Shown here in pieces: positions 1 to 64,000 of a stretch of 64,000 nt of DNA; position 1 is the first letter of the stretch; each line of letters begins with the position of its first letter. The notes beneath the pieces are model-generated. The model saw only the letters and a list, made by a program, of their open reading frames with translations, had not been told where the DNA came from and searched no databases. Position numbers and translations under genes: made by a program. Source of the DNA: Apostichopus japonicus (lineage: Eukaryota; Echinodermata; Holothuroidea; Aspidochirotida; Stichopodidae); NCBI RefSeq assembly GCF_037975245.1, contig NC_092583.1, positions 12,299,764 through 12,363,763 on the forward strand, given 5' to 3'.

Positions 1-56
1 TTTTTTCAGTTTTCTATTGTTTAGAAATGACCTATGAAACCTTACCCTGTAATATA
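1..56 (-). repeat. Inverted copy of an exon-intron boundary of the NRF-6-like gene
   Basis: Read on the minus strand, bases 56-1 match plus-strand bases 1889-1945 at roughly 53 of 56 positions. The match includes the last bases of a coding exon and its GTAAGG donor. The rest of the exon is absent; a TA microsatellite follows directly. It is either an inverted partial duplication or an assembly fold-back. Confidence 0.75.
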
Positions 57-107
<51 letters not shown>

Positions 108-111
108 CTAT

Positions 112-165
<54 letters not shown>

Positions 166-167
<2 letters not shown>

Positions 168-1046
168 GGCCTCTGGACGTTCGGTCGGCGTCCGTGGCCT
201 GGTTGGTTGGGGTGTCTGCGTACAAAGCGGGAGGCCCGGGTTCGAATCCCGGGGGAGGCTGGAAGTTTTTTCACTGTTCTGGATTTTCCTTCTCATTACG
301 TTTTCAATTATATTTATTCTTTTGCCTTTGTCGTTTACCTCCATTTCATTGACATAATGTATGTTCAATGTATCTCTTTCGAGATCCGGCTTTGGGAATC
401 ACAAATGATTTTCGAGTTGGTTAGCATCATGTTTGATCAATGGTGTGAGGCAGGATATGTCACCAAAGACGGAGCTGGTATCGTTCGATGCGGGTGTCGG
501 ACGCCTTTAGTGGGATTGCGGCCTTCCTTGCCGGCTTAGGGCCTCTAGACGTGCGGTTGGCGTCCGTGACCTGCTTGGTTGGGGTGTCCGCGTACAAAGC
601 GGGAGGCCCGGGTTCGAATCCCGGTGGAGGCTGGAAGGTTTTTTCACTGTTCTCGATTTTCCAACTCATTACGTTTTCAATTATATATATTCATTTGCCT
701 TTGTCGTTAACCTACATTTCATTAACATAAAGTATGTTCAAAGTATCTCTTCCGAGATCCGGCTTTAGGAATCACAAGGATTTCGAGTTATTTAGCATCA
801 TGTTTGATCTCTAGAAGTGGGCAAATATGTCACCAAACAGAATCAGTATTGTTCGATATGGGTGACTAACGCCTACAGTGGAATTACGACCTTCCTTACC
901 GGTTTCGAACCTCTGGACAATCAATCAGCGTCCATCGCCTAGTGGTTAGGGTGTCCACATATAAAGCGGCAGGAGGCCCGGGTTCGAATCCCGGTGGAAG
1001 CTGGACGTTTTTTCACTGTTCTGAATTTTCCAACTCACTACAGTTT

Positions 1047-1050
<4 letters not shown>
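166..1050 (+). repeat. Tandem array of a tRNA-derived SINE (three units, about 371 bp period)
   Basis: Each unit has a tRNA-like head with an A-box-like segment (for example CCTAGTGGTTAGGGTGTC in the third) and a perfect B box GGTTCGAATCC at 239, 611 and 981, followed by TTTTTTCACTGTTCT. The sequence between the heads is also shared, including a segment starting near GAGATCCGG at 379 and 754. The units are therefore true tandem repeats, not independent insertions. A solitary copy lies at 7150-7330. The heads are not counted as tRNA genes because no cloverleaf with a proper acceptor stem was apparent. Confidence 0.8.
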
Positions 1051-1095
<45 letters not shown>

Positions 1096-1140
1096 ATATA
1101 TATATATATAAATATATATATATTTATATTTATATCTATA
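1051..1140. repeat. TA-rich microsatellite after the SINE array
   Basis: Nearly pure TA dinucleotides interrupted by AAATA and TTTAT steps. It directly follows the third SINE unit and probably grew from its AT-rich tail. Confidence 0.9.
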
Positions 1141-1794
1141 TTTATATATTAACAACTTTAAGCTGTTTTGTGATTTTGGTTTATTTCTCCGATTACTTAA
1201 TCAGACGGAGTTACATCAACTTTCCATAAGATGGGGAATTTGTGCACCGAAGATCTGTTCAGATAATGGCATACACGATAACGTGGAAATGCTCACTAGT
1301 AAGTCGTGCATAATGGATGTAACAAGATAAAAGATGTCGCTTGATACCGCATATACAGAACAACAATGGTACTGTCATTAGAGAAAACGACCTGAAATTG
1401 AAATATCTATCAACATTTGTTTCATATGGAAAGATCAATCATCAGTTGTCAGGGACCCTCCAATATGTGGAGGGGGTGGACGGGGGTGGTCCACCAAATA
1501 ACAGCAATGATTTTCAACACCACTGAAATATTGGTCTGACTCCTACCACTCCCCTCCCCATCTACATACATGCAAATCGTGTTGATTGTATAACTAGCCA
1601 TTGAGGCACATTTCATCCACAACACATCCACCGCCACTCCACCGCCACCAACCCCTCCTCTCTCAACTGTTCAATGTAGATACAGTCTCTGAAGAACTTG
1701 CATTCAAACATTTTTCTACAACATACATCTTTGAGGTTAGATCTCTCCTCGGTATATATTGATATTTATTTTTCTCTCGTTCCTTTCAATGTAG

Positions 1795-2097
1795 CATATC
1801 TACGTTCCAGTACCGGTGTGAATTTAACCGGTGTATCATCTAAAGCCTACTGTGTACAGAATAATCGAGTGCCGTATTCAACCGGTTTTTATATTACAGG
1901 GTAAGGTTTCATAGGTCATTTCAACACAATAGAAAACTGAAAAAAATTATTTTATTGTTGATACCGTCAGACGAAATAGGCTCCCGGCCCCTGTTATGAA
2001 GCATATGCCGAGTTAGTTGCGTACTATACGTACACATACACCCACACAAACACCCCCCCCCCCCCAACACAGTCACATACACACACACACACACACG

Positions 2098-2188
<91 letters not shown>

Positions 2189-5100
2189 ACTCAATCGCTC
2201 TTTGGGTACATACAATTTTCAATTGACAACCACTAATAACTACCACGTAAATTGTCATGTAAAACGTTTTAAATGTTCCGTCCTTTTGCAGGGGAGTCTT
2301 TGGATTAATATGTGTTTTGATGATCATTGGTTCTATGATTGATATTATTGATGATGATGATGATGACAATGAAGTTAAAGACCTACATGGTACAGAAACA
2401 GAAGAATCATTGCCACTTATGACGTTAGCAATCGGTAAGGAAGAAGAAAAGGAAGCAATACACGAGATGAATAAACAATCGGTGAAAGGAAAAGTAGCTG
2501 GTAGGCATGTTTGTCTTGATTTTTATATCTTTTTTATTCTGATACTTACCAGGTAGGGAATCTTCCATTGGAAGATAATCAAGTAAGCTCATGGAATTGG
2601 ATACGAGATACTACAAATGTTACGCAATGTTGTTAATTGACTGTTTTAACGCAAAATTCATGAATAAAGGAGGGTTACAGTTTTTTTTCCTCAAAATCAT
2701 TTAAAAAGTCGCTCGACAAGCGTGCATTTGTGTGACGTCCCCGTTTATACTTGAACAAGTTTAATCATAATGAATCTATGCAAATGTTAGGCTTGTATCT
2801 ACATTAGTTATGTCTTACCAAAATACATAACTTTGTCGAATTGATCTAATTTATATAATGGTATACTTTGCAATTAAATATCGAAATGTCACTTGTCACG
2901 TACTTTGCATTTCTACAATCTCCTAAAATTATATACTCTTTAATCACTCATTTAGAAGAACTTAATTTAATTTAATTTTTTTTTTTTGGGGGGGGGGCAA
3001 ATAATTATAAGCTTACTTTTTTACATGCTAAATGAATTAAACAGTTTGTTGTAAATTGATGTCCTAATTTCAACATTCTGTCTCAAGTATCTGAAAATGA
3101 CAGGATCGATCATATCATGTTCAATGAAAAGATTCATCATTTTGTAACAAAATGTTGAAATTTGTGTTAAGTTGATAGGTTAAGTAATAATTTTGTTGCA
3201 ACTACATGACAGGTTGACAACATAACAAATGCTTAAGAATTGATATAATTTCGTTGAAAGTTGTAAGTTATAAACTTAATATCCATTCAACATTTCGCAG
3301 AAAAATTCTTACCTTCCTCCAATGAACACGTTTTCATTTCGACGACACCCACATTGTGCCCACATGGATAAGATGTGAATCCAGTACTGAATCAATTCAA
3401 CTTAATGACTCCTTTCTTTCTTTCTTTCTTTCTACGTTCCTCCAGCCACCATAAAACAAATACTTTTGTCGTTTGCGTTTAACCGCAACTTGTCCAAGTT
3501 AACTGTTGTCGGTTCTGACGGTAATCGAAACATCGGATGCTTACACGGTATTCGAGTAATATCCATGGTGTGGATAGTGCTGTTACACGTGTGCCTTGCA
3601 ATAGATAAGAAGTTAGGATATCTCGATATGTGTAAGTTATAGTACAATACTAGCTATTCAGTATCATATTTGACAACTTGTTAAGCATACTCCAATCTCT
3701 GATTGGTACGTTGTCGCCAGTTGACCGTTGATTAACCCATGGATAATACACGGTTAAACTCACAGGCGGATGGATATAAAATTGAATTACGTTTCGCAAT
3801 CATTTTAAAGTCGTCTACCGTATCGCTGATTTTTAAACCTACACAGGTGTTCAAAATTAATGATCTTGCGGTTATTAATTTCGACCCCAGGTTCCATAGG
3901 ATATGGTACGTAGCGATTAAATTGTAACACAAGTTATTATTCTACCGTGACGATATCGAGTGCGCGTGCTCAAAACCTAACTTACGTGTGTGTACTTTCC
4001 ATCTATATAAACAGTTAACCCACATGACGGATGGAGGATGTTTAGATCAGCCTTTTACCAGATAATTATATACAACGGTTCTTTACCTGTAGATACTTTT
4101 CTCTTTTTAAGGTAAGTTTATACATAGTAAACACTACATATTTTATGCGTACAGGCTACAGCAGACAATATGTTTTGCCGGAATTTCGAAGCGACCACAC
4201 CATTTGTCCTACAGAAAAATATTCAATATGGACAGTATGGTGATTTATTCATTAAAGTGTATATAAACATGTTTTGCATTTGCCTGATAAAATATCAGAC
4301 TAGTTGCGGATGACTTTCCTCCTCCTGCTTCTCCCTCACCTTCTCCTCGTCATGTGTTTTCATACTTCTCTTCTTCTTCGTGCCTCCTCTTCTCCAGTGT
4401 TCCTCTTCCTGTTCCTCTAGTCCCTCCTATTCCTGCTCCTCCTCATCTAACTCCGCTTTCTACACTTCTCGCCTCTTCTCATCATTTCCCTCTTCTTCCC
4501 ATCCCTTCTTCCTATATCTCCTCCTTCTCCTTCGCCTCATCATGTGTTCTCGTACTTCTCCAATTCTTCCTGCCTCCTCTTCTCCTAATCTTACTCTGCT
4601 TTCTACACTTCTCGCTTGTACTCTTCTTTTCCCTCCTCTTCCCATTCCTTCTTCCTATATCTCCTCCTCCTTCTCCTCAACATTTGTTTTTATACTTCTC
4701 CTATTCTTCCTGCCTCCTCTTCCCCAGTGTTTCTGTTCCTCCAGTCTCTGCTTTTCCTGCTTCTCCTCATCTTTCCAAGCTTTCTACACTTCTCGCTTCT
4801 TTTCTTCTCTTCTTTTCAATCCTCTTCCCATCCCTTCTTTCATATCTCCTCTTCCTGCTCATTCACTTCTTCCTTATCTTTGTATTCCTCTCCCGTCGCT
4901 GCTTCCGCCTCCGTCTCCATCTCAGCCTCATCTTTTCTTTCCTCCTCTTCATTCACGTATCAAATGGGATACGTCAGCTACAAAAAGTCAGTTTAAATTG
5001 TCTGATATCTTTGCCCGTAGCCTAACGTTATAGACCTACAACGCTTTACATTACAGAGGTAACGTAAGGCTATGTTAACTTTGCAGCTAAGATGGCGGGT

Positions 5101-8100
5101 TGAAGTTGCTATTACCACGGAGAGGTTGCAATGAATTACCGACTAACTGCATCTTTTATTTCGCAAAGAAATATCCTACACCATATTCCGCACCGAATAA
5201 TGAACTAGATGTACATGAAAACATGGAAAGATTGTTAAATATGTTAAGAATGTAACGTATAACCAAGATTTTTTTTTTAAACTGATATTCTTTTCACTAT
5301 TTTTTCACATTTTTAGCGGCCTGTTAGTCTGTAACGCCACTCTATTTAAACTGGAAAAGAACAATGGAAGTCTTTCATGGCCTTGGTTTTTTCTGCACAG
5401 ATACATAAGGTATGAAACTATGAAACAGAAGTGAGATTAGGATAATATTTGTGAAAATGAATTCGGTTTATAGTCTCCCCTCCCCTCTCATCTCCCCCTT
5501 ACACCCATCCTACCTACCCTTTCCCCTGCCCTTCCTCGTGTATGGGTAATGAAATACAATAAACCGATGACGTGTTCAAATATTTAAAACACAATCTCTA
5601 TACCGAAGTGATCAAATTTCAATCTAAATGCTTGGAAATTAAAGAAAGTATCACGGTCATCTGTGCCCCTCCCTTCTATAGATTGACACCAATGCTGGCC
5701 GTTGCCATTGCAATATGGGTATTTGTTGCACCCCATACGTACTGGGGACCAAATATGGATACGTTTATGGACAGGTCTACTTGTGAGAGTTACTGGTGGA
5801 CGAATTTATTATACATTCAGAATTTTGTCCAGATGTCCATTCAAGTGAGTATTTATTACAAAGAGAGAAGTTTTTATTGTGGTTAGAGACATGCGCAAAA
5901 TTTAATTTCTACTCGGTTAATATGTAAATTGAGGCTTATCAATATTGTCAGTTTTACTCTAACATGAGATCTGTTAATTTTATGTTATGATATTATATTA
6001 TGTTCTATTTGTACCAGTCATCAGCACAAATCTTACAAAAGAATTGATCAAGAAAGCTTGAATGAGGTACTAACTGTGCACGAAGAAGTAAAACTATTCC
6101 TGGTTTATCAGAGATCTAAAGAATTTGCGGGCGGAAATTCGGAACGCCCCAACGCCCCTTACATCCTTGTATAGCCTTGTTGCGTATTGATCGTGTATCA
6201 TTCTTTACTGAAACGCCCATCATACCACCAGTCTTAGTCTACTGCACATTGTGCATATTCTTTCCCTATACAGACGCCCTCAAACTGTCAGACTTGACCA
6301 AGTACGTGTCTGTTTTCATGTAACATTCTTTACCGAAACGCCCATCTTATCACTAAATTTACTGTATTATTCTGTACCTATACGCCCTCCCAAGTTACCA
6401 TGACTGTGTCCCATTCGTCTATCGTTTTTACCTATAAAAACGCCCTCAGAAAACCAGACCTGATCATTGATGTGTCTTTTTCATATATCACTCTTAACTG
6501 AAACGCCCCCAACTTTCAACTTATATTGCAATAGTCTCATCTACAAACCCCCCAGACCTTACTTACTGTTCCTTTAGGGGGGGGGTGGAGGGATGAGAGA
6601 GGGGCTTCGTGCATCATTCTTTACTCAAATTCCCCTCAGACCACTGAGCCTATACTGTATCTTGCGTACGTGTATATTATACTAGTTTACTGTTTCTTTT
6701 GGGGGAGGTGTCGGGGTGGGGGCGGGAGGGGGTTGTGTATCATTCTTTACCACAACGCTGCTCGGGCCACTGAGCCTATTATGTATCTCGCGTGCCCTGT
6801 TTTATTACTCTCTAGTTATATTGGACCTATATGTTAATTATTGTGCATTATTCTCCACAGTGTTATCCTTTAGCTTGGTATCTTAGCGCAGACATGCAGC
6901 TCTTTCTTGCGAGCCCGTTCATAATTTACTCACTCTACAGGTAAGTCTGAAAGTGCAATTTCTTAATAAGAAATACAATTTTAATATTTTATTAAAAACA
7001 CTTTTTTTTAAAGTAGCATAAAGCTGAACAGTTAATCTGCTAAACTAAAATTATTTTAAATTTTGATGAAATATTTCATATAATAATGAAATGTTATATT
7101 GACGGATTTTACATTACCTCCAATAGTATATATAAAACAGAACTATAGTATTGTTCGATACAGGTGACTATATTCCTTACCGGTTTCGAACCTCGGGACA
7201 TGCAATCAGCGTCCATAGCCTAGTGGTTAGGGTGTCCGCATATAAAGCGGGAGGCCCGGGTTCGAATCCCGGTGGAGGCTGGACGTTTTTTTTTTCACTG
7301 TTCTTGATTTTCCAACTCACTACAATTTCAATTCTATATATTCTATTCTATTCAATTCTATATATTCAATTCTATATATTATCTGTACATTTTGATTTTG
7401 GTTGAATAAAGTGAAACTTTAAAAAAAAAAAAAATTTCAATTCTATATATTACATATATGTTAGAATTCAGTCATTTGGCGTCGACTTCATAAATTCGCC
7501 TGTAGTTTACAACTTCTGTTCCCTTATTTGTATCAAGGCAAGGCCCTCTCGCACGGTTTTTTCCCCAACAAATTAACCCCTGGTAATTCATTCACCGGCC
7601 ACCACAATGAGCAATATCGACGCGGAACTTCCCGTAGGGTGCAATAAACAAACTGGCGAACATAAATGTATTTAAAAGTTACCTCAGAGGTAGCTCGCGT
7701 CAGGACTCGAACCGTTAAAAAGTGTATTGCCTTTCCATTGGACCTCCACTCTCTGACAAAAATAAATCACAATAAACACGTTTTCGTATTTTCTCCTACA
7801 TTTCAACACAATAAATTTCCTCCACAGATCACAACGGCTGGGATTGCTTTTGATTGCTGTTCTAGTAAGCGCTAGTGTGATCGTCAATGGGATAATAGTA
7901 GCTGAGTATAATTTTTATGCGTCAACGACAGCTAATACCATGTGAGTAAATACATACGTCAATGTATCATTTGTCATAATACGTATCACTAATGATGTAA
8001 ACGTCGTATCAACACGAAGTATAAACATTGTTCAAAATAAACCCTTTATATAAAACAGAACAATGATAAACTTACAACCAGTGTGCACGATAAATTGAAG

Positions 8101-11100
8101 AGCAGTATCAAAACAATGACAAGAGGGGGGGGGGGGGGGTATTTCGTCTGTCTCACTTCTAACTGGATTCTAAATTAATTTAACCTAAAGTGCAGGAACG
8201 CGTAGTTTACTTAATGTAGAGGTATGTTAGATACTATGAATTGGGGAAACGAACACAAGAAAGAAGATAAGAGAGGAAGTGTTTAAAAATTAATCTAATC
8301 AGTGTCTCTTGGGTAAAACAAATAACTAATAACATAAATACATTACGTACCGGTACTTCACGTTTAACTTAGTGCGCCGGAGGTACCTCCGGTTGGCCGA
8401 CTGCCGATGGGCTCCTCGTCGGCATGTCACGTCCCAGGGAAGTCGGTGATCGCATAAGTTATATAGATGGCATGTCCGGAAGCTTCAGGAAAGCGTAAAG
8501 TAAATAACAGTTCAGGAAGAGAATATGTCCAAAAGAGAATCGGTCCAAAAGGTGGTATCAAAAGTGGAGCAAGTAAGAGTCAAACACAGACGGGTTGGTA
8601 GTATAGAGAAAGGCCGGAACGGAAAGGTGTATCTTAAGGGGTCGGCAGACCTCATAGTGATTTTAACGTGGCGTGACGGACAGGCTGGTGCCGCTAAAAG
8701 AAGAGCACGAGCCTCTCCTTGGAAACTAATTTATACCATTCTATAAGGTTACTCGTCCGTAACTTGATTGTGCTCTATGCTAACAAATTAGTATAATAAT
8801 AGTAAAAACCAGCAATGAACGTGGCAAACTCTTAAAGTAAAATGTACATAGCAACAATTAGCACGGCAAACTCTTAAAGTAACATGCTACATCATAACAA
8901 TATTCATAAGGTTTTAAAGTCTGCAGTAGTGTAGGCTCTCCATTTATTTGAAAAGCTGACTTTTGTTTTGGCAGTCTGGTCAAGCAATGATACAATATTA
9001 ACACATAGCTACATGGATTGCATGGATTCACCTCAGTCTATTTTCAATTTCATTTCATTATATATTTTGATCCAATCAAAAAGCAGTATACAAACAACAA
9101 AGTACGAAAACACAAAGCGGATCAGGATGTACAAAAGGAAACCAAATTCCTGTAGCCCGGAGGCCTGTACACCCTTACAATAAGAGACTTGGAACTAAAA
9201 TAAATATATAATATTCACAAATAAACCATAAGAAATATAAGAATAAAAAATGACAAATTACACATGTGATAAAGCTAAGAAATGTTCCTTAATACTGCAC
9301 ACAAATGACTGGTAAGAACTACACAAGAGCAAATTCCTGGTCTCAGGGGAAGTTCATTCCAAATCATAGGAAATTGGTTCAAAAAATTCATTTTTAAAAC
9401 ATTTGTTCTTGCAAAAGCATGATTAAAAAGTAAATTATCAGTGTGGCGGGAATTTACAGTGATTTTTACAATAGCAGGACAAGAAAATTTACCAAAAAGG
9501 CACTTTGTAACAAAAAGAACCAAGGAGAGTTTATATCGATAAGTAAAAGAATACCAACCAAGAATACTTAAACGAGTACTATACTCCATTTCTTGTCTCC
9601 TTTGTCCTAAAATAAAACGAGTTGCACTCCAGGCTCTGGACCCCCTCCAGTCTGCCTTCATGAGTCAGATTCTGGGGTCCCCAGGCAGGTAAACCATAAT
9701 CTAAAACATGGACAACCAAGGATTTAAAAAGCATATGGCGAACCGTGCTGCTCAGACCAGCTGAAACAGAACGAAGGAACCCAATAGGTTTACGGGCTTT
9801 AGAAGAAACATAATCAATGTGACCATTCCAATTTAGTTGAGAGATTTGAGTGCAGGTTAAAACAGTTGGGCTTCGGCTTTAGTTCCTAGTGCGTGAGTTA
9901 TTAACTGGATCATCAGAAAGTTCTGTGTCCCATAAATTTAGTGTCTGCAATGTAATAATTGACGTGAAATCTAGGTCCGCTAGTCGAAAATTGTCTGTAC
10001 TCACTTTCGTTATAGTTTATATAATCGGTATGGATGAACAGTAAAAAAAAATATTCAATGCAAATACAAAATATTAACAGAGATCCTTTGCTTTCTTCCG
10101 TTTTAGGTTTTTTGGAGATTATCTTGATATAATATATACCAAACCATACATCAGAATGCAGGCCTACCTCGTTGGTATGGTGGTTGGGTTTATGATATAC
10201 AAAGCAAAGGACAAAGAAATCATATTACCTAAGGTAAGTAGTGTAGCCTCTTAGTGAACTACACCGGTCGCGGTTGAAAACGCGCCAACCACAAGAAAAG
10301 ACTTCTGGAAATAATCTTCTGGTCTTTGACCTTAATTTCCCAATCGGTTACAGGCGGTTTACTGTAAAAAACAATAGTAAAACTTGGCAATAAAAAAAAG
10401 CTTACTATAACTAGGATAATTTAAACTTTGTTAGCACTGCCTATTAAAGTGGGGCTACACTAGCAATATCGTTTTTAAATAACGTCCTCTTCCATGGAAT
10501 TGACTGGACGTAACATATGAACACAAAATGGCCTGGTACCACACGACAACGAGCTGTCGTGCCGCGTGTATAAGATGCAGCAACCTCCAACCAAAGCAAT
10601 CTTTATAATCGCCGTACCAGAATAAGTGCAGAAATATATATGACCCAAGGGTACACAATAACCATAAAATAGCTTTCCATCGAGATGATCATTCATATGA
10701 CCTGCTCAGACAAACGATTTACTTAAGAGAATTACAGGAGAAAACATAAGACATAAGCAAAGAATGGTAGATGGCCCACCTGTAAACATACTATGTAACA
10801 TAGAGCAAGGGCGTAGGAACCGGGGGGCTGGGGGCGCCAGCCCCCCCCCAGTGAAAAATGTGGAGGGGCGGAAGTATCAATCCGCCCCCCGCTTCGCAAG
10901 TCAGAAAACCCCTTTTTCATTTCCGAATGAGAAAAAAAACTCATTTGGAGCACCAAATTGCATCTAAGGCCAGGTGAAAATACAAAATTAAGTTTACAAA
11001 ATGGAGTGGGTGTTGAAGTGTGCTATATTGCACCAAATTGCATCTGAGGCCACCTGGAAATGCAACAAAAATCCAAAGACCCCTTAGACCCTTAGATCCT

Positions 11101-14100
11101 TAGACCCCTCCCCCAGGCCGGCCATCAGTCTTCAGCCCCCCACTCAAAAGTACCTTCCTACGCCACTGACATAGGGAAACATCAAAATGCCCTACCCAAT
11201 AACCGAGTTTCTGAATTCAAGCTTTAGGATAATGACAGAGTAATTATACTAATCCTTCAGAGGGAAAAGGTAGAAACCTTGAATAACTCTTCAACTGTTC
11301 GGCACCCCGGCCGCGATTTTTTTTCCCAAACAGGTTTGCAATTGCGTGGTTTTCCGCCAATCAGATTGCTCGTGACGTCAGCATCAATAATGGGCATCGC
11401 TTCGAAGTTCGAAGACATGTACTGAGTTACACACTGACACTTAATTAAGTCTAGTTACGGGGTTTCCATCAAACGCCCTAACGTTACTTTTAATGCTTGA
11501 ATCACATGTTGACCTTACTTATGATACAAATTCTACATTCTATTGGGTTCGTGTTTACGTTATTCAAGATTCGTGAGCCGTTCTACTACAATCGGAATTC
11601 GTTTCGTGGAATGGGTAGGCCTACACTAAAATCAATCGAGTCTTGAATGAATATACGCAAACAGTTTAGTGTACAGTATGATATTTTCCGTCACTGCACT
11701 GTGTACACAGTTATAATACATATAGGCCACCAGCGCATGTGTGATGTACCATGTACGAACATTTCACTGTGCGATGTTATCGATTAATGCATGCCTTCAC
11801 ATAAAACTTCGATCAAAGTAGATGATCATACCATACTAGTGTGCTCAATATGTCTAAACCAATTCCAAACACATCTACATATATTAACGAAAAGCTTCGG
11901 GTAATTTTGAACGGGCATATCTTCGTTGCAACGAATGGATGCAGACACTTTGGTTACCTGGAAGTGAAGGTTTCTATCGTGATGACGTAACATTTCCGAC
12001 CAATCATGAGCGCCTATTTACACGCAATTGCAAACCTGTTTGGGGAAAAAAAATTCACACCCCGGCCGCGAATTTTTTTTTCCCAAACAGGTTTGCAATT
12101 ACGGAGTTTTCAGCCAATCAGATTGCTCGTGACGTCAGCATCAATAATAACCATCGCTTGGAAGTTCGAAGACATATACTGAGCTACACACTGACACTTG
12201 ATTGAGTCTAGTTAAGGGTTTTCCCTTCAAACGCCCTAACTTTACTTTTAATGCTTGGATTACATGTTGACCTCACTTACGATACATACGCTACATTCTA
12301 TTTTGTTCGTGTTTACGTTATCCACGATTCGTGAGCCGTTCTATTGAAATCAGATTTCGTTTCGTGGAATGGGTAGGCCTACACTAAAAGCAACTTCACG
12401 ACGCGAGTTCACGGCGAGTCTTGAGTGAATATACGCACAACAGTATAGTGTATAGTGTGATATATTTCCGTCACTGCACTGTGTACAGAGTTTAATGCTT
12501 GGATTACATGTTGACCTCACTTATGATACATACGCTACATTCTATTTGGTTCGTGTTTACGTTATCCACGATTCGTGAGCCGTTCTATTGAAATCAGCAA
12601 CTTCACGACGCGAGTTCACGGCGAGTCTTGAGTCATTATACGCAAAACAGTATAGTGTATAGTGTGAAAGCGTAAACGGGTAATTTTGAACGGGTATATC
12701 TTCGTTGCAACAAATGGATGCAGAACCTCGAAGTGAAGGTTTCTATGGTGATGACGTAACTTTTCCGACCAATCATGAACGACTATTTACGCACAATTGC
12801 AAACCTGTTTGGGAAAAAAAATTCGCACACCGGCCTATCTTATATTGTTTCTTTTCCCGATTTGTATTACCACAATGAATGTATTAGGCAGATCCGACGA
12901 TATAGGCAAAGCTCAGTCAACGAATTCCCAAGCTCCTAGTCACCCCTGTTGTCATGGCAGCATATCTATTATTTCCCTACTTCTTGTAGACTAACTTCAA
13001 TATTTCTGTCATTCTCCCCCCCCCCCCCCTCAGCCCGTTGTTGTTATTGGTTGGTTGGTTGCTACGTCACTGACTGCAGCCGTTTTCTGTGTTACCATTA
13101 ATCACCATACGATAAACCCATCACTTGGTAAAATAGTTGACGTCACGTACCAATCTCTGCATCGAGTTGCATGGGGAGTGTTCCTGGCATGGGTCGTCAT
13201 ATACTGCCACCTCGTCAAATCAGGTAAACAATCTTTTACCTTTATCATCAATCGTTGTTCCTCCAATAAACTTGCGACGAGAAGGTAACGTTTATTTATG
13301 ATTTTTTTATTTATTTTTTATCATCGTCATCGTCGTCGTTGTTGTTGTAGTTGTTATTATTATTGTTGTTATTATTATTGTTGTTATTGTTATTATTGTC
13401 ATTATTATTGTTGTTATTATTGTTGCTATTATTATTATTGTTGTTAGTATTAGTATTGGTATTGGTGTTGGTGTTGGTGTTGGTGTTGGTATTGGTATTG
13501 GTGTTGGTGTTGGTGTTGGTGTTGGTATTGGTGTTGGTATTGGTATTGGTATTGGTATATCGAAGAATGAAAGTTACTTACGTTGGGTGATTTCTGAAAT
13601 GCCACGTGGAGACACAAGCTGAATATGAAATGATATGAAAAACTGTAGGACAAATGCTATTTAGCAGAGTTTAAGTCAGACAAAATGAATCAGGAGGGAC
13701 AAGGTGTCTCCATGAAGGAACTTATGGAAAACAAATATTAAGATCTCGGACAACCCTTGATCATAAAACCAATGAGTTGTGATATACTGCGAACCACTTT
13801 AAAAATAGGTAAGGTCAGGGGAATGGACAGGGTCGAGAGGATGAGGATGGGGGACGGAAAGGAGATGAGGGGGAAGTGGTAAGTGCAAAGTTCTTTTACT
13901 CTACAACGTGGATAAATCTAGTATTAACCACATGTTGTTTTTGCTTTATACCTCCAGGGTGGATTAATAACTTTCTTAGTTGGCATGCCTGGGTACCATT
14001 GAGCCGTTTGTCTTACACGGTCTATATCATTCATTTCATAGTATTTTGGACATTCATCGGCAATCTAGGGCAGCCATTTTACACTACTTCTCTTATTATG

Positions 14101-15418
14101 GTAAGTATCAGTGGTATAGTCCAACGTGCGCTCGCCCCACCATCCCCTCCGCTCATTCAACCCCAAGGGCGTAGAAACCGGGGGGATGGGGGCGCCAGCC
14201 CCCCAGTAAAAAATATGGGGGCGGAAGTATCATTCCGCCCCCCGCTTCGCAAGTCAGAAAACCCCTTTTTCATTTCCAAATGAGAAAAAAGAAATCTCAT
14301 TTGGAGCACCAAATTGCATCTAAGGCCAGGTGAAAATGCAAATTAATTTACAAAATGGAGTGGGTGTTGAAGTGTGCTATATTGCACCAAATTGCATCTG
14401 AGGCCACTTGGAAATGCAAAAAAAATTTGCATTTCTAGAAAAAAAATTAAGGGGAGGGGTAACCCCCCAGGCCGGCCATCAGTCTTCAGCCCCCCCCCCC
14501 CCACTCAAAAGTACCTTCCTACGCCACTGTTCAACCCACTTCACCAACCATACACTTTTCTCTTTCTATGTAACCTCCTAACAATGCAAAAGCAACACTT
14601 TTAGAGGGACGGATCGTTTAAATAAAGACTTAAGTGCAACGAATCGCCATTTATTCCAGCTTGTCAAGGAACTCTCTTGCTGATGTTTGTGAAAGCGTTG
14701 TAGTCAAATGGTTAAGGCAGTGGATTGTGGATTTGTGATCTAAGGTTTGCAGGTTCGAGTCCTGACCAGATCATTATGTTGTGTCCTTGGGCAATGCACT
14801 TAATCTCCATTGCCTCTCTTCACCCAGGTGTATAAATAGGGACTTGCTAAGGTAACTTGTAAATCTAGTTGCCTGCGTCGGTTTGTGGCTGCACCCTATG
14901 GGGAGTCGCTCGGGGCACACGTAGATGTAGTGCCCTAGGAAGGATTGTTTGATTGTGCACACTTTGGTGTGTGGATGTGACAAGTTACCAATGACCAGGG
15001 GTCACGTGTTGCAAAGTCGTGGGAGGGGGCCTTTGGCCTCAAACTTGAGTGTTAACATTTAACTTTGTTTGGTTTTGTCTGCCAAACGCTAGTCAGTTTC
15101 TTTGCTCAGCCTGTTTCAATTCTGTTGACAACTTCCTCCGAAAATCTCTTTTCAAAGTTTTGTATACAATTCAAGGTCAAAATAATTACTTTGCCTCCAT
15201 CCAAACTTATTGATGTAAACCACTGTCCGTTTGATTTTATTAATTCACCCATTAATGAATAAATTAATGGTAAACTTCTTGTGTAATTTTTCTTCGTATT
15301 ACAGATTTTCAACTCTGTAGCAGTGACGTGTGTATCGTTCATGTTTGCAGCTTTTCTTTATCTCTCCGTGGAACTTCCAGTGGCCAATTTAGAGCAAAAG
15401 TTTTTGCCAAGGCCATGA
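1795..15418 (+). CDS. NRF-6-like multi-pass acyltransferase (acyltransferase-3 family), 5' end missing
   Basis: Twelve exons were assembled: 1795-1900, 2292-2500, 3446-3631, 4015-4111, 5317-5409, 5682-5844, 6861-6940, 7828-7941, 10107-10233, 13034-13223, 13958-14100 and 15305-15418 (TGA). All introns are GT-AG, the phases agree at every junction, and 539 residues are open. Family marks in order: a first membrane helix (GVFGLICVLMIIGSMIDI) and an acidic loop; NIGCLHGIRVISMVWIVLLH with the conserved His of the acyltransferase-3 fold; PVDTFLFLSGLL; RYIRLTPMLA; WWTNLLYIQNF; and near the end LSWHAWVPLSRLSYTVYIIH. Several more hydrophobic helices lie between. In C. elegans, NRF-6 relatives act in gut and hypodermal lipid or drug transport; the catalytic substrate here is unknown. 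The N-terminal NRF domain and signal peptide lie upstream of the window, and the first exon listed is the least certain. The gene is convergent with the modular secreted-protein gene. Confidence 0.92.
2046..2187. repeat. Compound poly-C, CA and TA microsatellite in intron 1 of the NRF-6-like gene
   Basis: A C run, then about 15 CA and about 36 TA dinucleotides. The intron runs 1901-2291. The reading frames over it are low-complexity artefacts. Confidence 0.95.
2501..3445 (+). other. Intron 2 of the NRF-6-like gene
   Basis: An AT-rich intron of 945 bases with no recognisable element except a short T/G run (about 2978-2998) and a TTTC microsatellite (about 3413-3433) just before the acceptor. 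Confidence 0.8.
4315..4960 (+). repeat. Long polypyrimidine tract in intron 4 of the NRF-6-like gene
   Basis: About 640 bases made almost wholly of TTC, TCC and CTC runs. Diverged internal repeats contain TTCTTCCTATATCTCCTCC and TCTACACTTCTCGC. Long overlapping open frames exist in all plus frames only because the tract has few A or G bases. The intron runs 4112-5316. Confidence 0.9.
6130..6800 (+). repeat. Degenerate tandem repeat in intron 6 of the NRF-6-like gene
   Basis: Five diverged units start with a CATTCTTTACTGAAACGCC-like core near 6200, 6323, 6488, 6612 and 6739, so the spacing is about 120-165 bases. The units also share GTGTATC or GTGTCT before the core and an ACCACTGAGCCT-like segment after it. 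The intron runs 5845-6860. Confidence 0.7.
7150..7430 (+). mobile_element. Solitary tRNA-derived SINE in intron 7 of the NRF-6-like gene
   Basis: Same family as the array at 166-1050: head TAGCCTAGTGGTTAGGGTG, B box GGTTCGAATCC at 7259-7269, a T run, then a tail of TTCAATTCTATATAT repeats ending in poly-A. The shared sequence starts upstream of the tRNA-like head, near TTGTTCGATACAGG. Confidence 0.8.
7683..7750 (-). mobile_element. tRNA-like SINE head remnant
   Basis: The minus strand reads as a tRNA-like head: an A-box-like GGTCCAATGGAAAGGCAAT and a B box GGTTCGAGTCCTGAC. No clear SINE body follows. It lies inside intron 7 of the NRF-6-like gene, about 75 bases before exon 7828-7941. Confidence 0.5.
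8340..8760 (+). other. Unrecognised GC-richer block in intron 8 of the NRF-6-like gene
   Basis: Base composition is clearly more GC-rich than the flanks, with CGGAGGTACCTCCG as a perfect palindrome near 8378. A 73-codon open frame (8525-8746) is basic but matches nothing I know. It is probably a fragment of a mobile element. Confidence 0.35.
9040..9890 (-). pseudogene. Decayed LINE reverse-transcriptase C-terminal region and 3' tail
   Basis: On the minus strand, about 9880-9660 reads as the late thumb part of a non-LTR reverse transcriptase (LNWNGHIDYVSSKARK..., then VLDYGLPAWGP). After a frame change, 9661-9275 continues with FILGQRRQE, LSILGWYSF and FPMIWNELP, in the order usual for CR1/L2/Jockey-type LINEs. 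The copy is frameshifted and lacks the catalytic domain. The 3' part ends near 9043 in an AATGAAATGAAATTG tail, typical of CR1/L2 elements. It lies inside intron 8 of the NRF-6-like gene, opposite to its transcription. Confidence 0.75.
10806..11168 (+). mobile_element. Short hAT-type MITE, family 1, copy 1
   Basis: Terminal inverted repeats are CAAGGGCGTAGGAA on the left and CAGTGGCGTAGGAA (reverse) on the right. Flanking 8-bp duplications are ACATAGAG and ACATAGGG. The body contains CCAAATTGCATCT twice and an AAATGAGA/TCTCATTT hairpin. It has no coding capacity and lies in intron 9 of the NRF-6-like gene. Confidence 0.85.
11302..12836. mobile_element. Doublet of a terminal-inverted-repeat element sharing the middle terminus
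   Basis: Three terminal repeats are visible. At about 11305 and 12060 the left form reads CCGGCCGCGA, then a T run, then CCCAAACAGGTTTGCAATT. The inverse is at about 12020-12060 and 12794-12836. Two units of about 760 bases are therefore joined head to tail. Just inside the termini lie a CCAAT box and a TGACGTCA palindrome (11368-11390 and 12114-12140), with GATGACGTAAC and ACCAATCATGA at the other ends. A segment is also duplicated inside unit 2 (about 12248-12350 and 12494-12597). No transposase frame was seen. It lies in intron 9 of the NRF-6-like gene. Confidence 0.75.
13320..13560 (+). repeat. Trinucleotide and hexanucleotide microsatellite in intron 10 of the NRF-6-like gene
   Basis: CGT/TTG/TTA trinucleotides pass into repeats of GTTGGT and ATTGGT. 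The frames across it read only Leu-Val or Gln-Tyr/His repeats and are not genes. Confidence 0.95.
14164..14528 (+). mobile_element. Short hAT-type MITE, family 1, copy 2
   Basis: Same family as the copy at 10806. A perfect 8-bp target duplication TTCAACCC flanks CAAGGGCGTAG on the left and CGCCACTG on the right. It lies in intron 11 of the NRF-6-like gene, 64 bases after exon 13958-14100. Confidence 0.9.
14690..15058 (+). mobile_element. tRNA-derived SINE of a second family
   Basis: The head has TAGTCAAATGGTTAAGGCAG as A box and GGTTCGAGTCCTGACC as B box. The body contains GTGTCCTTGGGCAATGCACT and CACCCAGGTGTATAAATAGG. Such conserved central cores are shared by several invertebrate SINE families; I recall them from the MetaSINE group but cannot confirm the assignment. 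It lies in intron 11 of the NRF-6-like gene. Confidence 0.7.
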
Positions 15419-15513
15419 GCTATTGTAAGCTATTTTACTATTTCTCAGAACAAATAACCGATACTTCCATCAGAACATCGTGACGAAATTACAACTAAGC
15501 TGTCGAACTTTAA

Positions 15514-15519
15514 AATAAA
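15514..15519 (+). promoter_or_regulatory. Probable polyadenylation signal of the NRF-6-like gene
   Basis: AATAAA lies 96 bases after the TGA stop. It is the first canonical signal after the stop. Confidence 0.55.
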
Positions 15520-17015
15520 GTTAAGCGAACGTGGCTATACACCCAATGGGATGCTTCAAATGAGACGCATAGATGCCAAGTACTGTATTATTACCTGATA
15601 GCCTGATTGAATTAAGCACTCTTATGGTGTTTTTCATTTCTTATGATCAACACAATTCTATATACAAATCATGAACAAAAAACCTGCCTGAGATATTAAT
15701 CAACCAAAGACTTAATTTTACGATTAAACTGAAACAATGCATGGGTGAATATAATGCCGTTGAAAGTCATATTTAAAGCACTAAACAAACAAAGCACAAA
15801 AAGGAGTAAACAAGGAACTAAATGATGGGAATAAAAAGTACAAAACAATAGATTTAATATTGCTGGGGTAAAGATTTATTTTGGAGACAGTTGAAATTGG
15901 ATTTACATTTCCTGATATTAATTGTTTTCATATATCTATATAAGGCAATGGAGGCAAGTTTTAAATAATGTATTGCACTGATCTTGCAGAAATGAGTTCT
16001 TAACTAGTAAGAATAAAACCATCTTCCTGATTGTTCAATGAAAACTTAACTTACCCTCTGTCCTCCCTCACTCACCCCTCCTCCCGCTCCAAACCTGTTG
16101 CATTTTTCAATGACAGAACAAAAGATCTTTTCTCGTCGTGTCTTCTTTTGTTCTTTTCATTGTCTTTTAGTATACTTATCATTGTCAAAAGACAATTGTT
16201 GTAACAAGTTCCATTAGCAAAATATCATCCAACTTATTAAAAAATTATTGTAATTAAAGTATAGTTGATTTTCACATATTTTGTTTGACTATTTTAGACA
16301 TTTTATGCCGTAAAACTTTAAACTTAAGTTTAATTTCTCTACATTCTTGGGTCTGCTTATAATCTCGGTATTTAGTTTAATGTCTTGTAAGTAGTTAAAG
16401 GGTCTCCGTCAGTTAAGAAAATATTGTTGTAGTTCCAATATCTGTGAAAAGACAATAAAAGTAAATAAGTAAATAAAAATGTTTTTATTGGGATTATACA
16501 CCCTGCATAACCGTTGTTCTTAGAAATCAAGTGTTGTGTGAGGAGTGTTGTGACGAGACTCTATTATCCCCACCCAAACATTTCCTAATTGGAAAAGGTT
16601 GTATGAAAATCCCATTTTATTGGCTGCTTGTGTCAATATAAATAACTAATCATGGATCCGTTCCGAACTTCTTATAAGAATCCTTGAAAGTCACAGTATA
16701 ACAAATTACTCTTCAAAATAGTAATTTAAGCTTTTGAAAAAGTACGGAAGCTGACGGAATCTACCATTACAGACTTTTCAATAATCTCCAAACATTTTTA
16801 GACTATAGTATATTGTTCATTATATCCTGATGTTTTTTAAGTCTAATAATTTCTTGTTTGCCCTTACAACGTGGGAAGTAAAAGTAGTATGACCACCCCC
16901 CCCCTACCCTCCATGCAACTCCACCCCCTCCCTCCGAAAATGAAAATCAGAGTAAGAAAAAGTAAGAGAGCACCAAATGAAAAGTTTTTGTCGTTAGCTC
17001 ACCGAGTCCATAACT
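15520..17015. other. Short intergenic segment between two convergent genes
   Basis: It holds the 3' flank of the NRF-6-like gene and the 3' untranslated region of the modular secreted-protein gene. Otherwise it is AT-rich sequence without a recognisable element, with a C-rich run at about 16893-16935. Confidence 0.6.
16484..16489 (-). promoter_or_regulatory. Candidate polyadenylation signal of the modular secreted-protein gene
   Basis: The minus strand reads AATAAA about 530 bases after the stop at 17016. A second one at 16616-16621 is equally possible. Confidence 0.4.
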
Positions 17016-18517
17016 TTAATCTGTGTATGGATAGAGCAACCAGTGTGATTCTACTCCTTGGCCAACAGCGATACCAAAGTTGATAGCTTGGAGTCCAATG
17101 TTGTTAGGATATGTCAGGAATGCATTTCCATCATGCATAGTCCTGCCACCGTTACCCTCCTCAATGGTGAAGCTACCGATCTGTATTTCAGAGTCTGTTA
17201 CCAAGATCCAAATCTTGGCGCCTTCAGCCTCGCTCATGATCCTGGGTACGTTCTATGAAAACAAATGAATTCAAATCATATGTATAACCCATCATGCTTT
17301 CAATAGCCCCCCCTTTCTTTCAAACAGTGCTCAAGTAATTGAAGCTATATGGATGACAAATTCTAGTTTCTGATCTTATCACCATCTACCTCACCCAAGG
17401 GCACTTGTGCCTTTCTTGAACAGAGAAATTCAAAACGATGTTGAAGTCAAGCTAACTGACCTAGTAATTCTAGTGAGCCCTATGGTCTCAAAGTACATCA
17501 CCTACTGCATCAACTAAATTAAAATAAAACCTGAGAAAAAATTGTGAACACAGTGTTCACCACATGTGAACATAACGTTCAACACAATTTGCAGTGTGCA
17601 CACAATGTTTACCACAAAGTGAACAAAAGGTTAGAATATGAACGTAGTGTCTAACACAAAGTGAACATGAGTTAAGAATGTGAACACACGTTCTAAAATG
17701 TGAACACAATGTGGTCATTACTATGCCCCACCTGCCCCGCTGATTATTACGGGTGCATTCTATGAAAAAGAAACTAAGCATGTTGAAACCAAACTAAATG
17801 ACCCAGTATTCCTTGTATAGGCCCTTGCCCCCAAACTGTAAGACCGTCATTCTATAAGTTATATATAGCAACAGGCAGTTTCTGATATAAGCGCCATCTA
17901 CCTAACTCATAATCATGGGTTTTGAAGTGTGAATTATTTTACATACACCTATTTACTCCCATTTTTACTCAACCATAATGCTGAATGGGATACTCACATC
18001 TCCGCCGTATGAAGCCAGAGCGGGACATCCTCTGCATGTTCGTACTTCAATCATGTTCTCTCCCTCTGGAGCAATAACTAAGATTTTATGAAAAGAAGCA
18101 GGAGCAAACGATTATTCAACACAAAATAAATGCATGCTTATCTCCCTAAAAAGTATTTCCCCACCATTCCATTGCTTTGGTTTTCAAATGTTCCCTCCCA
18201 CCTCCTTGGTTCCACATTCTTTTAAATGGAATCCTCACCGCAGAAAATTATGGATTAACAATACGGTTTTTCTGAATTACAGAATTGAACTCTTTTAGAT
18301 GTAATGAGTTTCTTGTAGTTTTATACAATGCCAATAACCCTAAGAAAAAAAATCCTTCAAAATGCAGAAACTGTTGGAGAATAATTACCGATTTCGAACA
18401 GTCTGGTATCGTCGGGTGTTTCTCCGGCGATGGCGATGCAAGCATCTCTGGAAGCTGTCACACCCAAATGCAGTTTCTTTCCGACCTCCTGAATGTTGTA
18501 GTATTTGTATTCAAATG
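17016..18517 (-). CDS. Module 8 (exons 18-20) of the modular secreted protein
   Basis: Residues 1305-1452. The module's long half, one exon elsewhere, is here split by the gene's only phase-0 intron (17253-17997). Exon 18 gives PFEYKYYNIQEVGKKLHLGV, exon 19 has a Cys pair (RTCRGCPAL) like RDCRDCSY in module 7, and exon 20 ends in a Trp-rich tail (ESHWLLYPYTD). Exon 18 is 129 bases against 168 in modules 5-7, so the N-terminal half of this module is trimmed. Confidence 0.85.
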
Positions 18518-21500
18518 CTGTGATATGGGGCGGGGGGAGAAAACTGTCATTCAAAAGTAAACACTCAAGACTTTATGCATTGATATAAATCTTCAACTTT
18601 TCCCCCTCAACTGCTACAGTTGTATTGTACATGTAAGTAACTTGTTTATGTACTGTAATATTCTATCCATCGGTCGGGTCTGAGGAGCCACTCCCAACCG
18701 TCCCCCTTCCCAACCCCCTCCCTCTCCAACCCCCCTCCTCTCCACCACCGTTCCCCCTTCCCCCAATATGTATATGCAGTTGCGCCTCTGGCCACTACCA
18801 GGCACATTTAATTTCTAACTACATATACAGCATTCATAACTTCAAGAGTGAGGCAGCAACTTCTTTCTTTAAGATTCAGAGGAATCGTTGAAGGATAGAA
18901 CGACACCATATATAACGAGAATAGAGAACGATCTACGTACGCAAGAATACGTGGAAGTGGAAATGGGTAGTGAAGGCACCAGAGAAACCCATGTAGTTGA
19001 AACTGGTCTCATCCAAGTCATTGCTGGAATACTCAAAGAGAGGATCGCCATCGGCCTCCAAAACTTCCTTATCGAAAACTCTAATGGTGCCATCTACAAC
19101 GGTAATCACTAAGTGCCTCTCTGTCTCCGAGTTAACTAAATCTGTCTCACGAATTGCGTGTTTCATGTAACTGCAGTCTCGACAATCCCGGACAAAGATG
19201 GCTCGGTTTTCAAGAGCTCCAATACCTGTGACAAAATTATGTCCATAAATGAGTTATCATTGTTGCGGTAGAGTAGAAATTATAAAAACGTGGGGGAAAA
19301 AAAGACAAAGTCGACTTGTTGACTGAAACTCCAAAGAATTGTATCTAATATCTAAAAGGACAGAAATTTCAAGAAATGTGACAATGTCAATTTGATTGCA
19401 AATTGAATGGAGAGATACACATTATTACATAGATTGGTTAGAGAAATGTTTCAAATCTATCAAATTTTAGTCATCACTCGATGTTTAAAACTATCGGCTG
19501 AAATAATTGAAACCACTTTCCTTTTCGTTTTAATTTCTTGTAAAATGGAACTGTCAGAAAAGTTTCAAGTTTTCCAGTCCACAAAACAAAAGATAAAGAA
19601 AAATTGAGAAAAGCAATTCAAATATATTGGCAATTTTATTCAATTTAGTTTACCTATTTCTATCATGCCATCGGCATCTCCTTTGGTTGGTGATAAAGCG
19701 ATCAATACCTCTCCGTCAGCCTTAATTCCGAATTCGATGTAAGCTCCACCTCCTTCACGTCTAAGCTCAGTGTAGTGATACTGGTAGGCTTGGTTGATGT
19801 CGTGGGTGTAGAAAATTCCACCTGTTGAACGATAGAAAGAATCGAAAGGCAATAAATGCAATATAAACATTTACTGACCAATTTTTAAATTATCTTTATT
19901 TTATTTTTTTAACATCGTAACACTTTATATTCTCACTCTTGAATTTCTTTTTATTTACCAAAAAGAAAATCTATTAAAAATTGTTTAAAATGCTACAAAA
20001 TACATGCAAAATGGTCTCGACAGGATCCTATCCTACGAATGTCTATGTGTGGTTTACAATGTGATATTTGATTATTTATATTTAATTTCTAATTCTCTTG
20101 TGATTGAGAAAAAACATGCAGTCCACTTCTTAAAGTACAGTTTAACTAGAGCAAAAAAAATTGTTTACGTACATTTTGGACGTAGGATGATGACTTTACA
20201 GGGGGTTATTGGGTGTGTGGAGGAGGGGGGAGGCTACAGAACAAGAATGTTACCATTTTTTAGGCTAGGATAGATCCGAGTGCTGAAGTATTGGAGACAG
20301 TTAAATGAGAGGTGGTGTAAATTACTTTTTACGTACATGTTAAAGCTTTTAACAGATCAAACCTATTCAAGGAGCACTTTTTCTTGTCTAATCATGATCT
20401 CCCACATCAAAAGCAAAGAATTCTTTATTTGTCTGGAACATTTAGTAAGAGATTATTAAGAGGTGATAGCGTTGTTCAGCCTTAATATTAATATTAAAAT
20501 TCCAACAATGGGAAAATATCTCCGGCACATCAGCAGTGCCTATTGCATGTAAAAAAAGATGGGAAGCACAAATGATTAAAGTCCTACGTGAGCCTCGCTG
20601 CACTGTTAGTGCAACCCCCTCCCCACCTCTGTATAGTTATACTTTTGACAGTATGCCTTGTAATAATTCTCAAGAGTAAATATAATGCACCCCAACATCT
20701 AAAGAAATCAACAGAAAAGGTAAAGGGAGAAAATTTACCTCTTGCTTGTGAGAAGTAGTAGTATTTGAACACAAACCAGTAATAAATGTTACTGGCTGAA
20801 TGGATTCCACTTTCAAAGAATGCAAATCTAATTTCGGGCAGAGAGCCTTGCCATGACATAAACTCAAGAGAGCCAACTTTTCCTACTCTGATTGCTCCAC
20901 TTCTAAACGAGATCCAGAACTCGACGTAATTGTCAGCATCCAATATGTCAATGGTATCTACCTCAACAAGAATACTTCCTCCATATTTGATAATGGATTT
21001 CATATTATTTTCGGCACCGATTTCTGTAAAAAAAAAGGGAAGAAAAAAGGAGAGTTACTGATAAGTTAAGTGAACACATTGAACTCTCGTTGATTCAGAC
21101 TTGCAGATCTCATCAGATTGTTTTTCAATTGTAAACATTTCTCACAGTTTCAATGTGTAAAAGAAAAAATTGATTATCATCATCTTAAAAATCTTTTATA
21201 ATCCTATTGTTAAATTTGATACAGTTTACTTGATATTAACTCATTAAAAGTTCATTAAATAACTCAAATAAGCTTTTGTTATTATCTTTTCCTTCTTGTT
21301 CTTTTGCAATATGAGTAAACCTGTTATAAGCAGTGATGAGAATTTCATCATCAAATGGAACCTTTAATTTATTGCTCACTGAATTTTATACTTTTTTAAA
21401 TGAATACTTTTTTTTAAATGGGTGATAAATATAAAAAAAAGAGGACATCTCTGTACAAACAGTTGTAATCTTACTCTGAGCAAGAAGCTAAGATTTGACA

Positions 21501-24500
21501 GAACAACCCCCCCCCCCCCCCCCCATTAAAGACCATTGATTTAAGCTCAAGGTCTTCACTTCTTACTCCGAAGCTGACATATACTGTATGTAACATACCG
21601 ATTTCATAATGAGCTCCGCTTAACGATGAAGACTCAGAAAGAATGATGACACCGGATGCTGAAGCTTTGAGCCCAAAGTTTAATTGTCTTTCGTCGGATC
21701 CTAGTTCTGGTGTACCCACGCTGTGTGAGTTCATGTTGGTCTGGAAAAATGTACGCAGTATGGTACCTAAAGAAATACAACAGGGAAAAAAAAGTCGATA
21801 ACATTTTTCGTTTACACCCCTTTTTTGGTTTAGTTTCTTTAAACTTTAATTTCTCTTGATTTCTCTCGAGCCGAATTTATCATCATGTTTCCAGTAACTA
21901 CAAGGCCATATTAAAAATCAGTATTTAGTCTGAGCATTAATAACGCAGTTGCATACTTTTGCCAAACGAGGCAAAGGCTGTTAACATCCACATTTGTATG
22001 TCGGAGCAAACGGGAAAGGCTTCACGTCAGCCGGCTGTCCACTATATATACAGGTTTCTTTTTTCCTTCTTCATTTTGGAATTGTGTTTCTTGCCTTACC
22101 ATTTACGAGACCATTTCAGGTGTTTAAAAAAAGGCGTGGATATCTCGTGGATGAATATCTGGCATGCGGCTTACGCTAGCCATGACTTGAACCCACGACC
22201 TCAGAGAATAATATCTTGAGTTACCATCTTACCGTGTTCATAGATGAAATCGTATACCAGGAAGTCACCCTGGAAGCCGTTTCGTGTGGCGAAACCGGCG
22301 TAAGATATCCAAAGTGGGCGAGTGTCGGTGAAGTCCAAGATGGTGGTACGTACTTGGTTCAATGTGTATCCGAACCGAATCTGTAATCTGACGCATGTCT
22401 CGTGGTCAAAGAAGGAAGTAATTTCGATAAAGTACACCAAACGATGGCTCAGGACGTCCTGTACGACGGTGTTGACGTCACTACAGAAATCGTTTTCACA
22501 ACGTTGGATGACGTTTTTGTTCAGACCGTCGATGTTAAGACCTTGACAAAGTAGAACAAGATAGAAGATAATGTTTTTTGAAGGCAAGAAGTGTTGACAG
22601 AATAATTATACCTAGGAATAACCGTTGAAAGTATCATAAAAATTGGATTACAATGTATGATAGATGATAGATATCAAGACAGAATTGTCTTAGTTGACTT
22701 TCAAGGAACCCTTTTTTTTAAGGTAGGTTGGAACAATAAGTAGTTCTTAAAGTAAGAGTGCATTTAATCGAAATCAAACATCATTCGAGACGCTGTTGTT
22801 GTTTGTTTCATCAAAATGAACATTAACTGAGAGAGTAAACAATGAATTTTTTTTTTAATCCTCATCCATACCTAGGCCGGACACTTTTCATGTTAATATA
22901 AAAAATAAACATGTAAAAATGAGAAAAGGAAAAAAGGAAAAAAAGGAAAATAAAAAGAATTAGAAATGTTTTGAACTTTTGCTTCACTACTCGAAATGAA
23001 TCTTTTCTAAATGAACTAACGAGATACTTTTTTAAAGGGTTTTTTACTATGGAGTAGCATTGCAATATTTATTAGTCCCACTTAAAGAAAACACAGCTTT
23101 AGTTTAATGAACACCCCAATACGTCAATCATGTTAGAAAACACGCATGTACAGCATAAGGCTTCTGAATGGTAGATTCGCAGGGAAGGAGGATTATTGAG
23201 AGAGGGTTATTGGGGGCGCAGTGCAAGAATATGACCAGTTCTTAGGCTAAGGTAGCTGGGAGTACGTGTGTTTAGAAGACAGGTAAGTGAGGAGTGATGT
23301 TAATACGCGGATCATTCAAACATAACATTTTTATAAGTTTTTTTTGTTCCCTGTGAGCGTTTGGAGAATACTTGAGACAAATGTCAATATTTACGATGAA
23401 AATATAAATATTCATATAAAACTGGATCATTAAGAGTAGTCCCAGACTCAACCCTCCCACCCCCTCCTCCTATGTCATACCAAATGAGAGAGTGAATATT
23501 AGTCTTACCTATCAGGTATCCACTGCTTTGGTAAGAATTCTCTGGCGATAGATTAATCCAGACGGATTGGATGGCCTCCACGCTAAATTCGAAGTAGGCA
23601 GAATTGGTGATGTCGAACTGTCGAAGTGAAAAGGAGAACTGTCCATCGCCAGTAGTAACCACATTGACGCGGTTTTCTGTGAGAATTAAGTATAAATACA
23701 GTGAAATTACTTTCTAAATTAAAAATATTCCAAATATTGGAATTGAAATGTGGAATTGGAAGCCACCTGACGTGAAATTTGTAATTCCTAGGCCCTTGCG
23801 GGCTTCACCCACATTTGTAAGCGCTTAAGCGTCGTAAAAATAACTGACTGAATAGTTCTTGGACACTGTACGGGTAGGTAGAGTAGATCTGATGTAAGTG
23901 GAATACAGTTACCATGGTGACAAAATGTTAGTACATAAAATACAGTTTGTAGCTCTATCAGGGCCGCGTCGATTCTAGAAGGCAAATGAAGGGTGTCAGT
24001 GTTCCCCCAATGGTTCAACCCCAAATAATTTCATAAACATACCAATGGTAGAAAGAGAAACATTTTGTACACAGGTCGAAGGGTTAAATAAAGGTGGTCA
24101 TTGGATTTCAGGGATTGAATGCACAATGTTGTTGTGAACTGTACTTATAACATCATATATAGTGTCAAGTACAAGTTCACTTTTGTTGTAAGTCTCAAAA
24201 TGCTAGACATTGAATACATATAAAGTTCTCATCAGTAGTACATTAAGCTGTTACCTTTCCTTAAAGCAGACAAAATCCCAGTGTTCATAGATATGTACTC
24301 GAAAACAAAAAAGAAAACATATTTCCCCTCTAAGTTGCTTTCATTTTATCTGTATGTGTGAATTAGATTCTTCCAAAGTCATTAAGAGCGAAGCTTACAA
24401 ATCTTCCTCTGTTTCTGTGTGGAAGAGGGATGGGGTGAAGGTGAGGTTGGTGTTGAGGCTTGCGGCAAAGGAATAGATGATTTAAAGTGTTTTATGTTAC

Positions 24501-27367
24501 CTGGAAGCTCATTGATGTTGTTCTCTCCGGATGGTGGGATAGGCGTGTCACCGGTTGAAGGGTTACTTCCAATATCAACGCCATCGCTAGTTGGTACAGT
24601 TGGAGCATCACTTAGTGGGCCGTTTGTGATTTCCGATGATGATGATGATGATGGTGGCGTTGGAGGTGCCGTTCTTGTGTCAGTAGGTGTGGGATTACTT
24701 GGGAGCTCTGAAGGTGTTATTGGTCGATCCGTTGGGGTGTTCCTTGGGGTTTCATTTGTGGGATCAGAAGGTGTTATTGGTCGATCCGTTGGGATCACAT
24801 TATTTGTGGGCTGTGCTGTTGGTAGTGGTTCATCTGTTTGGGCTACACTTGAGGGTTGCTGTGTTGGTCGATCCGTTGGGATCACATTATTTGTGGGCCG
24901 TGCTGTTGGTAGTGGTTCATCTGTTTGGGCTACACTTGAGGGTTGCTGTGTTGTTGATGGCTCTGGAGCGTCTGTTGGAGGTGCTGTTGGGGGTGCTGTT
25001 GGGGGTGCTGTTGGGATTGTTGTTGGTGGAGGATCTGTCGGAGGATCATTTCCGACTCGTGGATCGATGTTAGGGTCATATTTAGCTGCAACAGTAAAGA
25101 AGTGTGAAAGTAATAAGCGTTTTGAAACTACACCACTTTAAGTATGATGGAAGAATCATCATTAAAGTGCACAATGGTATCGAACGCATTTCTAACAATT
25201 CAATAACTTTACGTTATATGCTACTGCTAATCTGTTCAGAAAAAGAAGTTATGATTTAATATCGTTGGTTTGTAATTTTCCGCCTCTTAATTAGACATAA
25301 TTGGATTTACGGCCGCCTCCCCACGCCCCTCCCTCCTCAAAACCACCACACCACCCGCCAACACCATCCCAGCCTTAACGTAGTTAAAATCTATTAGATA
25401 ACAAATATTTAGTTGTTTCTAGATGCGTCATTTAATACAGCAGTCCATGGACCCACTTTTGAACGTCACTCCCAAAAATGTGCAGAGCATCCATTTAATC
25501 TATACACACAACAGTAATCATAACTCATTACTCAACTAGAAGCAAATGTATGTAATTGATACCTATTTGTCACTGTTCCCAGTGCTGATTTGGTGGCTGA
25601 AGGCAACAGGGTCAGAATTTCAGTGCAGTTTATTTTTAAATCATATTTCCTTGTTATAAGCTGTATGAGTTTATGGCACCAACTCACAATACAACTTAAA
25701 ACGAAACTGTTATTATATATACGTGTTTTTCTTCCACTGGGAGAATCTGACTAGTTTTCACTTTTTCAGATTATATGCAAACTGGGGAAGAAAAAAGAAA
25801 GGAGGGAGCAATGAACTCACTGCATCTCTGGAATTTGAACTTAGCAATGCCTATGACCGCGGCGAATCCCTCGAATGAAAGTCCCGTGGGTAAGTCATCC
25901 ACACGCAGGAAGTATGTTGGTTCAGGTCCATCGTATACGCCCAGGACAAGGACACCAGGTGCGTTGACAAGTGAGAATGCTGTGAACTGTCCTGGTTTGA
26001 GTATTCCGGCAGTGCTTACAGAAGCAAGATTGTTTCGTCCAGACCACACCTCTGTCACCTCGTTTGTAACAGCTGTTGGAAAAACAATTCAGGACCAAGA
26101 ACCTTTCCTATTGTTTCCTCATTTTCTTGACTTAAATTGGATCACTAATGTTCTCCATTTCAGTTTGTTTCTCATTTAAAAGAACTTTAATCTCTCTAAA
26201 CTGTAAATCAAACCTCTTATTTGACAATGTGATGGAGAGCTGGGATTGTTTTTTTTATGGTTTTTTTTTATAATGGTTACCTTTGCAAAAGCAAACACAG
26301 TTGCCACCATAACTTGCAACATACATCAATGTCTTTACAACAGGAGGTTTTCATTTTTATTCATCTGAAACCTTTGTCGCTTCACATTTATTAAGTCAAC
26401 TGTATTATCCTGAACATTTCGTTATTATTAATTGAGACACAAACCCAACCACCATCACTACTGGCCTACGTGGTGAAAGGTGAATGGTCAAGAACAACGT
26501 CCTCAAAGCGGCTAAGAGTATTGTTGTTTGGTACTTGGGCGATGCCACACATAAGGCTGTTGCAGACTTGTTCAAGACTATAAATATGATATTTTTGAGC
26601 GACACTCACTTGATTTTTATTTATAATGATGGTTAGTTTCATTACAATGGAGATTGGGGAGGTGGCTTTGCACATGCTCAATCTTAATATACATAATGCT
26701 AAATCCAAAAATACACATAAAGCTCGAAATATAACCTTATTATGGCATGGGTTTCATTGTGTCAACAGAGTTAACCTACTGTCTACCTTGGAAAATGTGA
26801 AAATGTGAAAAATAATACAACATGTAGAAAAATTACCAAGGTTTCAGAGCATAGTGGCACTATGACGTCACAGATTTACACAATGAAATTCAATTACAAA
26901 GAGGTAGCTGATGCAATCATACGCACAATGGCATGAAATCAGTCACATCAGGAACAGTAGTCACTGCTAGCATATCAAAGAAACAAGAGTAACTTGGTGT
27001 TTACATGTTTCTGTTTTTTTTTTTTTTTACCATTTCAGCTTGTGAAATTTGATGTATGTCTGACTTACACAAGATAATTTGTGGCGCGTCAGGGGAAGCT
27101 TGAAACAAAAGTGCAAATCCAGCGGGAGTCATGACTTCAAATGTCTGCTGGAAACCTGTGGCACAATCTCCGACAACAGGAGGCAGTGGATACTCGGGAA
27201 AGAAGTTAGGTCCAGTTTCCCACTCGACTTGAAAGAAAAGAGAGAAAGAGAATTGCAAAACATTTTCTAAATTCTCATTTTTCAATGAAGCAACATCGCA
27301 ATTAATTAATATTTAAGAATTAATTAATCAATCAATTCATTAATTAATAAATATGTATATTTATACA

Positions 27368-27407
<40 letters not shown>

Positions 27408-30400
27408 GGTACGTCAGGATTTTCTCACCAAACGAAAATTAATTTCTAAATAACTAAGAAATGCCAAAGGGTTCTCAAACTTTGGTCAGCTCGACATATT
27501 GTCATATATCATTTCGATTCCACAGAAATGTGTCTTCTTCAGTATTTGTTAAGTTTTACCACCTTTACAGTCAAGAAAATAAACTAAAACAACTGTTTTT
27601 AAGTGAAATTAACGTTGATGTCTCGTCAATCAACGCCAAAAAGTTTTGCTTCACACGTTATGATTGATCAGTATACTTCGACAGTATTATTTTAGGAGTT
27701 TCAATATCCTCAAGAACCAATATGTAGAGACTACATTTAACAGTGACAATTAGGTTTAGGAAAAAACTGGATTTCTGACTGGAAAACAAAAACAAAATCA
27801 TCAATCCCTGATTCCAAAAAGATGCTTACCGCCAAATACTTCTATTGGTCCCCATGGTCTAGGTTCAAAGACGAACTTTGAACGTTTACAGCTGCTGTCG
27901 AAAGCAAGTCCTCTCACTCGGAATTCTTCATCTCCGGAGTTCCATTTGATAGAGGGGAGTGGACCGTCTGGTTGAATGGAACCGTATCCTCTGCTGAACC
28001 TCAAGACAAAATGAACGAAACTGTTGCGATTTTGGAGGAGGTCATCCACGGCAATGGTGCGGTACCGGGTATCCTTGAAGAATATTTCCAGCCCATTTGA
28101 CGAGAATTCTGAAGAACAAAACAGAAAAAAGCATGAAAATGGCTATAACTGTCATTAGTACAGATGGAAATTATTTTTGGGTGATACGCCCTGCAGAACA
28201 CTTCCTGTCCCAACTATTTTCGACTTATAATTAATAAAATATATATTTCTATGTTATAGAAAAAATATAGCTACAAAATTCAGTTCAATTAAATTATCAA
28301 CTAATAATAACACATTCTTATTAAATGTGTTTTAGGAACTTTTCTTGTTGTCATTTTAGAGTGAAATTCGGGTTTCTGTTAAGCTGCAAGATTCAATCCA
28401 ATATTATAGGTTTTCACATGACAAGCAGAGGAGGGGTGGTGGGGCGGGGAGTGGGGAGGAAGGTAAGGGATTATGAATGCGACTTACAAATGGTAAAATA
28501 TACATTTCACTAGGATGTTTAGAAATGTGTTGTTCTGTCATAAGTCAAAAATCCATCTTCTTCTGGACATCCATATATAATTTAGTTTCTCAACCTGTTC
28601 ATTGTTTGTAACGAATACAATTTGTGATCTTTTTGATGATGATACTCTGTGTGTGGTCATGAAATTCTAAATATATTTTGAAACTTCCAGAAATCACATC
28701 TCTGTTATTCGGATAATTCAGGTTTCGAATGACACATTTTCTAGTTATGTAATAATGCCTTAAAACAAAGCAGACATCTTTTTTCTTTTCTTTGCGTCAT
28801 GTGTACGGTAATTATTGGTTTTGGTTTGTTTTGTGTGTGCTTGTGTGTGTATGAGTGTGTGTGCATGTGTCCATGTGTGCGTGTACCTTAAGATACTGTC
28901 CTCGCCATGTTTAGACCAACGGTTAGCATGGATTGGATTGGATAGGACGCCACCACACAGTCGATCGTCACCCCACGCCACATATACTATTTATGATATA
29001 ACTATTGCAACAATAAGTTACCTTGAATGTTATTTCTGAGGCTGTGAGCAATCCAGTTTTTCTAATTATTCCATCACTAGTCGTAATAGAAATGTTTTCT
29101 ACAGTAACCACAGTTCCCTAACTAATCCTCAAACAAATACTGTTTCACCCTGTGGCAGCTCATTTTCTGCTTCTGTTATACTACTAAGTCGCTTTAAATT
29201 CTTTTGAAATAGGAACAGCAGACATAACTATTTGTTCACTAATGGGTTACTTTAGTTAAGTTTAGTTTCAGAGACCCAAGTATCAGGAAGCCTTACAGTA
29301 GCTTATTTGACACCCTATCCGTGTTAGATCGTGGAATAACACCGGCTTATCTCAAGCCAAGTTCTCTTTTCGATAACTGTTCAGAGGATAACGACGCAAG
29401 GTGTGAATTTTCTCCCATTCCTGCTCCCGGGACCACCTTTTAACGTCCCTATCCGACGGACGAGAGTGTATGCCCCAGCATCTGACCACTTTCTGAAATA
29501 CAGAGGTAGGCATCACTGCAGTGCAGCCATGACTGAACCAAATTGCTTCGAAACCAAGTGAAGAACAGAAACAAACACCCTCTCCCAATTCACATACCAG
29601 AAATACCCAATCCATGGAAGACTCCGCGCATGACCACTGGACTGCAGCGATTTTTGAATTGGTCAAGAGAATCTGGCCCCTGTCGGAAATTTCATCCTTG
29701 GACCTAAAAATTGTGTTCAGGCGCGTAGCCAGGAATGTGCCAAGGGAGATGCGAAAATGTAGGCAAGTTATCAGAGCCGTAGATACGGCATTGCAAACTA
29801 TCTAAGCGTAGCGCCACCACCATTGGCGCGTTGCGTACAAGAAAATTTTGGCTGAAAATGCCTCCCAGATCGCTGGAAATAGCACTTCCCAGGCCTTGTA
29901 AGTTGCATCTTAGCATTTTCTCTTTTGAAATTACTAGCGATATCATGAAAACATTTAAAACAAATTAAAAATATGCTCAAGGGGGGGCGACTGCCTCCTT
30001 CGCCCCCACCCCCTCTTGGCTACGCGCCTGAGTGTGTAGGCGGACACTCTAACCGCTGAATCAAGCCCTTGCCTTCGCTCATCTCTGACCATCCCTATAT
30101 TTATTTCTCTTTTCCAGATTCTTCTCAGGTTTCTCCTGTCCAGACTCTTTCTTATCTATGATCTGTCGATATATTTGTTGAACTTGAAGCTGCTTTGTTT
30201 TGTTGTTTGTTGTTGTTGTTTTCCTTTGTGGTCACTATAGTCTCGTCAATGTAGTATTTCTGTTTCCTAGCGTCCTTCACATTACGTTAATTTGTTTTCC
30301 TGCTGTACTGTGTGTTATGTTTGCTTCGTCTTCTGCACGAGAATTATGAGACATTACAATTTGAATTGAATTGCATTACATTGAAACAAATGATGAAGTT

Positions 30401-33400
30401 TGATACCAACCGAGGACAAGTCCACTGATCACGCTGGGATCTTCGGACAGAATCACCCTGGCATTACAGTCACTGGCAATGTACAGATCAATCTCGACTC
30501 CGTTTTGCATGCTGGGGGTCAGGATCTCGTTGACAAAGGTTGTCTTGGAAGGAGTATTCTCGTACCACTTGCAGAACTCGGGCTCCTCGAGGTAACATTG
30601 GACTGGGAACCCCATGAAAGAAAACAACATGAAACGTCATAATATATACAGGCAAAAATTAAAAAAGGCTATACGTATATTAAACACTAGCAAGAAACAG
30701 TGTGTGAAATATGTAGAATATGATTTCGAACAGCGAACCAACAGAGCTGTTTAATATTTATACTAATATTTATAATATTTGATACTCTTAATCGCAACGA
30801 CTGCTTAAAAGAACTTAAAGTGTGTATCCATGATTTTTTGACAATTCCACCTCCCCCCCCCCCCCACCTCTGTTTTGACCATTTAACATACTTGGCATCT
30901 TTGTGCCACAATGTACTATACACAAGAGCACAATAAACCGTCTTGATATGAGTAAATATACCAGTTTAAAGGTTTAAACCTTATTTTGTGTACTTACATC
31001 TATCCAATAGGTTCTTATAATGAATATAGAGTACGTATATGAGGCGTAGCAATAGGTGGTTCAAAGGTGGGTCCCCCAGTGCTCACGCGGGACCCCGGGG
31101 GTCACGTGTTCAATCATTTTGAACCAACGGATTACAACTGCCAGTCCAGATATTTACATAAAACTTTTAATACATTCCAACATGCCTATGCCAAGGTCTA
31201 CAATGTTTCGCTAATAACCGTTCTTTTTCTTCTTTCCAGTTGATTAACTATCAACTGTCACCTGCTTTGCCTAGCAGCTGTACGCCATTGGGGAGGGTGA
31301 GAGAGGAAGTAGGGGTACAGGCAACAACATCAGAGTATATAGTATGAGTGGTCTTACCTGGTTCTGGTTCTTCGATGGTGACAGGATCAACAGGATCAAC
31401 GGGATCAATAATTGGTGGTAGTGGATCGATCAGTCGGAGACGGAACGTTTCTCCTGGAGATCGAAAAGTATACAATAACCAGGCGTGGTTGGTAATTATA
31501 TATGCAAATAATTAGGAACGACATTAGGACCAACACACACAAATCCATGCTTTGAGCTGGCATTAATACGGAGAAGACAGGAGTTATAGGATTACAGAGA
31601 CACCCCCTCGTTAACCTCAGTGTAATCAGAAAGAACATTGATTTTGATTGGTCAGTTTTAAAATGTACGAGATGTCCACCTTTTGGGCCGTGAGGAAAAA
31701 ATAATAAAAACATTTAAAAGTTAGTATTTAATTAGGTCATGACCAATTCGAGCCATCGTGTATTGACGGACAGTTTGTGAAGATAATACTGTATACAAAT
31801 TCCCATACGCACGTACGACGGTTTCCCTAAACTCTGCCTCTCTCCGCCTATACAGCCAAAATGGCGGCGTTGGTTACATTTGCGGTTGAGTGGATCGATT
31901 CTGGAGGCACTAATCAACAGCTACCTTCAAATTTGAGAGAGGTTTCCATCGCTAAATTTGTCTAAAACAAATCCGAATTCTTGCTTATTTCGATATAATT
32001 TCGTAATAATTATGAAATCTATCAGTTACGGAAACATTGAAAGTCCAAACTACCTTTTTTATATATATATATATATAGCAACATCAAAATTGTAGCCATA
32101 CACATTTGGACAAAGCAGTAGCTACTTACGGGGATCAAAGCAAGTAAAACGACCTTCCGTGACATCTGTACCATACAAGATGTAGTTTGTAAGAGCTTCA
32201 TTTTGGATGTCCACCCTAAAAATAATAACAGGTTCCCTTGCGCCGTTGAGTTCCACTAAGAAACCAAAGGTCAGATGTCCATTAGCATACACCATCAATA
32301 TCTCCAATTCATCGTTGTTGTCACCAATTCTGTCCAAGAATGTAGAAGTGACCTCATTTTCACCGTAAACAGCCACCAAGTCATTAAGCGAGTCAATAGC
32401 TACTCCAAGAGATAGAGAAAAAAAGAAAGAAAAATCATACCATATCATATCATATCATATCACATAAAATTATACCAAATCACATCACATCACATCACAC
32501 CATAACATATCATCAAATCACACTACATGACGTCACGACATCAGACCATATCACATCATATCACGTCACATCACATAACATCATAACATACCATCACATC
32601 ACACAACATGACGAGATCAGACCATATCACGTCACATCACATAACATCATAACATACCATCACATCACACAACATGACGACATCAGACCATATCACATCA
32701 CATCACGACATCAGACCATAATACATCACATCACACAATCACATATCACGTCACGACATCAGACCATATCACATCATATCACGACATCAGACCATAATAC
32801 ATCACATCACACCATCACATATCACGTCACGACATCAGACCATATCACATCATATCACGACATCAGACCATATCACATCACACCATAACATATTATCACA
32901 TCACACCACATGACGTCACGAAATCAGACCATATCACATCACATAAAATTATACCAAATCACATCACATCACACCATAACATATCATCAAATCACACTAC
33001 ATGACGTCACGACATCAGACCATGTCACATCATATCACGTCACATCACATAACATCATAACATACCATCACATCACACAACATGACGACATCAGACCATA
33101 TCACGTCACATCACATAACATCATAACATACCATCACATCACACAACATGACGACATCAGACCATATCACATCACATCACGACATCAGACCATAATACAT
33201 CACATCACATCACACCATCACATATCACGTCACGACATCAGACCATATCACATCATATCACGACATCAGACCATAATACATCACATCACACCATCACATA
33301 TCACGTCACGACATCAGACCATATCACATCATATCACGACATCAGACCATATCACATCACACCATAACATATTATCACATCACACCACATGACGTCACGA

Positions 33401-36400
33401 AATCAAACCATATCACATCACATCACGTCATGTCATATCACATCAAATACACAAATACTTACCGACTAGAACACCTTCACTGTTTAGGTCATCCTTAAGA
33501 GTGAAGAAGAATCTGGCGTTGCCTTCAACATGACAGTACATTTCCCATTTGTCTTGGAACGATGGCTCTACAGGACGTACAGTAAGTCTTGGGTTGCCTG
33601 GCAACGCCTCCACAGTCACTGCAACAACAAATGAAAAACAGGTTTGTTTTAATATGTCATAATTACCGCTGCTGCTGCTAATCTTTCTAGAAAACGTGCA
33701 AAGTGATCACCTTGCTTCAAATGGAATGCAAGCATTAACTGTCAAACTTAGAAAATGGCAGAATATGAAAGTTCAAGGAAAGTAGGAAATATGTGCTTTT
33801 AAAATACGCAACTAGAGTTTTTTCAAGTTGAAGATATCCATTTTTATCAATAAACTTCCTTCTACTCTGATTTTATTGTTTTATCTGCTTCCTGTATGTC
33901 TCTGACGAATATAATTAATCTTTGTGCTATTAAAAGAATATTCCAGCTGTTTTCTTGACAACCGTTTTCAGTAAGAACGTTCCACTATATCTTTAGCGAC
34001 ACGACATTTATGTATAGGTAAATTGTCTGAAATATTGCTACAGTGTAAGAGGTAAACAGAAAGGTTTTTTTTTTTTAATTGGAAACAATAAAAATACTAT
34101 GATATTAGCCTTTCATATAATCAAGAATATCTGAACAATGTGAATCATTGACGTCACAATAATGTCCTTAACGTTTATGGGTTTTTTTTTGTTTTGGGGG
34201 GGGGGGGTGGGTGTTGGGGGCGGTGGTTGAGGGTATTTCCAATTGTCAGCTTCTATTAACCTGTAATTTACGAGAATATGCTTTCAAATTGGTGAAAGGT
34301 TCTTTTCAAGATGTTTTCGGGTTGTTTGCGATCAATATCAGAAACTTACTGGACTATTTGCCTATTCCTTGAAATAAAACTTTCAGTTGTTTTTTTTTTT
34401 CTTTCTTTATTTAAAACAATATACTCACTTGGGAATTGAACATCGATGCATCGGGGCTCGTCGAAAGCAAACTTGGCTACATCTGTAGTCTCGCCAATTG
34501 CAACGGAGCAGAACGAAGCATCACGGCCGTCGTCTTGTAAAAGGGATCGGTACTCCAGAACAATGCGGTTGTGACTCCTGACCTCTAACCAACCCGTGCT
34601 GTACTGAATATGCATCGGGAGAAACTTATTACGACCGTAAAGTACATGGTACATCGCCACCTTGTTAACACCGTCAATCCACAAGGAGATTTCCCCTGAA
34701 TCCATTTCTGAGTGAAAAATTGAATGAGAAATTTCATATTTTTTTTTATTTTAAGAAGAAAAGAACACAGCAAGTGCTAAATAGCACAATACACAACATT
34801 ATAAGTGGTTTTATGAAGAAGAAAAAAAAAACAATTTTACAATTATTGATATGATTACATTATTTTTATTTTGACTTCATACCATGTATTCTTCTTCTTC
34901 TACGTGAGCTTCAAATAGTTTTAGTAAATTAAGCCGTTAACCATTTACTAACCTTTTTGGCTTTCTAATTTTTCGATCCAACATTTCCCTTTTTATTTCT
35001 TTTTTAATTATTACTGTTTGATCAGAAAAAAAAGGGAAGATTTGCAAGTTTATTTTCCGAACTTACTGATGGTCCAGTCAGATTGAGTTTCGTCACAGTT
35101 AACCAGCTTGAGTATAGCCTGGTCGCCAGCAACTCGGAATGGTAGCGAGAACCCGTGGCGACACTGATTCTTCAAATCAATTGGTGTAACATCTTTGTCC
35201 TTCTGAGATTCATACCACTTGCAAATCTCAAAGGAATCAATGAGTTCTGCCTCGTCAACGAATTGTTCTGAAATGATAACAATAAATGCACGTATAAACA
35301 TCAGGCCGCGGAAAGTCACAGTTTCGTGTATTTGCACTATTGGCTAAACCCAACCAAAGACAAGTCTTCTAGTCTGTCTTGCATTAGACATTAAGATGGC
35401 GGGGAGGGGGGGGGGGATACTACGTAGTATGAGTCGATTAACAAACGTTAGGGATAGAATTCCCCATGATTTCCATATACCTAATATGAACCCATATTTA
35501 CAATATACTCAGTGGCGTAGGAAGGTACTTTTGAGTGGGGGGCTGAAGACTGATGGCCGGCCTGGGGGAGGGGTCTAAGGGGGGGGTTTTCCCCTCCCCT
35601 TTGGATTTTTTTGCATTTCCAGGTGGCCTCAGATGCAATTTGGTGCAATATAGCACACTTCAACACCCACTCCATTTTGTAAACTTAATTTTGTATTTTC
35701 ACCTGGCCTTAGATGCAATTTGGTGCTCCAAATGAGATTTTTTTTCTCATTTGGAAATGAAAAAGGGGTTTTCTGACTTGCGGAGAGGGGGGGGGGCGGA
35801 ATGATACTTCCGCCCCTCCACATTTTTCACTGGGGGGACTGGCGCCCCCCCCCCCAGCCCCCCCGGTTCCTACGCCCTTGAATATACTGCTTATCATATG
35901 ACTGGGATGTCACCGAGACCTTCACGAGTTTTATATGTGTGCTGAAAATCAGTCAGGTATAAAGGTCAATGAGAAAACTCTTCTTGTTTTCTTTTTCGTT
36001 TTGGCCAGCAGATTTTCTTTTAGAGCACTTGCATGTTTTTTTTTTTTTTTAACCAGTGGTTAAAGGTTGTGAAATAGATCATGGTTTACTTGATGGCAAT
36101 GTGCAACTAGGATAAGACATTTCCAACACAAGCTTAGATGACGTGTATTGATTCAGATGTAACAAGCACAATGGAGCATCAGATCAGCGGGATACAGATC
36201 AATATATATGAACACTGACAAACAGTGGTGTAGCCCCCCCCCCCCAGCCCCAACTCCCCTCCCGGACCCAACCCGAAGTATTTGTCTTATACCCCTGCCA
36301 TATATTCATTAAAAGTAGTGGGTGGAGAGTTTCCACCTGATATAAAACACTGGAAAACTTTAAACGATATCGACAGCAGTAAACTAAACCGAATCGGTCA

Positions 36401-37225
36401 TTTTTTTAAATATAAAAATAAAGTGTAGTTAGTTTAATTAAGTATTCCCCCAAAGGTTATAAAACGAACATATGCTTATTTGAAACCCTATATCCATGTG
36501 GTGATTGAGGATGAATAGCGGGCTTATGCCAAGCTTTCTCATGTCGACGAGTGTTCAGAGAGTTGCGGTGCAGGCGTACAATTGTCTCTCCCATTCCTGT
36601 TCCCATGAGTGCCAGTTAACGCCCCAACCCCTCCCCGACCAACCCCACCCATCAGACGGGCGAGAGTATACCTCAGCATTTGATCACTTTCTCAAATGAC
36701 TGAGAGAGGTGAAGTTCATCACCAATAATTTTTAGATATGATGAACGAAGTTGTTTCGAAACCCTTAAAAGGACAGAACCAAACCTTAGTTCCCAATTTG
36801 CAGACCCAGATTTTAAGAAATCCACTAAAAAAGAATCCCCAGCAATTTGAATAGTTCAAGGTTATCTCATGGGGTGGGGGTGGAGGGAGAGGGGTGGAGG
36901 GAGTGGAAGGTGTGCCGGACACTTAGACTTCTTCACAATACCGTCGCCTATTATCTGTTTCCCTTTATAAGATGGCATTTGAAGCTATGAGGCTTAGCAA
37001 TCGGGAGGTTCGGGGTTCGATCCCCGGCCGGGTCATAGTATAAGGTGGGGATTTCATCCAGGAGCAGTCTACGGTTTTCCCATCTGAAATGACTTTCTCA
37101 AATCGAAAAAGATTCCAAATGTGAGCAAAAAAGTGTTGAATTGGAAGCCACCCGACATGACAGTTGTAACCCGCGGGTTTCTCCTACATTCGTGGTGGCT
37201 TAAGCATCGTAAAAATAACTGCCTG

Positions 37226-37312
<87 letters not shown>

Positions 37313-37382
37313 AGCCGTACATACCTTGCGCGGTAGCGACAGCTAATAAGACGACGACAGCTAGACACTGGAATCCCCTCAT
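17016..37382 (-). CDS. Secreted protein with eight farnesoic acid O-methyltransferase-like modules
   Basis: Twenty exons on the minus strand: 37325-37382, 35067-35267, 34429-34707, 33463-33618, 32130-32402, 31358-31453, 30411-30602, 27830-28108, 27069-27227, 25821-26072, 24501-25085, 23509-23676, 22233-22541, 21599-21766, 20739-21023, 19654-19821, 18941-19225, 18389-18517, 17998-18077, 17016-17252 (TAA). They join into one frame of 1,452 residues with all GT-AG introns, phase 1 except the last (phase 0). Exon 1 encodes a signal peptide, MRGFQCLAVVVLLAVATA. The rest is eight modules of about 130-170 residues, most encoded by a short exon plus a long exon, with Pro-rich linkers at residues 323-354 and 649-843. 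Module 6 (YVEFWISFRSGAIRVGKVG) fits the Methyltransf_FA domain best. That domain is named after a crustacean enzyme, but I see no S-adenosylmethionine-binding motif. With a signal peptide, no membrane helix and mucin-like linkers, a structural or binding role outside the cell is likelier than methyl transfer. Its function is unknown. Confidence 0.9.
17541..17705. repeat. Cluster of GTGAACA/TGTTCAC motifs in the last intron of the modular gene
   Basis: The 165-base stretch contains GTGAACA-like words about seven times plus reverse forms. It starts with the perfect palindrome GTGAACA-CAG-TGTTCAC (17544-17560). It is either a decayed short tandem repeat or a cluster of inverted binding sites with a 3-base spacer. 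Confidence 0.6.
18941..19821 (-). CDS. Module 7 (exons 16-17) of the modular secreted protein
   Basis: Residues 1154-1304. Exon lengths (168 and 285) are identical to those of module 6, which suggests a recent duplication. Exon 16 encodes GGGAYIEFGIKADGEVLIAL, the beta-rich first half. Exon 17 has the CRDC pair and ends FHFHVFL. The donor is CGTACGT at the end of exon 17; a nearby GTATTC could also serve but breaks the frame. Confidence 0.85.
20739..21766 (-). CDS. Module 6 (exons 14-15) of the modular secreted protein
   Basis: Residues 1003-1153. This is the clearest member of the Methyltransf_FA type: an EIG start of the long half, then YVEFWISFRSGAIRVGKVG, a Trp (FMSWQG), and PEIRFAFFESG. 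The family consensus has FWI, G-I-VG, W and P-I-VGF blocks in this order. Confidence 0.88.
22100..22215 (-). mobile_element. tRNA-like SINE head remnant in an intron of the modular gene
   Basis: The minus strand reads GAGGTCGTGGGTTCAAGTCATGG, a near-perfect B box, next to a GCTAGCGTAAGCCGCATGCC A-box side. It lies directly downstream of exon 22233-22541. Confidence 0.5.
22233..23676 (-). CDS. Module 5 (exons 12-13) of the modular secreted protein
   Basis: Residues 844-1002. The short half reads SAYFEFSVEAIQSVWINLS; the long half contains LDFTDTRPLWISYAGFATR, matching the tryptophan-Asp-Pro part of the family. Two cysteines (RCENDFCSD) occupy the place of CRDC in module 7. Confidence 0.86.
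23740..23860 (+). mobile_element. 3' fragment of the SINE family with the AACTGCCTGA tail
   Basis: GTGGAATTGGAAGCCACCTGACG and the segment ending in CGTCGTAAAAATAACTGACTGA match 37136-37227, the body of the SINE at 36965-37310. Only the 3' body remains. Confidence 0.65.
24501..25085 (-). CDS. Linker 2 (exon 11): long Pro/Thr/Ser-rich linker of the modular secreted protein
   Basis: Residues 649-843. The exon encodes TAPP repeats, then two nearly identical 29-residue units built on IPTDRPTQQPSSVAQTDEP (24779-24865 and 24866-24952), then diverged PTDRPITPS units and a Ser run. It is mucin-like, likely O-glycosylated and extended, and separates modules 1-4 from modules 5-8. The opposite strand carries a 240-codon shadow frame. 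Confidence 0.87.
25821..27227 (-). CDS. Module 4 (exons 9-10) of the modular secreted protein
   Basis: Residues 512-648. The first half has a Cys (VVGDCATGF) and ALLFQASPDAPQIIL; the second half ends in AVIGIAKFKFQRC. It pairs with module 3 as module 2 pairs with module 1. A TA microsatellite (about 27366-27404) lies in the intron before it. Confidence 0.84.
27830..30602 (-). CDS. Module 3 (exons 7-8) of the modular secreted protein
   Basis: Residues 355-511. Exon 7 has EFCKWYENTPSKTTF, the counterpart of FEICKWYESQKDKDV in module 1, so modules 1-2 and 3-4 are a duplicated pair. The intron between exons 7 and 8 (28109-30410) holds a family-2 MITE, a dispersed repeat and SINE scraps. Confidence 0.86.
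28800..28885 (+). repeat. GT-rich microsatellite in an intron of the modular gene
   Basis: GTGTGTG runs broken by CTT and CAT steps. No gene content. Confidence 0.8.
29355..29610. repeat. Dispersed repeat, copy 1 (similar to 36515-36830)
   Basis: Both copies share, in order, a TCTCCCATTCCTG block, a GACGGACGAGAGTGTA-like block, a CAGCATCTGACCACTTTCT-like block, TTGCTTCGAAACC and CCCAATTCACA-like blocks. No termini could be set. Confidence 0.6.
29718..30030. mobile_element. Short hAT-type MITE, family 2, copy 1
   Basis: Terminal inverted repeats are CAGGCGCGTAGCCA and its reverse at the right end. The flanks ATTGTGTT and AGTGTGTA agree at 6 of 8 positions, fitting a decayed target duplication. 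The body is the reverse complement of the copy at 54956-55267. Confidence 0.78.
30031..30075 (-). mobile_element. tRNA-like SINE A-box remnant
   Basis: The minus strand reads TTGATTCAGCGGTTAGAGTG followed by TCCGCCTACAC, the left half of a tRNA-like SINE head. It directly abuts the family-2 MITE, which may have inserted into the SINE. Confidence 0.45.
31358..31453 (-). CDS. Linker 1 (exon 6): Asp-Pro repeat linker of the modular secreted protein
   Basis: Residues 323-354, with IDPVDPVDPVTIEEPEP. It is short, acidic and proline-rich. It follows modules 1-2 just as the long Pro/Thr linker follows modules 3-4. Confidence 0.85.
32130..33618 (-). CDS. Module 2 (exons 4-5) of the modular secreted protein
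   Basis: Residues 180-322. Exon 4 has KWEMYCHVEGNARFFFTLKD; exon 5 contains DELEILMVYANGHLTFGF, which fits the aromatic-then-glycine strand pattern of the family, and ends GRFTCFDP. The intron between them is filled by the ATCAC satellite. Confidence 0.85.
32430..33445 (+). repeat. ATCAC-based satellite with higher-order repeats, filling an intron of the modular gene
   Basis: The basic word is ATCAC/ATATC. Larger words (GACATCAGACCATA, ATGACGTCACGA, CATAACATATCATC) recur, and a block of about 480 bases is repeated once (starting near 32466 and 32945). The perfect CRE palindrome TGACGTCA recurs at several places. A 160-codon frame across it (His-Ile-Thr-Ser only) is an artefact. Confidence 0.92.
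34429..35267 (-). CDS. Module 1 (exons 2-3) of the modular secreted protein
   Basis: Residues 20-179, directly after the signal peptide. Exon 2 contains FEICKWYESQKDKD and NQCRHGFSLPFRVAG; exon 3 contains GEISLWIDGVNKVAMYHVLY and the closing FAFDEPRCIDVQF. The four cysteines shared with module 3 suggest disulfides. Confidence 0.86.
35510..35879 (-). mobile_element. Short hAT-type MITE, family 1, copy 3
   Basis: CAGTGGCGTAGGAA at the left and CCTACGCCCTTG at the right, flanked by a perfect 8-bp duplication AATATACT. It lies in the first coding intron of the modular gene. Confidence 0.9.
36515..36830. repeat. Dispersed repeat, copy 2 (similar to 29355-29610)
   Basis: Collinear with the copy at 29355 through CTCCCATTCCTGTTCCC, CAGACGGGCGAGAGTATA, CAGCATTTGATCACTTTCTC and TTGTTTCGAAACCC. 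Similarity is roughly 65-70% by eye. Confidence 0.6.
36965..37310 (+). mobile_element. tRNA-derived SINE of a third family with an ATT tail
   Basis: The head is truncated but shows a B box GGTTCGATCCCC (37015-37026). A body of about 180 bases ends in CGTAAAAATAACTGCCTG and then about 28 ATT units (37227-37310). The tail ends 15 bases before the first coding exon of the modular gene, very near its splice donor. Confidence 0.75.
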
Positions 37383-40273
37383 TTTGTCTATCTTGATGAG
37401 GCTATATCTGAAAATAAAAGGAAACAAATATATTTTACGATTAATTTTTACACATCAGTCCCGCGAAATGTATAAAAGCTGCAGGTTATTTTACTATGAG
37501 CAGTTGCTATGTCTAAATCCAATCGCTTCATATTCTAGAGAATGCAAAAAACATGGAGGATCATAAAGTAATATCAAATTCGGATCTTGTACGCCAAAGT
37601 GTCTTGGACGTACTACTGTAGGCCTTTTTATAGTTTAGATGCGGAATTCATAGGCCTAGCTTTATTCTCATACTAAATGGCATCATTCTTCTTCATTTGT
37701 CTTTAATAAGGACGACGACGTCCAGGTCAGATTGTATTTTTAGATCCCTTTTTTTCTATGTGGAAACTACCCTTTAAAGAGCTAATATTCATCAATTAAA
37801 AGTGACTGGACTATTTAGTTTAATGTAAAGATCATTACGTCATCGGTTCCTCAGAGCGCAACACAAAAACTCAATAGAAAAAAAAGAACATTCAATTTGG
37901 ACGTTTGAAGTTTTATAGTCTCATGTGGAATATTTGACAATATGTTATACAATTGTATTGAATACCGGTAATCATCTAAGGATGTTCCGTTGTTAATATG
38001 AAGTTAAAAGAATATATGTTTTATTAGGTTAATCCGTTATTTAGAATTTACAAAACAATGGATTAACATCATCACAATAATAAGGCCTACACTGAGGAGC
38101 AGACGTCATCCTCACTTTAATCTTAAAGGAGCATTCCAATTATTTTACATATTTCAAAAACCGGAATATGTATAGAAAATTACTAGCACTCGCATTTCTT
38201 CCCCTTTTTCTTTGACTACGAGAAACAAAATGAAAATATAAAATTCTGCAAATAAGTCATCCTGTCTAAATAATATTTTTATTTTTTTTTCATTTCGTCT
38301 CAATGGTCTTTAATTTTGACAATTCAAGGACGACAATTTTCTTTGTGACTTTTGGGCACTTTTGGCGTTTTCAAAAATAAATGGTGGGGCGGGGGAGGGG
38401 GAACGTGCCTCCTGTGCCCCACGAATTGGCCACTCCTGACTCCCCTTGAAGGTTTGGCTTCAAGTAATGCTGAACATAAGGCTGTATCCACCTCTCCTAT
38501 CCCCACCTCACCGGGGAAAGATACCCACAAGGGCAGCCCGCCACCTCACGATTTAGCTCGAGGGATATTGTTAGACTATAGCATGCAAGAAGAGTCAACC
38601 AGTACTTTAAGCGCAAATACGGCCTTAATTGATGACAGCAAAAATTCAAAAATTAGATGTGCTAGCTATAGTCTTTAAAAATTAGGTGCGTTGGAAGAGG
38701 GATCAATCTGGGGGGGGGGGGGGGCCACAAACCTCGGAGGGTATAGTGAGTGGGACATGCGACACTGATTTGAGAGGCAAACCACAATGTTTTACTTCAA
38801 ATTTTCCGGCGAAATGGACCCTCTGTTTATACCGTAACCCAAATTCCTGTATTTGAATGACTTTTCAACAACATGGCACTTTTTTTTATTAAAACTTTAT
38901 TTGTTTTTATTTATCAACAAAGAAAAAGGCAACTTTTGATTTGAAAATGGGAAAAAAATATTGTACTGTTGATTACCAAACAGTGCAGAAAAGGGGCACT
39001 TTTGAAGGGAAAGGGCACGTGCCCCTCATGCCCACATGCAGGCTCAGGTGGAGCTTCTTTAAGTTGTATTGAAAGTAAACAAATCTTACCTTTTCTGAAA
39101 TTCGACGTTTTCTTTTCTCTTTTATGCGAACTCTACAGCGGACATTTAATATGACAAACGATAGTCCGTCTCGGCAAAATTCTCTCGAGTAAATGAAGTC
39201 AGTCCTTGACAACTTTGTCGCCTGAAGCGTGGGAGAAATTTATCCCCCCAAAAAATTCCAGAAATAATCGATCGATTATAATTTAGACAAGGTAAATATG
39301 ATAGTAGGTGGTTTAAAAATTTGGCAAAAAAACAAAAAACAATACGAGAGTGATAAATAATCGAATGAGAGAAAGGAGGTGTTACAACACCTGTTGTTTA
39401 TCAGTATTTATTATGTTCCATAACAATAGCCACGCCTGCGAAATATTTGAAAAATCGGTCTGTGACGTAAGTCTATTCTCTCAAATCGTGTGATTTGAAA
39501 GTCTACAAAATGACGGAGATTTGAAAATTCGAATGACGGTTTTTAAACAAAAGCTAAAATCAAATGAAAAATCAATAAAAAGGAACAACAATAAAAATTA
39601 AAACTGCCAAAAAAAAAATACCGTATGCATAACGTTGTGGAAAAAAATTGTGTTAAGTTTTTCTTCACAGAATGGTTAGATTATTTGGTTATTAATCTAG
39701 AGGGGGGAGAAGCTGACATCGGCCCAGTTTCGAATAGGCAAAGTAGGATAGGCTAGGTGTATCCATGAAGGTATAAGTGTGGTAGGCTAGTATTAAATGC
39801 CTAATTAGCTCTGTAAGGAATACTTACTCAATGTTTGTTTGCTTTTTTCGTCTCAAATAAATAGTCTGTTTCTATGCATGTTCAATGGACAAGACACGTC
39901 ACCATGGAAACACAACCAAGCCTGTGCTAGAGCACAACTTTTTATTAATTTAAAAAGAAAATACTCGAATAGTAGGGTAAACAAAGTCCCCCGACTGACA
40001 ATGGAGGTGCGCGAGGGGTGGGGTGTGGGTTGGCATCCGCCTGCCCCACCTCAACTTTGCTCACGTCACTGATCTTCCCTGTGTTTCTTCACAACAGTTT
40101 ATAACGTCAAGCGATCGGTGTAAAGTTTCAAAGGTAGGTCCTATTGGTCATGTTGGTTGAATGTGTCCAGTGAGAAAAATAAAGAAATTATCCGCAAACC
40201 ATGCTTTCTAGACTTTTCTTAATTTACAGGGGTTTTTTTATTTATTTTTTTAACGAAACTATATCAAGGTAAC
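37383..40273. other. 5' flank of the modular secreted-protein gene
   Basis: On the minus strand a good acceptor (TTTATTTTCAG) precedes a 25-base leader from 37407 to the ATG at 37382, so a non-coding 5' exon is likely. A matching donor (GAAAAG then GTAAGATT) at 39089-39090 makes about 39090-39220 a candidate. The rest is AT-rich, with a G run at 38711-38724. No other gene was recognised. Confidence 0.45.
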
Positions 40274-41061
40274 CACTGGCGGATCCAGGGCCATTGTTTG
40301 GGAGGGGCCAAAGTGGCATTAGAGTGATATGGGGGGAGGGGCCTAAGGGGAGGGGGTTCCCCCTCCCCTTTTGAAAATTTTCTATTGCTGAATGCCCTCA
40401 GATGCAATTTGGTGCGACAAGTGTACAATGGTGATGTTAATTTACTTCTAAAAAAAATGTTTCCCAGGTGTAATTTTCTAAAATATTTATAAAACAAAGT
40501 TGGGATCATCTTTCTCAAGAAATTTTATTTCTCATAGGTTATAAATTTCTTACAACCAGCCTGTAACTGCAAAATTGTGTTAAACTGTAAATCCTCATGC
40601 TCGTACATTCATGGGCGGCGATCCGTACTTTCGAGTGGGGGGATATGACCTTGTTGACTATCTAAGCGTAGCGCCACCATGAGTTGGCGCGAAGCGTACA
40701 AGAAAATTTGGGGATTTACAAACCCTCTAGATGGCCGGAAACGGCACTTCCCAAGGTTTCCAAGCGGCATATACCCAACTTTAAAATAGGGATATCATGT
40801 CCGAAATATCTCATAATCAGGATCCAAAATACTTTTTTTTTTTAATTTCGGGTGTTATTTTGGGAAAATTGCCCCTGTCAATCTTGTTTCAGGCGCTACG
40901 TTAGAATGTTCGAGAGCTCTTTTATATTATTCCATGAAGAAAATGGCCCCATGCAGGCTATTATAGGCCTATACACATGCAATACACAATTACACATAGT
41001 TACATACCTAGGTACCGATTGCTAGGGCATCCAGGTGAAACGTGTATTAAGCATTACCATG

Positions 41062-44000
41062 CACTGAAAACTTAAATTGGTTCACCGACTAACAAAACGT
41101 TAGTCCATCTGGTGCCTCTCCCGACTAACATAGCCTTAGTCAATTGCTATACCGACTAATTTATTCCTTAGTCAGTTGGATTTCTTAGTCGGTCATCTTA
41201 GTCCGTCAGCTTAGTCGATCAACAATTTTTTAGTCGGTAAATGTTTATTAGTCAGTTACATTAGTTGGTGACATTAGTCGGTCTTTACCGACTAATTTAT
41301 ATGAGCCACCGACTAGTTTATAGCAGGTTTTACATTAGTCAGGATGGTGCCTCTCCCGACTAACCTTTCTTAGTCGGTATCGACTGACTAGTTGCACTGA
41401 CTAGATTCACTGAAAGAATTAAACCCGACTAGTTTCACTGACTAGTATCACTGAAAGAAAAGGGAGCAGGAGAAACACAAATAATGTGTACATTGGCAGT
41501 ATTTATTTCTGATAAAACTTCTGATGTCTACAAAAGGCTGACTTTCGACAGATAGAGAAGAAATCACTGTAAATAAAATCTGAAAATCTGATTTTTTTTC
41601 CAACAAAGATAAGACAAGTTAATGGATCAAACATGAATCGCAAAAGTATAGCACTGCACAATAATGCAAAGTTGAGTCTTGGGCAAGGGTTCCTCATGAC
41701 TTTCGTTTTAAAGTGGTACCCCAAATCGACACCAGTTAAGTCTTCACGAACAAAGAGTGTTTCTCTTAACTACAAATGGCCTCCCACTTGTCTTCAGGAA
41801 GCCAAAATCTGCACCATTATTGACCTGTGAACAGAAAATATGATATACGTGTAAGCACAGATACAGATATAGCACATGATAACTCACATTATCATAAACA
41901 TACATTTACATTAAAATTTTATAACATATTGGGAGGTATACATTTAAATCTAGGTCCCTCAAATTATAAGCCAGGAATAGCAGCTTTACCAAATTATTAT
42001 TAGCTTTGCACAGCATAACACCAAGTTATTTCTCAAAGCTTAATAATTATGTTAATCATGTTAATAATGATCCCAATAGACCGGGATCCCAGAGGGTTTG
42101 GTTAGCTGGGAAGGTAACCAATTGCCTTGTACATCACAATGTTCACAGTGCATTCCTGTATATGAAACCAGACGACTGGCAAACCGACTGTGGTGGGTGT
42201 TGCTGGGAGAGCAATTTTAAAGTCACCTGATAGCTAACCTAGATCAGTTTTCATGGTAACACATCAAAGTAAGTACAATATGTCAGGTATGGCCCCAAGA
42301 GCAACAAATGGCCATTGCCAGTAATTATTGGTGGTGGGGTACCCCTGCCAGTGATCTATAATTGACCCCTCAAGGCTGACCTAGGTCAGCTCATGAGGTA
42401 ACCACTTGAAACCTACTGGAAAATGTTGGTTAGGGCTTCAGATACAACTGATGGGCATTGCCAGTAATTTTTATTGGTGGGGTACCCCTGCCAGTAGACC
42501 CCCAAAATGCCCATCCCCCATTGACCTAGATGAGCTCATGATGTAACCAGTTGAAAACTACTGGAAAATGGTATCACTTCATATGTAAGGGATGGGAATT
42601 TCCAGTAATTTATATTGGGGGGGGTACCCCTGCCAGTAGACCCCCAAAATGCCCATTCCCTCATTGACTTAGGTCAGCTCATGAGATAACCAGTTGAAAA
42701 ATTACTGGAAAATGATAGGTATCACTTCATATGTAAGGGATGGGCATTTCCAGTCATTTACATTGGTGGGGTAACCCTGTCAGTAGACCCCCAAAATGCC
42801 CATCCTCCATTGACCTAGATTAGCTCATGAGGTAACCAGTTGAAAACTACTGTAAAATGATTGGCAGGACTCTATATATATGTAAGGGATGGGCATTTCC
42901 AGTAATTTATATTAGTGGGGTACCCCTGCCAGTAGACCCCCAAATGCCCCCCCCCCCTCATTGATCTAGGTCAGCTCATGATTTAACCAGTTGAAAACTA
43001 CTGGAAAATGATTGACAGGATTCTATATGTAAGGGATGGGCGGACTCTGGCAGTGGTGGCCCACCAATATAAAATACTGGAAATGCCCATCCTTACATAT
43101 GAAGTGATAACTATCATTTTCCTGTAGGTTTCAACTGGTCAAATCATGAGCTCACCTAGGTCAATGAGGGGATGGGCATATTGGGGGTCTACTGTCAGGG
43201 GTACCCCACCAATAAAAATTACTGGCAATGCCCATCCCTTGTATCTGAAGTCCTAACCAACATTTTCCAGTAGGTTTCAAGTGGTTACCTCATGAGCTGA
43301 CCTAGGTCAGCCGTGAGGGGTCAATTATAGATCACTGGCAGGGGTACCCCACCACCAATAATTACTGGCAATGGCCATTTGTTGCTCTTGGGGCCATACC
43401 TGACACATTGTTCTTACTTTGATGTGGTTACCATGAAAGCTGCTCTAGGTTAGCTATTAGGTGACTTTAAAATTGCTCTCCCAGCCACATCCACCACAGT
43501 CGGTTTGCCAGTCATCAGGTTTCATATACAGGAATGCATTGTGAACATTGTGATGTACCAGGCAATTGGTTACCTTCCCAGCTAACCAAACCCTCTGGAC
43601 TCCCGCTCTACAGATCAGTGAAAATTTGACCAAACTTATGAAGCTTGCACATAAATGATATACTAGACTGGTTTTTTTTTTAAAACAGGTTATGAAAAGT
43701 ATCTTAAATATCATTAAACAGTTGGGTACAATAGTTAAACTCACTCTTCCATCTTTTTTCTCTATGGTACTTGTTCCTTTGCTTTTTGGACTCTTGGATA
43801 AACTCTTTTGTTCTGCGAAGGGTACCAATATATCATCTTAAAACATGTCTTTAAGCCATATATAACACAGTTCTCCTCTTCTGTTGTTGCTTCCACACTG
43901 GTGTCGTACATCACAGGAAAGCTCACCCTTGACTTAGATATTTGGCTTTTCAATTCCTGCTGGAAGAAAGAAACAGCAAAGTATTCATCATTTGAAAAAA

Positions 44001-45850
44001 ATAAATAAATAAAGTTGTCACCACAAAGTTATGTGAGATTTGCTTCCACTATAGTCTCAAAAAACAATCCCAAAGTTTGAAGCAGACTGTATAAAGCTGA
44101 AAATTTGAACGAGAGTGTCATCACCATTGCAACCAGAATCAAATGCCCAGAATACAGAGATAATAAAACATGGGCTAAATCTTTGTTTGTTTTTATGATC
44201 TTTAAAAATATAAAATTTTAGAAACAGAAATGCACTGAGCCAACTTATTTATAGGCCTAATCGTTTTTAGTTGTTATTTTGCTTGCTCACATAACAAGCC
44301 TGTTTAGACCTAGGCTAGAGGAGAATCAGTACTTTGTTACACTAAGTTTGTCTTCGGTCGTTTTGATATAGTCTTACTAGTAGTACTAAAGTATATAATG
44401 GACCGGCGAAGACTAGAGAATACTGCAGAGTTTTAGCAACTGCGTTAAACTGTATCATCTGATCTATTATTTACGCCAATGAGTTTCATTCAATCTAGGA
44501 TCAAAAAGAGAAAACTAATTAATCTTAACCTTTAAACTTTGCTACTAAACAGATATGCTTGAATTACAAATAAATGTCAAAAAACATCATAATCTAAGAA
44601 TCGATGCATATACATATACATAAACAGAATAATTTGAATTCGCGCAAGTGAACCCTGCACTACATTGGACAGAAAAAAAAACGTGCAATTAGACCAAACT
44701 AAACATACTAAATTTTCCGTTACTTCTACATAAAATATCAATGCAAATACAACAACTTACTCTTTTGGCAGTATACTAAAAGCACATGTTATAATAACTT
44801 CAGACTATCAAGCTTTCCTGAGAAAAAACGGTTAATACTTCTTACAGTAAGCAAGTCGACCGTGAAGGAATGTCGCAATTGTTTCCTGGGCGTGACCGGA
44901 AATTAAATACTAAAAAATGATAAATGAAAAGGTTAAATAGAACTGAAGCGTGCATCCTGACTGCTCGCAACATATAATACCGTTGACTAGCCAACATAAT
45001 TTGTTCAGCCTACTGTGACTGTACGTTTGAAGGTCTAGCCTTGCTTATTCAATATCACAAAGCCTACCCATTTAGATTCACATGGGAAATTACAGGAAAT
45101 CTTTATCAAATGAGTGTAGACTTCAAATAAACTATTGAGCCTTATAGTTCCAGCATTTGTTTGGGAATAAATAAGAAGATTATGTGCCACTGTTTAATCT
45201 AGCCCAATACACACATAACACATTGTTAATTGGTGTTTAGGATGCACACTTTAGTGTTGAGAATGCACTGCAGTACCCAGTAGAAGCCTATAGGCTACTC
45301 ACTGTCATTGCACTTGTGTATTGCGAAACGCCAACGTGACAACGGTAGCGTTACACTAACCATAATACAGTACTAGTGCCAGTGGCCTAACAATTAACTT
45401 TAATTTTACCTTCAAATTAAAGGAATAACAGGTAGGCCGATGATGCAGTTAATACCTCCATTCTTCTAAAGACCATCTTGGGTGATTTACGGTTGAAAGT
45501 TGCTTAGAGTGATCGTATGAAACTATGCCAAGCCCAGCAAGCTGCCGTTGCCTCTCGGTTTCCAAATTGAAGTGAATCGAATTGGGTTAAAATACATTAG
45601 TCTGTCGACACCGACTAAGCTACGATTATGCCGTAAATCGGGTGTCCGTATCGTTCTTAGTCCATGGGTTAAAATACCTTAGTCCGTCGCCACCGACTAA
45701 GCTGCGATTATATTTTCCTTAGTCAGTCTAAACTAACTAAGAAGCAGCGATGACACGAAGATTTTTGCTAGTCCGTGTGCATTGACTAACGTTACAGACT
45801 AATTTAACGTTAGTCCGTGGCAATATTGACTAGTTTATTTTTTCAGTGTG
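41062..45850. mobile_element. Third element: 4.8 kb non-autonomous transposon with CCGACTAA subterminal arrays
   Basis: The ends are CACTGAAAA and TTTTTTCAGTG. The left 400 bases carry about 21 copies of GACTA or TTAGTC words in both orientations (typically CCGACTAA and TTAGTCGG), and the right 260 bases carry about 10. Such dense subterminal repeats resemble transposase binding sites of CACTA/EnSpm and some hAT elements. The flank TTACCATG on the left fits GTAACATG on the right at 6 of 8 positions, so the exact ends are uncertain. The interior has no convincing protein frame. Confidence 0.7.
42068..43619. repeat. Large imperfect fold-back built of about 145-bp tandem units
   Basis: The outer arms (42068-42420 and 43255-43619) are reverse complements over about 350 bases, sharing CAGAGGGTTTGGTTAGCTGG and CAAACCGACTGTGG. 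Inside are about five forward units (beginning near 42380, 42520, 42660, 42820 and 42960) with TGACCTAGGTCAGCTCATGA and GGTACCCCTGCCAGTAGACC, and about two reverse units near 43100-43300. The unit contains the palindrome TGACCTAGGTCA. Confidence 0.85.
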
Positions 45851-46892
45851 GTAACATGAGATTCTCAGCTGTTCGAGGGAACATGTACGTGTGTAGGCCT
45901 ACTATAGGGCCTTTATGAATACTATGAGGGTGCATATATGTACTATATCAATACCGTGATAAAGATAAAGACGGTTTATTTGAAAAGATGGCACTGCGTT
46001 TATGGTAGGCGAGAAATGAAGCTAAAAAAGAGCCGTACATTCACGATGAAACATAAATGTAGGCATGAAAATATTCTTATCCCTGGCATTTGGTGGGGGG
46101 GGGGATATGGTGTATTACATCCCCTCCACCCATTTTCATGGGGATATATCCCCCCTTCGCCCCCCCCCCCCAGGATCTCCGCCCATGCATACATTTACAT
46201 AGCTCCCAACTCTTGAGAAGGCAAATGCTGGTCCATGCCACGAATCGCCGTCCTGGGGGAAGGGTTTAAGGAGAGGGGGTTTCCCCCTCCCCTTTTGATT
46301 TTTTTTTTGGAATCCTGGTGATGCCTACATGTAAAATGGTGGCACTTAGAAAGGCTTTTGTCACTCAAAATTTTCTGAGAAATATGCATTTTTTTGTGTG
46401 GAACATCAATAAATTGAATAGTAGGTGATAATTCATTCTTTCCCGTGGCATGAAAATGGTCGCTGCTCGCTCAAATGAAAAGAAATATAGGCTAATTTGA
46501 GGTTCAAATGATGCTGTAAAGGGGGTTTTATACTCTATTATGCTAAATGCTAAAGAAATGATGGTTGCTAAGTCAAAAATTGATGCAAATTTTGTTATGT
46601 ATACTTGACAATTACAATGCGGTTTTTTCGGACGCTTATGCGGGTCAGCGGGTTTGGGTGTTAGAATGCGGGTCTAATTCCCGCGAATTGCGGGTCAGTT
46701 GGGAGCTCTGCATTTAATTTTAAACCAGAGAACGAAAAGGTTTAGACTAGTCTACCACTGCTATTCCTCTCGATTTTTTTAAATTTCCAATCATATGATT
46801 TAGCGGATGTTCGGAAACACTTTTTGGCTCACCTTTGGGGGGCCATGGCCCCCCTTGGCCCCCCCCCCCTTGGATCCGCCAGTGAAGGTAAC

Positions 46893-49775
46893 TCATTTGG
46901 GGTCATGACACCGACGTGATTTTCAGCTCCATTCGCGCGTTGTTATTGGTACTGAAAGGACTGGCGTCTTTATTACTTGAAAATGCTTCTATAATGCCGA
47001 AATTACCGATCATGAGTTTTACCAATTTGTTGCCAAAATTGTTCAATATCGCTGTGAATATGTTGTCCAAGCATTCGACATTGAGTAAAAATTCGCAAGT
47101 TCAAAGTTCAAAGTGCGATAATACTTCCACCCACCATGCACACGGGGGCTAATTCAGCATTTTTTTTAAAGAGAATGTGTATTTGCTGGCTGCTACCCCA
47201 GATAATAAAAATCTATCATAGTAAAATGGTAAATCCTGAAGGATATGTATAGGCTCTAAATTAAGTCTATAACTAGTTCTACACTCAAATTTATATATTA
47301 TAACTACAACTTTTCATTCTATGATGTGTATACTCCACCCCAACCCCACCCTTGGGATCCACTCTTCTACTGTGCTATATGAAGAGCTGGCTAAGTAGAA
47401 TCCAAAGTTTAACATCTCGCATAACTTTTAGCCACCTTTCGATACATCACCTCCTTTCTCTCCCACCCCCACCCCCCGAAACCATTTTGCTCATTTCGCT
47501 GCATTTTTTTTTCTTTTTCTACTTTGTTTTTACATTTCGACATAAAAACAAAATCCTGATAACACTCCCTCTGACATGTGGCATAACACCCTCTTGATAG
47601 AACTACGCACAGGTTATTGATTTATTGATAAACCTTCATGGATTATTCTGGAAGTATAAATTGAGTGAAGTTTCCCACCATATTTTTAACGCCCGACGTG
47701 TCCTGTCACAAAGGATGGAAAATGTGTTACGAACACATGTTGATAAAGGCGTGGTACTATACTATTATATAGGCCTACTACCATAAAGGGGACGTGCCAC
47801 GTCACACCAAGTAATAGTACCGTCACACACTAACACACAGTATAAACGTTAAACAGTTTAATAACGTTCTTTAAGGTAAATGTGATGGTGGTTACTTTAT
47901 AGGACTTGGGATGAGAGACTGTTTTTCTTCTTGATGACATGTCTTGTGTTCATCAACGGTGTTTGAGAATAGAAATAACGAACCAGTAAACGAAACCAAA
48001 AAGGAAGTGAACAGTTTAAAACAAGTTACCAAGAGTTCTTTATTGCAAGTATAGGAGAACAGTTCCACTCCTGCGTTCCAACCCCGCTTAGATAACCATA
48101 GCCATTCTCTCCTCCTTTATGCGAGATAAGGAACACTAGACCTTCACCGGGCGAAATTCCATTAGCAATCCGGGATAGCCTTTTCTATTGTACAGTTAAC
48201 CGATCCATCGTCTACGTGATGAACTTGCATTCTCCATGTGATCCTAGCCTTTGTTCTTCCCCTCAAAGGTATTACGTAAATTACTGTACGGCAACATTAC
48301 TTTTTCAATACAAAATCCAATACAACTATAAATGCTCGACATATATATCTATCTCAAACACCTATTTTCCTTCTTGAACAAGTAGACAATACACGACGTT
48401 CACCTAAGTTACATTTGTAATTGACATTGAGCAATATAAAATTCATATACGTTTCATTGTTAAACGATTGGTTTTTCTTATTTTAAAAAATAGCATATTG
48501 GCGAAAAGTTTCTTTAAAGGAGAATCACACTCAACTTAAAGACTAATTAACAATATTAATTAACAATTAAATAGCATCCTAATTATGTAAATGAAATTTC
48601 TATAAAATAAAACCCAACATGTCCTAAGCAACTAAGCAGAATTGTATTCCATTTGACGGATCTAAAGTCATGGTTTTAATGTAGGACTAAACCGACTCAG
48701 GCAAGTCTAAGCATGCCATTACAGCGCCACCTTTTTCTTCTAGTTTTAAATATTTTTGTTTATTCATTGTCTATTGATTTTTCTTCATCCAGTTGTGGCA
48801 GTTTATCAATGATTATACCACTCTACGGTTTCCTTCAATATCATGCTTTGAAGCACTCGCACTGACCGTATGAACAGTTCCTAACCTTTATCTGATAGAA
48901 AACAAGATATCCACACTGTTCGTACTGTCAGAACGAGTACTTTTAAGCATGGTGACATGGGAGTACAGTTTAGCCTAAATATTGTCTCAACTGGGTGTTT
49001 TGCTTAATGTATGTGACATTTGCTAATATTGTTTCGAATTTATCGATATTTTGACGTTACTATATGCATAGGATATTAGGTTGCTTGGCAACGTTTTCAG
49101 CATCTACGGTGTTTGTACCTTTCACCATAAAACAAAGAAAAGGGAAAAGTAACATTAGCCCTGTGATATATATGTGGTATACCGACAGTCCATTTGAGAG
49201 CACCCTGATATAATTTTTCAAGCTAGAAAACTCCCAAAATCGAATAGCTTATAATAGCCATTTTGGAGGCATGGGGAGGGTATGGGTGTGGGGGGGGGCG
49301 CAGATCACAGGCCTCTCACATAAGAACATATAATGATTGGTTCAGTTGCGTCATTATCATTTCATCATCACTATATTACTCCATATAATCCTGCTAATCC
49401 TGCTTAAGTTTCAAAAGTTGATTTCCTTTTAGGATTTTTTTTGTTTTGTTTCATGATATTGTCTGAATTATTTCCAGAAAATTAGATGGATATAGGTCAA
49501 GGGATTAGTGAGATAAAAGATAGAGGGCAACATTTAGTGTGATCAATTTAAAGAACAAGAGATAAGACGAACGATCATATTGTTGTTGCATCGAGGAAAC
49601 ATGTTCAGTTTGAGGCATGTTTGTATAATTACCTTTAATAGAGTATACACTGTGTAATACTGTTATGGCAAGAACACGCTTAAAATAATAAGAGACTAAA
49701 TGTTTGTGTATAAGACGACTGCATCATCGTTATCGGAATCATGAAATAACCGCGTCGGTCACCTTGGAAACGAGG
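46893..49775. other. Intergenic segment
   Basis: About 2.9 kb of AT-rich DNA between the nested transposons and a tandem repeat. Open frames are short and match nothing I recognise. C-rich runs (about 47460-47480) and a G run (about 49290) are the only features. Confidence 0.6.
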
Positions 49776-49844
49776 ATTGTATGTCATCTGCATGCATAGT
49801 CCTCATCATATACAGTATCCAGAAGAAACAGAATGCAGAACACC

Positions 49845-50300
49845 CACCCCCCCCCCCACACACACACCTGACACTGACACAAACACACACATGTTTGTAT
49901 TACATTCCAACCGAGGACCCATTGTATTTTCCATTGTTCAAATCCACGTACCCTTACCTTAACAATGCCCCATACAATAGAATTCTTCCGAGGACGTGGT
50001 GATTCTTTAGAAATCACAACCGAGGACCTGGAGTTCTTTTGTTCAAGTCCTCGGTCAGATAGAAAAACAAACGCACACACACACACCCATTAACACACGT
50101 TTGTTTTACATTCAGACCGAGGACCCCATTGTTATTTCCATTGTTCAAATCCACGTACCCTAACCTTAACAATACCCCATACAATAGAATTCTTCCGAGG
50201 ACGTGGTGATTCTTTAGAAATCACATCCGAGGACCTGGAATTCTTTTGTTCAAGTCCTCGGTCAGAATACAAAACAAACGCACCCCCCCCCCCCTCCCTC
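49845..50300 (+). repeat. Two tandem 206-bp units with CCGAGGAC/GTCCTCGG inverted repeats and CA runs
   Basis: Unit A starts near 49889 and unit B near 50095, each preceded by C and CA runs. Each unit holds ACCGAGGACC, TTCCGAGGACGTGG, a GTGATT-AAATCAC hairpin and an 8-base perfect inverted pair CCGAGGAC (50020-50027) with GTCCTCGG (50047-50054). The two units are over 90% identical by eye. Confidence 0.85.
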
Positions 50301-50501
50301 CGCACACATACACCCACGTCCCACATTTTGCCAAATTTAAAGCTTAGAAAGCGATAGAAGACCAAACGATAGCCAAAAAGGAAAAAAAACTAATACTTAT
50401 AATCTTTATAAATTAATAATAACCAGTATAATCATTTAAATGGTTTCAGTACCAAAGCCGCTGTGAAAATTTAAATGACCGTTTGTTTTTTCACTTCTCT
50501 T

Positions 50502-50507
50502 TTTATT
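50502..50507 (-). promoter_or_regulatory. Candidate polyadenylation signal of the fucosyltransferase gene
   Basis: The minus strand reads AATAAA about 550 bases after the stop codon. It is not the only AT-rich possibility. Confidence 0.35.
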
Positions 50508-50945
50508 CCTTTTTTTTTTGTCGTTTTAACTTCACATGGGACAATGTTAGAGTAATTTTTTGTCCCAGCCCGGGTGGCCCACACTTCAAAATGGAATCCA
50601 CTGAAACCTGGACATACAAAGCCACACGAAACTGTGAGTACAGGGTCGACGAAAGCAGACACGCAGGCACATCCACCAGCTCACAAACCCATAATGGCAC
50701 ACGGACCCCAAATCACACATACACACTGCACACAACGATGTTTCAATATAATGTAATCTGCCGCCGATTAGTACACATACTACGTGCAGTAGTAAATATA
50801 CGAGGTAGTCAGTTTCATAGATTGGTAGGTCTGTAAATGCACGATTTTCCCCCTTTGTTCTCTCTCTTTCTCTCGTCCCCCCACCCCCGCCCTTTTACTT
50901 GTAAAAAAAGAAACTTAAACGCAGTCTATCAGTATAATTATCAGT

Positions 50946-51122
50946 GTTAATTAATCAATTAAAAATTATGTTACTTCGTATTCAAACTGAGATCCAGTTA
51001 TGTTTTGCACGCGGCTCCCAAAAACCCATAATATAAGACTCAGTGGTTAATTAATAACTATGTTACTTCGTATTCAAAATGTGAGATCCAGTTATGTTTT
51101 GCACACGGCTCGCAAGAACCCA
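50946..51122. repeat. Tandem duplication of the 3' end of the fucosyltransferase coding sequence
   Basis: Bases 51058-51122, which encode the last about 20 residues and the stop, have a partial copy at 50966-51028. Shared words include TGTTACTTCGTATTCAAA and GATCCAGTTATGTTTTGCAC. The preceding TTAATTAAT is duplicated as well. The outer copy lies in the 3' untranslated region. Confidence 0.85.
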
Positions 51123-52389
51123 TCCACTGTTTTGATCTGGGATTAAAGAAGTGTTGTTTGTGTCTTTTTTCCATCTTGTCCGTTCTGTATAAATCAGCCA
51201 TCTTACATGCACTATAACAAGAGTAATATATTCCCGGTGGTGGCTCATTGGCTCCGGCAATTATTGGTGCAGCTGTTTCACTCGACAAGTTTATAACATA
51301 TCCAACTTCCCGCCATTTAAAATATTCGTTGTATAAAGTATCGTTACTGTCGACATATTTCAGATATGATACCAAATCTTGCATCGATTCGAAGTCATCA
51401 GCGTAAATGAACGAATTTGGAGGCGCTAGATTCAAATAGTCGCGTTTCTGTGGACCAATCACAATCGGTACTGTATTTAATATTAAAGTTCTCCAAAGTT
51501 TTTCGCTGATATATTCCTTACAACAACTGTTCTCTAATGCGAGATAAAATTTATGACTTTGTATCTTTTTATCACATACTGATGAATTTCGGGGGCAAGA
51601 TATGCCAGTTGGTCCACCATAGATATCGATGTCAACTAGACTAGACAATGTCTCGACAAATCCTTTTCTATTCCACTGTTTCGCGGAATTGGTTGACATC
51701 CATGCAACCAATCCCGTTTTATTCTCCGCCCAATTTAAAGTGGTAGCTCTTTGCGGTTTTTCGTATCGTTTGAAATACCCGTAAGGAATCGTTATATCGG
51801 AATTTGAACGATAGGTACACGACCAATGGTAAGTCTTCTTAGTTAGCGGTTTCGGTATAAGTGAGTTACGAAGTTTCGAGGGCGTTTCTCTTGTTGCGTA
51901 CACCCATCTTTGTAATCCGTGGCGCTGTTTAAGAATTCTCTTCCAATTGTCATCGATGCCGGGCGCTATCGCTACATCGTATGGAAACACTACGATATCG
52001 AAACTTCCCATCTCGGAGGTCTTTTTAAACATTCTCTTGGAAACAGTCCCCACTTGTGAACAGTTGCAATAAATTTGGCTGTTGAACGGTTGAAAAAGTC
52101 TTTCGTACAGCCAATAAGTTCGCAACCCCTCGAAATATCCGACAGATATCTTGTTCGACCCAATTTCTGCATCTTCTATCCTCTTGTTTGCTTTGTTTGT
52201 ATTTCTATGCGTTTTGCCTGGATGAAATTCATCAGTGGAATGGTGAATTCCAGAGACTTTCTTCGGTGTCGCGACATAAATTGGTAGCGTGACTTTATCA
52301 TGATGATATATAACAAGAAAAACAGATAAACAAAGAACCAGAATTAGCCATAGTCTATGAAAACATGATTTTATAGATCCCATCTGCAT
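51058..52389 (-). CDS. Alpha-1,3-fucosyltransferase (glycosyltransferase family 10), type II Golgi membrane protein
   Basis: It would transfer fucose from GDP-fucose to N-acetylglucosamine of glycans in the Golgi. The single coding exon gives 443 residues from MQMGSIKS. Order: short cytosolic tail, signal anchor (about 13-28, LWLILVLCLSVFLVIY), stem, acceptor-side motif YATRETPSK (164-172), WMSTNSAKQWNRKGFVETL, DIDIYGGP, the GT10 donor motif from HKFYLALENS to YISEKLW (279-299), VPIVIGP (307-313), and a Cys-bearing C-terminus (SCEPC). Several N-glycosylation sequons are present. An open frame extends 58 codons upstream, but a strong acceptor (CTCTTCTTCGATAG) ends at 52409, only 19 bases before this ATG. 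The coding exon is therefore probably preceded by a 5' untranslated intron, and this ATG is preferred. Length and motifs are normal for the family. The exact linkage made cannot be told. Confidence 0.94.
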   Translation of the reverse strand: MQMGSIKSCFHRLWLILVLCLSVFLVIYHHDKVTLPIYVATPKKVSGIHHSTDEFHPGKTHRNTNKANKRIEDAEIGSNKISVGYFEGLRTYWLYERLFQPFNSQIYCNCSQVGTVSKRMFKKTSEMGSFDIVVFPYDVAIAPGIDDNWKRILKQRHGLQRWVYATRETPSKLRNSLIPKPLTKKTYHWSCTYRSNSDITIPYGYFKRYEKPQRATTLNWAENKTGLVAWMSTNSAKQWNRKGFVETLSSLVDIDIYGGPTGISCPRNSSVCDKKIQSHKFYLALENSCCKEYISEKLWRTLILNTVPIVIGPQKRDYLNLAPPNSFIYADDFESMQDLVSYLKYVDSNDTLYNEYFKWREVGYVINLSSETAAPIIAGANEPPPGIYYSCYSACKMADLYRTDKMEKRHKQHFFNPRSKQWMGSCEPCAKHNWISHFEYEVT

Positions 52390-52408
52390 AGTAATTTTCG
52401 GAGTACAC

Positions 52409-54947
52409 CTATCGAAGAAGAGAAACAAAAAGAGGCGCAATTTATTTTTACTACCATGAAGGCGGGTGGGTAGGGGGGTGGAGGGTAACTGCAGGTAAGG
52501 ATCGTTAATGGAATTTATAACCCGGTCACGTACCTCGATAGAATGTGACGTGGGATACGGCAAATGTTTGGCATTAGTTCATGACAAATGATCATGTTGA
52601 ATATACATAAGCTAAGTCAAAGCCTTCATAACGTCATTGTGTAGCAAGAACGATATACTGCTCCTAGGCTTACGTTTTCGTGGTCTGCAGTCAGTTGTAT
52701 ACCGTACTGTATTGCCAGATTCCCCAATATGGAGATAAGGCTAGTGCCCAGTGGCACCAAAGTTAAGGGAGGAGGGGGGGGGAGGGGGCTCTGCATTTTA
52801 ACTCTTCCAGGCAATACATTAGAATGTATGTCTTCTTGCTGTACTTGTAAAACGACATATACAGGATAGGAGAGTTGCGTAAGCATAATCGGCTACAGCT
52901 AGGCTGGAGACTCCTGCAGAGAGTATTGCTTTATGTCACTGTTTATGCTATAGCAAGCCTGTTTCACTCACTAATGAAAGATAAAGCATATATCCGAACC
53001 ATATCAAGCCAATTTTGCTATATGACAGGCCAGGCTGAAACTATTTGCTGCTGTTTACGTTATCGTGCCCCCTGCCCCCCCCCCCCCCGTTGACATTGCC
53101 CTGTGTGGGCAACGGTTATGGAGAGTGGGGGGAAGTAGATAGTGTGGACGAACGCACGCGGTGTATATGTTAGTCTACCATTGCGATAATTCTATATGGG
53201 GATGAATAGAACTCGCTATAATTAAAGATGGCAGATTTCCAAACACCGTTAGTAGAATATTACATTGTTAAGCGTAGGATCTGCGTATCATAAACACAGT
53301 AAATTCATATCTTATTTTAGCTGCACTGACTGACAATATATGTGATTGCGACAATTAACTTGACCAAAACTTACCACTATATATTTTTTTGTTACTAAAG
53401 GCATCGAAAGAAAGTTGAAACAGAGCATATCAATTCCTTAGCGCCATTCCTTGTGCGGCACGCGAACTGAGTTCGACCGCCGCAGTTTTAGGCCTATGAC
53501 TTTACCATATAGACCATTTTCCTACAGCCATAGCGTGAAAAGTTAATACCGAAAAAACTTAGTTCAAACGGCACTAAACAGAGAAATGTGTTGTCTCTAA
53601 AGTTCTGTTATTTTCTTAACAATACAGTTCAAAATTCCACCGGACTTCGGTGATTTACGATGCAAGGTTAATAAATATCGAACTCAAAACCCTCATTGAA
53701 AACACACAGTAAATACTGAAGAAAATCACCATTTGATAGCCGTACTTTGTTTGCGTAACCATCCTCTTGAATATTCATTGACAAATTTAGTTCAAACGGT
53801 TTTGGAAAGGATTTTTTCTTAACTTTACATTGATGTTAAATTCATTTTCATTGGTCACTATCTTCAATCGGACCAAGTACAATCCAATCGAATGTCTTCT
53901 AAGAAAAATACAAGTTTCGCTTTCTTCGCTGGGCACGCCGTTACGTAATATGTGTATCCTGTACTCTGCAATAGGGTACAGCTACGCAATGCACAGTGTT
54001 CACCTACATCGCCACAGCCGAGTTTCGCTTTCAAAACGTCATATTTTATTGAACTTAATATTATTTCAAAGAAAATGATCGTGGAATATGCATCATAAAT
54101 ATTAAAGCAAGTAAGTGCCAATTAATTTATCTAATGCAATCCTATAATTATAGAAACACCGTTTAAGACCCCCCTGATGAATAGAATAGTCCAAACAACT
54201 TGTCCGCACAGAGCCACAGGATTTTCGGTCATGGTGATGAGTCATACACGTTGGTCAGTAAGAGGGCTATTTTGAAGAATGTTTAGTGTGCATTTTAGAA
54301 AGAAAGGAATTGATATGTTGGCCATTTCCGTCTGAGATCTATTAAATGCGATGGTGTCGGTTCGTCGCCGTGTTATCTACTATACACAAACGTTCAAGTT
54401 CTTCATGATTACTATATGACTTCTGGTTATTTAGTGTAGTTTGTTTGTATTCTTCTATGCTGTAAGTCGTTTACATGGTGTACGTATGGTAGAGGTATGC
54501 CATGCGTGTACTGCCTATATAAACCACTTTAGTGAACTATAAAAGCCAACAGGGAATGTTTCGTCATGCATATACACGCCTATTGTCACACATATAGCTA
54601 AGTTTGGTGGAAAGGTGACCTTCTTACGGTCGAGTGCAGAACGTAACAATAGATACAACTTTTTAAGTGGTAAAATTTATTATTTAATTATCCTATAATT
54701 TATAATTTAATTCAATGTATTACTCATTCGCAACAAGATGGCACTTTGTTTACAACACAAAGGGGCCCTTTTTAATTTCAAGAATAAAAAAGGGTAATTT
54801 TTTGGGGGTCCAATGGGCCGGGTACTTTTGAGGTTTCCACCATACTGTGGGGACGTGCGAATGCCCGCCACCGATCTTCGTCGGCCCTGTTTTCGGATAA
54901 ATGAGTGAGGCACTGAAGGGGATAGGAAATCGAAAGGTCCCAGATCG
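52409..54947. other. Intergenic segment between divergent genes, left part
   Basis: It contains the upstream region of the fucosyltransferase gene (any 5' exon is unidentified), C/G runs at about 52770 and 53080, and AT-rich sequence. Several frames of 60-85 codons have no recognisable similarity. Confidence 0.55.
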
Positions 54948-54955
54948 GGACCAGT

Positions 54956-55267
54956 CGGGCGCGTAGCCAAAGGGAGCGAAGGGGCGACCCCCCCCCCCCT
55001 TGAGCATACTTTTTGTATGTTTTGATGATATCGCTAGTAATTAAGCTTATGTGCAACTTAAAAGGCCTGGGAAGTGCCATTTCCAGCGATCTGGGAGGCA
55101 TTCTCAGCCAAAATGTTCTTGTACGCGTAGGGCCAAAATGGTGGCGCTACGCTTAGATAGTTTTCTCTCTATATACGGCTCTGATAGTTTTCAATGCAGA
55201 AACTACGGCTCTGATAGTTTTCCTACAGGTTCGCCCTCCCCTTGGCAAATTCCTGGCTACGCGCCTG
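54956..55267. mobile_element. Short hAT-type MITE, family 2, copy 2
   Basis: Termini CGGGCGCGTAGCCA and CTGGCTACGCGCCTG are flanked by the perfect 8-bp duplication GGACCAGT (54948-54955 and 55268-55275). The body matches 29718-30030 in reverse orientation. It has an internal duplication of CTACGGCTCTGATAGTTTTC. Confidence 0.9.
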
Positions 55268-55275
55268 GGACCAGT

Positions 55276-56231
55276 TCATTTTTCCCTATGGGGATTTCAG
55301 ACAAGCTTATTGTCCCAATGCTAACATATGAAATTTACTGAAAGTTTTCCAAAAGTGCTTGCTTGGCGGCTCTGTCTCTGTATTGGTTCTCAACTAATGA
55401 GTGGAATGCGATACGAAATATGCCCGATATGTTGCTACTGTCATATTCATAAATGTTAAAATAGTGAAAATATAAGTCTCCGGAAGTTTTGTAGGCATCC
55501 GTCTGCAATTTCACAGTCCGTATTGTGTCTATGTCTATTATGTGAGTTGTTAATACTATACGGCGCTATTCAAATATGGCTTTAAAGATTAAATCGTTTC
55601 AGAATTATACTCACACTACACATGAACTGCTTTTCATATGTAGCTATGTAGCGAGGTCCCAGGTCACGAACAGTACCGGATATACCCGGCTAACGCGTAG
55701 CAAGGAAAGTCCTTCCAAGTGAAGTGGTGGATCGATGATCACTGATTCACTGCAGGTGCAGTGACCACGAGGTCGTGAATGCTCCATCAGGGACGTGATG
55801 ACAATTTGCAATAAGGAACAATTTGGGTAGGATATATCATCTTTATTTGCAACGCATACTTAAATTTATAGCAGAGTGCTTCATGTAATAATACCTAGGC
55901 TAGCCTTACGTTGCAAACTTCCTACGTTGGTAGAACTAGCCTAGGCCCTAGTTGTAGTTGTTGTAGAAGACTCACAGCCTAACTTAAGTAATTAAGATGC
56001 CTAACTACACTAAAACTCCGTAGGCTAGGCTTAACCTAGGTTATGTACAGTAACTAAGGCCTAACGTTAGGTCTAGTGTACACCTTTATCATTCTGCCCC
56101 AGGACACTTACAGGAAATACCACTTTAAGTCATCCTTGACAGAGCAACTTGTATTCGTTTCTCCCTCAGAACAGGGTTGTTTTTGTTGTCACATGCCGAT
56201 TCCTGATCAACTCAAAGAAATCTGAGTGAAG
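55276..56231. other. 5' flank of the SPFH gene
   Basis: It holds a short-word repeat of CCTAGG/TAGGCCT between 55895 and 56075. A possible acceptor (GTTTCTCCCTCAG) ends at 56169, 62 bases before the ATG, so the start codon may sit in a second exon. I see no clear core promoter. Confidence 0.4.
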
Positions 56232-59200
56232 ATGAATGAAGACAGAGATGGAGGAAGGAGTACGCCAGAGAGTAGCATATCCCAGTCCAATCACAATAGT
56301 CGAAGGACTGAAATGTTTGCTGTTTTGGCTTTTGGAATAGCAATTTTATTGACCATCTTCCTTGCAAGATCATTTAAAGGAATAGAGTACAACCAGGTAT
56401 GTCAAAGTAAGGCCTATATAGCGGAGTAATTATAGAATACAGGGCCACTCGATGATACTATCTGAGCATCCGGATGCGCGGATGCTCAGTCTCACCCCAG
56501 TACGTATGTGAGTAAAATATGTCAAAGTCCCAGTTCTTTCTTTTTGAGTGGATGCGCGGATGCGTGGATGCGGAGTCAAAAATTTCCTAAGTCCTTTGCT
56601 AGTACTTCTGTGGTGGAATTTTAGAGGGCGTCACACATGTACGGATGCCTTTTAAGAACGACACACTATTGATGTGGATTGTGGAATATCTTCGTACATA
56701 CGGGACTTTCAGTATTGGAAATACGTGATGGTATATGTCGAAACTTTTTCGAAAATTATATAAGTCCATTCCTAGTACTCCCGGGGTGGATGCGCGGATG
56801 CGGAGTCAAAATGAAATACGTGATGGAAATTAGAGGGAGTCAAAATGAAATACATGATGGTATATGGGGAAACTTTCGAAAATTATTTAAGTCCATTCCT
56901 AGTACTCCCGGGGTGGATGCGCGGATGCGCGGATGCGGAGTCAAAATGAAATACGTGATGGAAATTAGAGGGAGTCAAAATGAAATACATGATGGTATAT
57001 GGGGAAACTTTCGAAAATTATTTAAGTCCATTCCTAGTACTCCCGGGGTGGATGCGCGGATGCGCGGATGCGCGGATGCGGAGTCAAAATGAAATACGTG
57101 ATGGAATTTTAGAGGGCGTCATACGTGTACGGACATGTACAGACACACCGCGCATCCGCGCATCCGGATGCTGGGAAGAGTTAATGAATGGCCCTGTATT
57201 CTATAATTGTACCTATATAGCTGCAACCAGTTCTGGCATATAGGAGACCAGGGTCCATGTAGGTGCATGTATGTCCCACAAAATATTAATGAGATGAAGA
57301 GTAACTATAGTGTATTCTCATTTTCATACTGTACTTCTGTCAGATTCAGCAGTCGCAAAGCCTCTTAAATCAAAGATGCAAAACTGAATTGTTCTTTTCC
57401 ATGCCCCTGTAGGCTGTAGATAGGAACAACTCTTAGCTGTTGATTTACCCTGAAGTAGCATTAAGTTATCACAGGATAACTCACCATTTTTTTTTTTTTT
57501 TGTGGATTCTCACCAGCTGTGAGGCTTATGCAAAAGTTCCTCTTTGGTTGCATAATTTATATTAAATTACCACATTGAGGATTATATATACTGCAAAAGA
57601 TATGACATTCCATATTCTTGATGAACTACTTCAAGGTCACCACTATCATATGTGTAAAATAGGCTAACTAGTATTATTTGCTACAACTATATGATAGTTC
57701 TCTTCGAATAACCCTTCTTGATGTCTGCTAGCAAATCAGTTGAACTGTTGCAGACACTGAACTAAGGAGAGTCTGAATCAATCATAGGGAATCTCTTCCT
57801 CTCTCAGTTTGGCTTCAAACGCCGGAAAGCGTCTGGAAAAGTGGACACTGACACTGTTTATTCAGGTGGTAGATACCCAATCGGCATCACCTTCAACTTT
57901 AAAACGTTCCCAGCCGATGCTCATATTCTGGAACTGTGGAATCTTGAAGTTTTCACGAGCGACCGTCTACAGGTGAGACTATTTTACGTGTCATCTTAAA
58001 TGAACATTGATTTTATCGACGATATCTGGCATGAGATGTAGGCATCCAGTATATAAAGTATAAAACTAAGAAGCAGAATACTTCTAAAGACTTTTACCTT
58101 ACTTTTTAGTTTACTTTCTGCCACGATTTAATGCGTCTCAGAACATGTTTTTGTTCACCATTTTTTTGTAGGTATCACTCGATTGTGCTCTTCAGTATTT
58201 CCTTCGTATTGAAGATTTGAAATTGCTCCACGACAATTACGACCTCCAGTATGAGTCCGTCTTAGAGGACAGTGCCCGAGATGCCATCAAGAGTGCAGCT
58301 ACCCGTTTCAGCACCAGGGACTATGGCATCATTCGGGGAGAGATTGAGGAAGTGCTCTTTGTGGCTGCTAGAGTCAGACTTGGAGGTCTTTGCTGTCCCA
58401 TCTGGTGTGATCTACCCACAGGTAAATGTCTTCAGTGCTTGTCCCAAAACTAGTCAGCTTGCTATGAACTTGCTGAAGTTTTCAAGAGTATGATACGTCC
58501 TCCGGCCCTCTTTGCTTAGAGGATGACGGTAGAAATAAATGTTTGTCTGATTGTCAGAAGTGCTGTCTGATTCGGGCTGTTAAGTGTTGTTTCGATAATC
58601 AAGCAAAACAAATTCACCTCAGAAGTGTGAAGGAGCCTACGTGTTAGGATACCAACATGAGGGTGCGACATACAATCAAAGACAGCTTGGGTATATACTC
58701 ATAGATCACGGGGCAGATAGGCTGTGTAGCGGTGGTTCAGATGGTAAGATGGTTCAATCCAAGGGGCAGGGAGGGGGTGAAACTTTGGAAGGGGGGGCAG
58801 TCAGGTAAGTGACTCTGATTCATGATGGTCAGGCCTGCCCATAGAAAAACAGTCCTGCTCAAATTCACTCGGGCATTAATAATTTGTTACTGGATAAAAC
58901 TACCCCAAATACTGCCTTTAGGATTCATCCTTGAGCGCACCTAATAAGTTGACCAGCCACCACATGATGGTAAACACAAGTCCTCTATAATGGCCAGCAC
59001 TTCTTTCTTGTGTGAAGACAAATTTGGCTTGACCACTGAAATAGTACAATGTGTGTTTAATCATGAATTTGTGTAGAGGAGCGTTCAGTATGAATAGCAT
59101 AACAAACTCAGGTAGATATTCAATCTGCACTGTTTGTGGTCCAAAACAGGGGACTCGGTTGGTATTTGATATAGGCAGGGTAGATCGTAATGATTCAAGG

Positions 59201-60957
59201 CTGCAAGCTACAAACTTACCTACATCTGAACTTTCCGACAAACTGGATCCTCTGGACAATTGGGTTGATCATAGGTTTTCCAGACACATAGACAGTGTAC
59301 GTAGCAGTGGCTTAATTAACGGGAAGGGAGTGGATGGGGCGATACATTGACCCACTCTGTTTTTGGGGGGGGGGATTCTGAAATGTTGTGCATGGGATGT
59401 GTTCCAATATGACAAGCATTGGCTAGACTTTCTAGACCAAAACTGCGTTAAAGCTACGGTTAAACGTTTGTCCTGAACTTCCTGAAGATGGATCTCTGGA
59501 CCTTAGACTGACTAATTGGGACTGCAGAGTGAAAAAATTTAACAAATTTGAAATGATTTGCTAATTGGTCATGGATCTCTGGCACAGGGAGCGAGTATTG
59601 GTGGACTTTGCAGTGTTATCCTGTGTATAGTACACTTAGTACAGTAAATATCTGCGTTTGTTGAATTCACAACATCAAGTGTAGGCATTTGAAATAGCAT
59701 ATTGATAAGGTATGTATGATCTTAAAGAAATGTGTACCCGTTAAGTATCTTCTATGCATTCTTGGTGTACCTAGATGATAGGTCTTCAATGGTAAAATAA
59801 TATTTGCTAACATATCACTACAGCATTCATTTTACACTAAAAGCAGAGTTTCTTTACTTTTCAATTGTTTGAGACAACAAAATTCAAAACTGTTCAAGTG
59901 CTACACAAAAGTAGAATGTTAACGTGTTATAATTGTATATATACACGTATATATTTTAGATCCTCCTGCAAGCAGAAACTCCCAAAGAAGCCTCATTGGC
60001 TTATCAAAGCAGCAAGCTGACCGAAGTCAGTCTCTTAGATTCATAGTTAACGTCCATGATTATGAATTGTCAATTGTCAACAACTCTGTAACTGGACGAC
60101 ATACATTTATCTTGGAGTGACTCAAACTCGGGACTTTATGATTGAAAGATTGTAAAATGTTTAGTTACAGCTGGCATGTCTCCGATCTGTAATATCTGTA
60201 CTGTAATCCATTTGTATTTATCCGTTCTGATGTTTATAAGGTGGTTGCAATTCTACCGGCTGCATTCCCAGAGAGAGCGATTCCTGTGGCCCAGATCAGC
60301 TTGGGTTGTTTGCCAGCGTGAGGTTTTTTCAACTCCTCTACGTCGAGATCGATCCAAACGTCATCGCCCAAAATCTGAAGACGCTGACTCAGATGGAAGA
60401 TGCCAAAAAGGAAGTTTTTCTACAATCCTCACAGTTGGTGCGGCTTGAAACACTGAAAATGGCGAGTACTTAGGCAACCCAGCAGTTTTCTTCTAAGAAT
60501 TTTCTTGTCATATCTCTGTTGCCCTGAACACATTCTCTTCCATTTCCATCCCAGATTTATGTTTATGAATACCGACTACATATTGCGAAGAATTGGGCAC
60601 ATTTTTAGAATTCCAGTTTGAATGAATAATGAAGAATGAATGACAATTTAAATTTGTTGCCTGGTTTCCTCCCAATCCCCCCCCCCACAGGTCGAGGAAA
60701 TTAACAACACAGCAGCAGAACTCAGCCAGAATGCGACAGCCCAGGCCGATCTGATCCGGGCAAAAGCGTCAGCCGATGCTCAGGCCATCGTAGAGAATGC
60801 GCACAACGCAGGGTTACAGCTGATGTACAGTAGACTCAACATCACGGCACAGGAGGAAAAAGCGTCATTGAACTACCTGAGAACGTTGAGGGATCACCAG
60901 GATGTCTACATGACTATCAATTTTAATTCTTTAGTCAACACGGCAGGTTTTCCCTGA
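56232..60957 (+). CDS. Membrane-anchored SPFH/band-7 domain protein with a cysteine-rich insert
   Basis: Five exons: 56232-56396, 57808-57972, 58172-58421, 60241-60461 and 60691-60957 (TGA), giving 355 residues with agreeing phases. Layout: polar N-tail, one membrane helix (about 28-45, MFAVLAFGIAILLTIFLA), then a band-7 fold: YPIGITFNFKTFPADAHI, CALQYFLRIEDL, a helix SARDAIKSAATRFSTRDYGI and IRGEIEEVLF. A loop with seven cysteines spans the exon 3/4 junction (CCPIWCDLPTGGCNSTGC), then VRFFQLLYVEIDP and a C-terminal Ala/Glu/Gln-rich helix probably forming a coiled coil. SPFH proteins oligomerise on membranes and scaffold microdomains. The exact subfamily is not recognised. The fourth intron starts with GC, not GT. 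An alternative exon near 59960 was rejected because it breaks the frame. Confidence 0.88.
56412..57228. mobile_element. Terminal-inverted-repeat element with internal minisatellite, in intron 1 of the SPFH gene
   Basis: The left end (CTATATAGCGGAGTAATTAT then AGAATACAGGGCCA) and right end are inverted repeats of about 35 bases. Inside, ATGCGCGG words flank three to four units of about 115-140 bases containing GAGTCAAAATGAAATACGTG and CCATTCCTAGTACTCC. GCATCCGGATGC palindromes lie next to both ends. No transposase is present. Confidence 0.8.
58422..60240 (+). other. Intron 3 of the SPFH gene
   Basis: 1.8 kb. It contains G runs near 58791 and 59365 and no recognisable mobile element. An open stretch near 59960-60120 looked exon-like but does not fit the frame. 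Confidence 0.7.
60462..60690 (+). other. GC-AG intron of the SPFH gene
   Basis: The exon ends in AAAATG and the intron starts GCGAGTAC; the acceptor is CCCCCCACAG. Only this join keeps both exons in the same frame with no residues lost. No GT donor that keeps the frame was found nearby, and the frame meets TAG shortly after. Confidence 0.75.
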
Positions 60958-61358
60958 ATTGACCTTTCTTTCTTTTCTGTTTCTTCTCATTGTCTAATTT
61001 CCAATTAACTTAAAACTAAAAGTGTGAAGAACTTAATTCTTGCATTATAAGTGCAATGTTTCCAAAGTTCACAATTTTCTTTGTTTTCAAAGTTTAACAC
61101 TTTTCATCTTTTAACCACCACTTGCAGTTGTTTTTCAAGTTAAATTAAACTCAACTTATGTATGACTCCAGATGGTGTGATATCAGAGCATAATAGAATT
61201 TCTGTGTGTGTGTGTGTTAAAATGTCTAACACACTAGATTATGTACCATGCAGCCTGGCTGCAGTAATGCTGCAGCCTTCTCAGCTTCCAACTTTTGACA
61301 TGGTTACCTAAGTTAGTGTTTCCATTGAGAAAGAAAACTATTAAATATTAAACATTAA

Positions 61359-61364
61359 AATAAA
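61359..61364 (+). promoter_or_regulatory. Candidate polyadenylation signal of the SPFH gene
   Basis: AATAAA about 400 bases after the stop codon. Confidence 0.45.
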
Positions 61365-63348
61365 GTTAAACAGCATTGCATTATCATTGATGCGAGATTT
61401 CACAATTACCTGCTGGATGCATTGTCGATAATATATTTGTTGCAATGACTGGTGCTTTCAAACAGCTATCCACTATTCAAACATATGTGCCAAAGAGTTT
61501 TTTTCTTCTTCTCAAGATTCAAATTTTATGAAATATTCCATGTTTGCTTCAACTAATTATTATTTTTGAAATATTTCTGCTTTTGCTAATTTTAATCATT
61601 TTTATACATTTTACAATTTGCAATATTTTGTGTGCTGAAATTATTTTTGGGGGCTTAAGTGTTTGGTTATTTTGTTGTTGTTGTCCTGAATGACAAGGTT
61701 ATGAGTCAAATGTTATGGAACCAGGGGGGGGGGGGGTGTTATCGTTGACTTGATGATAAGCGAGGATATTGATATATAAAAGTCTATTATGCATGCCACA
61801 CTGTTTTTTTTTCAAACCCTGTTAATGTCATGTGTAGCCTGAGATGCATGGCTACATAAATTGACAATTAAAAATCATCTGTATTTGCCTCCAATTAGCT
61901 TGCTTGGAAGATTGAAAATGATCAGATACACATGGTCAAAACCTTTAAAGTTTTGTGTACAACAGTCTTAATAGCATCTTATCAATCTCACTGAGGACCG
62001 TAATCTCCATAACTTTCTACTCCCCTTAATTGTCTTTGAAGGGTTAGAATTCTAGAAGTCCAGCAATTTTTAGCTTGCTCTATAGTTTAATTATGAGCCA
62101 TTACGAGATGACTGTTATAAACCCAAGGGTTCACAAACCGGGGATCATAGATTCACCCTTTGAGGAGCCCTGGGCCTGACATACATTTGGGGCCTTCTCC
62201 AGGAATTGTGTTTTACATTATAATCCAGGTGCCAGTGCACTAGTTATATGAAAAAATATTAATTCATACCCACCTCAAAACTGAAATATCCTTTTTTTCC
62301 CTTTGTGAATGATCTTATTGTTAAACACCTTTCTTCCCTCTTCCATTATTATAATTTTTTTTTGGTTACATGTTACACATTTGACTTGATTGCTGTTTTG
62401 TCGATTTTGTTACCTTTTGTTCTATGGTATACTAGTATTAGTAGAGATATAGTTGTATGTATAATTAAATGACGGGCCATTCATATTCTTTTCAGTACAA
62501 CTTATTCACCGTATCATGAAGATCTCTCGTCCAGTAGCTTGGATACTACCCCTGGCATTTCTGAGGGTTAATTTCAACCATTCTGAATTAATGAACCTAG
62601 GTATTGATGAGATCTATCAAACATAGAGTTTAAAGCTTGCTGCCGCAGAGAATTCCGTCCACGCATGCAGTAAATGCATGAACTTGCAAGTAGTTTCAAT
62701 AAATCTCATTTTTTCCCTCTCCCCTCAATAAGTTGGGATTTATAATTACAGCCAATTGTAGTTATACAGTACAGCTCAGAGGCTGCTTGCCTACACATTA
62801 TTTGACCATCCAAGCTAATGGACCACAAGGATTTACTCTGTATGGAAAGTATGACCTTGTGTGATGTTGGTACGTACCACACCTCTAGGTCTAAGTTAGC
62901 TGCCTAGGCTAATTAAATTTTTACTTCCATTTCATACAGCTGAAAATAACATGTTATTCTTTTTGTTTGGTTCATTGTGTTTCAAAGTAATCGAATGGGT
63001 CATTTTGCAGACTTTTCTACCATTCCTAACTAATACCAAAGATTTTTGTTAATTTTGCTAACTAATACCAAGATATTTTTGTTAATTTTAAAACATTTAT
63101 GCAAACTTTTGCCAAAGAGGAAACCAAATAAAGTTTAAAACAGTTGTTTAAAAATAAATTACATTGCTTTCATAAATATGAAATATATGGGAAATTTGTT
63201 GTCATAAAAATTACATTGCTTTCATAAATATGAAATATATGGGAAATTTGTTGTCATTATTTCTATGTTGGTATCTTCAATGACGATCTTTTAAACCTGA
63301 TAAATCCAAACAAAGGAGATTGGATAAACGTAATACTTAGTCTTACCC
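61365..63348. other. Intergenic segment right of the SPFH gene
   Basis: AT-rich DNA with a G run near 61725 and a 52-bp tandem duplication at 63158-63257. I recognise no gene or mobile element here. Confidence 0.55.
63158..63257 (+). repeat. Two tandem 52-bp units
   Basis: ATTACATTGCTTTCATAAAT and the following about 30 bases (through GGGAAATTTGTTGTCAT) occur twice without visible change, so the duplication is recent. Confidence 0.9.
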
Positions 63349-63699
63349 AGTGGCGTAGGAAGGTACTTTTGAGTGGGGGCTGAAGACTGATGGCCGTCCT
63401 GGGAAGGGGTCAAAGGGGAGGGGGACACCTTTGGATTTTTTTTTGCATTTCCAGGTGGCCTCAGATGCAATTTGGTGCAATATAGCACATTTCAACCCAC
63501 CCACTCCATTTTGTATATAATTTTGCATTTTCACCTGGCCTTAGATGCAATTTGGTGCTCCAAATGAGATTCTTTTCTAAATTGGAAATAAAAAAGGGGT
63601 TTCTGACTTGTGAAGCGGGGGGGCGGAATGATACTTCCGCCCCTCCATATTTTTCACTGGGGGCTGGCGCCCCCCTCCCCACCGGTTCCTACGCCCTTA
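63349..63699 (-). mobile_element. Short hAT-type MITE, family 1, copy 4
   Basis: CAGTGGCGTAGGAA on the left and CCTACGCCCTTA on the right, with flanks GTCTTACC and ATCTTACC (7 of 8). Same body as the copies at 10806, 14164 and 35510. Confidence 0.87.
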
Positions 63700-64000
63700 A
63701 TCTTACCTCATATTTCTGTGGGACACCTAATTTTCCCAAGACTTTAAATTAAAGCCTCCTTATTCACTCTCTTCAGGCATTCCCCCTGCCCACAAGTTCA
63801 CTTGCCACTTTCCTCTATTAGCAAGCTTAAAGTATTGGCGCTATTCAACAAAACAAAATTCGAAGGTGTTTGTTTACAGTATCCATAGTATGCATGCAAG
63901 GCCTTCACTTATACACACTATTCGTGAGCGGTGCTATGCGAGAAGTTGTTCACGGAATCCTCCACTGTATTGAGAGTACCGTTCGTTCGTAAGTAAGCTC
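63700..64000. other. Right end of the window
   Basis: No gene or repeat recognised in the last 300 bases. Confidence 0.5.

What the first reader, a model, noticed from the sequence alone, without database searches (positions are those of the whole stretch)
40266..46892. Three-level nest of transposons with readable target duplications
Reading outward to inward: CACTGGCGGATCCA termini with a perfect 8-bp duplication AAGGTAAC enclose CATGGGCGG termini with an 8-bp duplication (7 of 8), which enclose a 4.8 kb element with CACTGAAAA termini. Seen directly: the paired termini and the flanks. Known: 8-bp duplications with short CA-starting termini mark hAT-type transposition. Inferred: three successive insertions, the outermost oldest. 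None carries a transposase, so all were mobilised in trans.
Basis: partly seen in the sequence, partly recalled or inferred. Interest (0 to 1): 0.8.

Follow-up and report, generated by a model that had tools for sequence, protein, structure and literature searches.

The report
Nested, transposase-less cut-and-paste DNA transposons
A stretch of what looks like animal DNA holds small 'jumping genes' that landed one inside another, a tidy but ordinary record of past transposon insertions.

Summary
The outer pair (40274-46884; 14 of 14 terminal bases, 8 of 8 duplication) and the middle pair (40610-46187; 13 of 14, 7 of 8) look like non-autonomous hAT-type insertions: a blind scan gave 9 such pairs in the window against 0.85 per shuffled window, and related short elements with such ends lie elsewhere in the window. 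The inner element (41062-45848) is not hAT-like: no 8-bp duplication, CACTG ends, and a motif packed into its two ends (32 of 34 copies), as in CACTA/CMC elements; its flanks share only TG. 'Three-level' is an undercount: a fourth small element (46198-46710; 13 of 14, 6-bp flank) sits beside the middle one inside the outer, and a 1.5-kb foldback lies inside the inner, though no duplication marks it as an insertion. No transposase domain was found in six frames. Empty sites and other genomic copies could not be tested: the genome search did not complete (9 attempts). Ordinary transposon nesting, new members of known kinds.

The parts
40266..40273 (.). left target duplication of the outer element, AAGGTAAC
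40274..46884 (.). outer element, hAT-type, about 0.5 kb of its own sequence (40274-40609, 46711-46884 and a few bases between)
   Evidence: termini 14 of 14, flank 8 of 8
46885..46892 (.). right target duplication of the outer element, AAGGTAAC
40602..40609 (.). left target duplication of the middle element, CGTACATT
40610..46187 (.). middle element, hAT-type, about 0.79 kb of its own (40610-41061 and 45849-46187)
   Evidence: termini 13 of 14, flank 7 of 8; internal homology to 29797-29891 and 55025-55161
46188..46195 (.). right target duplication of the middle element, CATACATT (7 of 8)
46198..46710 (.). fourth element, hAT-like, 513 bp, inside the outer and beside the middle one
   Evidence: termini 13 of 14, 6-bp flank CATTTA at 46192-46197 and 46711-46716
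41062..45848 (.). inner element, CACTG..CAGTG, CACTA/CMC-like, about 3.25 kb of its own
   Evidence: termini; end motif clusters
41062..41461 (.). left subterminal array of TTAGTC/CTAGTC motifs, 21 copies on both strands
45560..45848 (.). right subterminal array of the same motifs, 11 copies
42077..43610 (.). foldback with arms 42077-42646 and 43037-43610, built of units of about 145 bp
   Evidence: 535 identities in 567 aligned positions, 10 gap positions

Best explanation
A nest of non-autonomous cut-and-paste DNA transposons. A hAT-type element of about 0.5 kb inserted first (AAGGTAAC duplicated). Two hAT-like elements then inserted into it at overlapping target bases, one of about 0.79 kb (CGTACATT) and one of 513 bp (CATTTA); which of the two came first cannot be read. 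A CACTG-ended element with end arrays (about 3.25 kb, CACTA/CMC-like) inserted into the 0.79-kb one and now holds a 1.5-kb foldback. Shown: ends, flanks, arrays, and no recognisable transposase domain. Inferred: that transposases encoded elsewhere moved them, and the superfamily of each.
For: Paired ends and flanks. Related short elements in the same window: 10806-11168 (flank 7 of 8), 14164-14529 (8 of 8), 35510-35880 (8 of 8) and 54956-55267 (8 of 8, read by eye). Internal homology of the outer and middle elements to some of these. End motif clusters that stop inside the CACTG termini. No Pfam family in six frames of the nest, E up to 0.1.
Against: No empty site and no second full copy of the outer, middle or inner element was seen; the genome search did not complete. 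The middle's duplication has a mismatch although it is younger than the intact outer one, and one of 60 shuffles gave a pair scoring as the middle one does. The inner's flanks match for 2 bp only. The fourth has 6 bp, not 8. The foldback has no clear duplication. One relative of the middle, 29718-30030, has flanks matching 6 of 8 (by eye).
Confidence: 0.85

Rival explanations
1. All layers are one composite transposon that moves as a unit; the inner pairs of ends are internal parts of it.
For: Copies of the outer family without the insertions were not available for test; the genome search did not complete (9 calls).
Against: Each of the outer, middle and fourth pairs has its own target duplication, and related elements of about 0.3-0.4 kb in the same window lack such inserts.
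Confidence: 0.04
2. The inner element is hAT-type after all and its 8-bp duplication has been lost, or its ends lie elsewhere.
For: Its flanks share only TG and the 9-bp termini alone would not stand out.
Against: The motif clusters end about 20 bp inside the CACTG termini on both sides, 32 of 34 copies, an anatomy described for CACTA elements (PMC8978399, passages). The motif was chosen after seeing the region.
Confidence: 0.12
3. The foldback is not an insertion but an inverted duplication of a tandem array that arose in place inside the inner element.
For: No flank longer than 4 bp matches near the arm ends; the arms consist largely of tandem units of about 145 bp.
Against: The arms run past the tandem units to a sharp outer border shared by both, as in foldback transposons.
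Confidence: 0.45

Closest known systems
non-autonomous hAT elements (hAT MITEs)
   Same: short CA..TG terminal inverted repeats, 8-bp duplications (outer 8 of 8, middle 7 of 8), below 1 kb once the inserts are set aside, no transposase domain, related copies nearby
   Different: the fourth element has a 6-bp flank; hAT families with 5, 6 and 7 bp are described in PMC12730594 (passages seen)
CACTA/EnSpm and the CMC group (Chapaev, Mirage)
   Same: CACTG..CAGTG ends; [quoted passage not shown] CA..TG ends with 2-5 bp duplications in the wider group (PMC12730594, passages)
   Different: no transposase domain found; only TG is repeated, while CACTA makes 3 bp (PMC4158355, passages) and Chapaev 3-4 bp (PMC4079192, passages)
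foldback elements such as Tetris of Drosophila virilis
   Same: long inverted arms with internal tandem repeats, no transposase domain (PMC4079207, passages)
   Different: Tetris shows 8-10 bp duplications; none found here

Membership tests
hAT, non-autonomous (outer) | 8-bp target duplication | tested here: met
   AAGGTAAC, 8 of 8
hAT, non-autonomous (middle) | 8-bp target duplication | tested here: met
   CGTACATT / CATACATT, 7 of 8; met with one mismatch
hAT, non-autonomous (fourth) | 8-bp target duplication | tested here: not met
   6-bp CATTTA only; called hAT-like, not filed as hAT
hAT, non-autonomous (outer, middle) | short CA..TG terminal inverted repeats and kinship to other such elements | tested here: met
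hAT, autonomous | hAT transposase domain inside the element | tested here: not met
   no Pfam family in six frames, E up to 0.1
hAT, non-autonomous (outer, middle) | moved in trans by a hAT transposase of the same genome | not testable with these tools
   genome search unanswered
CACTA/CMC (inner) | CACTR..YAGTG ends | tested here: met
   CACTGAAAA / TTTTCAGTG
CACTA/CMC (inner) | subterminal repeats at both ends | tested here: met
   32 of 34 motif copies in the terminal 400 and 289 bp; motif chosen after seeing the region
CACTA/CMC (inner) | 2-5 bp target duplication | tested here: inconclusive
   TG / TG in the flanks; nothing of 3 or more bp at the exact ends
CACTA/CMC (inner) | CMC transposase | tested here: not met
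   no Pfam family; so CACTA-like at most, possibly a non-autonomous member
foldback transposon (42077-43610) | long inverted arms with internal tandem repeats | tested here: met
foldback transposon (42077-43610) | target duplication | tested here: not met
   best exact flank near the arm ends is 4 bp and out of register with the arms; not filed as a foldback transposon

The most novel reading that the evidence does not exclude
The inner element is a new animal CACTA/CMC lineage that carries its own or a captured spliced gene on the minus strand (start codon at 45476, acceptors at 43959 and 41824, AATAAA at 41507) and prefers palindromic targets (its joined flanks read TTACCATGGTAA).
Probability: 0.08. 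Interest if true: 0.4.

Novelty: new member of a known kind. Interest (0 to 1): 0.15.

Why it matters
It is a clean stack of insertions that fixes the exact ends of several short transposon families and the relative order in which some of them were active in this genome. It is not a new kind of thing: nested transposons are common (over a third of candidate coding Mutator-like elements in maize and rice hold nested insertions; abstract of PMC3903597).

Tried and rejected
A transposase in the nest: six frames read with X at stops gave no Pfam family at E up to 0.1.

A gene in the inner element: the splice scan found four acceptors above its threshold (two of them used here) and no donor at all; the two donors that I considered (45455, 43744) were read by eye and failed that threshold. 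In the frame that is open from the acceptor at 43959 a stop comes before the donor at 43744. The pieces gave no Pfam family (8 pieces; one E 0.11 match to a bacterial lipoprotein family, far below its cut-off), no solved relative at E up to 10 (2 pieces) and none in viral contigs (1 piece of 65 aa). Codon use: the fraction of random open stretches scoring as high was 0.64, 0.02 and 0.60 for the three pieces; the yardstick was one window gene, and its own first half was no better than 6 of 7 random open stretches, so this test has little power. Kept only as a lead.

A palindromic target for the inner element: joined flanks give a 12-bp palindrome; 52 of 13,990 random joints with a 2-bp match do so, but it was noticed after the fact and is one site.

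A larger enclosing layer: of 227 pairs found around the nest (left end 34001-40274, right end 46884-52999, first 4 bases identical and at least 12 of 14), 15 were printed, best first; among those with 13 or 14 matches only the outer element had a flank match above 3 bp; pairs with 12 matches were not looked at.

A duplication around the foldback: none convincing.

Papers: searches. The outer terminus as a string gave 18 papers, 8 listed, mostly unrelated; the one MITE paper opened (PMC2997013, 12 of 47 passages) did not show the string in the passages seen. The others gave general precedent. No claim is made that these families are absent from print.

Full report
Setting. The window reads as animal DNA; this is inference from its composition, repeats, a fucosyltransferase frame and a farnesoic acid methyltransferase-like piece (2 of 10 pieces given to Pfam had a match). 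No call names the organism.

Observation. Every terminus and flank of the finding is at the stated place. A blind scan for CA..TG elements with 8-bp flanks returned the outer and the middle pair among 9, against 0.85 per shuffled window over 60 shuffles. Three of the 9 come from the symmetry of the foldback, three are short elements elsewhere (10806-11168, 14164-14529, 35510-35880) and one (7777-10386) is at chance level. One shuffle of 60 gave a pair scoring as the middle one does; none scored as the outer one. With exact 8-bp flanks and at least 12 of 14 terminal bases there are 3 pairs, one of them a foldback artefact, against 0 in 60 shuffles.

Outer and middle. Both have the anatomy of short non-autonomous hAT elements. 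Other short elements in the window have similar ends and 8-bp flanks: 8 of 8 in 14164-14529, 35510-35880 and 54956-55267, 7 of 8 in 10806-11168, and only 6 of 8 in 29718-30030 (the last and 54956-55267 read by eye, the latter beginning CG, not CA). They share internal sequence with the nest: 40332-40415 with 35564-35646 (81%), 40657-40753 with 29797-29891 (81%), 40657-40798 with 55161-55025 (74%). That these relatives stand as elements of about 0.3-0.4 kb without large inserts supports separate insertions. They are relatives, not copies of the same families; no second full copy of the outer, middle or inner element turned up in the self-comparison of the window.

Fourth element. 46198-46710 has ends matching in 13 of 14 bases and an exact 6-bp flank, CATTTA; pairs with a 6-bp flank and at least 12 of 14 occurred once in 60 shuffles. 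It has the G-rich stretch of these families 46 bp from its left end (46244-46305, 85% to 35553-35612), a stretch that the outer element already has in its own left half (40332-40374 with 46255-46298, 89%). Its left flank overlaps the right duplication of the middle element, so their order cannot be read. With both set aside the outer element is about 0.5 kb.

Inner element. The CACTGAAAA pair alone would not stand out. What marks the element is a motif (TTAGTC, CTAGTC and complements, chosen after seeing the region): 21 copies in the left 400 bp and 11 in the right 289 bp, 32 of the 34 inside it, against 29 in the other 59,213 bp. Outside the element no 400-bp stretch holds more than 2, and in 60 shuffles none more than 5. 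This is the anatomy described for CACTA elements (PMC8978399, passages). The flanks repeat only TG; at the exact ends nothing of 3 or more bp matches. With one TG left out, the joined flanks read TTACCATGGTAA, a perfect palindrome (52 of 13,990 random joints). It may be a target preference, a 4-bp duplication CATG that lost two bases, or chance.

Foldback. 42077-43610 is a long inverted repeat (535 identities in 567 aligned positions, 10 gap positions) made largely of tandem units of about 145 bp. It resembles foldback transposons (PMC4079207, passages), but no duplication flanks it, so whether it inserted or arose in place is open.

Coding. Six frames of the nest show no Pfam family at E up to 0.1. 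A short spliced gene on the inner element's minus strand is conceivable (acceptors but no donor above threshold) and is not supported by relatives or, with a weak test, by codon use.

How it works. Nesting fixes the order outer, middle, inner; the fourth came after the outer. Mobilisation in trans is inferred from the absence of a transposase domain. Against a simple age reading, the oldest duplication is intact while the younger middle one has a mismatch; one base in 8 proves little.

Limits. The genome search was sent nine times and never answered, so copy number, empty sites and autonomous partners are untested.

Noticed in passing
10806-11168, 14164-14529, 35510-35880: Three elements of about 365 bp with CAGTGGCGTAGGAA / CAAGGGCGTAGGAA-type ends and 8-bp flanks matching 7, 8 and 8 of 8.
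   Followed up: partly
29718-30030 and 54956-55267: Two elements of about 312 bp with GCGCGTAGCC ends that share internal sequence with the middle element; flanks 6 of 8 and 8 of 8.
   Followed up: partly
41500-45500 (minus strand): Possible spliced gene in the inner element: start codon at 45476 in a good context, acceptors at 43959 and 41824, AATAAA at 41507; no donor above threshold, product unidentified.
   Followed up: partly
188-1059: Tandem array of about 373-bp units (2.3 copies) with three tRNA-like matches; a further tRNA-like match lies at 7209-7280.
   Followed up: no
51058-52575 (minus strand): Fucosyltransferase (glycosyltransferase family 10) in one open frame of 505 codons.
   Followed up: no
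32444-33445: Long array of ATCAC-rich repeats with a 474-bp higher-order unit, two copies 96% alike.
   Followed up: no
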